Shown here in pieces: positions 1 to 42,337 of a DNA stretch of 42,337 bases; within the stretch, counting starts at the first letter, position 1; each line of letters begins with the position of its first letter. Source of the stretch: a virus. The notes under the pieces are model-generated. The model ran no database searches. It worked only from the letters and a program-made list of their open reading frames with translations, and was not told where the DNA came from. Location of the stretch: the IMG/VR virus record IMGVR_UViG_3300025151_000088, positions 1-42,337 of that record; one strand, 5' to 3'. Both the position numbers and the translations under genes were made by a program.

Positions 1-195
1 TTGTATATTAGTAACATCTTGTGTAGCATATGATTTTTGCTCTTCTGTAATGTCTTCTCCTGTAGGATTTTTGGTTCCGATATATTTGTGTACAAATAAA
101 TCTGTTCCTCCTACGGTAAATTGTTCGTAGATTATACTATCGAGAAAAGTATAATCATTTGATTTTTCTGGTCTATATAAACTTAAACGTGGCAT
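1..195 (-). CDS. Partial virion-type structural protein (C-terminus outside window)
   Basis: The reverse strand reads open from an ATG at 195 (or two codons upstream at 201) to the window edge, giving about 65 residues that begin MPRLSLYRPEKSNDY and continue through FTVGGTDLFVHKYIG. From memory this N-terminal pattern (RPEK-x-NDY, then FTVGGTD) is that of a structural protein common in T4-like marine phages. I cannot name its T4 counterpart. It diverges from gp13. The start lies 3 bases from a T4-late-type box on the minus strand, with no Shine-Dalgarno, so a leaderless late message is possible. The family assignment is recollection and only the reading frame is seen directly. Confidence 0.6.
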   Translation of the reverse strand, partial: MPRLSLYRPEKSNDYTFLDSIIYEQFTVGGTDLFVHKYIGTKNPTGEDITEEQKSYATQDVTNIQ

Positions 196-200
196 ATACA

Positions 201-221
201 TATTTATCGTATCGATAAATA
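201..221. promoter_or_regulatory. Divergent T4-late-type promoter pair in an inverted repeat
   Basis: The sequence tatttatcg-TAT-cgataaata is an inverted repeat with 9-base arms. Each arm carries GATAAATA, close to the T4 late consensus TATAAATA: plus strand 214-221, minus strand 208-201. The plus-strand box would drive gp13, which has a GGAG at 227-230 seven bases before its ATG. The minus-strand box would drive the partial structural gene with essentially no leader. Function is inferred from motif and position. Confidence 0.6.
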
Positions 222-237
222 CTATTGGAGAACTTAT

Positions 238-999
238 ATGTCTAATTTAGTAACACACAAACAACAAATTTTTGATTATGTAAACGCATTTTTAGGCGGA
301 GGTATGGTTGATGTTGAACTAGATCCTATCCATTATGAAACTGCATTGACAAAATCCTTAACAAAGTACAGACAACGTAGTGAAAATAGTGTAGAAGAAA
401 GTTATGTTACAACTAAACTACAACAGGATCAAAATGTTTACACTATGCCTCAAGAAATAATTGAAATTAGAAAAATATATAGACGTAGTATTGGTAGTAG
501 ATTAGGTGGCAGTGCAGACGGCGGCAGTTTGTTTGAACCTTTTAATTTAGCATATACAAACACATATCTGCTTGCAGGATCCGGTATAGGCGGCCTTGCA
601 ACTTATGACTTCTTTTCTCAACAACAAGAACTGATAGGAAGAATGTTTGGTAGCTTTATGGAATTTAAATGGAACACAACAACAAAAAAATTAACAATTT
701 TACAGCGTCCAAGAGCTGACGAAGAAGTGTTAATGTTCTGTTACAACTATAGACCAGACGAACAGTTGCTAGAAGATTACAAATGTATGCAATGGATAAA
801 AGATTACACACTAGCTGGCTGTAAATATATGTTGGGAGAAGCACGTAGTAAGTTTTCAACTATTGCAGGACCAGGAGGTGGTACGACACTTAATGGCGAT
901 ACATTAAAAGCTGAAGCACAAGCCGAAATGGAAAAACTAGAGCAAGATTTACAAATGGCTGTAGCTGGTGGTACTGGTTATGGATTTTTAATTGGCTAA
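238..999 (+). CDS. 13: Neck protein, gp13-like
   Basis: This 253-residue protein resembles the gp13-type neck (head-closure) proteins of marine T4-like phages, which join the DNA-filled head to the tail. Recognisable parts are the acidic start (VDVELDPIHYETALTKSLTKYRQRSE), the YTMPQEIIEIRKIYRRSIGSR stretch around residues 65-90, and a Gly-rich C-terminus. The start has a GGAG seven bases upstream and a late box at 214-221, as expected for a virion gene. It overlaps the next gene by 8 bases. The assignment is by remembered family likeness plus the structural setting. Another neck or connector protein is possible. Confidence 0.6.
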   Translation: MSNLVTHKQQIFDYVNAFLGGGMVDVELDPIHYETALTKSLTKYRQRSENSVEESYVTTKLQQDQNVYTMPQEIIEIRKIYRRSIGSRLGGSADGGSLFEPFNLAYTNTYLLAGSGIGGLATYDFFSQQQELIGRMFGSFMEFKWNTTTKKLTILQRPRADEEVLMFCYNYRPDEQLLEDYKCMQWIKDYTLAGCKYMLGEARSKFSTIAGPGGGTTLNGDTLKAEAQAEMEKLEQDLQMAVAGGTGYGFLIG

Positions 1000-1486
1000 T
1001 ATAGTCGATGTTCAACCTACAATAAAATGGACAGGACGTCAAAATAGACGACATTTTTTAGACTGGCTTGTAAAAGAAAATAATATCACAATTATGGCAG
1101 AAGTAGGTGTTCGAGACGGAAGAACAACTTTTCATCTATTAGATCAAAATCCAAATCTCAGAATATTTGCTATTGACAAAAGTGTTAAAGGTTTTTATAA
1201 CAATAATATTTCTGAAAAATACAAAGACAGATTAATAGCTATAGAAGCAATAAGTATAGACGGCGCCCAACATATTAAAAACAAAAGTTTAGATTTAGTT
1301 TTTATAGATGCAGATCATAGTTATAATTGGGTAAAAAAAGATATTGATGCATACAAGCCTAAAATAAAACCAGGCGGATATTTAACAGGACACGATATAG
1401 ATTATACAGGAGTAAACAAAGCAGTGAACGAATGTGTAAAGCATTATGATATAGGACCAAATAATGTTTGGTTTACAAAAATTTAA
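992..1486 (+). CDS. Class I SAM-dependent methyltransferase (Methyltransf_24-like)
   Basis: The 164-residue protein has a Rossmann methyltransferase layout: glycine-rich motif I AEVGVRDGRTTF at residues 36-47, the acidic FAID after strand 2 (59-62), VFIDADHSY at 103-111, and PGGYLTGHD at 127-135. This fits the Methyltransf_24 group, often linked to sugar or small-molecule O-methylation. The target is unknown. The only upstream in-frame start is TTG at 992, overlapping the gp13 stop. The next in-frame ATG is at 1094, which would remove motif I, so TTG is preferred. With the following SGNH-like gene it forms a two-gene insert between virion genes. Confidence 0.75.
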   Translation: MANIVDVQPTIKWTGRQNRRHFLDWLVKENNITIMAEVGVRDGRTTFHLLDQNPNLRIFAIDKSVKGFYNNNISEKYKDRLIAIEAISIDGAQHIKNKSLDLVFIDADHSYNWVKKDIDAYKPKIKPGGYLTGHDIDYTGVNKAVNECVKHYDIGPNNVWFTKI

Positions 1487-1488
1487 AA

Positions 1489-2316
1489 ATGGATAAAATA
1501 AAAAAAGTTGTTTCCGGTGGATGTAGTTTTACAGCTGGAGCAGAATTAGCTGATCATAAAAGAGTAATTGAACCGTTAGGAAGTATAAGATTTGCAGGTG
1601 AATCTACTTGGGCACATCGGGTACAAAAAAATTTATATCCAAGTGCAACAGTAGATAATGTAGGTATGGTAGGAAGTGATTTTGGCAGTTGTGTAAGAAG
1701 AGTAATATATCACATAGACAATTTAATCAAATCATTCAATCCTGAAGAAATTGTTGTTTTAGTAATGTGGACAAGTTTAACCCGTAGAGAATATCCTCGT
1801 ATTTCACCAAAAAAATCTATTGAAAGATATGTAGACGATGAAGATAAATTTTTCTGTTCGCAGCCAACGGATGCTGACGGATTTTTTAGTCCCCACAAAG
1901 GTACAAATAAACAACGTAGAACTATTTTGTCCGAAGAGTATTTAAAAAACACAATACGGGATTTTTATAGAAACCGCACTGAAAGTAGTAATATAATATA
2001 TTATCCTTTACAGCAAATTGAATACTTAATCAGTTATTTAAATTCACAAAATGTAAAATTTTATTTTACATCTGCTTTTGATGACTTTGCCTATTATATA
2101 ACTATGGAAAGAGAACCTAATATTTTTTTAGATGGTATGATAAAACGTTTGGATTTAAAAAACATAATACATAGAGAAGATAATTTAGGATTTTATAATT
2201 GGGCAAAACAAAACGGATACAAATTTGGTCCACAGGCTCATCCACTAGAAAAAGCACATAAAATCTGGGGTGACAAATTTTGTAATTTTATAACAGATCA
2301 AAGATCGTTATCGTGA
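1489..2316 (+). CDS. SGNH/GDSL-like hydrolase domain protein
   Basis: This 275-residue protein starts at the ATG three bases after the methyltransferase stop. It shows a block-I-like SGGCSFTAGAE near residues 9-19 (candidate nucleophile Ser13) and a C-terminal GPQAHPLEKAHKIWG from about 247 with candidate His251. These are the hallmarks of SGNH hydrolases, which often remove acetyl or other esters from glycans. The middle part (VVLVMWTSLTRREYP) is compatible with the fold. Whether it is active, and on what substrate, cannot be read from sequence. Its 3' end overlaps the convergent minus-strand gene by 19 bases. Confidence 0.6.
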   Translation: MDKIKKVVSGGCSFTAGAELADHKRVIEPLGSIRFAGESTWAHRVQKNLYPSATVDNVGMVGSDFGSCVRRVIYHIDNLIKSFNPEEIVVLVMWTSLTRREYPRISPKKSIERYVDDEDKFFCSQPTDADGFFSPHKGTNKQRRTILSEEYLKNTIRDFYRNRTESSNIIYYPLQQIEYLISYLNSQNVKFYFTSAFDDFAYYITMEREPNIFLDGMIKRLDLKNIIHREDNLGFYNWAKQNGYKFGPQAHPLEKAHKIWGDKFCNFITDQRSLS

Positions 2317-2573
2317 ACATACAATTGAATTAGTGCATAATGTAAAATTTTCATCAAATCTTTTCTAGCATCTTCTTGTGTGCCTTTTTTACCATAGCGA
2401 TTTGAATACTTGTCTACATTGCCCATACAAAATCCAGTTCCGTGCCCTCTATCTATGATTACTTCAGTTGACTGAAATTTATTTGTGCTATAGTGACCAT
2501 TATAAGTTTTGTCAATATATTTTGCAAATTCTGCAATATATTTGTCTTCATCAAATTTATAGTCAATTGTCAT
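2298..2573 (-). CDS. DUF3310-like small protein
   Basis: This 91-residue protein carries the pattern GTGFCMGNVDKYSNRYGKKG followed by EDARKDLMKILHYAL. That matches the phage DUF3310 family (GN-x-x-KY-x-x-R-x-x-x-K-x-G...EDLxKAxxYL), whose function is not established. It runs against the surrounding late genes, has its own sigma70-like promoter (2590-2621) and an AGGA-type ribosome site 7 bases before the ATG. That suggests early expression by host polymerase. Its 3' end overlaps the SGNH gene. Confidence 0.7.
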   Translation of the reverse strand: MTIDYKFDEDKYIAEFAKYIDKTYNGHYSTNKFQSTEVIIDRGHGTGFCMGNVDKYSNRYGKKGTQEDARKDLMKILHYALIQLYVHDNDL

Positions 2574-2589
2574 CGATCATCCTTTTCTT

Positions 2590-2621
2590 ATTATAATACA
2601 TATGTTTTAGTAAAAAGTCAA
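2590..2621 (-). promoter_or_regulatory. Sigma70-like promoter for the DUF3310 gene
   Basis: On the minus strand TTGACT (2621-2616) is followed after 17 bases by TATTAT (2598-2593), with an overlapping TATAAT shifted by three bases. The start codon at 2573 follows with AAGGA in between. A short inverted repeat ATGCT-AAA-AGCAT (2643-2655) lies just upstream, between this promoter and the gp18 promoter, and could be an operator. That last point is inference only. Confidence 0.6.
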
Positions 2622-2672
2622 TAGAAAAATACGTGTATTACTATGCTAAAAGCATCAAAAATCACTAAATCA

Positions 2673-2680
2673 GCTAAATA
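2673..2680 (+). promoter_or_regulatory. Late-type promoter box for gp18
   Basis: GCTAAATA, a variant of the T4 late box, lies 37 bases upstream of the preferred gp18 ATG at 2718. The predicted transcript start near 2686 leaves a short leader containing AGGAG at 2705-2709. Confidence 0.45.
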
Positions 2681-2717
2681 ATAGTAATAAAGAATATGAC
2701 CCATAGGAGAAATGAAA

Positions 2718-5700
2718 ATGGCTTTAACATCACCAGGTGTACAGGTTAGCGTAATTGACGAAAGTTTCTACACGCCAGCAGAACCAGGTACAACACCTAT
2801 ACTATTTGTAGCGTCTGCAGAAAACAAATTAAACGCTGCAGGCACCGGTATTGCTCCAGGAACAACGAAAGCAAATGCTGGTAAAGTTTACTTAATGACA
2901 TCTCAAAGAGATTTAGCAGAAACATTTGGCGATCCTCTTTTCTACACAGATGCAAATAATAATCCAATACACGGAGGTGAACAGAATGAATACGGTTTAC
3001 AAGCAGCGTATTCGTATTTAGGTGTAAGCAATAGAGCATACGTTGTACGTGCAGATGTAGACTTAGGAGGTCTATCAGCTAGTGCAACTCCAACAACAGC
3101 TAATCCAGCAGATGGTACTTGGTGGTTAGATACATCAACATCAATGTTTGGTATTCAAGAATGGAATGCCGCAGCAATTACAACAACTGGTGGACAAACA
3201 TTTGCAAATAAAACACCTCTTGTAATTACAGATGCTACTCAGCTAGTAGGTAATTCAGCAACAGGAGCACCAAAAGGGTCAATTGGTGCAGTTGGTGATT
3301 ACGCAGTGAGAGCAACTTCTACTACATTAAAAACATATTATAAAAACAAAAGCGGAGCGTGGGTTGAAGTAGGAAGTGCAAACTGGAAGAAAAGTTGGCC
3401 TTCTGTTTCAAGTGCAGCAGGTGGAACAACAGGTAGTGGCGAAACCTTCACACTAAACGGTACAACTGTTACAACAAGTGGTACAACACTTTCATCATTA
3501 GCAGGTGATATCAACGGAGAATCAATCACTGGTATAACAGCCGCAGTAGTAGATAATAAATTAGAAATATACAACGACGGCAGTGGACAAGATACAATTG
3601 TGCTTGTAGACGGAACAGGTACACCATTAGCAGATATTAGTATCACAGCAGGTACATATTACAATACTGCTTTAACAATAGCACCGCATACAAGTGTTCC
3701 AGAATATAAGTCAGGTGATAGTAATCCTAGACCAACTGGATCGTTATGGGTAAAGACAACTGAACCTAATTTAGGTGCAAGTTGGAAAGTACGTGTATGG
3801 AATGGATCAACTGAAGTTTGGGATTTAAAATCAGCACCGTTGTATACAAACAACGCAACAGCAATAAAAGAATTAGACAATGCAGGTGGCGGAGTAAATT
3901 TAGCCGCAAATAGTTTGTATATAAAATATAATGCTGCAGACGATACCCCAACATTGGCTTCATACTACATATACTATAGAGCATCAAGTGGTCCTACTAC
4001 AATTACATCAAATAAAATTGATGCAACAATAACAGCAGGAGCAAAAACATTTACAGTAAGCGAGTCATTGAAAGGCAATGCTACAATGACTACACCTGCA
4101 ACTGCATCATTTACAGCAGCAAATGACGCAACAGATGCAGATACAGTAGCAGAAGCAATCAACAACTTAGGATTAGTAAATGTTTCGGCAAGTGTTGATA
4201 GCCAAAATAGAGTTGTTATTACACACAAATTAGGCGGTGAAATAAACTTTGTTGATACAAGCAATGCTCTTACAGAAGCAGGTTTAGTAGCAGGCACTAC
4301 AACAAACTTGTATTGGCAACCAGGTGAATCAGGTAGCAACCCTGAAAAACTAACTGCATCACTTTGGAAAGGTTTGACATACACAGCAAGTGCAAATGCA
4401 CCAACAGCATTAGCTGCTGATGGAACATTATGGTATAGCAGTGTAATCGACGAAGTTGACTTAATGATACACAATGGTGATGAGTGGGTAGGTTACTTAT
4501 ATGATGGATCAAGCGGAATATCAACTACAGCTGCACCATATTATACTGGTACACTAAATAGTCAACCTAGCGCAGCAGGTCCAATTATAAGTGCAACAGA
4601 ACCAACAAATACAAGTCGTCCAGACGGTAATGCACTTGTTACTGGCGATATTTGGATTAGCACAGCAGATTTAGAAAACTTTCCAAAAATCTACAGATAC
4701 AATTCTGCACTTACAAACAAATGGGTATTGCTAGATAATACAGATCAAACTACAGAAAATGGTGTATTGTTTGCTGATGCACGTTGGAGTACTAACGGTG
4801 GTACTGCTTCTGCACACACAGCAGGCGATATTGAAGATTTAATTGCAAGTGACTTTTTAGACACAGATGCACCAGATCCTGCATTATATCCAAAAGGTAT
4901 GCTATTATGGAATACACGCAGAAGCGGATTTAATGTTAAGAAGTTTGTTAGAAACTATGTTGATGTAACAGCAGTTAACACAAGACAAAATGATGCAAGT
5001 ATGAGTGCTTACTATCCACATCGTTGGGTAACAGAAAGTGCAAATAATGCAGACGGTTCAGGTGCGTTTGGTAGAATATCACAGCGTAAAGTTGTAGTTC
5101 AAGCAATGCAGTCAATGCTTAATAGCAACGACGATATTAGAGATGACGAATCACGTATCTTTAACTTGATTGCAACACCAGGTTATCCAGAATTAATTGG
5201 CGAAATGATTAGTCTGAATGCAGACAGAGGATTGACTGCATTTGTTGTAGGTGACTCACCTGCAAGACTAACACCAGATGCAACATCATTAAACAACTGG
5301 GCAACAAACGTTGCATTAGCACCAGAAGATAATGACGACGGATTGGTCACAAGCGATGAATACTTAGGTGTTTACTATCCAAGTGGCTTTACAAGTGACA
5401 ATGCAGGTAACAATGTTGTTGTTCCTCCAAGTCATATGGTGTTACGTACAATGGCATTAAATGATCAGGTTGCATTTCCTTGGTTTGCACCAGCTGGTAC
5501 AAGACGCGGTGGTGTTACAAATGCTACAGCGACAGGATATATTAACAGTGAAGGTGAATTTGTAAGTGTTGCTCTTAACGAAGGACAAAGAGATACACTG
5601 TATGCAAATAATGTTAACCCAATCACTTTCTTGACAGGAGCAGGACTTGTTGTATTTGGACAAAAAACTCGTGCAAGAAACGCAAGTGCATTGGATAGAA

Positions 5701-6011
5701 TTAATGTTGCAAGACTTACAGTTTACTTACGTAGTCAGTTGAATCAACTTGCAAAACCATATTTGTTTGAACCAAATGATAAAATTACAAGAGACGAAAT
5801 CAAACAACAAGTTGAAAGTCTAATGATTGAATTAGTTGGTTTAAGAGCTCTATTTGACTTCTTAGTAGTATGTGACGAAACAAACAACACACCTGCTAGA
5901 ATTGATAGAAACGAACTATATGTTGACATAGCAGTAGAACCAGTGAAAGCAGTAGAATTCATATACATTCCACTACGTTTGAAAAATACTGGAGAAATAG
6001 CAGGCTTATAA
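2718..6011 (+). CDS. 18: Tail sheath protein gp18 with a large inserted region
   Basis: gp18 is the contractile tail sheath subunit. The N-terminus MALTSPGVQVSVIDESFY and the C-terminal portion (INVARLTVYLRSQLNQLAKPYLFEPND...VEFIYIPLRLKNTGEIAGL) are typical of marine T4-like sheath proteins. At 1097 residues it is far longer than T4 gp18 (659). The extra length lies between roughly residues 120 and 740 and contains several degenerate units with a G-x-L/I-W...W pattern (for example ADGTWWLDT, TGSLWVKTT, ADGTLWYSS, TGDIWISTA). Start choice: AGGAG at 2705-2709 is 8 bases from ATG 2718 but only 2 from ATG 2712, so 2718 is preferred. Confidence 0.92.
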   Translation: MALTSPGVQVSVIDESFYTPAEPGTTPILFVASAENKLNAAGTGIAPGTTKANAGKVYLMTSQRDLAETFGDPLFYTDANNNPIHGGEQNEYGLQAAYSYLGVSNRAYVVRADVDLGGLSASATPTTANPADGTWWLDTSTSMFGIQEWNAAAITTTGGQTFANKTPLVITDATQLVGNSATGAPKGSIGAVGDYAVRATSTTLKTYYKNKSGAWVEVGSANWKKSWPSVSSAAGGTTGSGETFTLNGTTVTTSGTTLSSLAGDINGESITGITAAVVDNKLEIYNDGSGQDTIVLVDGTGTPLADISITAGTYYNTALTIAPHTSVPEYKSGDSNPRPTGSLWVKTTEPNLGASWKVRVWNGSTEVWDLKSAPLYTNNATAIKELDNAGGGVNLAANSLYIKYNAADDTPTLASYYIYYRASSGPTTITSNKIDATITAGAKTFTVSESLKGNATMTTPATASFTAANDATDADTVAEAINNLGLVNVSASVDSQNRVVITHKLGGEINFVDTSNALTEAGLVAGTTTNLYWQPGESGSNPEKLTASLWKGLTYTASANAPTALAADGTLWYSSVIDEVDLMIHNGDEWVGYLYDGSSGISTTAAPYYTGTLNSQPSAAGPIISATEPTNTSRPDGNALVTGDIWISTADLENFPKIYRYNSALTNKWVLLDNTDQTTENGVLFADARWSTNGGTASAHTAGDIEDLIASDFLDTDAPDPALYPKGMLLWNTRRSGFNVKKFVRNYVDVTAVNTRQNDASMSAYYPHRWVTESANNADGSGAFGRISQRKVVVQAMQSMLNSNDDIRDDESRIFNLIATPGYPELIGEMISLNADRGLTAFVVGDSPARLTPDATSLNNWATNVALAPEDNDDGLVTSDEYLGVYYPSGFTSDNAGNNVVVPPSHMVLRTMALNDQVAFPWFAPAGTRRGGVTNATATGYINSEGEFVSVALNEGQRDTLYANNVNPITFLTGAGLVVFGQKTRARNASALDRINVARLTVYLRSQLNQLAKPYLFEPNDKITRDEIKQQVESLMIELVGLRALFDFLVVCDETNNTPARIDRNELYVDIAVEPVKAVEFIYIPLRLKNTGEIAGL

Positions 6012-6018
6012 TCATTAA

Positions 6019-6046
6019 GTAGGGTGTTTTTAAAATGACACCCTAC
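6019..6046 (+). other. Perfect hairpin between gp18 and gp19
   Basis: GTAGGGTGT (6019-6027) and ACACCCTAC (6038-6046) form a perfect 9-base stem with a 10-base loop. No T-tract follows. It could be a weak terminator, an RNA processing site or a 3' stabiliser for the sheath message. The late box of gp19 begins four bases after it. Confidence 0.55.
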
Positions 6047-6049
6047 AAT

Positions 6050-6057
6050 GATAAATA
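6050..6057 (+). promoter_or_regulatory. Late-type promoter for gp19
   Basis: GATAAATA lies 21 bases before the gp19 ATG. AGGAG at 6067-6071 sits between them, seven bases from the start codon. Confidence 0.6.
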
Positions 6058-6078
6058 CTTGTAGATAGGAGTAAATAT

Positions 6079-6705
6079 ATGGCAATCTCAACACTCACAA
6101 ATATTACAGTTCCTTTGGCAAATGATACAAGTGCAAGCAATCAAGGCTTGCTTATGCCAAAGTTACAATATCGTTTTAGAATTACACTAGAAAATTTTGG
6201 TGTATCAAACGAAACACAAGAATTAACAAAACAAGTAATTGATGCTTCAAGACCTACAATTAGTTTTGAAAACCAAGAACTACACGTTTACAACAGTAAA
6301 GTAAACATTGCTGGTAAACATAGTTGGAACGAAGTTACAATCAACTTGCGTGACGATGTAAACGGAAATGTTTCAAAATTAGTCGGCGAACAGCTACAGA
6401 AGCAATTTGATTTCTTCGAACAAGCAAGTGCAGCATCAGGTATTGATTACAAATTTACATCACGTTTAGAAATACTAGATGGTGGCAATGGTGTAAACGC
6501 ACCAAACGTATTAGAAACTTGGGAAATTTACGGAGCATATTTAACATCAGTAGATTATGGTTCAGTTGCTTATGCAAGTAGTGACCCAGTCACAGTTGCG
6601 CTTACAATAATGTATGACAACGCAATTCAAACTCCAGTTGGATCAGGTGTTGGATCAACTGTAGCAAGAAATGTAAGTTCACTTTCAACAGGTGGCGGCA
6701 GCTAA
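6079..6705 (+). CDS. 19: Tail tube protein gp19
   Basis: gp19 forms the inner tail tube inside the sheath. The 208-residue protein sits directly after gp18, as in T4, and shows the tube-protein pattern: LQYRFRITLENFGV near 30, VIDASRPTISFENQELHVYNSK near 53-74, a charged segment INLRDDVNGNVSKLVGEQLQKQFDFF, and a C-terminal strand region ending ALTIMYDNA. It is longer than T4 gp19 (163). It has its own late box and ribosome site and is followed by a strong intrinsic terminator, so it can be made as a single-gene transcript in high amounts. Confidence 0.85.
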   Translation: MAISTLTNITVPLANDTSASNQGLLMPKLQYRFRITLENFGVSNETQELTKQVIDASRPTISFENQELHVYNSKVNIAGKHSWNEVTINLRDDVNGNVSKLVGEQLQKQFDFFEQASAASGIDYKFTSRLEILDGGNGVNAPNVLETWEIYGAYLTSVDYGSVAYASSDPVTVALTIMYDNAIQTPVGSGVGSTVARNVSSLSTGGGS

Positions 6706-6726
6706 TATATAAAATAGAGATTGCAC

Positions 6727-6754
6727 AAAAAGGAGTCTTTACGGCTCCTTTTTT
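6727..6754 (+). terminator. Intrinsic terminator after gp19
   Basis: AAAAAGGAG (6727-6735), a 9-base loop, then CTCCTTTTT (6745-6753) form a perfect stem that runs straight into a T-tract. This is a classic rho-independent terminator ending the gp19 transcript. Confidence 0.85.
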
Positions 6755-6778
6755 ATTATATACGCACATATAAAAAGT

Positions 6779-6786
6779 GATAAATA
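6779..6786 (+). promoter_or_regulatory. Late-type box immediately before the tube-like gene
   Basis: GATAAATA ends four bases before the ATG at 6791. With T4-late spacing the transcript would begin about at the start codon, so the message would be leaderless. No Shine-Dalgarno is present. Confidence 0.55.
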
Positions 6787-6790
6787 CGTT

Positions 6791-8116
6791 ATGAGCAAGT
6801 TTAACGGTTTTTTTGATAATTTTTCAAGTGCATTAGGTAACCCTAAAGGCAACCTTGGTGATTATGCACACGCCAGTGCATTGTATGTAAGAAACAATTT
6901 ACGTCTAACACCAAAATTCAAACATCTTTATCACGTTGTTTTTGATATCAATCCTATTGCTATATCTTCGCTTGGGAACTCAGCAAGTTTGCTTTTAAAC
7001 AAAAAAGAATTTAATTTACTTGTATCTAGTGTTGATTTACCAGGATATACTGTGGATACAGATGTAAAAAATCAATATAATAGAAAAAGAATTGTACAAA
7101 CAAAAATAAACTATGACCCTATTTCTTTAAGATTCCACGATGACAATGCCGGACTTACAACTTTACTTTGGGAAAGTTATTTTAGATACTACTATCAAGA
7201 TCCTAATTATGCACGTAGAGATGCTAGTGGACAACCTGATACTACTGTTCCGATATCATATATTAACAATCCTGACAACATATACGGCGGCGATGTACGC
7301 AATAGTTATAGGTATGGATTTGATAAGACAAGACCAAATGCTCCTTTCTTTAACACAATAACAATTAATCAATTACACGGGTTAAGTGGCGAAAGTAATT
7401 TTACTAGTTATACACTTGTTAACCCTATCATTTCTAGCCATAGGCACGATAGTTTAGACCAAACAACTGGTAACTTTACAACTAATGAATTACAAATAGT
7501 TTATGAATCTGTACTGTACGGCAGAGGAAAAACTTCTACAGATAATCCAGCAGGATTTGCTGATCCAAGCCATTATGATGTTTCGCCAAGTCCTTTATCA
7601 ATCGAAGGCGGAGGAGTGACTAATATTTTTGGTGATGGAGGAATATTAAACGGAATTGCAAATGTTTTCACAGACATTGAAAATAAAAATATAAACATAG
7701 GAACAGTTCTAACAGGTATAAACACAATTAGGAACATCGACAATCTTTCAAATGCAGATTTAAATGCTGAAAAAGATGCTATTATAGACGGAGCACTTTT
7801 TGCTGTTGCTACAGCTGCTCTCAACGGATTAAACAATTATGCATTTAATCAAGGAAGCACTGCTACAACACAATCTCAACAAGTATTAGATGGCAACGAT
7901 ACTATATTCAATCAGTCAAGGTCAGACGCATTGAACTTATTAAATACAAATCAACAAGCAAGAGAAGATTTTGCATTTAATCAGTTTTTTAAAAATCAAC
8001 AAACTGGTAATTTAAATGACAGAAAAGAAGTTTGGAATAATTTAAGTCAAAGCCAAAAAAATCAATTTTCACAAGCGGCTATTGATAACTTTGACAATAT
8101 AAGGAATCAGCAATGA
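6791..8116 (+). CDS. Baseplate tail-tube protein, gp54/gp48-like
   Basis: The 441-residue protein has a tube-fold-like N-terminal half. LTPKFKHLYHVVFDINP is followed by FNLLVSSVDLPGYTVDTDVKNQYNRKRIVQTKINYDPISLRFHDDNAGLTTLLWESYFRYYY, a pattern I know from the baseplate tube initiator or cap proteins of marine T4-like phages. In T4 those are gp54 (320 aa) and gp48 (364 aa), and I cannot decide between them. The C-terminal 150 residues are Asn/Gln-rich and less conserved-looking. The stop overlaps the next start (ATGA). It has its own late box and follows the gp19 terminator. Confidence 0.65.
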   Translation: MSKFNGFFDNFSSALGNPKGNLGDYAHASALYVRNNLRLTPKFKHLYHVVFDINPIAISSLGNSASLLLNKKEFNLLVSSVDLPGYTVDTDVKNQYNRKRIVQTKINYDPISLRFHDDNAGLTTLLWESYFRYYYQDPNYARRDASGQPDTTVPISYINNPDNIYGGDVRNSYRYGFDKTRPNAPFFNTITINQLHGLSGESNFTSYTLVNPIISSHRHDSLDQTTGNFTTNELQIVYESVLYGRGKTSTDNPAGFADPSHYDVSPSPLSIEGGGVTNIFGDGGILNGIANVFTDIENKNINIGTVLTGINTIRNIDNLSNADLNAEKDAIIDGALFAVATAALNGLNNYAFNQGSTATTQSQQVLDGNDTIFNQSRSDALNLLNTNQQAREDFAFNQFFKNQQTGNLNDRKEVWNNLSQSQKNQFSQAAIDNFDNIRNQQ

Positions 8117-8487
8117 CAAACACTGATGTAACAAGCACAATCAAAGATATCGATAGTTCTGCAGAAGTAAAAGAATTTTACAATAAGTATTTTACAAAAC
8201 AAATTAATTTTACATCTAATCAAGTAGATAGTGTTGTAGGATTTTTTGAACGCAGAGGTTTTGGAAAAGAAAGTGCAGTTGCAGTTTCTACAGCTATTTT
8301 ACAACAAGCAGAATTAGAAAAAACACCTGTGTATTCAATATTAGATACATTAAAAGGTTTAGACGAAGTTAAGATTAGTAAACTTGTAACTACTATACTT
8401 AATGTAAACAGAAGTAAATCAAGTGCATTAGGTTACAAAGTTGATCCTGAAACACCAAGTAGAGAAGCTAGAAATATTATTCTGTAA
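8113..8487 (+). CDS. Conserved T4-like marine phage protein, function unknown
   Basis: This 124-residue protein has an N-terminal FYNKYFTKQINFTSNQVDSVVGFFERRGF and a C-terminal LVTTILNVNRSKSSALGYK. I recognise the pattern from T4-like marine phages but know no function. It is coupled to both neighbours: ATGA overlap with the tube-like gene and TAATG overlap with gp4. Its place between a baseplate tube protein and a head-completion protein suggests a minor virion or assembly role. Confidence 0.7.
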   Translation: MTNTDVTSTIKDIDSSAEVKEFYNKYFTKQINFTSNQVDSVVGFFERRGFGKESAVAVSTAILQQAELEKTPVYSILDTLKGLDEVKISKLVTTILNVNRSKSSALGYKVDPETPSREARNIIL

Positions 8488-8924
8488 TGGCACGTTTTGC
8501 ACAAGGAAAGTATGCACTAAAAAACCCTGACAAATATATAGGAGGCAGGTCACCTACATATAGAAGCAGTTGGGAATTTGCTTTTATGCGTATGTGTGAT
8601 ATGAATGAAAATGTATCTAAATGGGCAAGTGAAGCTGTAAAAATACCTTATAGAAATCCATTAAGCGGAAAATACACAATTTATGTTCCTGATTTTTTTA
8701 TAGTATATGCAGACAAAACAGGCGCACAAAAAGTTGAATTAATTGAAATAAAACCTGCTAACCAAACACACGAAAGTAAATTAGGAAAAAGTCAAAATAA
8801 TAGATTACATTATATAGTAAATCAAGCAAAATGGACAGCGGCAAGAGCATTTTGTAAACAAAAAGGAATGATGTTTAGAGTTATCAATGAATCAGATATT
8901 TTCCACCAAGGAAAACGTAGATAA
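8487..8924 (+). CDS. 4: Head completion protein gp4 (PD-(D/E)XK nuclease fold)
   Basis: This 145-residue protein matches T4 gp4 (also called gp50), needed to finish DNA-filled heads before tail joining. The N-terminus MARFAQGKYALKNPDKYIGG and SSWEFAFMRMCD are characteristic. The nuclease-like residues Glu30 (SSWE), Asp69 (VPDF) and Glu87-x-Lys89 (IEIKP) form the PD-(D/E)XK arrangement seen in TnsA-like endonucleases, and all are present. A late box for the next gene overlaps its last codons. Confidence 0.88.
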   Translation: MARFAQGKYALKNPDKYIGGRSPTYRSSWEFAFMRMCDMNENVSKWASEAVKIPYRNPLSGKYTIYVPDFFIVYADKTGAQKVELIEIKPANQTHESKLGKSQNNRLHYIVNQAKWTAARAFCKQKGMMFRVINESDIFHQGKRR

Positions 8925-8927
8925 ATA
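8920..8927 (+). promoter_or_regulatory. Late-type promoter for gp16
   Basis: GATAAATA overlaps the gp4 stop and lies 23 bases before the gp16 ATG at 8951. Confidence 0.55.
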
Positions 8928-8950
8928 CTAGCATATAATGGAATAGTAAA

Positions 8951-9436
8951 ATGACTAAAAAACTTGAAGATCTTTTAAATATTGCACCAGACGATATAAA
9001 AGAAGAAAATCAACAAAAAGCAGAAACTGCAATAGTTGAACAAGAAGATACTTTTAGAGACATTGCTGAATTTGATAAAATAGCAAGTGCATTACCAGCT
9101 GTCAAAGGCTTAGGAGATATGGCCGATACAGAATTAAATGAAGTTGCAAACAAAGCAATGACTGCTTATGATGATTTAATGGACTTAGGAATGAATGTTG
9201 AAAGTCGTTATAGTGGTAGAGTTTTTGAAGTTGCTGGTACAATGTTAAAAACAAGTTTAGATGCCAAAGTTGCTAAACTAGATAAAAAATTAAAAATGGT
9301 TGAGCTACAACTTAAAAAGCAAAAACAAGACCAAGCAAACGGTCCAACAGACGATATTGTTAATGGCGAAGGATATGTAATTACTGATAGAAATAGTCTA
9401 CTCGAGCGCCTAAAAGGTCTTGATAAAGATAAATAG
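8951..9436 (+). CDS. 16: Terminase small subunit gp16
   Basis: gp16 regulates DNA packaging by the gp17 motor. The 161-residue length is near that of T4 gp16 (164). The central helical part, with TAYDDLMDLGMNVESRYSGR followed by VFEVAGTMLKTSLDAKVAKLDKKL, matches the family pattern of a coiled-coil oligomerisation core. The N-terminal 50 residues are acidic and the C-terminal tail (VITDRNSLLERLKGLDKDK) is likely the gp17 contact. It lies two genes upstream of gp11084 and gp17, whereas in T4 genes 16 and 17 are adjacent. Late boxes flank it on both sides. Confidence 0.78.
   Translation: MTKKLEDLLNIAPDDIKEENQQKAETAIVEQEDTFRDIAEFDKIASALPAVKGLGDMADTELNEVANKAMTAYDDLMDLGMNVESRYSGRVFEVAGTMLKTSLDAKVAKLDKKLKMVELQLKKQKQDQANGPTDDIVNGEGYVITDRNSLLERLKGLDKDK
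9428..9435 (+). promoter_or_regulatory. Late-type promoter before the capsid-targeted protein gene
   Basis: GATAAATA overlaps the gp16 stop codon. AGGAAG at 9445-9450 is seven bases from the ATG at 9458. Confidence 0.6.
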
Positions 9437-9457
9437 TATATAATAGGAAGTACAATT

Positions 9458-10021
9458 ATGAAAAGTTTTACAGATTATCTAACAGAATCAAAAAGAGTTT
9501 ATGCTTTTAAAGTAGGCATCGCAGGAGACTTACCAGAAAATTGCGAAGATGATATGGAAAGATGCTTGCAAAAATTTGGTGTAAGCAAAATGAGTGCAGG
9601 CAAAAAAACACCAATACAAGAACGTCCTTTAGATTTCCCCCAACTAGAAAACTGTGAAGTGCATTACTACGAAATAGAATTGATGTATCCTACTACAAGT
9701 CAAATTTTACAAGAGTATATCGGTCATTGTTGTGGTGTAAATCAAGCACATATTATTGTACGTAATCCAAACGAACCACAAGAACTGTATCAGCAAGAAA
9801 AAGATGAAACACAATATGTTGCAAAACTGACACAAGAAGATATGGGTCAAGCAGAAGGCGATGCACAAGCAAATGTAGGACCTGGTAGAGTTATGGATTT
9901 ATTAAAAGAATTAGAAACAGCCCGTAAAGAACGTTCTGCAGATTATGTTGGCGATGTGCCAGTTGGCGAAAGCAAAGATATTGGCGATTCACAAAATACA
10001 AAAAGCCCAATAGGAGCATAA
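9458..10021 (+). CDS. Putative internal head protein with T4-type capsid-targeting N-terminus
   Basis: The 187-residue protein begins MKSFTDYLTES. This closely parallels the capsid-targeting sequence of T4 internal proteins (MKTYQEFIAEA), which the prohead protease gp21 cuts after the Glu of a (L/I)-x-E site. Here the equivalent cut would fall after LTE at residue 10. The rest, with YAFKVGIAGDLPENCEDDMERCL and a Cys-Cys pair at HCCGVNQAHIIV, resembles small structural proteins of marine T4-like phages, but I know no function. The C-terminus is disordered and acidic. It has a late box and a strong ribosome site. The encapsidation role is inferred from the N-terminal motif. Confidence 0.7.
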   Translation: MKSFTDYLTESKRVYAFKVGIAGDLPENCEDDMERCLQKFGVSKMSAGKKTPIQERPLDFPQLENCEVHYYEIELMYPTTSQILQEYIGHCCGVNQAHIIVRNPNEPQELYQQEKDETQYVAKLTQEDMGQAEGDAQANVGPGRVMDLLKELETARKERSADYVGDVPVGESKDIGDSQNTKSPIGA

Positions 10022-10023
10022 AA

Positions 10024-11103
10024 ATGGAAAAAGATATTTTATCAGAAAAACAATTAAACGAAGTAGCACCTCTAGTTGCTGCACTAGTAGGTGCATTAGT
10101 TGGTATGGGCTTAGAAAAAAATAAAGCAAAAAAAGCTGCACAACAGGCTGTTGCAAAAGCAGATGGAGCAGGAGCAGATGCTAATGTAGATCCTGGTTTA
10201 GCAAAAGGTCAAACAGGTATAGCAGCACCAGATGCAAAACCTACTGCACCTCCTACAGGACGTTCATACAATGATGTAATGAAAATGGGTAGCAAAGGCC
10301 AAGGTGTAAAACGCTTACAAGTTAAGTTAGGTATGAGACAAGCAGATGGAATTTTTGGACCTGCTACAGCTAAAGCAGTAAAAACTTTCCAAAAAAATCA
10401 AGGATTAAAAGTAGATGGTATAGTAGGACCTAATACAAAAAAAGCAATAGAAAAATTAGCGAAAGCAGGAAGTTTTAAGGACCCAAATGCAATGAAAATA
10501 AGAACAGACTTTTCAGTAGACCACACAGGAAACCCAATTAAAGAAGAAATTACAGTTTCAGGTAGCGCAGAAGAATTAGCACGTATGATGCAACTTGCAG
10601 GTGCACCTGGAGCAAAAATGCTCGAGCCTATGGATATTAATCAACCTGAGCCAGAAATGGATAGTCCTTGCGGTGGCGGCAGTGAACCATCAATGGGCGA
10701 TATGGTTTCGATGATGAGATCAGAAGATGATGATCAAGGTGCAATGGGTGACGAATATGACGATGAACCAAGTGCGCCAGATGAAATGTATATTAATGAT
10801 GTTTCAGCAAGTATTCCATCAGGCAATGATTTGCACAAAAGTAAAAAATCATATGCAAAAGCATCAGGCGGTGATAATCCAATGAATTTGGAATCAATTA
10901 AAGATCAACTTTATGCTGCGTTGACTGATAAAATGACAGAAGGTAGAGGTCGTGGACGTGGTAAAAAAATGAAAGATGATATTAATACAACTGAAGGCAG
11001 AGGTCGCGGACGTGGTAAAAAAATGAAAATGAAAGACGCGATTGATGTAAAAACAACCGAGGGCCGAGGTAAAGGTAAAGGCCGTGGCAGAGGAAAAGGT
11101 TGA
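10024..11103 (+). CDS. Peptidoglycan-binding-domain protein with RG-repeat tail
   Basis: The 359-residue protein has four parts. Residues 14-30 form a Gly/Ala-rich hydrophobic helix (VAPLVAALVGALVGMGL). Residues about 88-146 hold a PG_binding_1 domain with two repeats of the DGIFGPATxxAVKxFQxxxGL type. There is an acidic Met-rich middle. The last 56 residues contain three TEG-RGRGRGKK-type repeats, strongly basic. The known role of the first domain is binding cell-wall glycan. An RG-rich tail typically binds nucleic acid or acidic surfaces. It follows the capsid-targeted gene by two bases and precedes the packaging genes, so it is probably a virion protein. No lytic catalytic domain is visible. 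Confidence 0.7.
   Translation: MEKDILSEKQLNEVAPLVAALVGALVGMGLEKNKAKKAAQQAVAKADGAGADANVDPGLAKGQTGIAAPDAKPTAPPTGRSYNDVMKMGSKGQGVKRLQVKLGMRQADGIFGPATAKAVKTFQKNQGLKVDGIVGPNTKKAIEKLAKAGSFKDPNAMKIRTDFSVDHTGNPIKEEITVSGSAEELARMMQLAGAPGAKMLEPMDINQPEPEMDSPCGGGSEPSMGDMVSMMRSEDDDQGAMGDEYDDEPSAPDEMYINDVSASIPSGNDLHKSKKSYAKASGGDNPMNLESIKDQLYAALTDKMTEGRGRGRGKKMKDDINTTEGRGRGRGKKMKMKDAIDVKTTEGRGKGKGRGRGKG
10939..11103 (+). repeat. In-gene tandem repeats encoding RG-rich tail
   Basis: A 36-base unit at 10939-10974 recurs almost exactly at 10993-11028 (period 54). A third, degraded copy starts at 11059. Each begins with GAAGG(T/C)AGAGGTCG and encodes EGRGRGRGKKMK or a variant. Codon differences between copies suggest the protein repeat is maintained by selection. 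Confidence 0.75.
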
Positions 11104-11434
11104 TTGGTCAGCATATTTTGATCACATAAAATCGGTTTGTCCTTGGGCATACGCAGCTTACAAAAAACAAGAAATAAAAATTACAGAATGGTCTGGTAAA
11201 GTTGATCAGCTAGAAAACTACCAGGCCATTGTTTATATTGTGCCTAACATTAATCGTAGACGATTAAAAAAACTTGCAAAAAAATTAGACACTAGTTTAG
11301 AATATGAATTTTTATGGAGCGAACCTACTAATGGTGATTATGCTTCTCCTGTACATATTTTGATACAGCAAAACAGAAGAAAGTTATTTGATGCTAGGTT
11401 CAACATAGGATATTACGACCATTTATTAGAGTAA
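11084..11434 (+). CDS. Conserved protein upstream of terminase, function unknown
   Basis: This 116-residue protein contains IKSVCPWAYAAYKKQEIKI and YIVPNINRRRLKKLAKKLD, which I associate with a small conserved protein found next to gp17 in T4-like marine phages. No function is known to me. The frame opens with GTG at 11084 inside the RG-tail codons of the preceding gene, overlapping it by 20 bases. No later in-frame start preserves the conserved N-terminus. It ends eight bases before gp17, and its stop forms part of the late-like box before that gene. Confidence 0.65.
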   Translation: MAEEKVDWSAYFDHIKSVCPWAYAAYKKQEIKITEWSGKVDQLENYQAIVYIVPNINRRRLKKLAKKLDTSLEYEFLWSEPTNGDYASPVHILIQQNRRKLFDARFNIGYYDHLLE

Positions 11435-11437
11435 ATA
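11430..11437 (+). promoter_or_regulatory. Late-like box fused to the terminase start
   Basis: AGTAAATA is followed by CAAT and then the gp17 ATG. The TAA inside the box is the stop codon of the preceding gene. The layout TAAATAC-N3-ATG is the same as at 6791 and 18158. Confidence 0.35.
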
Positions 11438-11441
11438 CAAT

Positions 11442-13022
11442 ATGAGTAAAAGTTTAGATGGTGTATTAACCAAAAAAGCAAATCAACAAGAATCTTTTAC
11501 AAACGAACAAGTAGAAGATTTAATGAAATGTATGGATCCTGAATTAGGCTATTTGTATTTTGCAAAACATTTTGCACATATACAACATCCTGTGCAAGGA
11601 AAATTGTTATTTGATCCTTATGATTATCAATTAGGTTTACTTGATTCTTATCATAGTTATAGATTCAATGTAAATATGATGCCAAGACAAACAGGAAAAA
11701 CTACGTGTGCAAGCATTTACTTGTGTTGGTATGCTATGTTTAATTCAGATCAAACAATATTAATTGCTGCCCACAAATATACAGGTGCACAAGAAATTAT
11801 GCAACGTATTAGATACGTTTATGAATTGTGTCCTGATCATATTAGAGCAGGTGTTACAAGTTATAACAAAGGTAGTATTGAGTTTGAAAATGGATCACGT
11901 ATTATAAGTCAAACAACAACAGGAACTACTGGACGTGGTTTGTCTATATCATTACTATACTGTGACGAGTTTGCATTTGTGCAACCCAATATTGCAGAAG
12001 AATTTTGGACATCAATTTCACCTACACTTGCAACAGGTGGCCGTGCTATTATAACAAGCACTCCAAATTCAGACGAAGACACATTTGCAACTATATGGAA
12101 ACAAGCAGAACAAAAGTTTGATGAATATGGAAATGAGAACGATGTTGGTATAAATGGCTTTCACTCATTTATGGCACATTGGAGTGAACATCCTGATAGA
12201 GATGATAAATGGAAAGTTGATGAAGTAGGACGTATTGGCGAAGAAATGTTTAGACGTGAATACGAATGTGAATTTTTAGTATTCGACGAAACATTAATTA
12301 ACAGTTTGAAATTAGCTGTTATGGAGGGTGTAAATCCTACTATGAATATGGGGCAAGTGCGTTGGTATAAAACACCACGTGCAGATAAAAATTATGTTAT
12401 TGCTCTTGACCCTGCAATGGGCACCGGAGGAGATAATGCAGCTATAGAAGTTTTAGAGCTTCCGACATATGAGCAAGTTGCAGAATGGCAACACAATGTT
12501 ACAGCAATACCAGGTCAAATAAGAGTAATGCGTGATATTTGCAAATACATTTCTGATACTACAAACAGCGATGGTAGTAATATATATTGGAGTGTTGAAA
12601 ATAATGGTATAGGTGAAGCGTGTTTGTTAGTGATACAAGATTTTGGCGAGGAAAACATTCCAGGATTGTTTATCAGTGAACCTATACGCAAAGGACACGT
12701 AAGAAAATTTAGGAAAGGATTTAACACTACACACGGTAGTAAAACTACAACTTGTGCAAGGCTAAAAACAATGATCGAAAACGATCAACTGGTAATAAAA
12801 AGCAAACCACTGATTACAGAACTCAAAGGTTTTATTGCAACAGGTAGTAGCTTTCAAGCAAAGCCAGGCAATAGTGATGATTTAGTAAGTGCTCTAATTT
12901 TAGCACTTAGAGTTATTAATGTTATGAAAGATTGGGACGCAAGTGTTTACAATACATTTTCGCAAGTGGATGCAAACGAAGATTACGAAATGCCAATGCC
13001 TATCTTTATAAGCAGTAATTAG
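11442..13022 (+). CDS. 17: Terminase large subunit gp17
   Basis: gp17 is the packaging ATPase and nuclease. The 526-residue protein shows the N-terminal motor motifs: Walker A PRQTGKTT at 81-88 and Walker B LLYCDEFAF with Asp175-Glu176. It also has the coupling motif region ITSTPNS near 204-210. The C-terminal RNase-H-like nuclease starts at VIALDPAMGTGGDN with Asp323, and a later acidic site is at NSDDLVSALILA near the end. Length and domain order fit the family (T4 gp17 is 610). No Shine-Dalgarno is evident, and a late-like box ends four bases before the ATG. Confidence 0.95.
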   Translation: MSKSLDGVLTKKANQQESFTNEQVEDLMKCMDPELGYLYFAKHFAHIQHPVQGKLLFDPYDYQLGLLDSYHSYRFNVNMMPRQTGKTTCASIYLCWYAMFNSDQTILIAAHKYTGAQEIMQRIRYVYELCPDHIRAGVTSYNKGSIEFENGSRIISQTTTGTTGRGLSISLLYCDEFAFVQPNIAEEFWTSISPTLATGGRAIITSTPNSDEDTFATIWKQAEQKFDEYGNENDVGINGFHSFMAHWSEHPDRDDKWKVDEVGRIGEEMFRREYECEFLVFDETLINSLKLAVMEGVNPTMNMGQVRWYKTPRADKNYVIALDPAMGTGGDNAAIEVLELPTYEQVAEWQHNVTAIPGQIRVMRDICKYISDTTNSDGSNIYWSVENNGIGEACLLVIQDFGEENIPGLFISEPIRKGHVRKFRKGFNTTHGSKTTTCARLKTMIENDQLVIKSKPLITELKGFIATGSSFQAKPGNSDDLVSALILALRVINVMKDWDASVYNTFSQVDANEDYEMPMPIFISSN

Positions 13023-13029
13023 ATAAATA
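13022..13029 (+). promoter_or_regulatory. Late-type box close to the LysM gene start
   Basis: GATAAATA overlaps the gp17 stop. The ATG at 13037 follows after seven bases, about where a T4-late transcript would begin. There is no Shine-Dalgarno. Confidence 0.5.
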
Positions 13030-13036
13030 ACAATGT

Positions 13037-15175
13037 ATGATGAATTTAGACGTAATAGCAGAACAACTGTTTAATGCAGTAAAGTCACGTTATTCCAATT
13101 TAGTTATTGGAGACGAAAAAGGTGATGTGACTAATGTACCAAAAGAAGCAAGATTTTTTGACTTTGATTTTGGTTCAAAAGATAAACCAATTGGTAAAGT
13201 AAGTGTAAGTTTAGACGAGCAAAACGGAATTGTTATAATTTATAATGCAGATATGATAGACGAAAACTACGGATTAAATAAAAACGATTGGTTTGGATTT
13301 TTAAAAGATATGCGTCAATTCAGTAAAAAAAGATTATTAAAATTTGAAGTTAGAGATGTAACACGTTCAAATTTAGAAAAGAGAGATTACAAATTCTTAG
13401 CAACAAATCGCCCTGGAGATAATACAATGTCAGAATCAAAGATGTACGGAACTAATAAAACTAGTTTCCAAAAATTTGGAAGTGCAAAACTTTCTATAAA
13501 ACACAATGGTACAATTGACGAAGGTGAAAGTAGAAACAAAAAAATTGGTTCTATTTTTATTGAAACTTCAGAAGGTGAAAAATTTAGATATCCTTACAAA
13601 CATCTAAGCGGTGCTAGAGCATTAGCTACACACGTAAGTGAAGGTGGTCATATGTATGACGACTTTGGAAAATATATCACAGGGCTAAGTGAAGAATTAT
13701 CAAAGCTAAGAAAATTTAATCAATATATTAATCGCAGTTCTGTTATGGCAGAAACGTTATCAAAATATTCAGGTAGTGTAAAAGAGCGTATGACTTTTAT
13801 CAAAAAAGAAATAGCTAATTTACAAAAACCAAATTATTATAAAACAGCATTTGAATCGTATGAAGCACCTATGATGGAAGAAGTACCAAGTGATGTTGCA
13901 GAAAATTGGATTGATCAACTTACTATAAAACAATTTAACGAAGAACTAAAAGATGTATTTCCATACATTTATAATTTAGTAAGCGAATCAACACTAGCAG
14001 AAGAAATTACACCTGAAGATTTAATTGGAGAACAAGCCGATACTAATCATACTGTGAAGCCAGGCGAAACTATTGCTTCAATTGCACAGCAATATGCAGA
14101 CCATTTTCCTAACGGTGTTGACGAAGGCATAGAAGAAATAATTGACGCTAACGGTATTGCTGATCCAAGAAAATTACAAATTGGACAACAATTAGTCATA
14201 CCAAGAGTTGGAGCACCAGCAAAACAAATTGGTGCAAGTCCTGATAATCCAGGCTCAACACGAGGAATAGATCCAAGAGACAATTATAGTCCTGAAGATT
14301 TAAAAAGGCTTGTAAATCAACCTGGTTATAGTGAATCAATTGAAGAACAATTTGAACACGCACTTGATTCATTATTAGGACAATTTTCAGAAGGCTATAT
14401 GAAAGGCTACAAAAAGTATCACTGCAAAGACTGTCAAGATACAATGCATATGCCAACCACAACTTGTCCACACGACTCGCACGACGAAACAGGATCTTGG
14501 TGGAGAGATGCAAATGGTAACGGTGTTCCCGACATAATAGAAAACGAAGGCAATGCATATGCACACGCAGTACGTAAGGCAAAAATGGCCGGTAAGAAAA
14601 AAGGCGACAAAGTAGATCATCCAGATCCAGATGAAGATGATATTGTAATTGAAAAAGAAAAAACACCATTAGGCGAATTTATTCTAAGTTACTTTGATAA
14701 GGAACAAGGAACATTTCCAAAAGGCCCAACAGCCGTACTTACTATGGTAGAAAAAGAATACGGAGAACAATTTGTAAGGCCAGCACAAGAGTTCATAGAA
14801 CGCATCGACGCAAAGGTCGCAGAAATAATGGGATATAAAGAAAGTAAATCACAAGGCGATGCATACTACATAATGATAGACGCTAAAAAATTAGCCGCAG
14901 CCGACGGACTTGATCCAACAAATTTATCATACGGTACATTAACTGATTATATTTCAAAAGCAAAAAAACTACGTGGTTTAGACGAAGGTGATTCAGAAGT
15001 TGATGAAAGCGGACTGCAAAGACATATAGGTATCAAAAAGTACGGTAAAAAAGGTTTTGAAGAACTACAAAAAGCCGGACGTGAAGGCGCAAGTGAAGAA
15101 GAAAAAGGCGCAATCAAAGACAAATATATATCTAAAGAGTCTGAAGACATTATGAGATTAGCTGGTTTAACTTAA
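13037..15175 (+). CDS. Large LysM-containing virion-type protein
   Basis: The 712-residue protein has a LysM glycan-binding domain at about 338-390 (HTVKPGETIASIAQQYADH ... LQIGQQLVIPRV). A Cys/His cluster that may bind metal follows: C463-x2-C466, C477, H479, H482. The first 330 residues are of a type I recognise from marine T4-like phage structural proteins but cannot name. The segment ENEGNAYAHAVRKAKMAGKKKGDK and the C-terminal DIMRLAGLT are short motifs that recur in such proteins. A related RMMQLAG occurs in the peptidoglycan-binding protein here. Start could be 13037 or 13040. LysM suggests contact with peptidoglycan at infection. Confidence 0.7.
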   Translation: MMNLDVIAEQLFNAVKSRYSNLVIGDEKGDVTNVPKEARFFDFDFGSKDKPIGKVSVSLDEQNGIVIIYNADMIDENYGLNKNDWFGFLKDMRQFSKKRLLKFEVRDVTRSNLEKRDYKFLATNRPGDNTMSESKMYGTNKTSFQKFGSAKLSIKHNGTIDEGESRNKKIGSIFIETSEGEKFRYPYKHLSGARALATHVSEGGHMYDDFGKYITGLSEELSKLRKFNQYINRSSVMAETLSKYSGSVKERMTFIKKEIANLQKPNYYKTAFESYEAPMMEEVPSDVAENWIDQLTIKQFNEELKDVFPYIYNLVSESTLAEEITPEDLIGEQADTNHTVKPGETIASIAQQYADHFPNGVDEGIEEIIDANGIADPRKLQIGQQLVIPRVGAPAKQIGASPDNPGSTRGIDPRDNYSPEDLKRLVNQPGYSESIEEQFEHALDSLLGQFSEGYMKGYKKYHCKDCQDTMHMPTTTCPHDSHDETGSWWRDANGNGVPDIIENEGNAYAHAVRKAKMAGKKKGDKVDHPDPDEDDIVIEKEKTPLGEFILSYFDKEQGTFPKGPTAVLTMVEKEYGEQFVRPAQEFIERIDAKVAEIMGYKESKSQGDAYYIMIDAKKLAAADGLDPTNLSYGTLTDYISKAKKLRGLDEGDSEVDESGLQRHIGIKKYGKKGFEELQKAGREGASEEEKGAIKDKYISKESEDIMRLAGLT

Positions 15176-15211
15176 TCAGCTAACTCTTTGAAAAAAAAGT
15201 CAAAAAAATAG

Positions 15212-15240
15212 TTGACAAGATAAATAAACTTGTGTAGTAT
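15212..15240 (+). promoter_or_regulatory. Nested sigma70-like and late-type promoters of gp32
   Basis: TTGACA (15212-15217), 17 bases, then TAGTAT (15235-15240) make a near-consensus sigma70 promoter with a start predicted near 15247. Inside the spacer lies GATAAATA (15219-15226), a late box with a start predicted near 15232. So gp32 could be transcribed both early and late, with leaders of different length. Confidence 0.65.
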
Positions 15241-15272
15241 TACTATTATGTGCTACACATTTAAGGCACATA
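15232..15272 (+). promoter_or_regulatory. Possible autoregulatory pseudoknot in the gp32 leader
   Basis: GTGTA (15232-15236) can pair with TACAC (15254-15258). TATGTGC (15247-15253) can pair with GCACATA (15266-15272). The second arm of the first stem lies in the loop of the second stem, which is an H-type pseudoknot. T4 gp32 represses its own translation by binding from a leader pseudoknot, so the arrangement is meaningful here. A strong AAGGAGG at 15289-15295 follows. Confidence 0.5.
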
Positions 15273-15302
15273 GAACATAGGCAAATTTAAGGAGGCATAA
15301 CT

Positions 15303-16307
15303 ATGGCATCATTAGCAGAAATCCGAGCAAAGCTCAAAGAACAAGAAAATCGTACAAGCGGTGGAAACACAGGCGGTGGCGATAACGCAATTTACCCATT
15401 TTGGAATATGAAAGAAGGCGAGCAAGCAACTCTACGCTTTTTGCCTGATGGAGATGATTCAAACACTTTCTTTTGGAAAGAGCGTTTGATGATTAAACTT
15501 CCATTTGCGGGTGTAAAAGGTGAAACTGATTCACGCCCAGTACAAGTACAAGTTCCGTGTATGGAAATGTATGGCGAATCTTGCTCTATCTTACAAGAGG
15601 TTAGAGGTTGGTTCAAAGATCCAAGTCTTGAAGATATGGGTCGTAAGTATTGGAAAAAGCGTTCGTATATTTTTCAAGGCTTTGTTGTGGATGATCCACT
15701 TAAAGAAGATTCTCAGCCAGAGAATCCAATTAGACGTTTCATTATTGGACCGCAAATCTTCCAATTAATTAAAGCAGCTCTTATGGATCCAGATATGGAA
15801 GAGCTACCAACAGACTATACTGCTGGTGTAGACTTCCGTCTTGCTAAAGGTTCCAAAGGAGGTTATGCAGACTACGGTGCAAGTAATTGGGCACGTAGAG
15901 AGCGTCCACTAGGCGATAGTGAAATGGCGGCGATTAACAATCACGGATTGTTTAATCTAAATGACTTTCTTCCTAAAAAGCCAGGAGAAGTTGAAGTAAA
16001 AGTTCTAACAGAAATGTTTGAAGCAAGTGTTGACGGTGAAGCATATGATCCTGATAAATGGAGTCAATATTTCCGTCCAGCAGGAATGCAAGCACGTACA
16101 GGTGATCCTAATGCATCTGCACCAAAAGCAACTCCTGCTCCAGCAACACCTGTAGCAGAAACAAAAACTGATACAGGTTGGAAAGAACCTGCTCAAGAAG
16201 CAACACCTGAACCTGCTCCTGCTCCGGCTCCAGAAGCCGCACCAGCAGAAGAGGCTGGTGGTGCTCAAGACATTTTAGCAATGATTAGAGCTCGACAAAA
16301 TCAATAA
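15303..16307 (+). CDS. 32: Single-stranded DNA-binding protein gp32
   Basis: gp32 coats ssDNA in replication, recombination and repair and organises the replisome. The 334-residue protein resembles marine T4-like gp32: N-terminal LAEIRAKLKEQE (self-association region), an OB-fold core with YPFWNMKEGEQATLRFLPDG and YWKKRSYIFQGFV, and a Pro/Ala/Glu-rich linker near 275-320. It ends in a conserved-looking tip AQDILAMIRARQNQ that probably contacts partners. The T4 His-Cys3 zinc motif is not obvious. Only Cys86 and Cys94 (VPCMEMYGESC) remain in that region. A strong ribosome site, two promoters and a structured leader precede it, and a terminator follows. Confidence 0.9.
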   Translation: MASLAEIRAKLKEQENRTSGGNTGGGDNAIYPFWNMKEGEQATLRFLPDGDDSNTFFWKERLMIKLPFAGVKGETDSRPVQVQVPCMEMYGESCSILQEVRGWFKDPSLEDMGRKYWKKRSYIFQGFVVDDPLKEDSQPENPIRRFIIGPQIFQLIKAALMDPDMEELPTDYTAGVDFRLAKGSKGGYADYGASNWARRERPLGDSEMAAINNHGLFNLNDFLPKKPGEVEVKVLTEMFEASVDGEAYDPDKWSQYFRPAGMQARTGDPNASAPKATPAPATPVAETKTDTGWKEPAQEATPEPAPAPAPEAAPAEEAGGAQDILAMIRARQNQ

Positions 16308-16316
16308 GTTAACAAC

Positions 16317-16368
16317 ACCCCCCAGGCTTAGCATAGCTGGCTCAATACCGGGGGGTTACTTGCTTTTT
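16317..16368 (+). terminator. GC-rich hairpin terminator between gp32 and uvsX
   Basis: ACCCCCC (16317-16323) pairs with GGGGGGT (16350-16356), extended inward by GG/CC across a bulged A. A T5 run follows at 16364-16368, eight bases after the stem. Six consecutive G-C pairs stand out in this AT-rich genome. Likely it stops most gp32 transcription and lets some reach uvsX. An alternative inner pairing (CCAG with CTGG) is possible. Confidence 0.6.
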
Positions 16369-16383
16369 AGAATAGGAGAAAAT

Positions 16384-17472
16384 ATGGCTACTAAGGCATT
16401 CGATCCTTCAAAGTTTCGAAACAGTTTAACAAAATCTATTAAAGGTATGAGTTCAGGGTTCAATGATCCACAAGATTGGATCAGCACAGGTAACTTTGCA
16501 CTTAACTATTTACTTAGTGGAGACTTTAGAAAAGGTGTTCCATTAGGAAAAGTAAGCGTGTTTGCAGGCGAATCAGGTGCAGGCAAGTCTTACATTGTGT
16601 CTGGCAATATTGTAAAGTCAGCACAAGAACAAGGCATCTTTGTTGTACTAATTGACAGTGAAAATGCACTTGACGAAAAGTGGCTACACGCATTAGGTGT
16701 AGAAACAACAGACGACAAAATCCTAAAACTTAATATGGCAATGATTGATGATGTTGCTAAAACTATTTCAACATTTATGGATGACTATCGTGCAATGGAC
16801 GAAGATGATAGACCTAAAGTGTTGTTTGTAGTTGATAGTTTAGGTATGCTTATGTCACCAACCGAAGTTAATCAGTTTGAAGCAGGTGATATGAAAGGTG
16901 ATATGGGCCGTAAGGCTAAGGCACTAAAAGCATTGGTTACTAACTGTGTTAATATGTTTGGTTCACACAACGTAGGTATGGTTGTTACTAACCACACATA
17001 CGCATCGCAAGATATGTTTGATCCAGATGACAAGATCTCAGGCGGTAGTGGCTTTATCTACGCAAGCTCAATGGTTGTTGCTATGAAAAAGCTAAAACTA
17101 AAAGAGGATGCAGATGGTAACAAAACCAGCACAGTAAATGGTATTAGAGCCGCGTGTAAAGTTATGAAAACACGTTACGCTAAACCTTTTGAAGGTGTAC
17201 AAGTAAAAATTCCATATGAAACAGGTATGGATCCGTATTCAGGTATGTTTGATTTGCTAGAAGCAAAAGGCTTACTTGAGAAGCAAGGTAACCGCTACAA
17301 ATATATAAGTAGCACAGGCGAAGAAACACTAGAATATCGCAAGAACTGGACAGGTGAACTACTCGAAATGATCATGGCCGATTTACCGGCAAAAGAGCAA
17401 CAAATGGTAAATATCGCTAACGCAGACGAAGAAGCTGTGGATCAGAACGAGGAGCCTGTCTTAAATGAATGA
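16384..17472 (+). CDS. uvsX: UvsX, RecA-like recombinase
   Basis: UvsX drives strand exchange in recombination-dependent replication. From the ATG at 16384 (AGGAG just upstream) the protein has 362 residues. It has Walker A GESGAGKS at 62-69, then ILKLNMAMIDDVAKTI, a Walker B-type segment VLFVVDSLGMLMSP, and the loop region DDKISGGSGFIYASS. An upstream in-frame ATG at 16360 lies in the terminator region and is unlikely. It follows gp32 and overlaps the next gene by 8 bases, so uvsX, the small acidic gene and uvsY form one coupled unit. Confidence 0.93.
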   Translation: MATKAFDPSKFRNSLTKSIKGMSSGFNDPQDWISTGNFALNYLLSGDFRKGVPLGKVSVFAGESGAGKSYIVSGNIVKSAQEQGIFVVLIDSENALDEKWLHALGVETTDDKILKLNMAMIDDVAKTISTFMDDYRAMDEDDRPKVLFVVDSLGMLMSPTEVNQFEAGDMKGDMGRKAKALKALVTNCVNMFGSHNVGMVVTNHTYASQDMFDPDDKISGGSGFIYASSMVVAMKKLKLKEDADGNKTSTVNGIRAACKVMKTRYAKPFEGVQVKIPYETGMDPYSGMFDLLEAKGLLEKQGNRYKYISSTGEETLEYRKNWTGELLEMIMADLPAKEQQMVNIANADEEAVDQNEEPVLNE

Positions 17473-17695
17473 AGAATTTGTGGCAGACATATGGATGCTT
17501 TTTAAAGAGTATTTTGATAAAAAGCATATAGAACTTGCAGCAGAAAAATATGTTGATACATTAATAGACTATGGTATAGGTGACGATCAATTACAGGAAA
17601 TGCTAGGCGCTGACAAGCACTTAGATTACGCTATTCAATACTATTTAGAAATGGATCAACAAGATACTGATGACTATGATGAATGGGATGAATAA
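17465..17695 (+). CDS. Small acidic protein between uvsX and uvsY
   Basis: The 76-residue protein is acidic throughout and ends in a very acidic tail (DQQDTDDYDEWDE). The body looks helical (FKEYFDKKHIELAAEKYVDTLIDYGIGDD). I do not recognise a family. It overlaps uvsX by 8 bases and uvsY by one (TAATG), so translation is coupled. That placement, and the DNA-mimic-like tail, suggest a role with the recombination proteins. This is inference only. Confidence 0.75.
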   Translation: MNEEFVADIWMLFKEYFDKKHIELAAEKYVDTLIDYGIGDDQLQEMLGADKHLDYAIQYYLEMDQQDTDDYDEWDE

Positions 17696-18150
17696 TGGGT
17701 TGGTACAGCTCGGTAAGTCGTAATATAAATGAAATACCAGCGGCTATAAAATACTTTGAAGATGAGCTTACAACTGCTAGAGCAGAGTGTAAACTTGTTG
17801 GAAATGTTGAAAAACAAGCATCAATGATGCCTGGTATTGTAGAACATCGTTTTAATCAATTGCAAGAAATTGAAGCTATACTTGAATATTTAAATATTGA
17901 GCTACGTAGATTGCGTAGCTCATTTTTTAAGAAGTATCTTGAAAACTATCAACGTGCTTTAAGCAGTAGAGATGTTGAAAAGTACGTTGACGGTGAAGCA
18001 GATGTAGTTGACTATGAAAAGATCATAAACGAATTTGCATTAATACGTAATAAATGGTTAGGAATACTTAAAGCACTTGACCAAAAACAGTGGCAAATTA
18101 CAAATATTGTAAAACTCAGAGTTGCAGGAATGGAAGACGCAACGTTGTAA
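17695..18150 (+). CDS. uvsY: UvsY recombination mediator
   Basis: UvsY loads UvsX onto gp32-coated ssDNA. The 151-residue, all-helical protein is near T4 UvsY in length (137). It shows the family pattern: a central basic helix (YLNIELRRLRSSFFKKYLENYQRALSSRDVEKYV), a middle segment, and a C-terminal WQITNIVKLRVAGMED that parallels the T4 end IKHIQDMRAFEAG. Its genetic setting after uvsX supports the call. The start overlaps the stop of the acidic gene. Confidence 0.8.
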   Translation: MGWYSSVSRNINEIPAAIKYFEDELTTARAECKLVGNVEKQASMMPGIVEHRFNQLQEIEAILEYLNIELRRLRSSFFKKYLENYQRALSSRDVEKYVDGEADVVDYEKIINEFALIRNKWLGILKALDQKQWQITNIVKLRVAGMEDATL

Positions 18151-18157
18151 ATACTGT

Positions 18158-18886
18158 ATGACTTTAACAGTAATACTTCCTGCTGCAGGAAAAGGCACAA
18201 GATTAAACTTGCCTTATCCTAAAGAAATATTAAGACTAGATAAACATCAAGCATTAATCGATTATAGTTTTGACTGGTTTAAAGACTATGACAGAAATAG
18301 CGTAGATTTTGTTGTAGTTATAAATGAACTTAAAACTGACATAGTTGGATATTTGTCTAAATATAAACACAAATATAATATCGCTTTTGTATACCAAAAT
18401 CCATTAGAAAGAGAATATACAGGTGCAATAAAAAGTGCCTATCAATGGTTTGGTGAAGATAACGTTGTTTTACTACCTGACACAATTTTGAAACTACGTG
18501 GCACAGAAGATTTATATACACAAGTAAAAGATAAATTAGAAAATAATGAATTTGTATTCTTTTACAAAAAAGAAAAAGATCCAGCAATGTTATCTACAAA
18601 AGGTGCATTGCAAATGGAAAATAATATTGTAAAATTCTATGAAGACAAGCCACAGACTGACTTCACAAAATTTAATGCATATTGGTGTAGCTTTGCATTT
18701 AAAGCAAACTCTTTTATGCCAGCGATAGAGTATATGGAAAAAAGCACACTGAAGAAAAAAGTTGATAGTAGTAAAATGATATATACACCATTTTATAACA
18801 CTGAAGGAATAGAAGTAGAAGATTACATAGACTTAGGTACTTGGGGCGAAATCCGTAGACTGTTATCTGAATACCAGGAAGAATAA
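18158..18886 (+). CDS. Sugar-phosphate nucleotidyltransferase
   Basis: The 242-residue protein begins TVILPAAGKGTRLNLPYPKEIL, the signature loop and Lys of the GT-A-fold nucleotidylyltransferases that make NDP-sugars from sugar phosphates and NTP. VVLLPDTIL near 108-116 matches the metal-binding strand, and DYIDLGTW near the C-terminus matches the family. The sugar and nucleotide cannot be told. Start: ATG 18158, four bases after a TAAATA that contains the uvsY stop. An upstream in-frame start at 18122 would overlap uvsY heavily and disrupt the N-terminal strand. It opens the polysaccharide island and is TAATG-coupled to the next gene. Confidence 0.8.
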   Translation: MTLTVILPAAGKGTRLNLPYPKEILRLDKHQALIDYSFDWFKDYDRNSVDFVVVINELKTDIVGYLSKYKHKYNIAFVYQNPLEREYTGAIKSAYQWFGEDNVVLLPDTILKLRGTEDLYTQVKDKLENNEFVFFYKKEKDPAMLSTKGALQMENNIVKFYEDKPQTDFTKFNAYWCSFAFKANSFMPAIEYMEKSTLKKKVDSSKMIYTPFYNTEGIEVEDYIDLGTWGEIRRLLSEYQEE

Positions 18887-19812
18887 TGTATTTTTATGTA
18901 AGTGACAAAGAACACAATAGATACAGTTTTAGATCAAGAGGTACTTTGTTGCTTGAGAATATGAATAACATAAACAACGGACTAATAACTGATATAGCAG
19001 ACATACAATCAAATGATAAAAGATTGTTTGTTTTTGGCAAAAAATTTACTAATAATATTTTAGATAATTTAATAGAAAAAAATATAAAATTTATTTGTGA
19101 TATTTCTGATTACAAATTTTTCAAAAATGAAACCCGTGAATTATACACTCGAGCTTCAAAACATTGTTCTTGTTTTGTTGCAACTTGTAAATATCTTGCA
19201 AAACAAGTAGAAATATTATTTGATAAAAAATGTTATGTAATCGAAGATTTAACTGAACGCACCAAGACTAAACCTATAAAAAAAGTATTTGAGAAAAATG
19301 ATACTGTGCATTTAGTATGTTATGGCGCAAGAAAAAATTTACATAAAATTCCATTTGATAATATAAAAGCAACTTTAGAACTTGTACATCCTAAAATTAA
19401 ATTAGATGTAATAACAAATAAAAATAAAGACGATCCTGATTGGTGGGAGGATTGGAGTTTTGACAAACAAGAAAATTTAGTAAACAAATGTGATGCTATA
19501 TTACTTCCTATTTTATACAACGAAAAAATATCTAAATTTGTAAAAAGTAAAGGAAACAATAGACCTGTCGATGCTATACAACAAGGAAAGTTTGTAATTA
19601 CTCAAAATTATATTCCTAGTTATGCAGATTTAAAAAATTATATGTGGGTGGGAAATCTTACAAAAGGTTTTGAATATTTTGTTAATAATCCAAATGAAGT
19701 TTATCAAAAAGTTTTAGAAGGACAGGCGCATATCACTAAGTACTATGCACCTACTGTAACAGCAGAAAAATGGTTACAATTAGAAAGGACAATTAATGAA
19801 AAAAGTACATAA
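18886..19812 (+). CDS. Probable glycosyltransferase (GT-B-like)
   Basis: The 308-residue protein has a two-lobe layout suggestive of GT-B enzymes. The N-terminal half has alternating strands (KFICDISDYKF, SCFVATCKYLAKQVE, CYVIEDLTER). The second half begins HLVCYGARKNLHKIP and contains CDAILLPILYNE and RPVDAIQQGKFVITQNYIPSY, reminiscent of the donor-binding region where a conserved acid and a glycine-rich turn sit. I see no diagnostic family motif. It sits between a nucleotidyltransferase and an FkbM methyltransferase with overlaps on both sides, which supports a glycan role. It is markedly AT-rich and Lys/Asn-rich. Confidence 0.6.
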   Translation: MYFYVSDKEHNRYSFRSRGTLLLENMNNINNGLITDIADIQSNDKRLFVFGKKFTNNILDNLIEKNIKFICDISDYKFFKNETRELYTRASKHCSCFVATCKYLAKQVEILFDKKCYVIEDLTERTKTKPIKKVFEKNDTVHLVCYGARKNLHKIPFDNIKATLELVHPKIKLDVITNKNKDDPDWWEDWSFDKQENLVNKCDAILLPILYNEKISKFVKSKGNNRPVDAIQQGKFVITQNYIPSYADLKNYMWVGNLTKGFEYFVNNPNEVYQKVLEGQAHITKYYAPTVTAEKWLQLERTINEKST

Positions 19813-20416
19813 CTATTTTTTGCCTGATTCTGATATTCATTTTGAACGTATGATTAACAAACGTATTGCTCAAGGAGGGCCACCTGAATATCAAGATGAC
19901 GTTAGAGATGAAGCATATAAGTATGTAAATGATTTTGATATTTGTGTTGATGTAGGAGCAAATGTAGGATTATGGACAGTTCCGTTATCCAAAGAATTTA
20001 ATAAAGTTATTGCATTTGAACCTATGCAACAGGTATATGAATGCTTATTAGAAAATACAAAAGAATTAAACAATGTAATATTGAATAATTTCGCTTTAGG
20101 AAGCGAATCTAAAAATTTGAATATGGTTTTTAATCCTGAAAACACTGGTAATAGTTATATAGACGGTACCCCAGGAAATATTAAAGTAAAAAAATTAGAC
20201 GATAGTTTTATGCCTAAATTCAGTTTAATAAAAATTGATTGTGAACGTTATGAACTAGAAGTATTAAAAGGTGGTGTACAAACATTATTAAAGTATAAAC
20301 CAATTGTAATTGTTGAACAGCATCCGGATACAGAAGAATGTGCAGGTAATTTTTTAAGAGAATTAGGAGCCAAAGAATTGAGTAATGTAAGGAAAGATTA
20401 TATATTTGGATGGTAA
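19796..20416 (+). CDS. FkbM-family methyltransferase
   Basis: The 206-residue protein has the SAM-binding motif VDVGANVGLWT at 51-61, VIAFEPMQQVYECL near 74, ALGSES, and the FkbM-type SLIKIDCERYELEVLKGG segment followed by IVIVEQHP. FkbM-family enzymes O-methylate sugars and polyketides, and in polysaccharide loci they cap or decorate glycans. The ATG overlaps the previous gene by 17 bases and has an AAAGGA upstream. The end overlaps the next gene's TTG start. Confidence 0.85.
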   Translation: MKKVHNYFLPDSDIHFERMINKRIAQGGPPEYQDDVRDEAYKYVNDFDICVDVGANVGLWTVPLSKEFNKVIAFEPMQQVYECLLENTKELNNVILNNFALGSESKNLNMVFNPENTGNSYIDGTPGNIKVKKLDDSFMPKFSLIKIDCERYELEVLKGGVQTLLKYKPIVIVEQHPDTEECAGNFLRELGAKELSNVRKDYIFGW

Positions 20417-21176
20417 AATAGTTTTAGTAACAGGTGGATTTGACCCTTTACACAGTGGACATATTGGATATTTTAAGGCGGCTAGAAAACTAGGAGATAA
20501 ACTGGTAGTTGGTGTTAATAGCGATGAATGGCTTGTTCGTAAAAAAGGAAAGCCTTTTATGTGTTTTGAAGAACGTTGTTCAATCATTCGTGCATTAGAA
20601 ATGGTAGACGATGTCATTGGTTTTTCTGATGATGACGACACAGCTAATCACGCAATCTTTCAAGTACAAAGTACACACAGTGGCAAAGTAATATTTGCTA
20701 ACGGTGGTGATAGATCTAAAACAAATATTCCTGAAATGAAATTTACAAATGTAGAATTTGCATTTGGTGTAGGAGGCGAAAATAAAGCAAACAGTAGTAG
20801 TTGGATACTAGATGAATGGAAGACACAAAAAACAATACGGGATTGGGGCTATTGGAGAGTTTTAGATGATAAAAACACTGTAAAGGTAAAAGAACTTGTG
20901 ATAAATCCAGGTTGTAGTTTAAGTGATCAAAAACACTACAAAAGAAATGAGCATTGGTATATACTGCAAGGCGCAATGAAAATGGATATTGAACATACTG
21001 ATATAATTTCAACAAACACAGGCAGAGACGAAACAATAATATTAAAACAACACCAAAAGATAATTATCAAAAGAGAGGATTGGCATAGAGCATACAATCC
21101 GTTTGATGAACCGTGTCACATATTAGAAATACAATATGGAACAGAATGTAAGGAAGAAGATATTGAGCGAAGATAA
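20406..21176 (+). CDS. Fusion of HldE/TagD-like nucleotidyltransferase and cupin
   Basis: The first 125 residues form a HIGH-type nucleotidylyltransferase: GGFDPLHSGHI at 10-20, VVGVNSDEWLVRKKG at 34-48, and FEERCSIIRALEMVDDV. This is closest in pattern to the C-terminal domain of HldE (ADP-heptose synthesis) or to glycerol-3-phosphate cytidylyltransferases. Residues about 147-245 form a cupin like that of mannose-6-phosphate isomerase: WGYWRVL, VNPGC-type turn, H177, H183, YILQGAMKMDI, WHRAYNPFDEPCHILEIQYG. Start: TTG at 20406, because the nearby ATG runs into a stop. AAGGA lies at 20389-20393. The fusion may couple sugar isomerisation and activation, as in bifunctional mannose-1-phosphate enzymes. 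Confidence 0.8.
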   Translation: MDGKIVLVTGGFDPLHSGHIGYFKAARKLGDKLVVGVNSDEWLVRKKGKPFMCFEERCSIIRALEMVDDVIGFSDDDDTANHAIFQVQSTHSGKVIFANGGDRSKTNIPEMKFTNVEFAFGVGGENKANSSSWILDEWKTQKTIRDWGYWRVLDDKNTVKVKELVINPGCSLSDQKHYKRNEHWYILQGAMKMDIEHTDIISTNTGRDETIILKQHQKIIIKREDWHRAYNPFDEPCHILEIQYGTECKEEDIERR

Positions 21177-22005
21177 CGAAGAAGTAGAACCATTAAAGGT
21201 TTATGTAGGCTGGGACAGTAGAGAAGACATAGCTTTCCAAGTTTGCAAACAAAGTATTATTGAAAATGCAAGTGTGCCAGTAAAAGTGATACCTTTGAAA
21301 CAAGATTCACTACGCAAAAAAGATCTATATTGGAGAGCAGTAGATGCTTTAGCAAGTACAGAATTTACTTTTACACGGTTTTTGGTTCCTAAATGCAATA
21401 ACTTTGAAGGATGGGCATTATTCATAGATTGCGATTTTGTATTTTTAGACGATGTAAAAAAGATATTTGATCAAGCAGATCCAAAATATTCTATTATGTG
21501 TGCTCAACACGATTATACACCTAAAGAAAAAACAAAAATGGACGGAATGACACAACACATTTATCCACGAAAAAACTGGTCTAGTATGATGTTAATCAAT
21601 TGCGGAAGTTACACAAATTCTGTGCTTACTCCTGAACTTGTAAACGATCCTATGAAAGGAGGAGCATACTTCCATAGATTTAGTTGGGTACCTGATGCAG
21701 AGATAGGTGAATTAAGCCACGAATGGAATTGGCTTGTTGGTTGGTACAAAGAACCAAAAGACGGTAAACCAAAAGCATTACACTACACAGAAGGAGGCCC
21801 GTGGTTTCTTGAATGCGAAGATTGCGAATATGCAGCGGAATGGTTCAAGTACAAAGCTAACTATTACGAACAACTTGCAATTAGAAATTACAATAAAACT
21901 GAATCTTTAATGCTAAAAAGAGATAAAGATCAAGAACGTTTTGAACGTGCAAAAATTGATACCAGCGGCGAAAACATAATTCTTCCTTCCAAAAAAAAAA
22001 GTTAG
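21163..22005 (+). CDS. Glycosyltransferase with DxD motif (GT-A, GT8-like)
   Basis: The protein reads KVYVGWDSREDIAFQVCKQSI at its start and has the metal/nucleotide-sugar motif LFIDCDF (DCD near residues 89-91), then MLINCGSYTNSVLTPELVND and HYTEGGPWF. This is the layout of retaining GT-A enzymes near GT8. TTG at 21163 has AGGAAG six bases upstream. The ATG at 21136 lacks a ribosome site, so 280 residues is preferred over 289. It overlaps the previous gene. The end is unusual: the frame closes right after a run of ten A, while the −1 frame continues open into the next gene. Confidence 0.78.
   Translation: MSEDNEEVEPLKVYVGWDSREDIAFQVCKQSIIENASVPVKVIPLKQDSLRKKDLYWRAVDALASTEFTFTRFLVPKCNNFEGWALFIDCDFVFLDDVKKIFDQADPKYSIMCAQHDYTPKEKTKMDGMTQHIYPRKNWSSMMLINCGSYTNSVLTPELVNDPMKGGAYFHRFSWVPDAEIGELSHEWNWLVGWYKEPKDGKPKALHYTEGGPWFLECEDCEYAAEWFKYKANYYEQLAIRNYNKTESLMLKRDKDQERFERAKIDTSGENIILPSKKKS
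21991..22000 (+). other. A10 run: candidate frameshift or slippage site
   Basis: Ten consecutive A occur just before the TAG stop of the glycosyltransferase. A −1 shift (or one extra A) avoids the stop and reads KLVKDFIDYLKDPDQNYY and onward, in frame, into the gene starting at 22080. That would produce one fused protein. Polymerase slippage, ribosomal frameshifting and a sequencing error are all possible. Confidence 0.45.
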
Positions 22006-22079
22006 TTAAAGACTTTATTGATTATCTAAAAGATCCGGATCAGAATTATTATAAAAATGGAACTATAGAGGAGCAATTA

Positions 22080-22928
22080 ATGGCATTACGTGAACCAAGA
22101 GTAGCAGCTATTTGGCCAGGCCCGATAGTCGACGGAGGAACAGATCCGTATAGAAAAAATTTATTATTTGATGAATACTTAGAAGCATTAATATTAGGTG
22201 CTCCGTCTGGTAGATTAGTTGAATGGGATCAAGTGAAAGACGAAAATATTCCTTTGCTAATTAGAGGTTTAGGAAAACACAGTCAATTAGCTATCAAACA
22301 TTGTATGAAAACAAAACGTGAAATGTATTATGTTGACAGCGGATATATGGGCAATGAAAGAACTAAAAGTAAAGTATATCATAGAATTACTAAGAATAAT
22401 TTACAAAACCTAGGACCTATAGTAGACCGTCCAAATGATAGACTATCCCGTATTAGTTGGAAGTACAAAAAGTTTCATCCAAATAAAAGAAACATATTAA
22501 TTTGCCCACCAAGCGAAAAAGTAATGAAATTTTGGGGACAACCATTACCGCAAGAATGGACAAAGAATGTTGTTACTGAATTAAAAAAATATACAGACAG
22601 ACCAATTACAGTAAGGTTAAAACCAAAGCGTAACGAAAGAATTGGTGATAAAAATATTATCCACGCATTAGAAGATGATGTGCATTGTGTTGTAACATAT
22701 AACAGTATAGCAGCTACAGAAGCATTACTTAACGGTATACCTGCTATTGCATTAGGTCCAAATGCAGCATCTGTGTTGTGTAATAGTAAATTAGAAGATA
22801 TAGAAAATCCTAATACTTTTGATAAAGAAACCATTGAAGGATATGCGGCACATTTAAGTTATTGCCAATTTACAAAACCTGAAATGCAAAGTGGAAAAGC
22901 GTGGCAGATTTTAAATGAAGGTAGTTAG
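22080..22928 (+). CDS. Capsule/Kdo-transferase-like protein, paralog 1
   Basis: The 282-residue protein begins MALREPRVAAIWPGPIVDGG. Its C-terminal half is GT-B-like: NILICPPSEKVMKFWGQPLPQEW, ITVRLKPKRNER, then CVVTYNSIAATEALLNGIPAIALGPNAAS. The last stretch is typical of KpsC/KpsS and related capsule transferases, where a nucleotide-sugar site follows a Ser/Asn-rich turn and an 'ALLNGIP' helix. The usual R-x-HP is here RLKP. GAGGAG at 22069-22074 supports the ATG, but the frame is open upstream to the A10 run. Two relatives follow nearby (22915 and 24712). With kdsA and kdsB in the same genome, Kdo transfer is a reasonable guess. Confidence 0.6.
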   Translation: MALREPRVAAIWPGPIVDGGTDPYRKNLLFDEYLEALILGAPSGRLVEWDQVKDENIPLLIRGLGKHSQLAIKHCMKTKREMYYVDSGYMGNERTKSKVYHRITKNNLQNLGPIVDRPNDRLSRISWKYKKFHPNKRNILICPPSEKVMKFWGQPLPQEWTKNVVTELKKYTDRPITVRLKPKRNERIGDKNIIHALEDDVHCVVTYNSIAATEALLNGIPAIALGPNAASVLCNSKLEDIENPNTFDKETIEGYAAHLSYCQFTKPEMQSGKAWQILNEGS

Positions 22929-23847
22929 TTATCTTTCAAGTGTGCCTAAAAACAACACTAATAAACAAAAAGAAGAACTGATAGAAAAATTCTATAAAGG
23001 CGTATTGCGTTGCGGAGATTCTTCTATGATTCAAAAAGATTATTTTCCAATAGATTGCGATGCGGCACTTATACAAGGTTGGGTATATGCAGATACTACT
23101 CCAAGTCATTTGTCACTTAGAAAAAAAGTTATAGACTACCAAAAAAGTAGAAACAAATATACAATTGTAGCAGATGCAAATCTTTTTTTATATCAAAACA
23201 AAACAAATCCACACGGATATCTAAGATATAGTTTAAATGGAGTTTTTCCTAACACAGGCATATATTGTGACGATATCATTGATACAACTAGATGGGATAG
23301 AATTAGTACAAATACAGGAATAAGACTAGAAGATATGAAACCAACTGGCGGACATATTTTATTACTTTTACAAAGGCAAGGTGGATGGAGTATGGGAGGT
23401 GAAAGTATCGTTGATTGGGCATTAGGTACAATTAATAAAATTAGAAAAACTGGCTGTGATAGATTAATTAAAATACGCCCTCACCCAGGCTGTAAAAAAT
23501 CAACAAAAATGTTTTTGCCAAAAGTAAATCCTTTTAGAAAAATGCCAAAAGTAATGCTATGCGATCCTACAAATAGATTGGAAAATGATTTGAACGATTG
23601 TTATGCAGTTATAAACAAAAATAGTAGTGGCATTGTAGGGCCTATTATAAAAGGATATAATGCATTTGTAACCGATCCAGAAAATAGCCAATGTGCAGAA
23701 GTATCAAATCATAATTTAAAGTCTATAGTTGAACCACGAACCTTTGATAGATTAAAATGGTTACAGCGTATAAGTATGTTTCATTGGAGTTTTCAAGAAT
23801 TAGAAAACGGACAGTGTTGGAAACATATGCGTAATTACTGCCAATAA
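22915..23847 (+). CDS. Capsule/Kdo-transferase-like protein, paralog 2
   Basis: The 310-residue protein shares the layout of the preceding gene: an N-terminal domain with LIQGWVYADTTPSHLSLRKKVIDYQ, then HILLLLQRQGGWSMGG, LIKIRPHPGCKKSTK (R-x-HP motif), and the Ser-rich turn CYAVINKNSSGIVGPIIKGYNAFVTDP. The R-P-H-P motif and the NSSG turn are as in CDP-glycerol or KpsC/S-type transferases. The ATG overlaps the previous stop by 14 bases. The 3' end overlaps the convergent glycosyltransferase by 13 bases. The donor and acceptor are unknown. Confidence 0.6.
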   Translation: MKVVSYLSSVPKNNTNKQKEELIEKFYKGVLRCGDSSMIQKDYFPIDCDAALIQGWVYADTTPSHLSLRKKVIDYQKSRNKYTIVADANLFLYQNKTNPHGYLRYSLNGVFPNTGIYCDDIIDTTRWDRISTNTGIRLEDMKPTGGHILLLLQRQGGWSMGGESIVDWALGTINKIRKTGCDRLIKIRPHPGCKKSTKMFLPKVNPFRKMPKVMLCDPTNRLENDLNDCYAVINKNSSGIVGPIIKGYNAFVTDPENSQCAEVSNHNLKSIVEPRTFDRLKWLQRISMFHWSFQELENGQCWKHMRNYCQ

Positions 23848-24674
23848 CTTTCTTTTCGATTTACCATAATATCTTTTGCAAGACTTTTTCCTGTATTTTT
23901 TCTATCGCCTTTTAAATGATCAATCCATTTTCCCAAGACAGTGTTAATTAATGGATGCCCTCCACCTCCTGTCTTAGCTTCTTTTAAATACATCTCGGCA
24001 CTATAATCTAATACATCAGGACGCAACACTTTCATATTTTCTAGCACGTGACCAAACACATAACTATCGTGCCATTCCTCTAATTTAAATATTCCATTTT
24101 CTGCATCTTCATACATTCTTTCAAACTCTTGCAAGAAAGTTGTACAGGCTCCGTGGTTTAAGTTCATTCCATAAAACCCACATTCTGGCCACGTTTGTGA
24201 TCCCTTGCCTCTACCCACGTAAGTCAACCATTTATCGTCTGGAAGTAGTTTTTTAAAATCTTTGTAACTCCATTCACTGTGAACAAATGTATCAGCATCC
24301 ATCCAAACGCACCAACCATTACTACGTTCACAAGCATCAAATACAGCATAAACTTTATTAGCAAAACGTATGGCGTGCCATTTAAATTCTTTGTGCCAGT
24401 CTCTTGGACGTCTAGCTTTGATATCTTCCGGAGGTATACCGTTTGCTTTTGGAACATCTTTCCAGCGTTCTTTAAATGCATTTAATTTATGTAATTCTTT
24501 TACAGCATCTAAGATAATAATATTACTTGCATTTACTTTTGGCTTACAGTTTTCTGCATAAACAAGCAATTTTATTTTTTGATCAACTTTATCTGCAAAG
24601 CTATCTATAAATCTTTGACCATATTTGTCTAATCCTGGCTGATGAAATGTAGTTACCACAGTTATGTCTGTCAT
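23835..24674 (-). CDS. Glycosyltransferase with DAD motif (GT-A)
   Basis: The 279-residue protein starts MTDITVVTTFHQPGLDKYG and has a clear metal-binding WMDADTFVHSEW (DAD at 126-128), preceded by KWHAIRFANKVYAVFDAC, a helix common in GT-A enzymes. GFYGMNLNHGACTTFLQEF and EEWHDSYVF follow in the acceptor half. I recognise the type from marine phage genomes, but substrates are unknown. AAGGA lies seven bases before the ATG. It runs against its neighbours, making it the only minus-strand gene in the island and separately transcribed from the 24.68 kb divergent region. Confidence 0.75.
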   Translation of the reverse strand: MTDITVVTTFHQPGLDKYGQRFIDSFADKVDQKIKLLVYAENCKPKVNASNIIILDAVKELHKLNAFKERWKDVPKANGIPPEDIKARRPRDWHKEFKWHAIRFANKVYAVFDACERSNGWCVWMDADTFVHSEWSYKDFKKLLPDDKWLTYVGRGKGSQTWPECGFYGMNLNHGACTTFLQEFERMYEDAENGIFKLEEWHDSYVFGHVLENMKVLRPDVLDYSAEMYLKEAKTGGGGHPLINTVLGKWIDHLKGDRKNTGKSLAKDIMVNRKESYWQ

Positions 24675-24711
24675 TTATAAATCCTTGTAAATAGTACTGG
24701 AGTATTTAAGT
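24675..24711. promoter_or_regulatory. Divergent intergenic region with late-like boxes
   Basis: This short gap must hold promoters for the minus-strand glycosyltransferase and for the gene at 24712. TTTATAAAT (24674-24682) is near-palindromic and resembles a late box on either strand. TGTAAATA (24686-24693) lies before GGAG (24699-24702) on the plus strand. Assignments are tentative. Confidence 0.35.
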
Positions 24712-25563
24712 ATGAAATTTAAACTGTGGAAAGAATATGGTGCAATGAATAGTAAGCCTGTGTTTGAGGCATTTGAACACAGTCTTGTACGAGCAGGACA
24801 CACAATTAATTCAAATGACAGTGTAAATGATGCTGATGTAAATGTTATTTGGAGTGTATTATTCAATGGTAGAATGTCACCAAATAAACATATATGGAAC
24901 TCTTGTAGGAAAAAGAATAAGCCAGTAATTGTTTTAGAAGTAGGTGGTATCAAAAGAGGAACCACTTGGAAAGTAGGATTAAATGGTATTAATAGGGACG
25001 CTGAGTTTGGTAGTAATAATATGGATAGTTCTAGAGCTAGTGAACAGGGGTTATTACTAAAACCTTGGAAGTCAGATGGACAATTTATTTTGATTTGTGG
25101 ACAGCACGAGAAGAGTTTACAATGGGAAAATATGCCACGTATGAGTAAATGGCTAATGAGTATTATTGATGAAATACAATCTTATACAGATTTGCCTATT
25201 ATATTTAGATCTCACCCGAGATGTAGATTAGAGTATATTGAAACACAATATAAAAATGTTTATAGAGACGACCCAAGACATATTGACGGAACTTATGATG
25301 ATTACAATTTAAATTTCAACAAAGCATATGCTGTAGTAAATTGGAGTAGTAATCCTGGGCCACAAGCCGCTATAGCCGGTGTTCCTGTGTTTACAGGTCC
25401 AAGTAGTCTCGCTTGGCCAGTTGCTAATAAAAGTCTGTCGCAAATTAATAATCCAATAAAACCTGATAGACAGCAATGGCTTAATGATTATGCTTGGACT
25501 GAATTTACAATAGAAGAAATAGCAAGCGGATTACCTTTAAATAGATTGACTAAACACCTTTAA
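24712..25563 (+). CDS. Capsule/Kdo-transferase-like protein, paralog 3
   Basis: The 283-residue protein has the same plan as the genes at 22080 and 22915: ADVNVIWSVLFNGRMSPNKHIW, PVIVLEVGGIKRG, FILICGQHEKSLQWENMPRMSKWL, IFRSHPRCRLEYIE (R-x-HP) and AYAVVNWSSNPGPQAAIAGVPVFTGPSSLAWPVAN. The last segment, a Ser/Asn turn followed by an Ala-rich helix and a short loop, matches the donor site of KpsC/S-like GT-B proteins. It has its own ribosome site. Three divergent copies close together suggest successive linkage steps or alternative acceptors. Confidence 0.62.
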   Translation: MKFKLWKEYGAMNSKPVFEAFEHSLVRAGHTINSNDSVNDADVNVIWSVLFNGRMSPNKHIWNSCRKKNKPVIVLEVGGIKRGTTWKVGLNGINRDAEFGSNNMDSSRASEQGLLLKPWKSDGQFILICGQHEKSLQWENMPRMSKWLMSIIDEIQSYTDLPIIFRSHPRCRLEYIETQYKNVYRDDPRHIDGTYDDYNLNFNKAYAVVNWSSNPGPQAAIAGVPVFTGPSSLAWPVANKSLSQINNPIKPDRQQWLNDYAWTEFTIEEIASGLPLNRLTKHL

Positions 25564-25579
25564 TCTGCTATAGTAAATT

Positions 25580-26815
25580 ATGTTAGAAATTAATTATATT
25601 GAAGATCTACTAGAAGTAGTTCTTGGAAAATACAATCATAACTTTATACTTAAAACAAGCGATACAAGTTTATTGCACAGTTTTGATAGGCAACTTAATA
25701 AAGGCGTTGCATTAACTGATAGACAGCATAACTTATTGCGTCTAAAGTTAGAAATATATGAATCGCAGTTTAAAAAACAAAATATTCCTAATTGGAGTTA
25801 TGCTTTAAATGAAACAAGATCTCCACTGAGAGAAATTGATAGAAGCAAGACTATAACTATTATAGATAGACAAGATATTGTTGCAAATAATAGATCGCAT
25901 CACAAGTTAAAAGAAGGCAAATATATTAAAGTAAGGTTTCCTTTTAACAAAAAATTTATTTCTAAGTTAGAAAAAGTTATAAGAGGACATAAACAGAATG
26001 AATATTTTCACGAAAAAAATTCACACGAGCATCACTTCTTTTTGACAGCATTAAATTGTTATAAAGTGGTCACACAATTTCCAGACTGGCAAACAGATGC
26101 TATTATTACAGAAACGTCAAAAAAAGTAAAAGAAATAATTGATAAAAAAGACGATTATATTCCTATATACAAAGATGCAGAATTTATTAACATTGATAAA
26201 ACTATTGTTGATCAAATTAATACAACGGATAAAAAACTTATTGCAGACAAGTCTATTAGATATGGATTTTATATAGATGAAGCAGAACCAAAAAATTTAC
26301 TAGAACAGATTTGTTTTAGAAATTCTCCAACAGTTTTGGCAGATATTAAAAAACATTCAATATACGAAGTTATAGAAATTTTAGACTATTTAAAAAGATA
26401 TCCTATGCTTGTATGTTTAGACAAGGAACAGTCATTTGAACAATTAGAAGACATACATAGAGCGTTTAATAAATATATCGATAATAAAGAACAAAGTGTA
26501 TTGTTTCGTGTTGAGAGTAGTGACAAAACAAATGCTCCTTTGAACAATTATGTAAAAGATAATAATCTTAATAATTGGGTAGACGAAAATACTAAAGTAG
26601 TATACATTAAAAAAGACAAACTGCCTAAAGTTTTGCTAAAAAGCGAATTCAAACCACAAACAGCAGTAAGCAAGTCTAGTTTACGATCTAATAGATTAGT
26701 AACAAATTATGTAAATTTTAACTGCGATTTGATTGTATATAATGACACAGATTTAAGTAGCTTTAGATATCAGTACAGAGAGGACTTCAATAGTTGGCAA
26801 CTTGCAAACTTATAA
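25580..26815 (+). CDS. Unknown 411-residue protein upstream of uvsW
   Basis: I do not recognise a named family. The N-terminus has LTDRQHNLLRLKLEIYESQF, and the middle has SHHKLKEGKYIKVRFPFNKKFISKLEKVI followed by FHEKNSHEHHFFLTAL. The protein is rich in Lys, Asp and Asn with no membrane segment or signal peptide. The C-terminus (VNFNCDLIVYNDTDLSSFRYQYREDFNSWQLANL) overlaps the uvsW start by 22 bases. The coupling to uvsW suggests a DNA-metabolism role. A domain of degraded ATPase or helicase type is possible but not shown by any clear motif. Confidence 0.7.
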   Translation: MLEINYIEDLLEVVLGKYNHNFILKTSDTSLLHSFDRQLNKGVALTDRQHNLLRLKLEIYESQFKKQNIPNWSYALNETRSPLREIDRSKTITIIDRQDIVANNRSHHKLKEGKYIKVRFPFNKKFISKLEKVIRGHKQNEYFHEKNSHEHHFFLTALNCYKVVTQFPDWQTDAIITETSKKVKEIIDKKDDYIPIYKDAEFINIDKTIVDQINTTDKKLIADKSIRYGFYIDEAEPKNLLEQICFRNSPTVLADIKKHSIYEVIEILDYLKRYPMLVCLDKEQSFEQLEDIHRAFNKYIDNKEQSVLFRVESSDKTNAPLNNYVKDNNLNNWVDENTKVVYIKKDKLPKVLLKSEFKPQTAVSKSSLRSNRLVTNYVNFNCDLIVYNDTDLSSFRYQYREDFNSWQLANL

Positions 26816-28260
26816 TCGAAGACGAAGTAAACATCAAACTAGAAGGATTAGATGTAGACGTCAGGCGTAAACTTTCAAATGCTCTTAAGTTTGAAGTTCC
26901 TTATGCACGGTATATGCCACAATATAAGTTAGGACGTTGGGATGGAAAAGTTGCTTTTTTTGGTATTGGTGGAAGCGGTTATGTAAATCACCTGGATACT
27001 GTTACAGAAGTACTTGCAAAAAACAACGTTCAAATAGTTGACATTGAGGATAGAAGACATCCTATTGATTTAAACTTTGCACCAGTAACGGAACGCTATT
27101 GGGCAGACCAAGGTGTGCATTGGCCTAAAGGACATCCTGCAGAAGGAGAAGAAATTATTCTGCGTGACTATCAAGTAGAAGCAATCAACAACTTTGCAAA
27201 CAATCCACAGAGCTTGCAACAGATTGCAACAGGCGCAGGTAAAACTATAACAACAGCAACACTTAGTCATATGAGTGAAAAATATGGACGCAGTTTAGTT
27301 ATTGTGCCAAACAAATCACTTGTTACACAAACTGAAGAAGATTACATAAACTGCGGACTTGATGTTGGCGTTTATTTTGGAGATAGAAAAGAGTTGGGTA
27401 AGACTCACACCATCTGCACTTGGCAGTCATTGAATATACTGGACAAGAAGCACAAGGACGGAGAAGCAATACTATCACTGGCGGAGTTCTTAGATGGTGT
27501 GAGCACCGTTATTGTTGATGAAGTTCATCAAGCAAAAGCGGAAGTTTTAAAAAACTTATTAACACGTAACTTAAAAAATGCACCAATACGTTGGGGATTA
27601 ACAGGAACTATTCCAAAAGAGAAGTTTGAGTTTGAAAGTATACACGCAAGTTTAGGTCCGGTTATAGGAGAAATATCTGCAAAAGAATTACAAGATAAAG
27701 GTGTACTATCACAATGTCACGTAAACATTGTTCAATTAATCGATACAGTTGTACATAGAGGGTATCAAGAAGAATTAAAATATCTAGTAACAAATCAAGG
27801 TAGACTAGAATACTTAGGCAAATTATTAAACACAGTAAAAGAATCAGGCAACACTCTAATACTTGTAGATAGGATTAGCGCAGGCGAAATGCTACAAGAA
27901 CTTATTCCAGGATCAGTCTTTGTAAAAGGAGACGTAAAACTAAAGGATAGAAAAGATGCGTATGACGAAATCAACGAAGGTACTAATCACGTGGTTATTG
28001 CCACTTATGGTGTCGCTGCTGTTGGTATTAACATTCCTCGTATTTTCAACCTTGTACTTATTGAACCTGGAAAAAGTTTTGTTAGAGTTATTCAAAGTAT
28101 AGGTAGAGGCGTTAGAAAGGCAAAGGACAAAGACTTCGTGCAAATATGGGATCTTACAAGCACTTGTAAGTTTGCGAAGCGGCACCTTACCCAACGTAAA
28201 AAGTTTTATAAGGAAGCACAATACCCATTCACAATAGAAAAAGTGGATTGGAATAAATGA
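26794..28260 (+). CDS. uvsW: UvsW helicase
   Basis: UvsW is an SF2 helicase that unwinds branched and R-loop structures and helps switch to recombination-dependent replication. The 488-residue protein has an N-terminal MPQYKLGRWDGKVAFF module, Walker A ATGAGKT at 145-151, DEVH at 242-245, the motif III-like GLTGTIP, and the C-terminal VIQSIGRGVRKAKDKD (motif VI). Start: TTG at 26794 with GAGAGGA about nine bases upstream. No ATG would retain the conserved N-terminus. It ends in an ATGA overlap with the next gene. Confidence 0.92.
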   Translation: MATCKLIIEDEVNIKLEGLDVDVRRKLSNALKFEVPYARYMPQYKLGRWDGKVAFFGIGGSGYVNHLDTVTEVLAKNNVQIVDIEDRRHPIDLNFAPVTERYWADQGVHWPKGHPAEGEEIILRDYQVEAINNFANNPQSLQQIATGAGKTITTATLSHMSEKYGRSLVIVPNKSLVTQTEEDYINCGLDVGVYFGDRKELGKTHTICTWQSLNILDKKHKDGEAILSLAEFLDGVSTVIVDEVHQAKAEVLKNLLTRNLKNAPIRWGLTGTIPKEKFEFESIHASLGPVIGEISAKELQDKGVLSQCHVNIVQLIDTVVHRGYQEELKYLVTNQGRLEYLGKLLNTVKESGNTLILVDRISAGEMLQELIPGSVFVKGDVKLKDRKDAYDEINEGTNHVVIATYGVAAVGINIPRIFNLVLIEPGKSFVRVIQSIGRGVRKAKDKDFVQIWDLTSTCKFAKRHLTQRKKFYKEAQYPFTIEKVDWNK

Positions 28261-28763
28261 ATATTTTAACATTAGAAAATAAAAGTTTTAATCTTAATAC
28301 AGTGCCAGAAGAAGTTGATGATTCAGTAAGATTTAGTGTTTTAGATAATAGTAACCCTATGGATCCTGATTTCTTTTTTATACCATTAATATTTTTGGAA
28401 TCTTTTAGTTCTCCAGCAGTTGTATTAGAGATTGATAAAAATCAATTAACAATGCCATTAGATTGGTGTTTAGCAGTAGGTTGTAGTCAAGCAGGAAGTG
28501 ATTTAGAAGTTTTACCACTTACAAGTTTAAATGATAGAGGATTTGAAGCATATCTTTTTAATCCACTAACAAGTAGTAAACCTAAATTTGGTAAAATAGA
28601 AATAATAAATTTTTACAATGATGTAAAATGGTATTTTCCTAAATTAAAAACAGGTCAATTATTAAGTGTACCAATTACAGATAATGATGATCCTTTTTGT
28701 GCATTTTTTGTAAAAGATATAAACCGACAAAGTGAAGTAATAGACTTTGGAAAATTATTGTAG
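28257..28763 (+). CDS. Conserved T4-like marine phage protein after uvsW
   Basis: The 168-residue protein has a pattern I remember from T4-like marine phages: FFFIPLIFLESFSSPAVVLEI, QLTMPLDWCLAVG, LEVLPLTSLNDRGFEAYLFNPL and a C-terminal KWYFPKLKTGQLLSVPITDNDDPFCAFFVKDINRQSEVIDFGKLL. No function is known to me. It overlaps uvsW (ATGA). The mostly strand-rich pattern suggests a single globular domain. The conserved final segment may be a binding tail. Confidence 0.75.
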   Translation: MNILTLENKSFNLNTVPEEVDDSVRFSVLDNSNPMDPDFFFIPLIFLESFSSPAVVLEIDKNQLTMPLDWCLAVGCSQAGSDLEVLPLTSLNDRGFEAYLFNPLTSSKPKFGKIEIINFYNDVKWYFPKLKTGQLLSVPITDNDDPFCAFFVKDINRQSEVIDFGKLL

Positions 28764-28772
28764 GAGAATAAA

Positions 28773-29123
28773 ATGAAAGCAGGAAAAATTTGGGGACAAA
28801 CTGAATTGATCCACGCCAATGGTGTATTAGAATTTCACCGTATAGAGTTCAAAGCAGGATTCAAATGTAGTGAACACGAGCACCAATTTAAATGGAATGG
28901 CTTTTTTGTAGAGTCTGGTAAAATGCTAGTGCGTGTATGGCAAAACGGAGATAACACAGGATTAGTAGACGAAACTGTTTTAAATGCAGGAGACTTTACA
29001 CAAGTAAAGCCAGGTAAAGTGCATCAATTTGAAGGACTTGAAGACGGTATAGCATTTGAACTATATTGGGCTGAGTTTAATCACGATGACATAGTGCGTA
29101 GGACTATTGGCACTTCTGTATGA
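28773..29123 (+). CDS. Cupin-domain protein
   Basis: The 116-residue single-domain protein has the two cupin motifs: GFKCSEHEHQFKWNGFFVESGKMLV (metal ligands likely His of EHEH) and GDFTQVKPGKVHQFEG. Small cupins in sugar loci often act as isomerases or epimerases, or simply bind small ligands. The reaction is not evident. AGGAG precedes the ATG. It overlaps the methyltransferase downstream by 4 bases (ATGA) and begins the kdsA/kdsB cluster. Confidence 0.8.
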   Translation: MKAGKIWGQTELIHANGVLEFHRIEFKAGFKCSEHEHQFKWNGFFVESGKMLVRVWQNGDNTGLVDETVLNAGDFTQVKPGKVHQFEGLEDGIAFELYWAEFNHDDIVRRTIGTSV

Positions 29124-29674
29124 GTAAACTTACTCACGAATATGTAAAGCAACTAAAACACTTACATTCTACTACTGACTTTGGTAGTGGCGGTAAAAAG
29201 ATTCCTTCACGTTTAGAAAAATACTTGCACGATGCACACTCCATTTTAGATTACGGAAGTGGCAAAGGAATATTTTCAAAAACTGTCAAAAGCACATATC
29301 CTAATATTGAAGTACATTCTTATGATCCAGTAACATCGCCTATCAAACTTCCTGACTCTGTTGATATTACATATAGTAGCGATGTTTTAGAACACGTAGA
29401 ACCTGAATACATTGACCATACACTAGATACTTTATTTACAATAACAAAAAAAGTTCAATACCATTTAATAGCTTGTCATCCTGCAAGTAAAAAACTACGT
29501 GACGGTAGAAATGCTCATTTGATAATACAAGATCCAGAATGGTGGAGAAACAAATTAAAAAAATACGATTGGACAATAGAATTTGAAAAAATTAAAAGCA
29601 AAGATAAAATTGTAAAATTTCAACAAATGAAAATCGTAAAATATATAGTAATACTAAAAAATGAGACCAACTAA
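29120..29674 (+). CDS. SAM-dependent methyltransferase
   Basis: The 184-residue protein has motif I ILDYGSGKGIFSKTV near residues 42-56, an acidic residue after strand 2 (HSYDPV), and DITYSSDVLEHVEPEYID, the usual motif II/III with 'DVLEH'. It is of the Methyltransf_11/23 kind. C-terminal lysines are abundant. The target is unknown. Placed between a cupin and kdsA, it may modify a sugar or lipid carrier. It overlaps both neighbours. Confidence 0.75.
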   Translation: MSKLTHEYVKQLKHLHSTTDFGSGGKKIPSRLEKYLHDAHSILDYGSGKGIFSKTVKSTYPNIEVHSYDPVTSPIKLPDSVDITYSSDVLEHVEPEYIDHTLDTLFTITKKVQYHLIACHPASKKLRDGRNAHLIIQDPEWWRNKLKKYDWTIEFEKIKSKDKIVKFQQMKIVKYIVILKNETN

Positions 29675-29927
29675 AAAAGAACTTGCTGGCGAAGCATTAA
29701 TTTATGAAAGAGCAAACGGGGTTGTGTTTGCTAAGTTTAGAGACCCACCAAAAAATCAAAAATACACAAGGTGGGAAATAGGACGAGATGTAACAGAAGC
29801 ACCTATATTAGATTATGCTTTATGGGCACATATTAACGATCTTGCAAAAGATTATCCTACACTTCAGAAACAAGTTGACAAGTTGTTAGATGTGTATTAT
29901 ATTATAAAAGATGGAGACAAGAAATGA
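29661..29927 (+). CDS. Small phage protein of unknown function
   Basis: The 88-residue protein contains IYERANGVVFAKFRDPPKNQKYTRWEIGRD and ends in a helical stretch (YPTLQKQVDKLLDVYYIIKDGDKK). I have seen this general type in phages but know no role. It overlaps both the methyltransferase and kdsA (ATGA), so it is translated with the Kdo genes. Confidence 0.7.
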   Translation: MRPTKKELAGEALIYERANGVVFAKFRDPPKNQKYTRWEIGRDVTEAPILDYALWAHINDLAKDYPTLQKQVDKLLDVYYIIKDGDKK

Positions 29928-30682
29928 TTATTATTGCAGGGCCGTGCCAACACGAATCATTAGAACAAAGTTTAACTATTGCAAATCATTGTAAAAAAGT
30001 TTGCGACAAGCACGGTATAGATTATTACTTCAAAGCAAGTTTTGATAAAGCGAATAGAACATCTATTCACGGTAAAAGAGGTCCTGGTATATCTGAAACC
30101 TTGCCAGACTTTCAAAAAATAAAACAAGAAGGTTTTAAAATACTTACTGATGTGCATACAGAAGGACACATTAGTAGATGCAAAAATGTAGTTGATGTTT
30201 TACAAATACCAGCTTTTTTATGTAGACAAACTGACTTGATTGTTTCAGCTTGTAAAACTAACTGCATTGTTAATATTAAAAAAGGACAATTTTTAGCGCC
30301 TTGGGATGTAAAAGGTATTTTGAGTAAGTGTACAGATGCTAAAGAAGTCTGGATAACAGAAAGAGGTACAAGTTTTGGATATAATACTTTGGTTAATGAT
30401 TTTACTGGAATGCAGTATATTATGCACAATATTACTAATGATCTGGTGTTTGATGTCACGCACTCTGTCCAGGCGCCAGGTGGACAAGGTGATTCAAGTG
30501 GGGGCAATCGCGACTATATACCAGGCCTTGCTCGCTCAGCCTCTGCTATGGGCGTTAGTAATTTCTTTTTAGAAGTGCATCAAGATCCTGATAATGCTCC
30601 TAGCGATGGTCCAAATATGTTATGTTTGCAAGACTTTGAACAGATAGTAGACGACATAGTAAGATATAATTACAGAGGATAA
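29924..30682 (+). CDS. kdsA: KdsA, 3-deoxy-8-phosphooctulonate (Kdo-8-P) synthase
   Basis: KdsA condenses phosphoenolpyruvate with arabinose-5-phosphate to Kdo-8-phosphate, the first committed step of Kdo formation. The 252-residue protein carries nearly every family signature: FKASFDKANRTSIH, LQIPAFLCRQTDLI, NIKKGQFLAPWD, TERGTSFGYNTLV, DVTHSVQAPGGQGDSSGG and EVHQDPDNAPSDGPNM. It has Cys8 in AGPC, which marks the metal-dependent class. It is a little shorter than E. coli KdsA (284). No Kdo-8-P phosphatase is seen in the window. It lies directly before kdsB. Confidence 0.95.
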   Translation: MIIIAGPCQHESLEQSLTIANHCKKVCDKHGIDYYFKASFDKANRTSIHGKRGPGISETLPDFQKIKQEGFKILTDVHTEGHISRCKNVVDVLQIPAFLCRQTDLIVSACKTNCIVNIKKGQFLAPWDVKGILSKCTDAKEVWITERGTSFGYNTLVNDFTGMQYIMHNITNDLVFDVTHSVQAPGGQGDSSGGNRDYIPGLARSASAMGVSNFFLEVHQDPDNAPSDGPNMLCLQDFEQIVDDIVRYNYRG

Positions 30683-30686
30683 TACA

Positions 30687-31352
30687 ATGACAACAGCAAT
30701 ACTAATACCAGCAAGATATGCCAGTACTAGATTTCCTGGTAAAATGATGGCAAAACTAAACGGTGTGCCATTAGTAGAACACGTTTATAATCGTTGTGCT
30801 GGTACTGGATTAGATACATATGTACTTACAGATTCTCAAGAAGTGTATAATTATATAGGTGGCGGTAAGTGTATTATGACTCAAGAAGCAGAAAACGGAA
30901 CCGAACGTTGTATGCAAGTAATTGATGAAAAACTACAGTACGATAGATATATAAATGTACAAGGCGATATGCCAGACATAACTTCAAAAATAATACTTGC
31001 AGTTGAAGATGAATTACACAGAAGTGATGTAGCAACAGCGTATACACGAATGGATTTTAACTTGCGAAATGATCCTAACAGTGTTAAAATGATACACAAT
31101 AGAGGTAGAGCTCATTGGTTCTTACGTGCTAGTTTAGAATACGGTGATCATCATTTAGGTATATATGGATATAATAGAGAAGCAAAAGCTATGTACAGTG
31201 CAAGTACAAAATTTGTAGAAGAAGATATTGAAAAACTAGAACAACTACGTTGGATACAAAATGGTGTACGTATTGGTGTAGTAGAAGTTGAGTTTGATGG
31301 TATAGAAATCAACACGCCAGAGGATTTAGAAAAGTGGCAAACAAGGAACTAG
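30687..31352 (+). CDS. kdsB: KdsB, CMP-Kdo synthetase
   Basis: KdsB activates Kdo with CTP to CMP-Kdo, the donor for Kdo transferases. The 221-residue protein begins AILIPARYASTRFPGKMMAKLNGVPLVEHVYNRC. It has TERCMQVI and the metal-binding INVQGDMPDI, and ends with the KdsB-type DIEKLEQLRWIQNGVRIGVVEV. The usual GDEP is GDMP here, and it is shorter than E. coli KdsB (248), missing residues after the 'NDPNSVKM' segment. It follows kdsA by four bases. Specificity for Kdo itself rather than a related acid sugar is inferred from the pairing. Confidence 0.88.
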   Translation: MTTAILIPARYASTRFPGKMMAKLNGVPLVEHVYNRCAGTGLDTYVLTDSQEVYNYIGGGKCIMTQEAENGTERCMQVIDEKLQYDRYINVQGDMPDITSKIILAVEDELHRSDVATAYTRMDFNLRNDPNSVKMIHNRGRAHWFLRASLEYGDHHLGIYGYNREAKAMYSASTKFVEEDIEKLEQLRWIQNGVRIGVVEVEFDGIEINTPEDLEKWQTRN

Positions 31353-31804
31353 ACTTATTCAAGGAACTTATTCCAAGCATCGATATGGGCTTCAAAGAAC
31401 TGTATGATGCTGCCGGTGAAGATGGCAAGAAAGATATAAAACTTGACTTATGGAACTTGAACCGTTATATTAGCAGTGTAAAAGGCAACTATGAAAAGAC
31501 TGCACTTGCAGTGTTTAAGGTTAACGAATACTACAACAAAAACTGGAATGTGCTTGGCGGCACTAATCACGTTAAGTTACAATGGCAACTATTATGTGTT
31601 GCTGGCAAAACAGGAAAAAAACAATTCCATCCTTGGATTGGACTTAAAAAGAAAAAAGATGACAGTAGCAAAGCAGTGAAGTTGCTGGCACAAATATATC
31701 CAGAAATGAAAATGGATGAGGTAGAAACACTTGCTAGAATATCTACAAAAAAAGAAATCAAAGAACTTGCTCAAGAACACGGTTACGAAAAAGTTGACAT
31801 CTAG
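31334..31804 (+). CDS. gp62-like protein (clamp-loader small subunit related?)
   Basis: The 156-residue helical protein has LFKELIPSIDMGFKELYD, LNRYISSVKG, VNEYYNKNW, KLQWQLLCVAG, KKQFHPWIGLKKK and a C-terminal ETLARISTKKEIKELAQEHG. I remember this type in T4-like marine phages, and the order of segments parallels marine gp62, the small clamp-loader subunit. The match is loose and gp44 is not in the window. GTG at 31334 is used, inside the end of kdsB. The link to kdsB is only by overlap, so replication functions resume here. Confidence 0.5.
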   Translation: MANKELDLFKELIPSIDMGFKELYDAAGEDGKKDIKLDLWNLNRYISSVKGNYEKTALAVFKVNEYYNKNWNVLGGTNHVKLQWQLLCVAGKTGKKQFHPWIGLKKKKDDSSKAVKLLAQIYPEMKMDEVETLARISTKKEIKELAQEHGYEKVDI

Positions 31805-32477
31805 TAAATTTACGTGCGAATATTGTGGTAAAAGTTATGTAAAAGAAAGCACATTGTTAGCTCACGTGTGCGAACCAAAAAGACGTTGGCTACAAAAAGA
31901 TGAAAAACGTGTGCAATTAGGATTATATGCATTCCAAAGATTTTACAAATTAAGTGCAGGACATAAGAAAGAAAAAACATATGAAGAATTTGTTAAGTCA
32001 TCGTTTTACAATGCTTTTGTTAAGTTTGGCAGTTTTGTTAACAACGTTAGGCCTTTGTATCCTGACAAGTATATCGATTATGTTGTAACTAGTAATGTAA
32101 AACTTGACCATTGGTGTCGAGATGAAATGTATGAGAAATATGCAATTGAACTAATACGTAAAGAAGGAGTTGAAACTGCGCTTGAACGATCAATAAATAC
32201 TATGCTTGATTGGGCAAAAGAAAAAGAAAGTACTTATAACCATTATTTTTTATATGCAAGTGCAAATAGAATAACCTGGGATATAAAAGATGGAAAAATA
32301 TCACCTTGGTTACTTTTAAATTGTGATAGTGGTTTAAAAGTACTGCAAAATTTTAACACAGAACAACTTAATATGGTTAATGCAGTATTAGATCCTAAAC
32401 ATTGGAGTATTAGATTTAAAAGACAACCAAAAGACGTTGAGCTTGTAAAACAGGTAGTTAAAGAGGCAAATATGTAA
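31794..32477 (+). CDS. Zinc-finger phage protein, function unknown
   Basis: The protein starts with a C2H-type finger: FTCEYCGKSYVKESTLLAHVC, followed by EPKRRWLQKDEKRVQLGLYAFQRFYKL. The remainder (LDHWCRDEMYEKYAIELIRKEGVETALERSINTMLDW, ISPWLLLNCDSGLKVLQ) is helical and of a kind I recall from T4-like marine phages next to the gp62-like and mini-DnaE genes. TTG at 31794, overlapping the previous stop, gives 227 residues beginning MTSSKFTC. An ATG at 31731 would add an unrelated 21-residue extension and overlap 74 bases. It overlaps the next gene (TAATG). Confidence 0.65.
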   Translation: MTSSKFTCEYCGKSYVKESTLLAHVCEPKRRWLQKDEKRVQLGLYAFQRFYKLSAGHKKEKTYEEFVKSSFYNAFVKFGSFVNNVRPLYPDKYIDYVVTSNVKLDHWCRDEMYEKYAIELIRKEGVETALERSINTMLDWAKEKESTYNHYFLYASANRITWDIKDGKISPWLLLNCDSGLKVLQNFNTEQLNMVNAVLDPKHWSIRFKRQPKDVELVKQVVKEANM

Positions 32478-33034
32478 TGCCAGATATTGATATCGATTTT
32501 GCTGACAGAAATATTATTTTAGATAAAATAAAACACAGAGTAGCAAAATTAGACACAGGTAAAAAACACAATACAGGAGTTTATGTAACTGAATGTCCTC
32601 ATAACCCTGTAGATAATCTATCAACAATAGATTATAAAGTAGCAGAAGATCGAGGTTACTTTAAGTTAGATTTTTTGAATGTATCTATTTACAGTGAAGT
32701 AGAAAACGAAAAACATTTACAACAACTAATGGAGAAAGAACCACTATGGGAACTATTGGAGCACAAAGACTTCGTAGATCAGCTGTTTCATCTCAGCGGG
32801 CACGAAGATCTATTAAAAGTATTGAAACCGCAATCGGTAGAACAATTGGCGGCAACACTAGCGATAATAAGGCCAGCAAAGAGACATTTGCTGAAAAGCA
32901 ATTGGAATTTGATTTTACAAGAGGTTTGGAAAAAACCTACAGACGGTAGCTATTATTTTAAAAAAGCACACGCATTTGCATATGCTATTAGTGTAATTGT
33001 ACATATGAATTTGTTATGTGAAAAGTATACCTAA
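32477..33034 (+). CDS. Miniature DNA polymerase III alpha (DnaE)-like protein
   Basis: In 185 residues this protein reproduces, in order, several DnaE core motifs: PDIDIDF at 2-8 (catalytic aspartates equivalent to D401/D403 in E. coli), KKHNTGVYV at 29-37 (like RHAAGVV), YFKLDFLNV at 61-69 (third catalytic Asp, like KFDFLGL), IIRPAKRHLL at 130-139 (like LYRPGP), and KKAHAFAYA at 162-170 (like the SHAAAYA fingers helix). The upstream palm strand with RGSAAGS is missing and there is no PHP or OB domain. I recall similar short proteins in marine T4-like phages. Activity is unknown. It overlaps the zinc-finger gene and convergently the next gene. Confidence 0.7.
   Translation: MPDIDIDFADRNIILDKIKHRVAKLDTGKKHNTGVYVTECPHNPVDNLSTIDYKVAEDRGYFKLDFLNVSIYSEVENEKHLQQLMEKEPLWELLEHKDFVDQLFHLSGHEDLLKVLKPQSVEQLAATLAIIRPAKRHLLKSNWNLILQEVWKKPTDGSYYFKKAHAFAYAISVIVHMNLLCEKYT
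32746..32949 (+). CDS. Possible overprinted Arg-rich small protein
   Basis: In a second frame inside the mini-DnaE gene, an ATG opens 67 codons encoding MGTIGAQRLRRSAVSSQRAR and onward to a helical KASKETFAEKQLEFDFTRGL. The product is basic in its first half. The surrounding DNA is locally less AT-rich than the rest of the host gene, as expected if two frames are constrained. A GGAG lies upstream, 11 bases after which the ATG begins. No homologue is known to me. It could be a chance open frame. Confidence 0.3.
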   Translation: MGTIGAQRLRRSAVSSQRARRSIKSIETAIGRTIGGNTSDNKASKETFAEKQLEFDFTRGLEKTYRR

Positions 33035-33396
33035 CGTTTTCTTAAAACTTGAACGCTTTTTCTTTTAACACGTTTATTAGATAAATTATTTAAATTAACA
33101 CAAGGTCCTACTGATATTTTTACATCCTTTGTGTTCATTGTCATTGTTGCATAGGAAAACCTTTGCATTTCTTGTTTTAAGAAAATATTTATTGGAATCA
33201 TTCTATTTGATTCCCACCACCAAATATCTCCATATTCTAAAAATAATTTTTTATCGTCTTCAGATCTTAATTTATTAAAAACATACATTGTTGTTACAAA
33301 AGTATCTTGGTTAGACACAATGCCAACGTATTCGTTGCCGCCGTATGCAACAACGCTTATATAAGGAAAGTTTTTTTCTATATCTTTTAATAACAT
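33031..33396 (-). CDS. Conserved small protein of T4-like marine phages, function unknown
   Basis: The 121-residue protein contains SVVAYGGNEYVGIVSNQDTFVTTMYVF, GDIWWWESNRMIPINIFLKQE and KISVGPCVNLNNL, ending in a basic tail (KRVKRKSVQVLRKR). I remember this pattern from T4-like cyanophages, where it has no assigned function. It is antisense to its neighbours, overlaps the mini-DnaE end by four bases, and diverges from the virion gene at 33434. Confidence 0.7.
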   Translation of the reverse strand: MLLKDIEKNFPYISVVAYGGNEYVGIVSNQDTFVTTMYVFNKLRSEDDKKLFLEYGDIWWWESNRMIPINIFLKQEMQRFSYATMTMNTKDVKISVGPCVNLNNLSNKRVKRKSVQVLRKR

Positions 33397-33402
33397 TTTT
33401 TA

Positions 33403-33410
33403 AATAAATA
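33403..33410 (+). promoter_or_regulatory. Late-type promoter for the beta-rich virion genes
   Basis: AATAAATA lies 24 bases before the ATG at 33434. AAGGA at about 33422-33426 sits between them. The partner gene on the minus strand begins seven bases upstream. Confidence 0.5.
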
Positions 33411-33433
33411 CACTGTAATAGTAAGGATCCTCT

Positions 33434-34222
33434 ATGCAACTAATACCTAGATATTTATATCAAAATAAAGTTAATGTGGTATCAAACGATATTGGATTCA
33501 TTGTGGAGTATAGACCAGTGTATAGCAGACAAATAAAAATGTATAGGGGGATAGACAACAACTTTCAATTCAGATTATTAAATGCAGATCAAAAACCAGT
33601 CACATTAACAGACACCCCGGTTATTGTAATTTTTGATGAAAGCAATAATAAAATTATTGATAAAGAATGTACCATTACAGATGATGGTAGCACAAAATCA
33701 AAAAAAGGAACATTCACTGTAAACATAACTGAGAATGATTTATTGAATGTAAAACAACAATATCTACATTACAATATCTACTTACAAGGTTCAGCGGCAA
33801 ATACTATTACATATGCAAACGCTAGTTTTGACAGCTCAGGAACAATATTTGTTGACGGTAGTGCATTTGCTGGACCAAAAGCAACTGTAGAAGTTACAAA
33901 CTTTTTTGCTGTTGACGAGTACTGGTGTGCAGGCTCAGATGATGCAAACAGAATATCAGCAGAACCTGGATTGAACGGGAATGAAGCGTTACATACAGTT
34001 GCAGTTTATACTGATAGTTATGTAGGCGATTTAGAAATACAAGCAACATTAGATAACCAGCTAACTGGTACTAATAACTGGACAACTGTAAATACATTGA
34101 CATTTGATGGTACTGAAACAGAACCACAGCCTTCTAACTTCAATGGCGTGTTTACTTATTTGAGATTTAAAGCAAGTGCAAATCCAACAAATAAAATTAC
34201 AAAAATATTAGTGAGAAATTAA
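33434..34222 (+). CDS. Probable virion or fibre-associated protein with beta-sandwich domains
   Basis: The 262-residue protein has an N-terminal segment (YSRQIKMYRGIDNNFQFRLLNADQKPVTLTDTPVIVIFDES) like the Ig-like starts of baseplate or fibre proteins. It also has a C-terminal domain (LHTVAVYTDSYVGDLEIQATLDNQ ... FTYLRFKASANPTNKITKILVRN). The C-terminal domain is repeated in the next gene. A late box and ribosome site precede it, and no catalytic motif is seen. The role is inferred from composition and promoter type. Confidence 0.7.
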   Translation: MQLIPRYLYQNKVNVVSNDIGFIVEYRPVYSRQIKMYRGIDNNFQFRLLNADQKPVTLTDTPVIVIFDESNNKIIDKECTITDDGSTKSKKGTFTVNITENDLLNVKQQYLHYNIYLQGSAANTITYANASFDSSGTIFVDGSAFAGPKATVEVTNFFAVDEYWCAGSDDANRISAEPGLNGNEALHTVAVYTDSYVGDLEIQATLDNQLTGTNNWTTVNTLTFDGTETEPQPSNFNGVFTYLRFKASANPTNKITKILVRN

Positions 34223-34223
34223 G

Positions 34224-34565
34224 ATGGCAAATAGTGAAACAATATTAACTGCACAAGTACACAATGGCGATAGTAGTGTACAAACTGTAACTGGTGACAA
34301 ATACAAAGGCGACGGATTTTATAGTAGAAGTGACGGCTTGCATACAGTGCAATATAATTTAAATCAATTTATTGGCACAATTACTATACAAGGAACACTA
34401 GCAACATCTCCAACTGATGCTGATTATTTCGCAGTTGCAACAACAACACAAGATAGTACAACAGGTTCTATTATAGAAAACTTTACTGGAAATTATGTGT
34501 GGGTAAGAGCAGTAGTCAGTAATTGGACCAGTGGCGCAATTACAAGTATATCTTTAAATCATTGA
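34224..34565 (+). CDS. Small virion-type protein sharing the preceding C-terminal domain
   Basis: The 113-residue protein is essentially one copy of the beta-rich domain that ends the previous gene: LHTVQYNLNQFIGTITIQGTLATSP, then a loop, then ENFTGNYVWVRAVVSNWTSGAITSISLNH. The order and spacing of LHTV, IG-x-(I/L)-x-IQ-x-TL and the final strand pair match. It begins one base after the upstream stop. A decoration protein or a fibre accessory is likely. A strong host-type promoter for the primase follows it. Confidence 0.7.
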   Translation: MANSETILTAQVHNGDSSVQTVTGDKYKGDGFYSRSDGLHTVQYNLNQFIGTITIQGTLATSPTDADYFAVATTTQDSTTGSIIENFTGNYVWVRAVVSNWTSGAITSISLNH

Positions 34566-34590
34566 CATAGTATAGATACGGTGCTATAAT
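34562..34590 (+). promoter_or_regulatory. Consensus sigma70 promoter for the primase operon
   Basis: TTGACA (34562-34567), 17 bases, then TATAAT (34585-34590): a perfect match to the bacterial housekeeping consensus with ideal spacing. It predicts early expression of the primase by unmodified host polymerase. The start codon at 34597 follows so closely that the transcript would be leaderless. Confidence 0.8.
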
Positions 34591-34596
34591 AAAAAT

Positions 34597-35574
34597 ATGA
34601 GCATCGTGTCTGATATCCTGACCCTATATCTACCTGCAAAGCGTAAAACTACACCTAGTGGGTGGACCAGTTTCAATGCGCCTTGTTGTGTGCATAACAA
34701 TGAAAATGCAGATACAAGAGGACGTGGCGGTGTTATATATGAAGGAGATTTAGTAAGTTATCATTGCTTCAATTGTGGCTTCAAAGCAAGTTGGCAACCG
34801 GGTCGTAATCTAAGTTACAAGTTTAAAAAATTATTAGAATGGTTAAATGTATCTGATGCTGATATCACAAAACTAGCACTAGATGTAATGCGTGAGAACG
34901 AAGGTGTTGAAGTGCAAAAACATCAAGTAGAGTTGCCTACATTTGGCACAGTGCATTTGCCAGAAGACAGTGTACGCATTGCAGATATTGAAAACTTTGA
35001 CAAGCACAGTATGGCAGTGTTAGAGTATATGGCTACACGTAACTTAAACTTTGATGATACAGATTACTATTGGTCGTCACAATTAGGATACAGAGAAAGA
35101 CTTATTATACCCTTTAAATATGAGGGGCGTATAGTTGGATATACAGCCCGTACAGTAGGGGAAAACAAACCAAAGTACCTAACTGACTCACAGCCTGGCT
35201 TTGTTTATGGATTAGACGATCAAGGTCCTAATAAAGCATTTACATTGTTATGCGAAGGTCCACTAGATGCAATACACATAGAAGGGTGTGCATTGACTGG
35301 AAGTGATATAGGAGATGCACAAGCATTGTTATTAAACAGGTTAGGCAAAGATGTGTATGTAATACCTGATAGAGATAAAGCAGGTAGTAAACTAGTCGAA
35401 CAAGCTATTGATAGAGGTTGGGGAGTTAGTTTACCAGACTGGGATGATGATTTGAAAGATATAGGTGAATGTGTTGCTCGTCACGGTAGGCTATATACAT
35501 TATACAAAATTGTTGCGAGTGCAGAAACTTCGCCATTAAAAATAAGACTAAAGGCAAAAAAATGGTTTACATAA
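34597..35574 (+). CDS. 61: DNA primase gp61
   Basis: gp61 makes RNA primers and works with the gp41 helicase. The 325-residue protein has an N-terminal zinc-binding domain (Cys30/Cys31, His33 ... Cys57-x2-Cys60 in HCFNCGF). It also has a TOPRIM domain with Glu220-x3-Asp224 (LCEGPLDAIHIEG) and PDRDKAG at 257-263. Both are needed for primase activity in this family. Length is near T4 gp61 (342). The perfect sigma70 promoter just upstream puts it under early control, and tiny genes overlap its 3' end. Confidence 0.93.
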   Translation: MSIVSDILTLYLPAKRKTTPSGWTSFNAPCCVHNNENADTRGRGGVIYEGDLVSYHCFNCGFKASWQPGRNLSYKFKKLLEWLNVSDADITKLALDVMRENEGVEVQKHQVELPTFGTVHLPEDSVRIADIENFDKHSMAVLEYMATRNLNFDDTDYYWSSQLGYRERLIIPFKYEGRIVGYTARTVGENKPKYLTDSQPGFVYGLDDQGPNKAFTLLCEGPLDAIHIEGCALTGSDIGDAQALLLNRLGKDVYVIPDRDKAGSKLVEQAIDRGWGVSLPDWDDDLKDIGECVARHGRLYTLYKIVASAETSPLKIRLKAKKWFT

Positions 35575-35684
35575 AAAAAATTTTTAATATATTAATATGG
35601 CCTTACACATATGTACGTGACGAAATACGCTATAGGAGAAGGTTGAAAGAAATGAAAAAAAGAGATCCTTTTATTTACAAATGA
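35562..35684 (+). CDS. Tiny basic/aromatic protein (40 aa), first of three
   Basis: An ATG inside the end of the primase opens 40 codons: MVYIKKIFNILIWPYTYVRD, then a basic stretch (RYRRRLKEMKKRDPF). The start overlaps the primase by 13 bases and the stop overlaps the next start as ATGA. The first half is hydrophobic/aromatic and the second half strongly basic, like a small membrane-associated peptide. No family is known to me. Confidence 0.55.
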   Translation: MVYIKKIFNILIWPYTYVRDEIRYRRRLKEMKKRDPFIYK

Positions 35685-35851
35685 AAAAATGGATAATGTC
35701 AACAAAACTTTTTTGGAAGCTGTGGTTTTGGTGGGGAATACGTAAAGCAATGAAAGAACATAAACTACGAGAATTAGAAGATGCCAAACGTCCAATAATG
35801 ACAAATGACGAATATTGGGAAATGGTACATAGGAGAAAACAAAATGATTGA
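35681..35851 (+). CDS. Tiny Trp-rich protein (56 aa), second of three
   Basis: The 56-codon frame begins MKKWIMSTKLFWKLWFWWG and continues with a charged helix (RKAMKEHKLRELEDAK) and TNDEYWEMVHRRKQND. Six tryptophans in 56 residues are unusual. The N-terminal part could insert into membrane as an amphipathic helix. It overlaps both neighbours. Unknown function. Confidence 0.55.
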   Translation: MKKWIMSTKLFWKLWFWWGIRKAMKEHKLRELEDAKRPIMTNDEYWEMVHRRKQND

Positions 35852-35957
35852 ACTTATAATATATAACATTGTGTTTTGGTTTGTTTATGGTTACATTTGT
35901 AGTTTACCAGCAAAGTGGGTACAGTATACTATTGATAATTATGACAAGGTAAAATGA
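35844..35957 (+). CDS. Tiny membrane protein (37 aa), third of three
   Basis: The frame encodes MIELIIYNIVFWFVYGYICS followed by a short polar tail (LPAKWVQYTIDNYDKVK). The first 20 residues are a probable transmembrane segment. AGGAG (35830-35834) lies nine bases before the ATG. The stop overlaps the carbamoyltransferase start as ATGA, so translation is coupled. Confidence 0.6.
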   Translation: MIELIIYNIVFWFVYGYICSLPAKWVQYTIDNYDKVK

Positions 35958-37459
35958 TAACCTGGGGTATAAGTGCAAATAGCCACGATGCATCTTTAGC
36001 AGTTTTTAACCATCAACCTTGGAATCAAGGTAGTATGGAATTATTGTATGCTAGTCATAGTGAACGCTACAGTGGCGTCAAAAATGATCCACATTTAAAT
36101 GATAAATTAATACAGTACGGAAGACAATGGGGAGAACCTGATGAAATTATTTGGTACGAAAAACCCTTTGTCAAGACACTCAGACAAATCAAAGCAGGAC
36201 AAGGACTCAAGTACTTTTTTAAAAACAATATCCGTAGCTATCTTCGACGGTACGATTTATCTGTTCCTGTTCGTTTTGTTTCTCATCATTTTGCCCATGG
36301 TGCTGCCGGTTATTATAGTTCTCCTTTTGATAAAGCCTGTGTTGTTGTTATCGACAGCATTGGAGAGTTTGAAACACTCACTATCTGGAACGCCAGAGAA
36401 AATAAACTCAAAAAACAGTATACTCAATCGTACCCTCACTCCGTTGGATTATGGTACTCGGCGTTCACACAAAGAATAGGACTTAAACCTCAAGAAGACG
36501 AATATATTCTTATGGGTATGGCTGCATACGGTGATCCAATGCGCTTTTACAAAGATATAATGGACGAATTTATTGATATAGTAGACGCTGATAATAGTCC
36601 ACGTATTAAAATTAAACATAACCTTCATAGAGGGTGCTTATGGTGGAGACCAGATTTAAATAGCCCACAGGATTTGATGGACATTGCAGCGGCTGTTCAA
36701 GCTATATATGAACAAATTTTACAAACAATCTCTGGATGGGCTAGAAGGCAATCACCATCGGGTAACCTAGTTTTGATGGGAGGGTGTGCATTGAATTGTG
36801 CCGCAAACAGTGTTATATACAAAGATTGGGATAACGTATGGATTATGCCAAACCCGGGTGATTCTGGAAATGCGGTGGGTGCAGTATTAGGCTATTATGA
36901 AACCAAAATAAATTGGCCGGGTCCATACTTAGGCCATAACATAGAAGGAGAATATCCTGTTGAAGAAGTTTTACAAGAATTACTTACTAACGGTATTTGC
37001 GGTGTTGCTAATGGCCGGGCAGAGTTTGGCCCTAGAGCTCTTGGACACAGATCCTTACTTGCAGATCCCAGAGGTGAAGATATCAAAGACAGAGTTAATA
37101 ATATTAAGAAGAGGCAACTTTTTAGACCTTTCGCCCCAGCTTGTCTCGCAGAAGATACAGACAAATATTTTACCGGGCCCACAGGACCATATATGCAATA
37201 TGTATCAAATTGCACAGATCCTGGACTACCTGCAATCACGCACGGGGACGGCACCAGTAGGGTACAGACAGTTTCTAAATATGAAAGCCAAGGCTTTAGA
37301 AAACTGCTAGAACGTTGGAAAGAAGAGACTGGTTGTTCAGTGTTGTTAAATACAAGTCTAAATATCAAAGGCAAGCCTATTGTAAATACTGAACAAGATG
37401 CTAATGATTTTGCAAAATATTATGGAGTAAAAGTTTGTACGGCTGCTGTAAAAACGTAG
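35954..37459 (+). CDS. NodU/CmcH-family carbamoyltransferase
   Basis: The 501-residue protein is an O-carbamoyltransferase of the NodU/TobZ/CmcH type, which moves a carbamoyl group from carbamoyl phosphate through carbamoyl-AMP to a sugar or natural product. Family marks are ISANSHDASLAVF at the start, SHHFAHGAAGYY at 110-121, DEYILMGMAAYGDP, MGGCALNCAANS, and the C-terminal EFGPRALGHRSLLADPR and LLNTSLNIKGKPIV. Such genes are known in marine T4-like phages. Linked to the Kdo genes elsewhere in the window, it may decorate surface or virion glycan. It follows three tiny genes in coupled order. Confidence 0.93.
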   Translation: MITWGISANSHDASLAVFNHQPWNQGSMELLYASHSERYSGVKNDPHLNDKLIQYGRQWGEPDEIIWYEKPFVKTLRQIKAGQGLKYFFKNNIRSYLRRYDLSVPVRFVSHHFAHGAAGYYSSPFDKACVVVIDSIGEFETLTIWNARENKLKKQYTQSYPHSVGLWYSAFTQRIGLKPQEDEYILMGMAAYGDPMRFYKDIMDEFIDIVDADNSPRIKIKHNLHRGCLWWRPDLNSPQDLMDIAAAVQAIYEQILQTISGWARRQSPSGNLVLMGGCALNCAANSVIYKDWDNVWIMPNPGDSGNAVGAVLGYYETKINWPGPYLGHNIEGEYPVEEVLQELLTNGICGVANGRAEFGPRALGHRSLLADPRGEDIKDRVNNIKKRQLFRPFAPACLAEDTDKYFTGPTGPYMQYVSNCTDPGLPAITHGDGTSRVQTVSKYESQGFRKLLERWKEETGCSVLLNTSLNIKGKPIVNTEQDANDFAKYYGVKVCTAAVKT

Positions 37460-37587
37460 TACAAGAAACACACGAACAAGTTATTAAAGTTGACAAGTTT
37501 ACATTTCGTGTTATAATTAGATATTGTAAAAGTTGTGGACAAGTTAAAGCACAGTCACATATAAAAGAAGAAAAAAATGGCAACTAG
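37435..37587 (+). CDS. Tiny zinc-ribbon-like protein (50 aa)
   Basis: A TTG at 37435, with GGAG (37424-37427) seven bases upstream, opens 50 codons encoding MYGCCKNVVQETHEQVIKVD, then a strand region and RYCKSCGQVKAQSH. Two Cys pairs (Cys4-Cys5 and Cys31-x2-Cys34) fit a small zinc ribbon. It overlaps the carbamoyltransferase end by 25 bases and gp41 by 11, filling the gap exactly. TTG starts are common in this genome. I know no homologue. Confidence 0.5.
   Translation: MYGCCKNVVQETHEQVIKVDKFTFRVIIRYCKSCGQVKAQSHIKEEKNGN
37490..37517 (+). promoter_or_regulatory. Candidate sigma70 promoter for gp41
   Basis: TTGACA (37490-37495) and TATAAT (37512-37517) are separated by 16 bases, both perfect hexamers. 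They lie inside the tiny zinc-ribbon frame, 60 bases before gp41. They are likely real given their quality, but the overlap with coding sequence leaves some doubt. Confidence 0.55.
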
Positions 37588-38992
37588 ACAAAATACAGAT
37601 TATGGTTATGATATACAAAAAGTATATTTAGAAATGTTTATGACAGACGCAGAAAGTTTTGTGCGATGTCAAGGTGTATTTGATCCACAAACATTTGATA
37701 GACGTTTACAAGAGCCAGCAAAATTTGTAAAAGAGTATGTTGAAGAACATAATGCACTTCCTACATTTGATATGGTAAATGCGGCAACTGATGGTAATTT
37801 AAAAGATCCTGGGGCATTGCAAGAGAATCATTATGATTGGTTATTACAAGAGTTTGAAACATTTAGTAGACACAAAGCATTAGAATCGGCTATTCTTAAA
37901 AGTGCAGACTTACTTGAAAAAGGCGAGTATGGTCCAGTTGAAGACTTGGTTAAGAAAGCAGTACAGATTGGATTACAAAAAGATTTAGGTACAGACTATT
38001 GGGCTGATCCAAGAGCTAGACTTGAAGGTATCAAAGATAGTAACGGACAAGTAAGTACAGGGTGGCCAGGACTAGATAAGAAACTATTTGGAGGATTCAA
38101 CAGAGGCGAATTGAATATCTTTGCAGGCGGATCAGGTAGTGGTAAGAGTTTGTTTTTGGCTAACTTAGGTGTTAACTGGTGCTTGGCTGGACTTAACGTA
38201 TTGTATTTGACTTTTGAACTTAGTGAAGCATTGGTTAGTATGCGTGTAGATAGTATGACTACAGATATTCCAAGCAGAGACATTTTTAAAAGCATTGATG
38301 ATGTTGAAATGAAAGTTAAAATGATTGGCAAGAAAGCAGGAGCATTCCAAGTCAAGTATATGCCAACTGGTAAAAACGCAAACGATTTACGTAGTTATAT
38401 CAAAGAATATGAAATCAAAACTGGTAAAAAACTAGATGTCATACTTGTAGATTATTTAGACTTAATGCATCCTATTGCTGCAAAAGTAAGTGCAGAGAAC
38501 TTGTTTGTTAAAGACAAATATGTATCAGAAGAATTACGTAACTTGGCTATGGAACTTAATACATTATTTGTAACAGCATCGCAGTTGAATAGAAGCAGTG
38601 TAGAAGAGATTGAGTTTGACCACAGCCACATATCGGGCGGTATATCTAAGATCAATACAGCAGATAACTTGATTGGTATCTTTACAAGTAGGGCTATGCG
38701 TGAACGTGGCAGATATCAAATACAACTTATGAAAACTAGAAGTAGTTCGGGTGTAGGACAAAAGATTGATTTGGAGTTTGATGTTGATAGTTTACGTATA
38801 CGTGATTTAGGCGAGGATGAAGAATACCAAGAGTTTCAAAAGCGTAAGTCAACTGTGTTTGATCAACTCAAGCGTACAAATACACCAGCAGTTGAAAAAG
38901 AAGATCCAAGCGAAGGCGATACTGTGGGTAAGATAAAAGCAGAAGCAAGCACAGTAGAACTACGAAACTTTTTAAACAAACTTGGTTCATAA
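37577..38992 (+). CDS. 41: Replicative DNA helicase gp41
   Basis: gp41 is the DnaB-type hexameric helicase of the T4 replisome. The 471-residue protein has an N-terminal helical domain (about 1-140) and a RecA-like motor with Walker A GGSGSGKS at 184-191. It also has LDVILVDYLDLMHP (Walker B), ASQLNRSSVEE and QIQLMKTRSSSGVG, the DnaB-family motifs H3 and H4. It lies close to the primase, its working partner, separated only by the tiny genes and the carbamoyltransferase. Confidence 0.95.
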   Translation: MATRQNTDYGYDIQKVYLEMFMTDAESFVRCQGVFDPQTFDRRLQEPAKFVKEYVEEHNALPTFDMVNAATDGNLKDPGALQENHYDWLLQEFETFSRHKALESAILKSADLLEKGEYGPVEDLVKKAVQIGLQKDLGTDYWADPRARLEGIKDSNGQVSTGWPGLDKKLFGGFNRGELNIFAGGSGSGKSLFLANLGVNWCLAGLNVLYLTFELSEALVSMRVDSMTTDIPSRDIFKSIDDVEMKVKMIGKKAGAFQVKYMPTGKNANDLRSYIKEYEIKTGKKLDVILVDYLDLMHPIAAKVSAENLFVKDKYVSEELRNLAMELNTLFVTASQLNRSSVEEIEFDHSHISGGISKINTADNLIGIFTSRAMRERGRYQIQLMKTRSSSGVGQKIDLEFDVDSLRIRDLGEDEEYQEFQKRKSTVFDQLKRTNTPAVEKEDPSEGDTVGKIKAEASTVELRNFLNKLGS

Positions 38993-39015
38993 TTTTCTGC
39001 CTAAGTTTTTTCAAT

Positions 39016-39041
39016 GCTAAATAAAACGTGCTGCAAAGCAC
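39016..39041 (+). promoter_or_regulatory. Late-like box and GNRA hairpin before the DnaE-like gene
   Basis: GCTAAATA (39016-39023) is identical to the gp18 box. It is followed at once by GTGCT-GCAA-AGCAC (39028-39041), a perfect 5-base stem with a GNRA-type tetraloop. A transcript from the box would start with this hairpin at its 5' end, a layout known to stabilise mRNAs. Role inferred. Confidence 0.45.
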
Positions 39042-39072
39042 CAGGCATATAAAAAACTACAAGAGGCATACA

Positions 39073-40719
39073 ATGGCAGAAGATTTAGAAAACATTGAAA
39101 AACTACTCGCACGATTTAAAAGGCAAATACCAGAAGGTAAACAATATCAAGAGAGACTTGTTGAAGAGTTTGAGTTAATACTTAACCTACGCTTCACAGA
39201 TTACTTCCTACAAATATGCGATATAATAGACCTCACCACCGACATCAAGCATATGACTCGAGGTTCGGCGGGCAGTAGTCTTATATGTTACTTGCTTGGG
39301 ATTACAGACGTGGATCCCATCAAGTGGAAGATTCCTGTGGCGAGGTTTATGAACCCACTCCGTGATGACCTACCGGATGTTGATATCGATTTTGAACATT
39401 GGCGACAAGGTGAAGTTATGAATCGCATATTCAAAAAGTGGCCCGGCAAAACGGCAAGGTTAAGCAATTATGTCACGTATAAACCAAAGAGTGCCAGACG
39501 CGAAGCGGCCAAACGCTTGGGCGCCACAGGTAGACTTCCTAGAGGCTTTACGTATGAATCAGTGGGTGTTGATCCCACAGAAGCAAAACGTATTGAAAGA
39601 AAATTACTAGGCAAGAAGAGATGTATATCAAAACACTGTGGAGGAATCGTAATGTTTACAAGGCAACTACCTAAATCACTTATATCAGCAGACAACCAAA
39701 TACTACTAGACAAACACGAAGTAGAAGACTTAGAACACCTAAAGGTGGACATATTGGCCAATAGAGGCCTATCACAACTATTAGAAATAGACCCGCATAC
39801 AGCATTGGAGGACTATCCAGAGTATGACGATCAAGCATCAGCATTGCTACGTAGAGGCGATGTACTGGGCGTTACACAAGGGGAAAGCCCTGCTATGCGT
39901 AGACTGTTCCGTGCTATACAACCGGAGTCAGTGTTTGACTGTGTGTTTGCTACAGCTATGGTTAGACCCGTTGCTATGTCGGGTAGGCAGAAAGCAGCAG
40001 TGTTCCAGGACTGGAGCCAAGAAACACTGCAAGACAGCATTGTGTTTGAAGACGATGCTATAGAAATCATATCAAATATTATAGGAGTAGATGCATATGA
40101 AGCTGATTCATACAGACGAGCATTCGCTAAAAAACACGATGAAAAGATACTGGAGTTTGTTGAAAGGATGGGCAATAACCCACGCAAAGCTGAAGCAATG
40201 GCAGCACTACAAGAACTCAGTGGCTTTGGCTTGTGTAGGGCACACGCTGTTAACTTGGGGAGACTTATCTGGGCCTTGGCCTACCAAAAAGCACACAACC
40301 CAGAAGCATTCTGGAGAGCCAACCTTAAGCACTGCCAAGGAAGCTACAGAAGCTGGGTATACCAAACAGAAGCACACAGACGAGACATACTCACTGAGCC
40401 AGGTTGGTGGCATAGAGGATTCCCACAGGGGTTAGGTGTCCAACAGAAGTATTTGGAAAGAGTAAACTTTGCAGGCATCATAGCCAACGGTAGAACATTC
40501 CGTGGCAAGAACGGACGCTACGTTACATTCCTTACATTAGGAACAAACTATGGTGAGTATGTGGATGTTACTGTGCAACGTCCATTCCAATACAGAGATG
40601 GTGATATAGTTTCAGGTTCAGGTGTGGTACGTCATCAAAATAATTCTGACTATATAAATTGTACAGACGCAAAACTGTGGACATTTTCACAGTGGCGCAA
40701 AAACATATATCAAGAGTAG
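39073..40719 (+). CDS. PHP-less DNA polymerase III alpha (DnaE)-like protein
   Basis: The 548-residue protein starts at ATG 39073 with AAGAGG upstream. An earlier frame start at 39028 lies in the hairpin. It follows DnaE from the palm onward: FTDYFLQICDIID, MTRGSAGSSLICYLLGITDVDP (RGSA at 63-66), MNPLRDDLPDVDIDF (catalytic Asp102/104/106 region), KHCGGIVMF, HLKVDILANRGL (third Asp226), VRPVAMSG, ADSYRRAFAKKHDEK, the fingers helix GLCRAHAVNLGRLIWALAYQKAHNPEAF, and an OB-fold-like FAGIIANGRTFRGKNGRYVTFLTL. The PHP domain and the beta-clamp tail are absent. Its DNA is less AT-rich than its neighbours, suggesting separate origin. Confidence 0.8.
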   Translation: MAEDLENIEKLLARFKRQIPEGKQYQERLVEEFELILNLRFTDYFLQICDIIDLTTDIKHMTRGSAGSSLICYLLGITDVDPIKWKIPVARFMNPLRDDLPDVDIDFEHWRQGEVMNRIFKKWPGKTARLSNYVTYKPKSARREAAKRLGATGRLPRGFTYESVGVDPTEAKRIERKLLGKKRCISKHCGGIVMFTRQLPKSLISADNQILLDKHEVEDLEHLKVDILANRGLSQLLEIDPHTALEDYPEYDDQASALLRRGDVLGVTQGESPAMRRLFRAIQPESVFDCVFATAMVRPVAMSGRQKAAVFQDWSQETLQDSIVFEDDAIEIISNIIGVDAYEADSYRRAFAKKHDEKILEFVERMGNNPRKAEAMAALQELSGFGLCRAHAVNLGRLIWALAYQKAHNPEAFWRANLKHCQGSYRSWVYQTEAHRRDILTEPGWWHRGFPQGLGVQQKYLERVNFAGIIANGRTFRGKNGRYVTFLTLGTNYGEYVDVTVQRPFQYRDGDIVSGSGVVRHQNNSDYINCTDAKLWTFSQWRKNIYQE

Positions 40720-40721
40720 CA

Positions 40722-41423
40722 ATGGACATAAGTGTAGAAAAAACACCAAAACAAAAATTAAGTCAATATGCAGTAGATACTGCAAGTTCGGTAAGTGTAA
40801 CACACTTACCTAATACAAATTTAAGTATAGTCAAAGATGCCGCAATAGCACTCAATGATCAAGCAGGCAGTGCAAAAGCTGTTGCTCATATTGGCGCACG
40901 TAATTTACAAACTGAAAGCGAACTACACGAAAACTGTATAGCAATGCGTAAAGCAGGTGTTGACAAAGTATTGCTTATTGGCGGTAGTACATATCAAGGC
41001 AAAGTATATCAAACATTTTATGAAGTCAAAGAAGCAATACAAGATTACGGATTTGATATGTACTGCGGAGTATATCCACAAAGTGAACAATACAGTATGA
41101 TGCAATACACCAAGTATAGCCATTTTAAAGGTGGTATAAGTCAATTGTGTTTTAGTCCGAAAACACTCAATCAGTGGGAAAAGAAAACACGTTATGGCGT
41201 ACCGACAAATTGCACACTCAAAGGTTTATACAAGTATGCAAAACTATGTGGACTATTAGACAGTTTAGCATATGCAGTTGGTAATTTATCCGGAATAAAA
41301 TATGTAAGCTCAAAAGGATTTAATACAGTAAAATTTGTAAAAGATCTTAGAGATAATCCTATACACTTGTATAACTTTGGCAAGTTAGATCAAACATTAA
41401 TGCAACTAGAATTCAAGGATTGA
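40722..41423 (+). CDS. Methylenetetrahydrofolate-reductase-like protein
   Basis: The 233-residue protein from ATG 40722 parallels the MetF barrel: ASSVSVTHLP at the first strand, AVAHIGARNLQTESELHENCIAMRKAGVDKVLLIGG, FDMYCGVYPQSE, then KYSHFKGGISQLCFSPKTLNQW and, near the end, PIHLYNFGKLDQTL. It is shorter than E. coli MetF (296). The usual LRGD at the active site is here IGGST, so chemistry may differ. MTHFR-fold proteins bind folate and flavin. A phage one-carbon or flavin enzyme is likely. It follows the DnaE-like gene by two bases and precedes a dioxygenase by two. Confidence 0.75.
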   Translation: MDISVEKTPKQKLSQYAVDTASSVSVTHLPNTNLSIVKDAAIALNDQAGSAKAVAHIGARNLQTESELHENCIAMRKAGVDKVLLIGGSTYQGKVYQTFYEVKEAIQDYGFDMYCGVYPQSEQYSMMQYTKYSHFKGGISQLCFSPKTLNQWEKKTRYGVPTNCTLKGLYKYAKLCGLLDSLAYAVGNLSGIKYVSSKGFNTVKFVKDLRDNPIHLYNFGKLDQTLMQLEFKD

Positions 41424-41425
41424 AT

Positions 41426-42337
41426 ATGTATATAGAACCAATAGATCAAGGCAATGCCTGGCAAATAAAAGATGTAGATATTACAAATTTAACCACAGAA
41501 GATTATGCACAAATACGTGAATGGTTAATGACAAAACTAATATTAGTTTTTAAAAACCAACCAAAAGATACCTATGCATATGGCAAACTAATACACAATA
41601 TTGGTTATGGCAAAACAGGGGTAGCCAGTGAAGGCAGCATTAGCAATCAAGAAAGTTGTTTTTGGAACGGCAATGCAGAACGCTTGGTTGAATTTTACAA
41701 GCCTGATCCTAATGGAGGACAAGGCAGTTTAGGAAAAATGTCTGAATGGTTTAAAAGAAAATATCAATACCCGGAAGATTATGTAGATGATCCTATTGGG
41801 TTTCCTATACAACGTGTTACTGGACAAAAAGACAAAGACGAAGTACCCGGAGGTATATTCGGCAAAGGTAAACTATTGTGGCACAGTAACCTCAATGGCA
41901 TACGTATGGCAGATGGTGTAAGTTTACAAGGTTGGGAAGGATGTGTAAACACCAGCACTGAGTTTTTGAACACTGCACGTTGCAGAGCGGATATGGATCC
42001 AGAACTTGTAAAGGCACTGCACACTGCATACGGAGAATATAGAATATCTCCTGATCAATGGAGCCCAGAAATTGACATAGTACAAAAGGCAGGAATGAAT
42101 TGGGGTGCTGGTAGATTCCGTGCTTGGGTATTGCAAACCAATAGAGCAGGAACACAAGGTATATTTTTCAATCCATTGAACAGTGCTAAATTGTTTGGTG
42201 ATGTTGATGATATATGGAACACAGTGTACGATCATTATTTCAACAACGAATATCTATATGTGCATTGGTGGGAACCAGGAGACATAGTATTAATGGATCA
42301 ATTGCTCACACTGCATCAAAGAGGACAGCACGATCCA
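41426..42337 (+). CDS. TauD-like dioxygenase, partial at window end
   Basis: From ATG 41426 (AAGGA upstream) 304 codons run open to the window edge. The protein has LLWHSNLNG at 150-158 and WWEPGDIVLMDQLLTLHQRG at about 281-300, the layout of Fe(II)/2-oxoglutarate TauD/TfdA dioxygenases with a proximal His-x-(D/N) and distal His297. The proximal acidic ligand appears as Asn155 (H-S-N), which I also recall in marine phage relatives. The substrate is unknown. It forms a tight pair with the MTHFR-like gene. The C-terminus, with the Arg that binds 2-oxoglutarate, is probably just beyond the edge. Confidence 0.75.
   Translation, partial: MYIEPIDQGNAWQIKDVDITNLTTEDYAQIREWLMTKLILVFKNQPKDTYAYGKLIHNIGYGKTGVASEGSISNQESCFWNGNAERLVEFYKPDPNGGQGSLGKMSEWFKRKYQYPEDYVDDPIGFPIQRVTGQKDKDEVPGGIFGKGKLLWHSNLNGIRMADGVSLQGWEGCVNTSTEFLNTARCRADMDPELVKALHTAYGEYRISPDQWSPEIDIVQKAGMNWGAGRFRAWVLQTNRAGTQGIFFNPLNSAKLFGDVDDIWNTVYDHYFNNEYLYVHWWEPGDIVLMDQLLTLHQRGQHDP

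Follow-up and report, generated by a model that had tools for sequence, protein, structure and literature searches.

A miniature DnaE gene in an environmental phage genome fragment as the likely C-terminal half of a split minimal Pol III alpha

Split minimal forms of the DNA polymerase III (Pol III) alpha subunit have been described in group 2.2 jumbo phages by Iyer et al. 2021, who suggested that such forms could serve as a model of the Pol III ancestor (PMC7824862). Earlier, the CBB genome paper reported a truncated Pol III alpha of 172 aa (PMC5259590), and a Pol III alpha subunit was also noted in the paper on Atu_ph07 (PMC6102473). No biochemical or other laboratory study of the split minimal Pol III alpha was found in the literature searched. 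The gene analyzed here, referred to as mini DnaE, is assigned to an already known kind because Iyer et al. 2021 described the split minimal Pol III alpha; judging from its sequence, it belongs to this published, uncharacterised group.

The gene lies in the 42,337-base virus record IMGVR_UViG_3300025151_000088, analyzed over its full length and referred to below as the window. The sequence-only reading had recognized 5 motifs following the DnaE order, and all of them are present in a 185-aa ORF (Table 1), the first being equivalent to the E. coli DnaE motif that begins at residue 400. The protein is matched by PHROG 11778, annotated as "DNA polymerase", at 4.8e-61 over aa 3–183 and by the full-length DnaE family PHROG 405 at 8.5e-7, while Pfam yielded only a sub-threshold match to the finger domain (E 0.032). 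Given these 2 PHROG matches and the presence of mini DnaE relatives in at least 569 IMG/VR stretches, the resemblance to DnaE is not due to chance. Homologues identified with tblastn are encoded by jumbo phages of Pseudomonas, Agrobacterium, Sinorhizobium, Salicola, Xanthomonas, Vibrio and enterobacteria. Cellular matches amounted to 13 hits in genome contigs, almost all of which carry MAG titles; they are probably misbinned phages.

Table 1. Positions in the window of the mini DnaE gene, its motifs and the neighboring genes
Feature	Coordinates	Strand	Evidence and remarks
Upstream ORF, C2H2 zinc-finger-like	31731..32477	+	PHROG 11058; start coordinate putative
Mini DnaE	32477..33034	+	185 aa, ATG to TAA; PHROG 11778, invariant residues, predicted fold
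PDIDIDF (aa 2–8)	32480..32500	+	Asp3/Asp5 = E. coli DnaE D401/D403; both D in 194/194
KKHNTGVYV, palm strand (aa 29–37)	32561..32587	+	E. coli GKHAGGVVI from residue 509; His31, Gly34 in 194/194
YFKLDFLN (aa 61–68)	32657..32680	+	Lys63, Asp65 = E. coli K553, D555; both in 194/194
IIRPAKRHLL, finger motif (aa 130–139)	32864..32893	+	E. coli FRPGP from 638; Arg132, Pro133 in 194/194
KKAHAFAYA, finger helix (aa 162–170)	32960..32986	+	E. coli FNKSHSAAYA from 756; His165, Tyr169 in 194/194
Convergent ORF, ~120 aa	33031..33396	-	PHROG 11637; adjoins mini DnaE
DNA primase	34597..35574	+	PHROG 47; conserved downstream neighbor
DnaB-like replicative helicase	37577..38992	+	PHROG 19; conserved downstream neighbor
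Compact PHP-less DnaE, 563 aa	39028..40719	+	PF07733 7.5e-42, PF17657 (finger domain) 1.3e-13; alignment with E. coli DnaE

Across 194 distinct, near-full-length relatives of the mini protein, residues D3, D5, D7, H31, G34, K63, D65, R132, P133, H165 and Y169 are unvarying, including the aspartates at positions 3, 5 and 65, which had been singled out as catalytic and could have proved variable. The DxD motif and third Asp characteristic of the C-family palm are thus all in place, as are the finger Arg and Lys/His motifs. We take the functional roles of the E. coli counterparts (D401, D403, H511, K553, D555, FRPGP and NKSH) to be established by C-family structures. The view of a very small, DnaE-derived protein that has kept its catalytic aspartates is borne out.

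The AlphaFold2 model of the mini protein, built from an alignment of 56 sequences, has a mean pLDDT of 92.9 and a pTM of 0.81. In a Foldseek search against the PDB, the best 12 matches, headed by 4iqj (3.7e-4), were all Pol III alpha or PolC, and their query TM-scores were moderate (0.38–0.50); the predicted fold is thus Pol III alpha-like rather than unrelated. A search of PDB sequences with the mini profile (hmmsearch) returned no chain at 0.01, and alignment of this profile to E. coli DnaE with hhalign was weak (9% probability); hence, the case for homology with DnaE is built on the motif order, PHROG 405 and the predicted fold. The PHP and OB parts and the RGSAAGS segment had been considered gone. 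Indeed, no PHP, thumb or OB domain was recognized in the mini chain by sequence, Pfam, alignment with E. coli DnaE or the AlphaFold2 model, and the GS motif is absent from the polypeptide; in relatives, however, the GS segment is still encoded, by a second gene. The stretch from D401 to H511, 110 residues in E. coli DnaE, is reduced to 28 in the mini protein, so that little or nothing of the thumb remains. Similarly, the stretch from R639 to H760 comprises 121 residues in E. coli DnaE vs 33 in the mini protein.

The second gene was recovered with PF07733, which in each of 4 complete phages matched a single ORF of ~170–180 aa covering only profile positions ~16–98. The corresponding family, PHROG 11127 (roughly 165–215 aa, hereafter the N-half), spans ~269–393 of E. 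coli DnaE when aligned to it and displays an unvarying GRGS; Pol III alpha is also the first match of its predicted fold, with lower confidence than for the mini protein. In the 80 closest IMG/VR relatives, the N-half ends at "...LDWREFLR", give or take 1 residue; the mini ORFs start at or just before "MPDIDIDF", equivalent to residue 399 of E. coli DnaE. The break between the 2 proteins therefore falls within the DnaE segment 394–399, with the N-half of a few distant relatives extending some residues past its usual end.

The 42-kb window contains no N-half gene and, since the gene is missing from this fragment, we infer from the relatives that it resides elsewhere in the genome of this phage. 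Relatives whose sequence is long enough to cover the corresponding region do carry the N-half; in 3 of them (G004, G006 and G021), it is located ~122 kb after and 226–231 kb before the mini gene on a presumed circle of ~350 kb. Neither the N-half nor a family-B polymerase was found on contigs such as G005 (262 kb), because these stop short of the N-half region. In the contigs examined, the N-half is accompanied by genes for a GroES-like protein (read from the sequence), a DnaQ-type exonuclease and the clamp loader gp44. For instance, positions 3595–6564 of contig L112 encode the N-half followed by a small conserved protein of PHROG 14844, GroES-like and MazG-like proteins (both recognized by eye), a DnaQ-type exonuclease and the clamp loader gp44.

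The 2 halves occur together. When 50,697 phage records were searched with the 121Q proteins, the mini query matched 90 and the N-half query 87, with mini and N-half matches, respectively, numbering 34 and 34 for Escherichia, 11 and 11 for Pseudomonas, 8 and 8 for Salmonella, 8 and 8 for Erwinia, and 11 and 10 for Klebsiella; the agreement was judged by genera and counts, and record by record only among the matches listed. The known mismatches are one 85.7-kb Klebsiella record and Alishewanella phage Slickus01, the N-half of which is diverged and was detected with a profile, so that both halves are present. Slickus01 is a complete circle of 141.6 kb carrying both halves and a family-B polymerase; thus, the system also occurs outside jumbo genomes. 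Both genes are also found on the long IMG/VR contigs G004, G006, G021, G063–G067, G072 and G073, of which G063–G067, G072 and G073 were retrieved by their mini gene. The distance matrices of the 2 proteins agree across 12 genomes (Mantel r = 0.82, 0/5000 permutations), which fits vertical co-inheritance, although shared phylogeny alone could yield such agreement.

In the window, the stop codon of the PHROG 11058 ORF overlaps the start of mini DnaE by 1 nt, so that the 2 genes are probably translationally coupled. PHROG 11058 also precedes the mini gene in Paride and 121Q, and its zinc-finger-like product is a candidate third component. The order mini gene, convergent ORF, primase and helicase is common to the window, Paride, 121Q, Phosso and Atu_ph07. 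With the mini gene beside the primase and helicase and the N-half near the DnaQ exonuclease and clamp loader, each half thus lies in a replication block. Several ORFs recognized by eye are interspersed with the replication genes of the window or flank them: KDO-8-phosphate synthase-like (29924–30682) and CMP-KDO synthetase-like (30687–31352) ORFs are adjacent to each other just upstream of the replication block, a 501-aa carbamoyltransferase-like ORF (NodU type; 35954–37459) separates the primase from the helicase, and sugar-nucleotide, methyltransferase and glycosyltransferase-like ORFs (18122–25563) are located between recombination and helicase genes. No family-B polymerase is encoded within the 42-kb window. 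Consistent with the earlier remark that T4-like phages normally rely on the unrelated gp43, phages related to the window do carry a family-B polymerase, present in the mini-bearing relatives G004, G006 and G021 and in 5 reference phages.

We consider it likely that the product of mini DnaE is the C-terminal half of a minimal family-C (Pol III alpha) core split into 2 chains, with the separate N-half as the partner, an idea already put forward by Iyer et al. 2021. The 2 proteins would probably join into one enzyme, with the GRGS loop of the first chain, encoded far from the mini gene and, in the relatives examined, near the DnaQ-type exonuclease and clamp loader, expected to grip the triphosphate. 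The second chain, the mini protein, would bring the 3 metal-binding aspartates and the finger Lys, Arg and His, so that upon assembly the GS loop and these residues would form a single active site. The predicted role is most likely catalytic. The pair has no PHP, thumb, OB or clamp-binding region, and a T4-type family-B polymerase is present alongside it; its probable role is therefore that of a second replisome polymerase of short range, acting, for example, in primer extension or gap filling. The mini protein would, most likely, be the metal-binding and finger half of this two-chain, thumb-less enzyme. More tentatively, the 2 halves may make up a thumb-less polymerase for primer extension, which would relieve the phage primase and then pass the primer on to the family-B enzyme. 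On this rather improbable scheme, the pair would correspond, in the phage, to the relay known for Pol alpha or B. subtilis DnaE, and the lineage of the window would have a third, complete PHP-less DnaE in addition.

The mini protein could instead be a pseudo-enzyme, a subunit with a structural or regulatory function in either the primase-helicase or the family-B polymerase, as would befit phages that already have such a polymerase and a gene placed among those for primase, helicase and virion proteins. However, a non-catalytic role would not need catalytic aspartates and nucleotide-site Lys, Arg and His that are invariant in 194 sequences; we thus regard this explanation as unlikely, and the structural subunit entertained in the sequence-only reading found no support in our analysis. 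The other role proposed there, that of a nucleotidyltransferase working alone, for example, in untemplated nucleotide addition or target modification, has little probability. Pol-beta-like nucleotidyltransferases can be small, which provides a precedent for the size, the metal-binding triad and finger residues are retained in all 194 relatives, and the mini model is predicted to fold confidently by itself. Nevertheless, the GS loop of the superfamily is absent from the mini chain and conserved in a co-occurring protein whose end meets the start of the mini protein. Because relatives encode the GS segment in that distant gene, solitary action is less likely than participation in a two-chain core.

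The window encodes a second DnaE, located directly after the helicase gene and 6 kb downstream of mini DnaE. This compact protein displays RGSAGSS, PDVDIDF, KHCGG and LKVDIL motifs, fingers and an OB-like tail but no PHP domain. Of the 47 contigs searched, namely the window and 46 others with the mini gene, 7 encode it, although some end before its expected position, and LR756508, a 484-kb phage record, encodes a 36%-identical compact DnaE and a family-B polymerase with neither split half. For these reasons, we classify the compact DnaE, by its sequence and distribution, as a separate, sporadic accessory polymerase. Its presence in only 7 of 47 contigs rules it out as a constant partner of the mini protein. 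Pairing of the mini protein with the compact DnaE rather than with an N-half in the lineage of the window is very improbable: all 11 compact-bearing contigs checked (42–155 kb) have the mini gene a few kb away, yet 40 of the 47 mini-bearing contigs show no compact gene (some stopping before its position), the compact protein possesses its own GS loop and 3 aspartates, and LR756508 has the compact gene without the mini gene. A scan for long contigs with both the compact DnaE and the N-half returned none longer than 91 kb, and no compact-bearing contig is long enough to reach the N-half region. Compact DnaEs are widespread in marine contigs, with 209 and 189 candidate stretches in 2 scans.

The two-chain reading of mini DnaE is relevant to what minimum of a replicative polymerase suffices for catalysis and to why viruses already equipped with a complete family-B replicase retain a second, bacterial-type active center split over 2 distant genes, and the invariant residues and clean break make the split-enzyme idea testable in a coliphage. 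Compared with bacterial Pol III alphas (E. coli DnaE, Taq 3e0d and M. tuberculosis 7pu7), the mini protein shares the motif order, the 3 aspartates, the finger Arg and Lys/His and the predicted fold, but its chain lacks the PHP, GS, thumb, OB and clamp-binding regions and is about one sixth as long. T4 gp43 is a different protein of unrelated fold, although relatives with the mini gene also have a polymerase of its family. The closest likeness is to the split minimal Pol III alpha of Iyer et al. 2021, with which the locus shares the C-terminal metal- and template-binding half as a separate protein (PHROG 11778, 4.8e-61) and, in the genomes of relatives, the distant partner gene and the family-B polymerase. 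The complementary break, the invariance over 194 sequences, the thumb loss and the co-occurrence counts are new here, as are the complete sub-jumbo genome with both halves and the extra compact DnaE. Thus, unlike the system described in 2021, the window represents an environmental relative with the partner outside the sequenced fragment and an additional compact DnaE, and unlike the jumbo phages of that study, its relative Slickus01 (141.6 kb) carries both halves below jumbo size.
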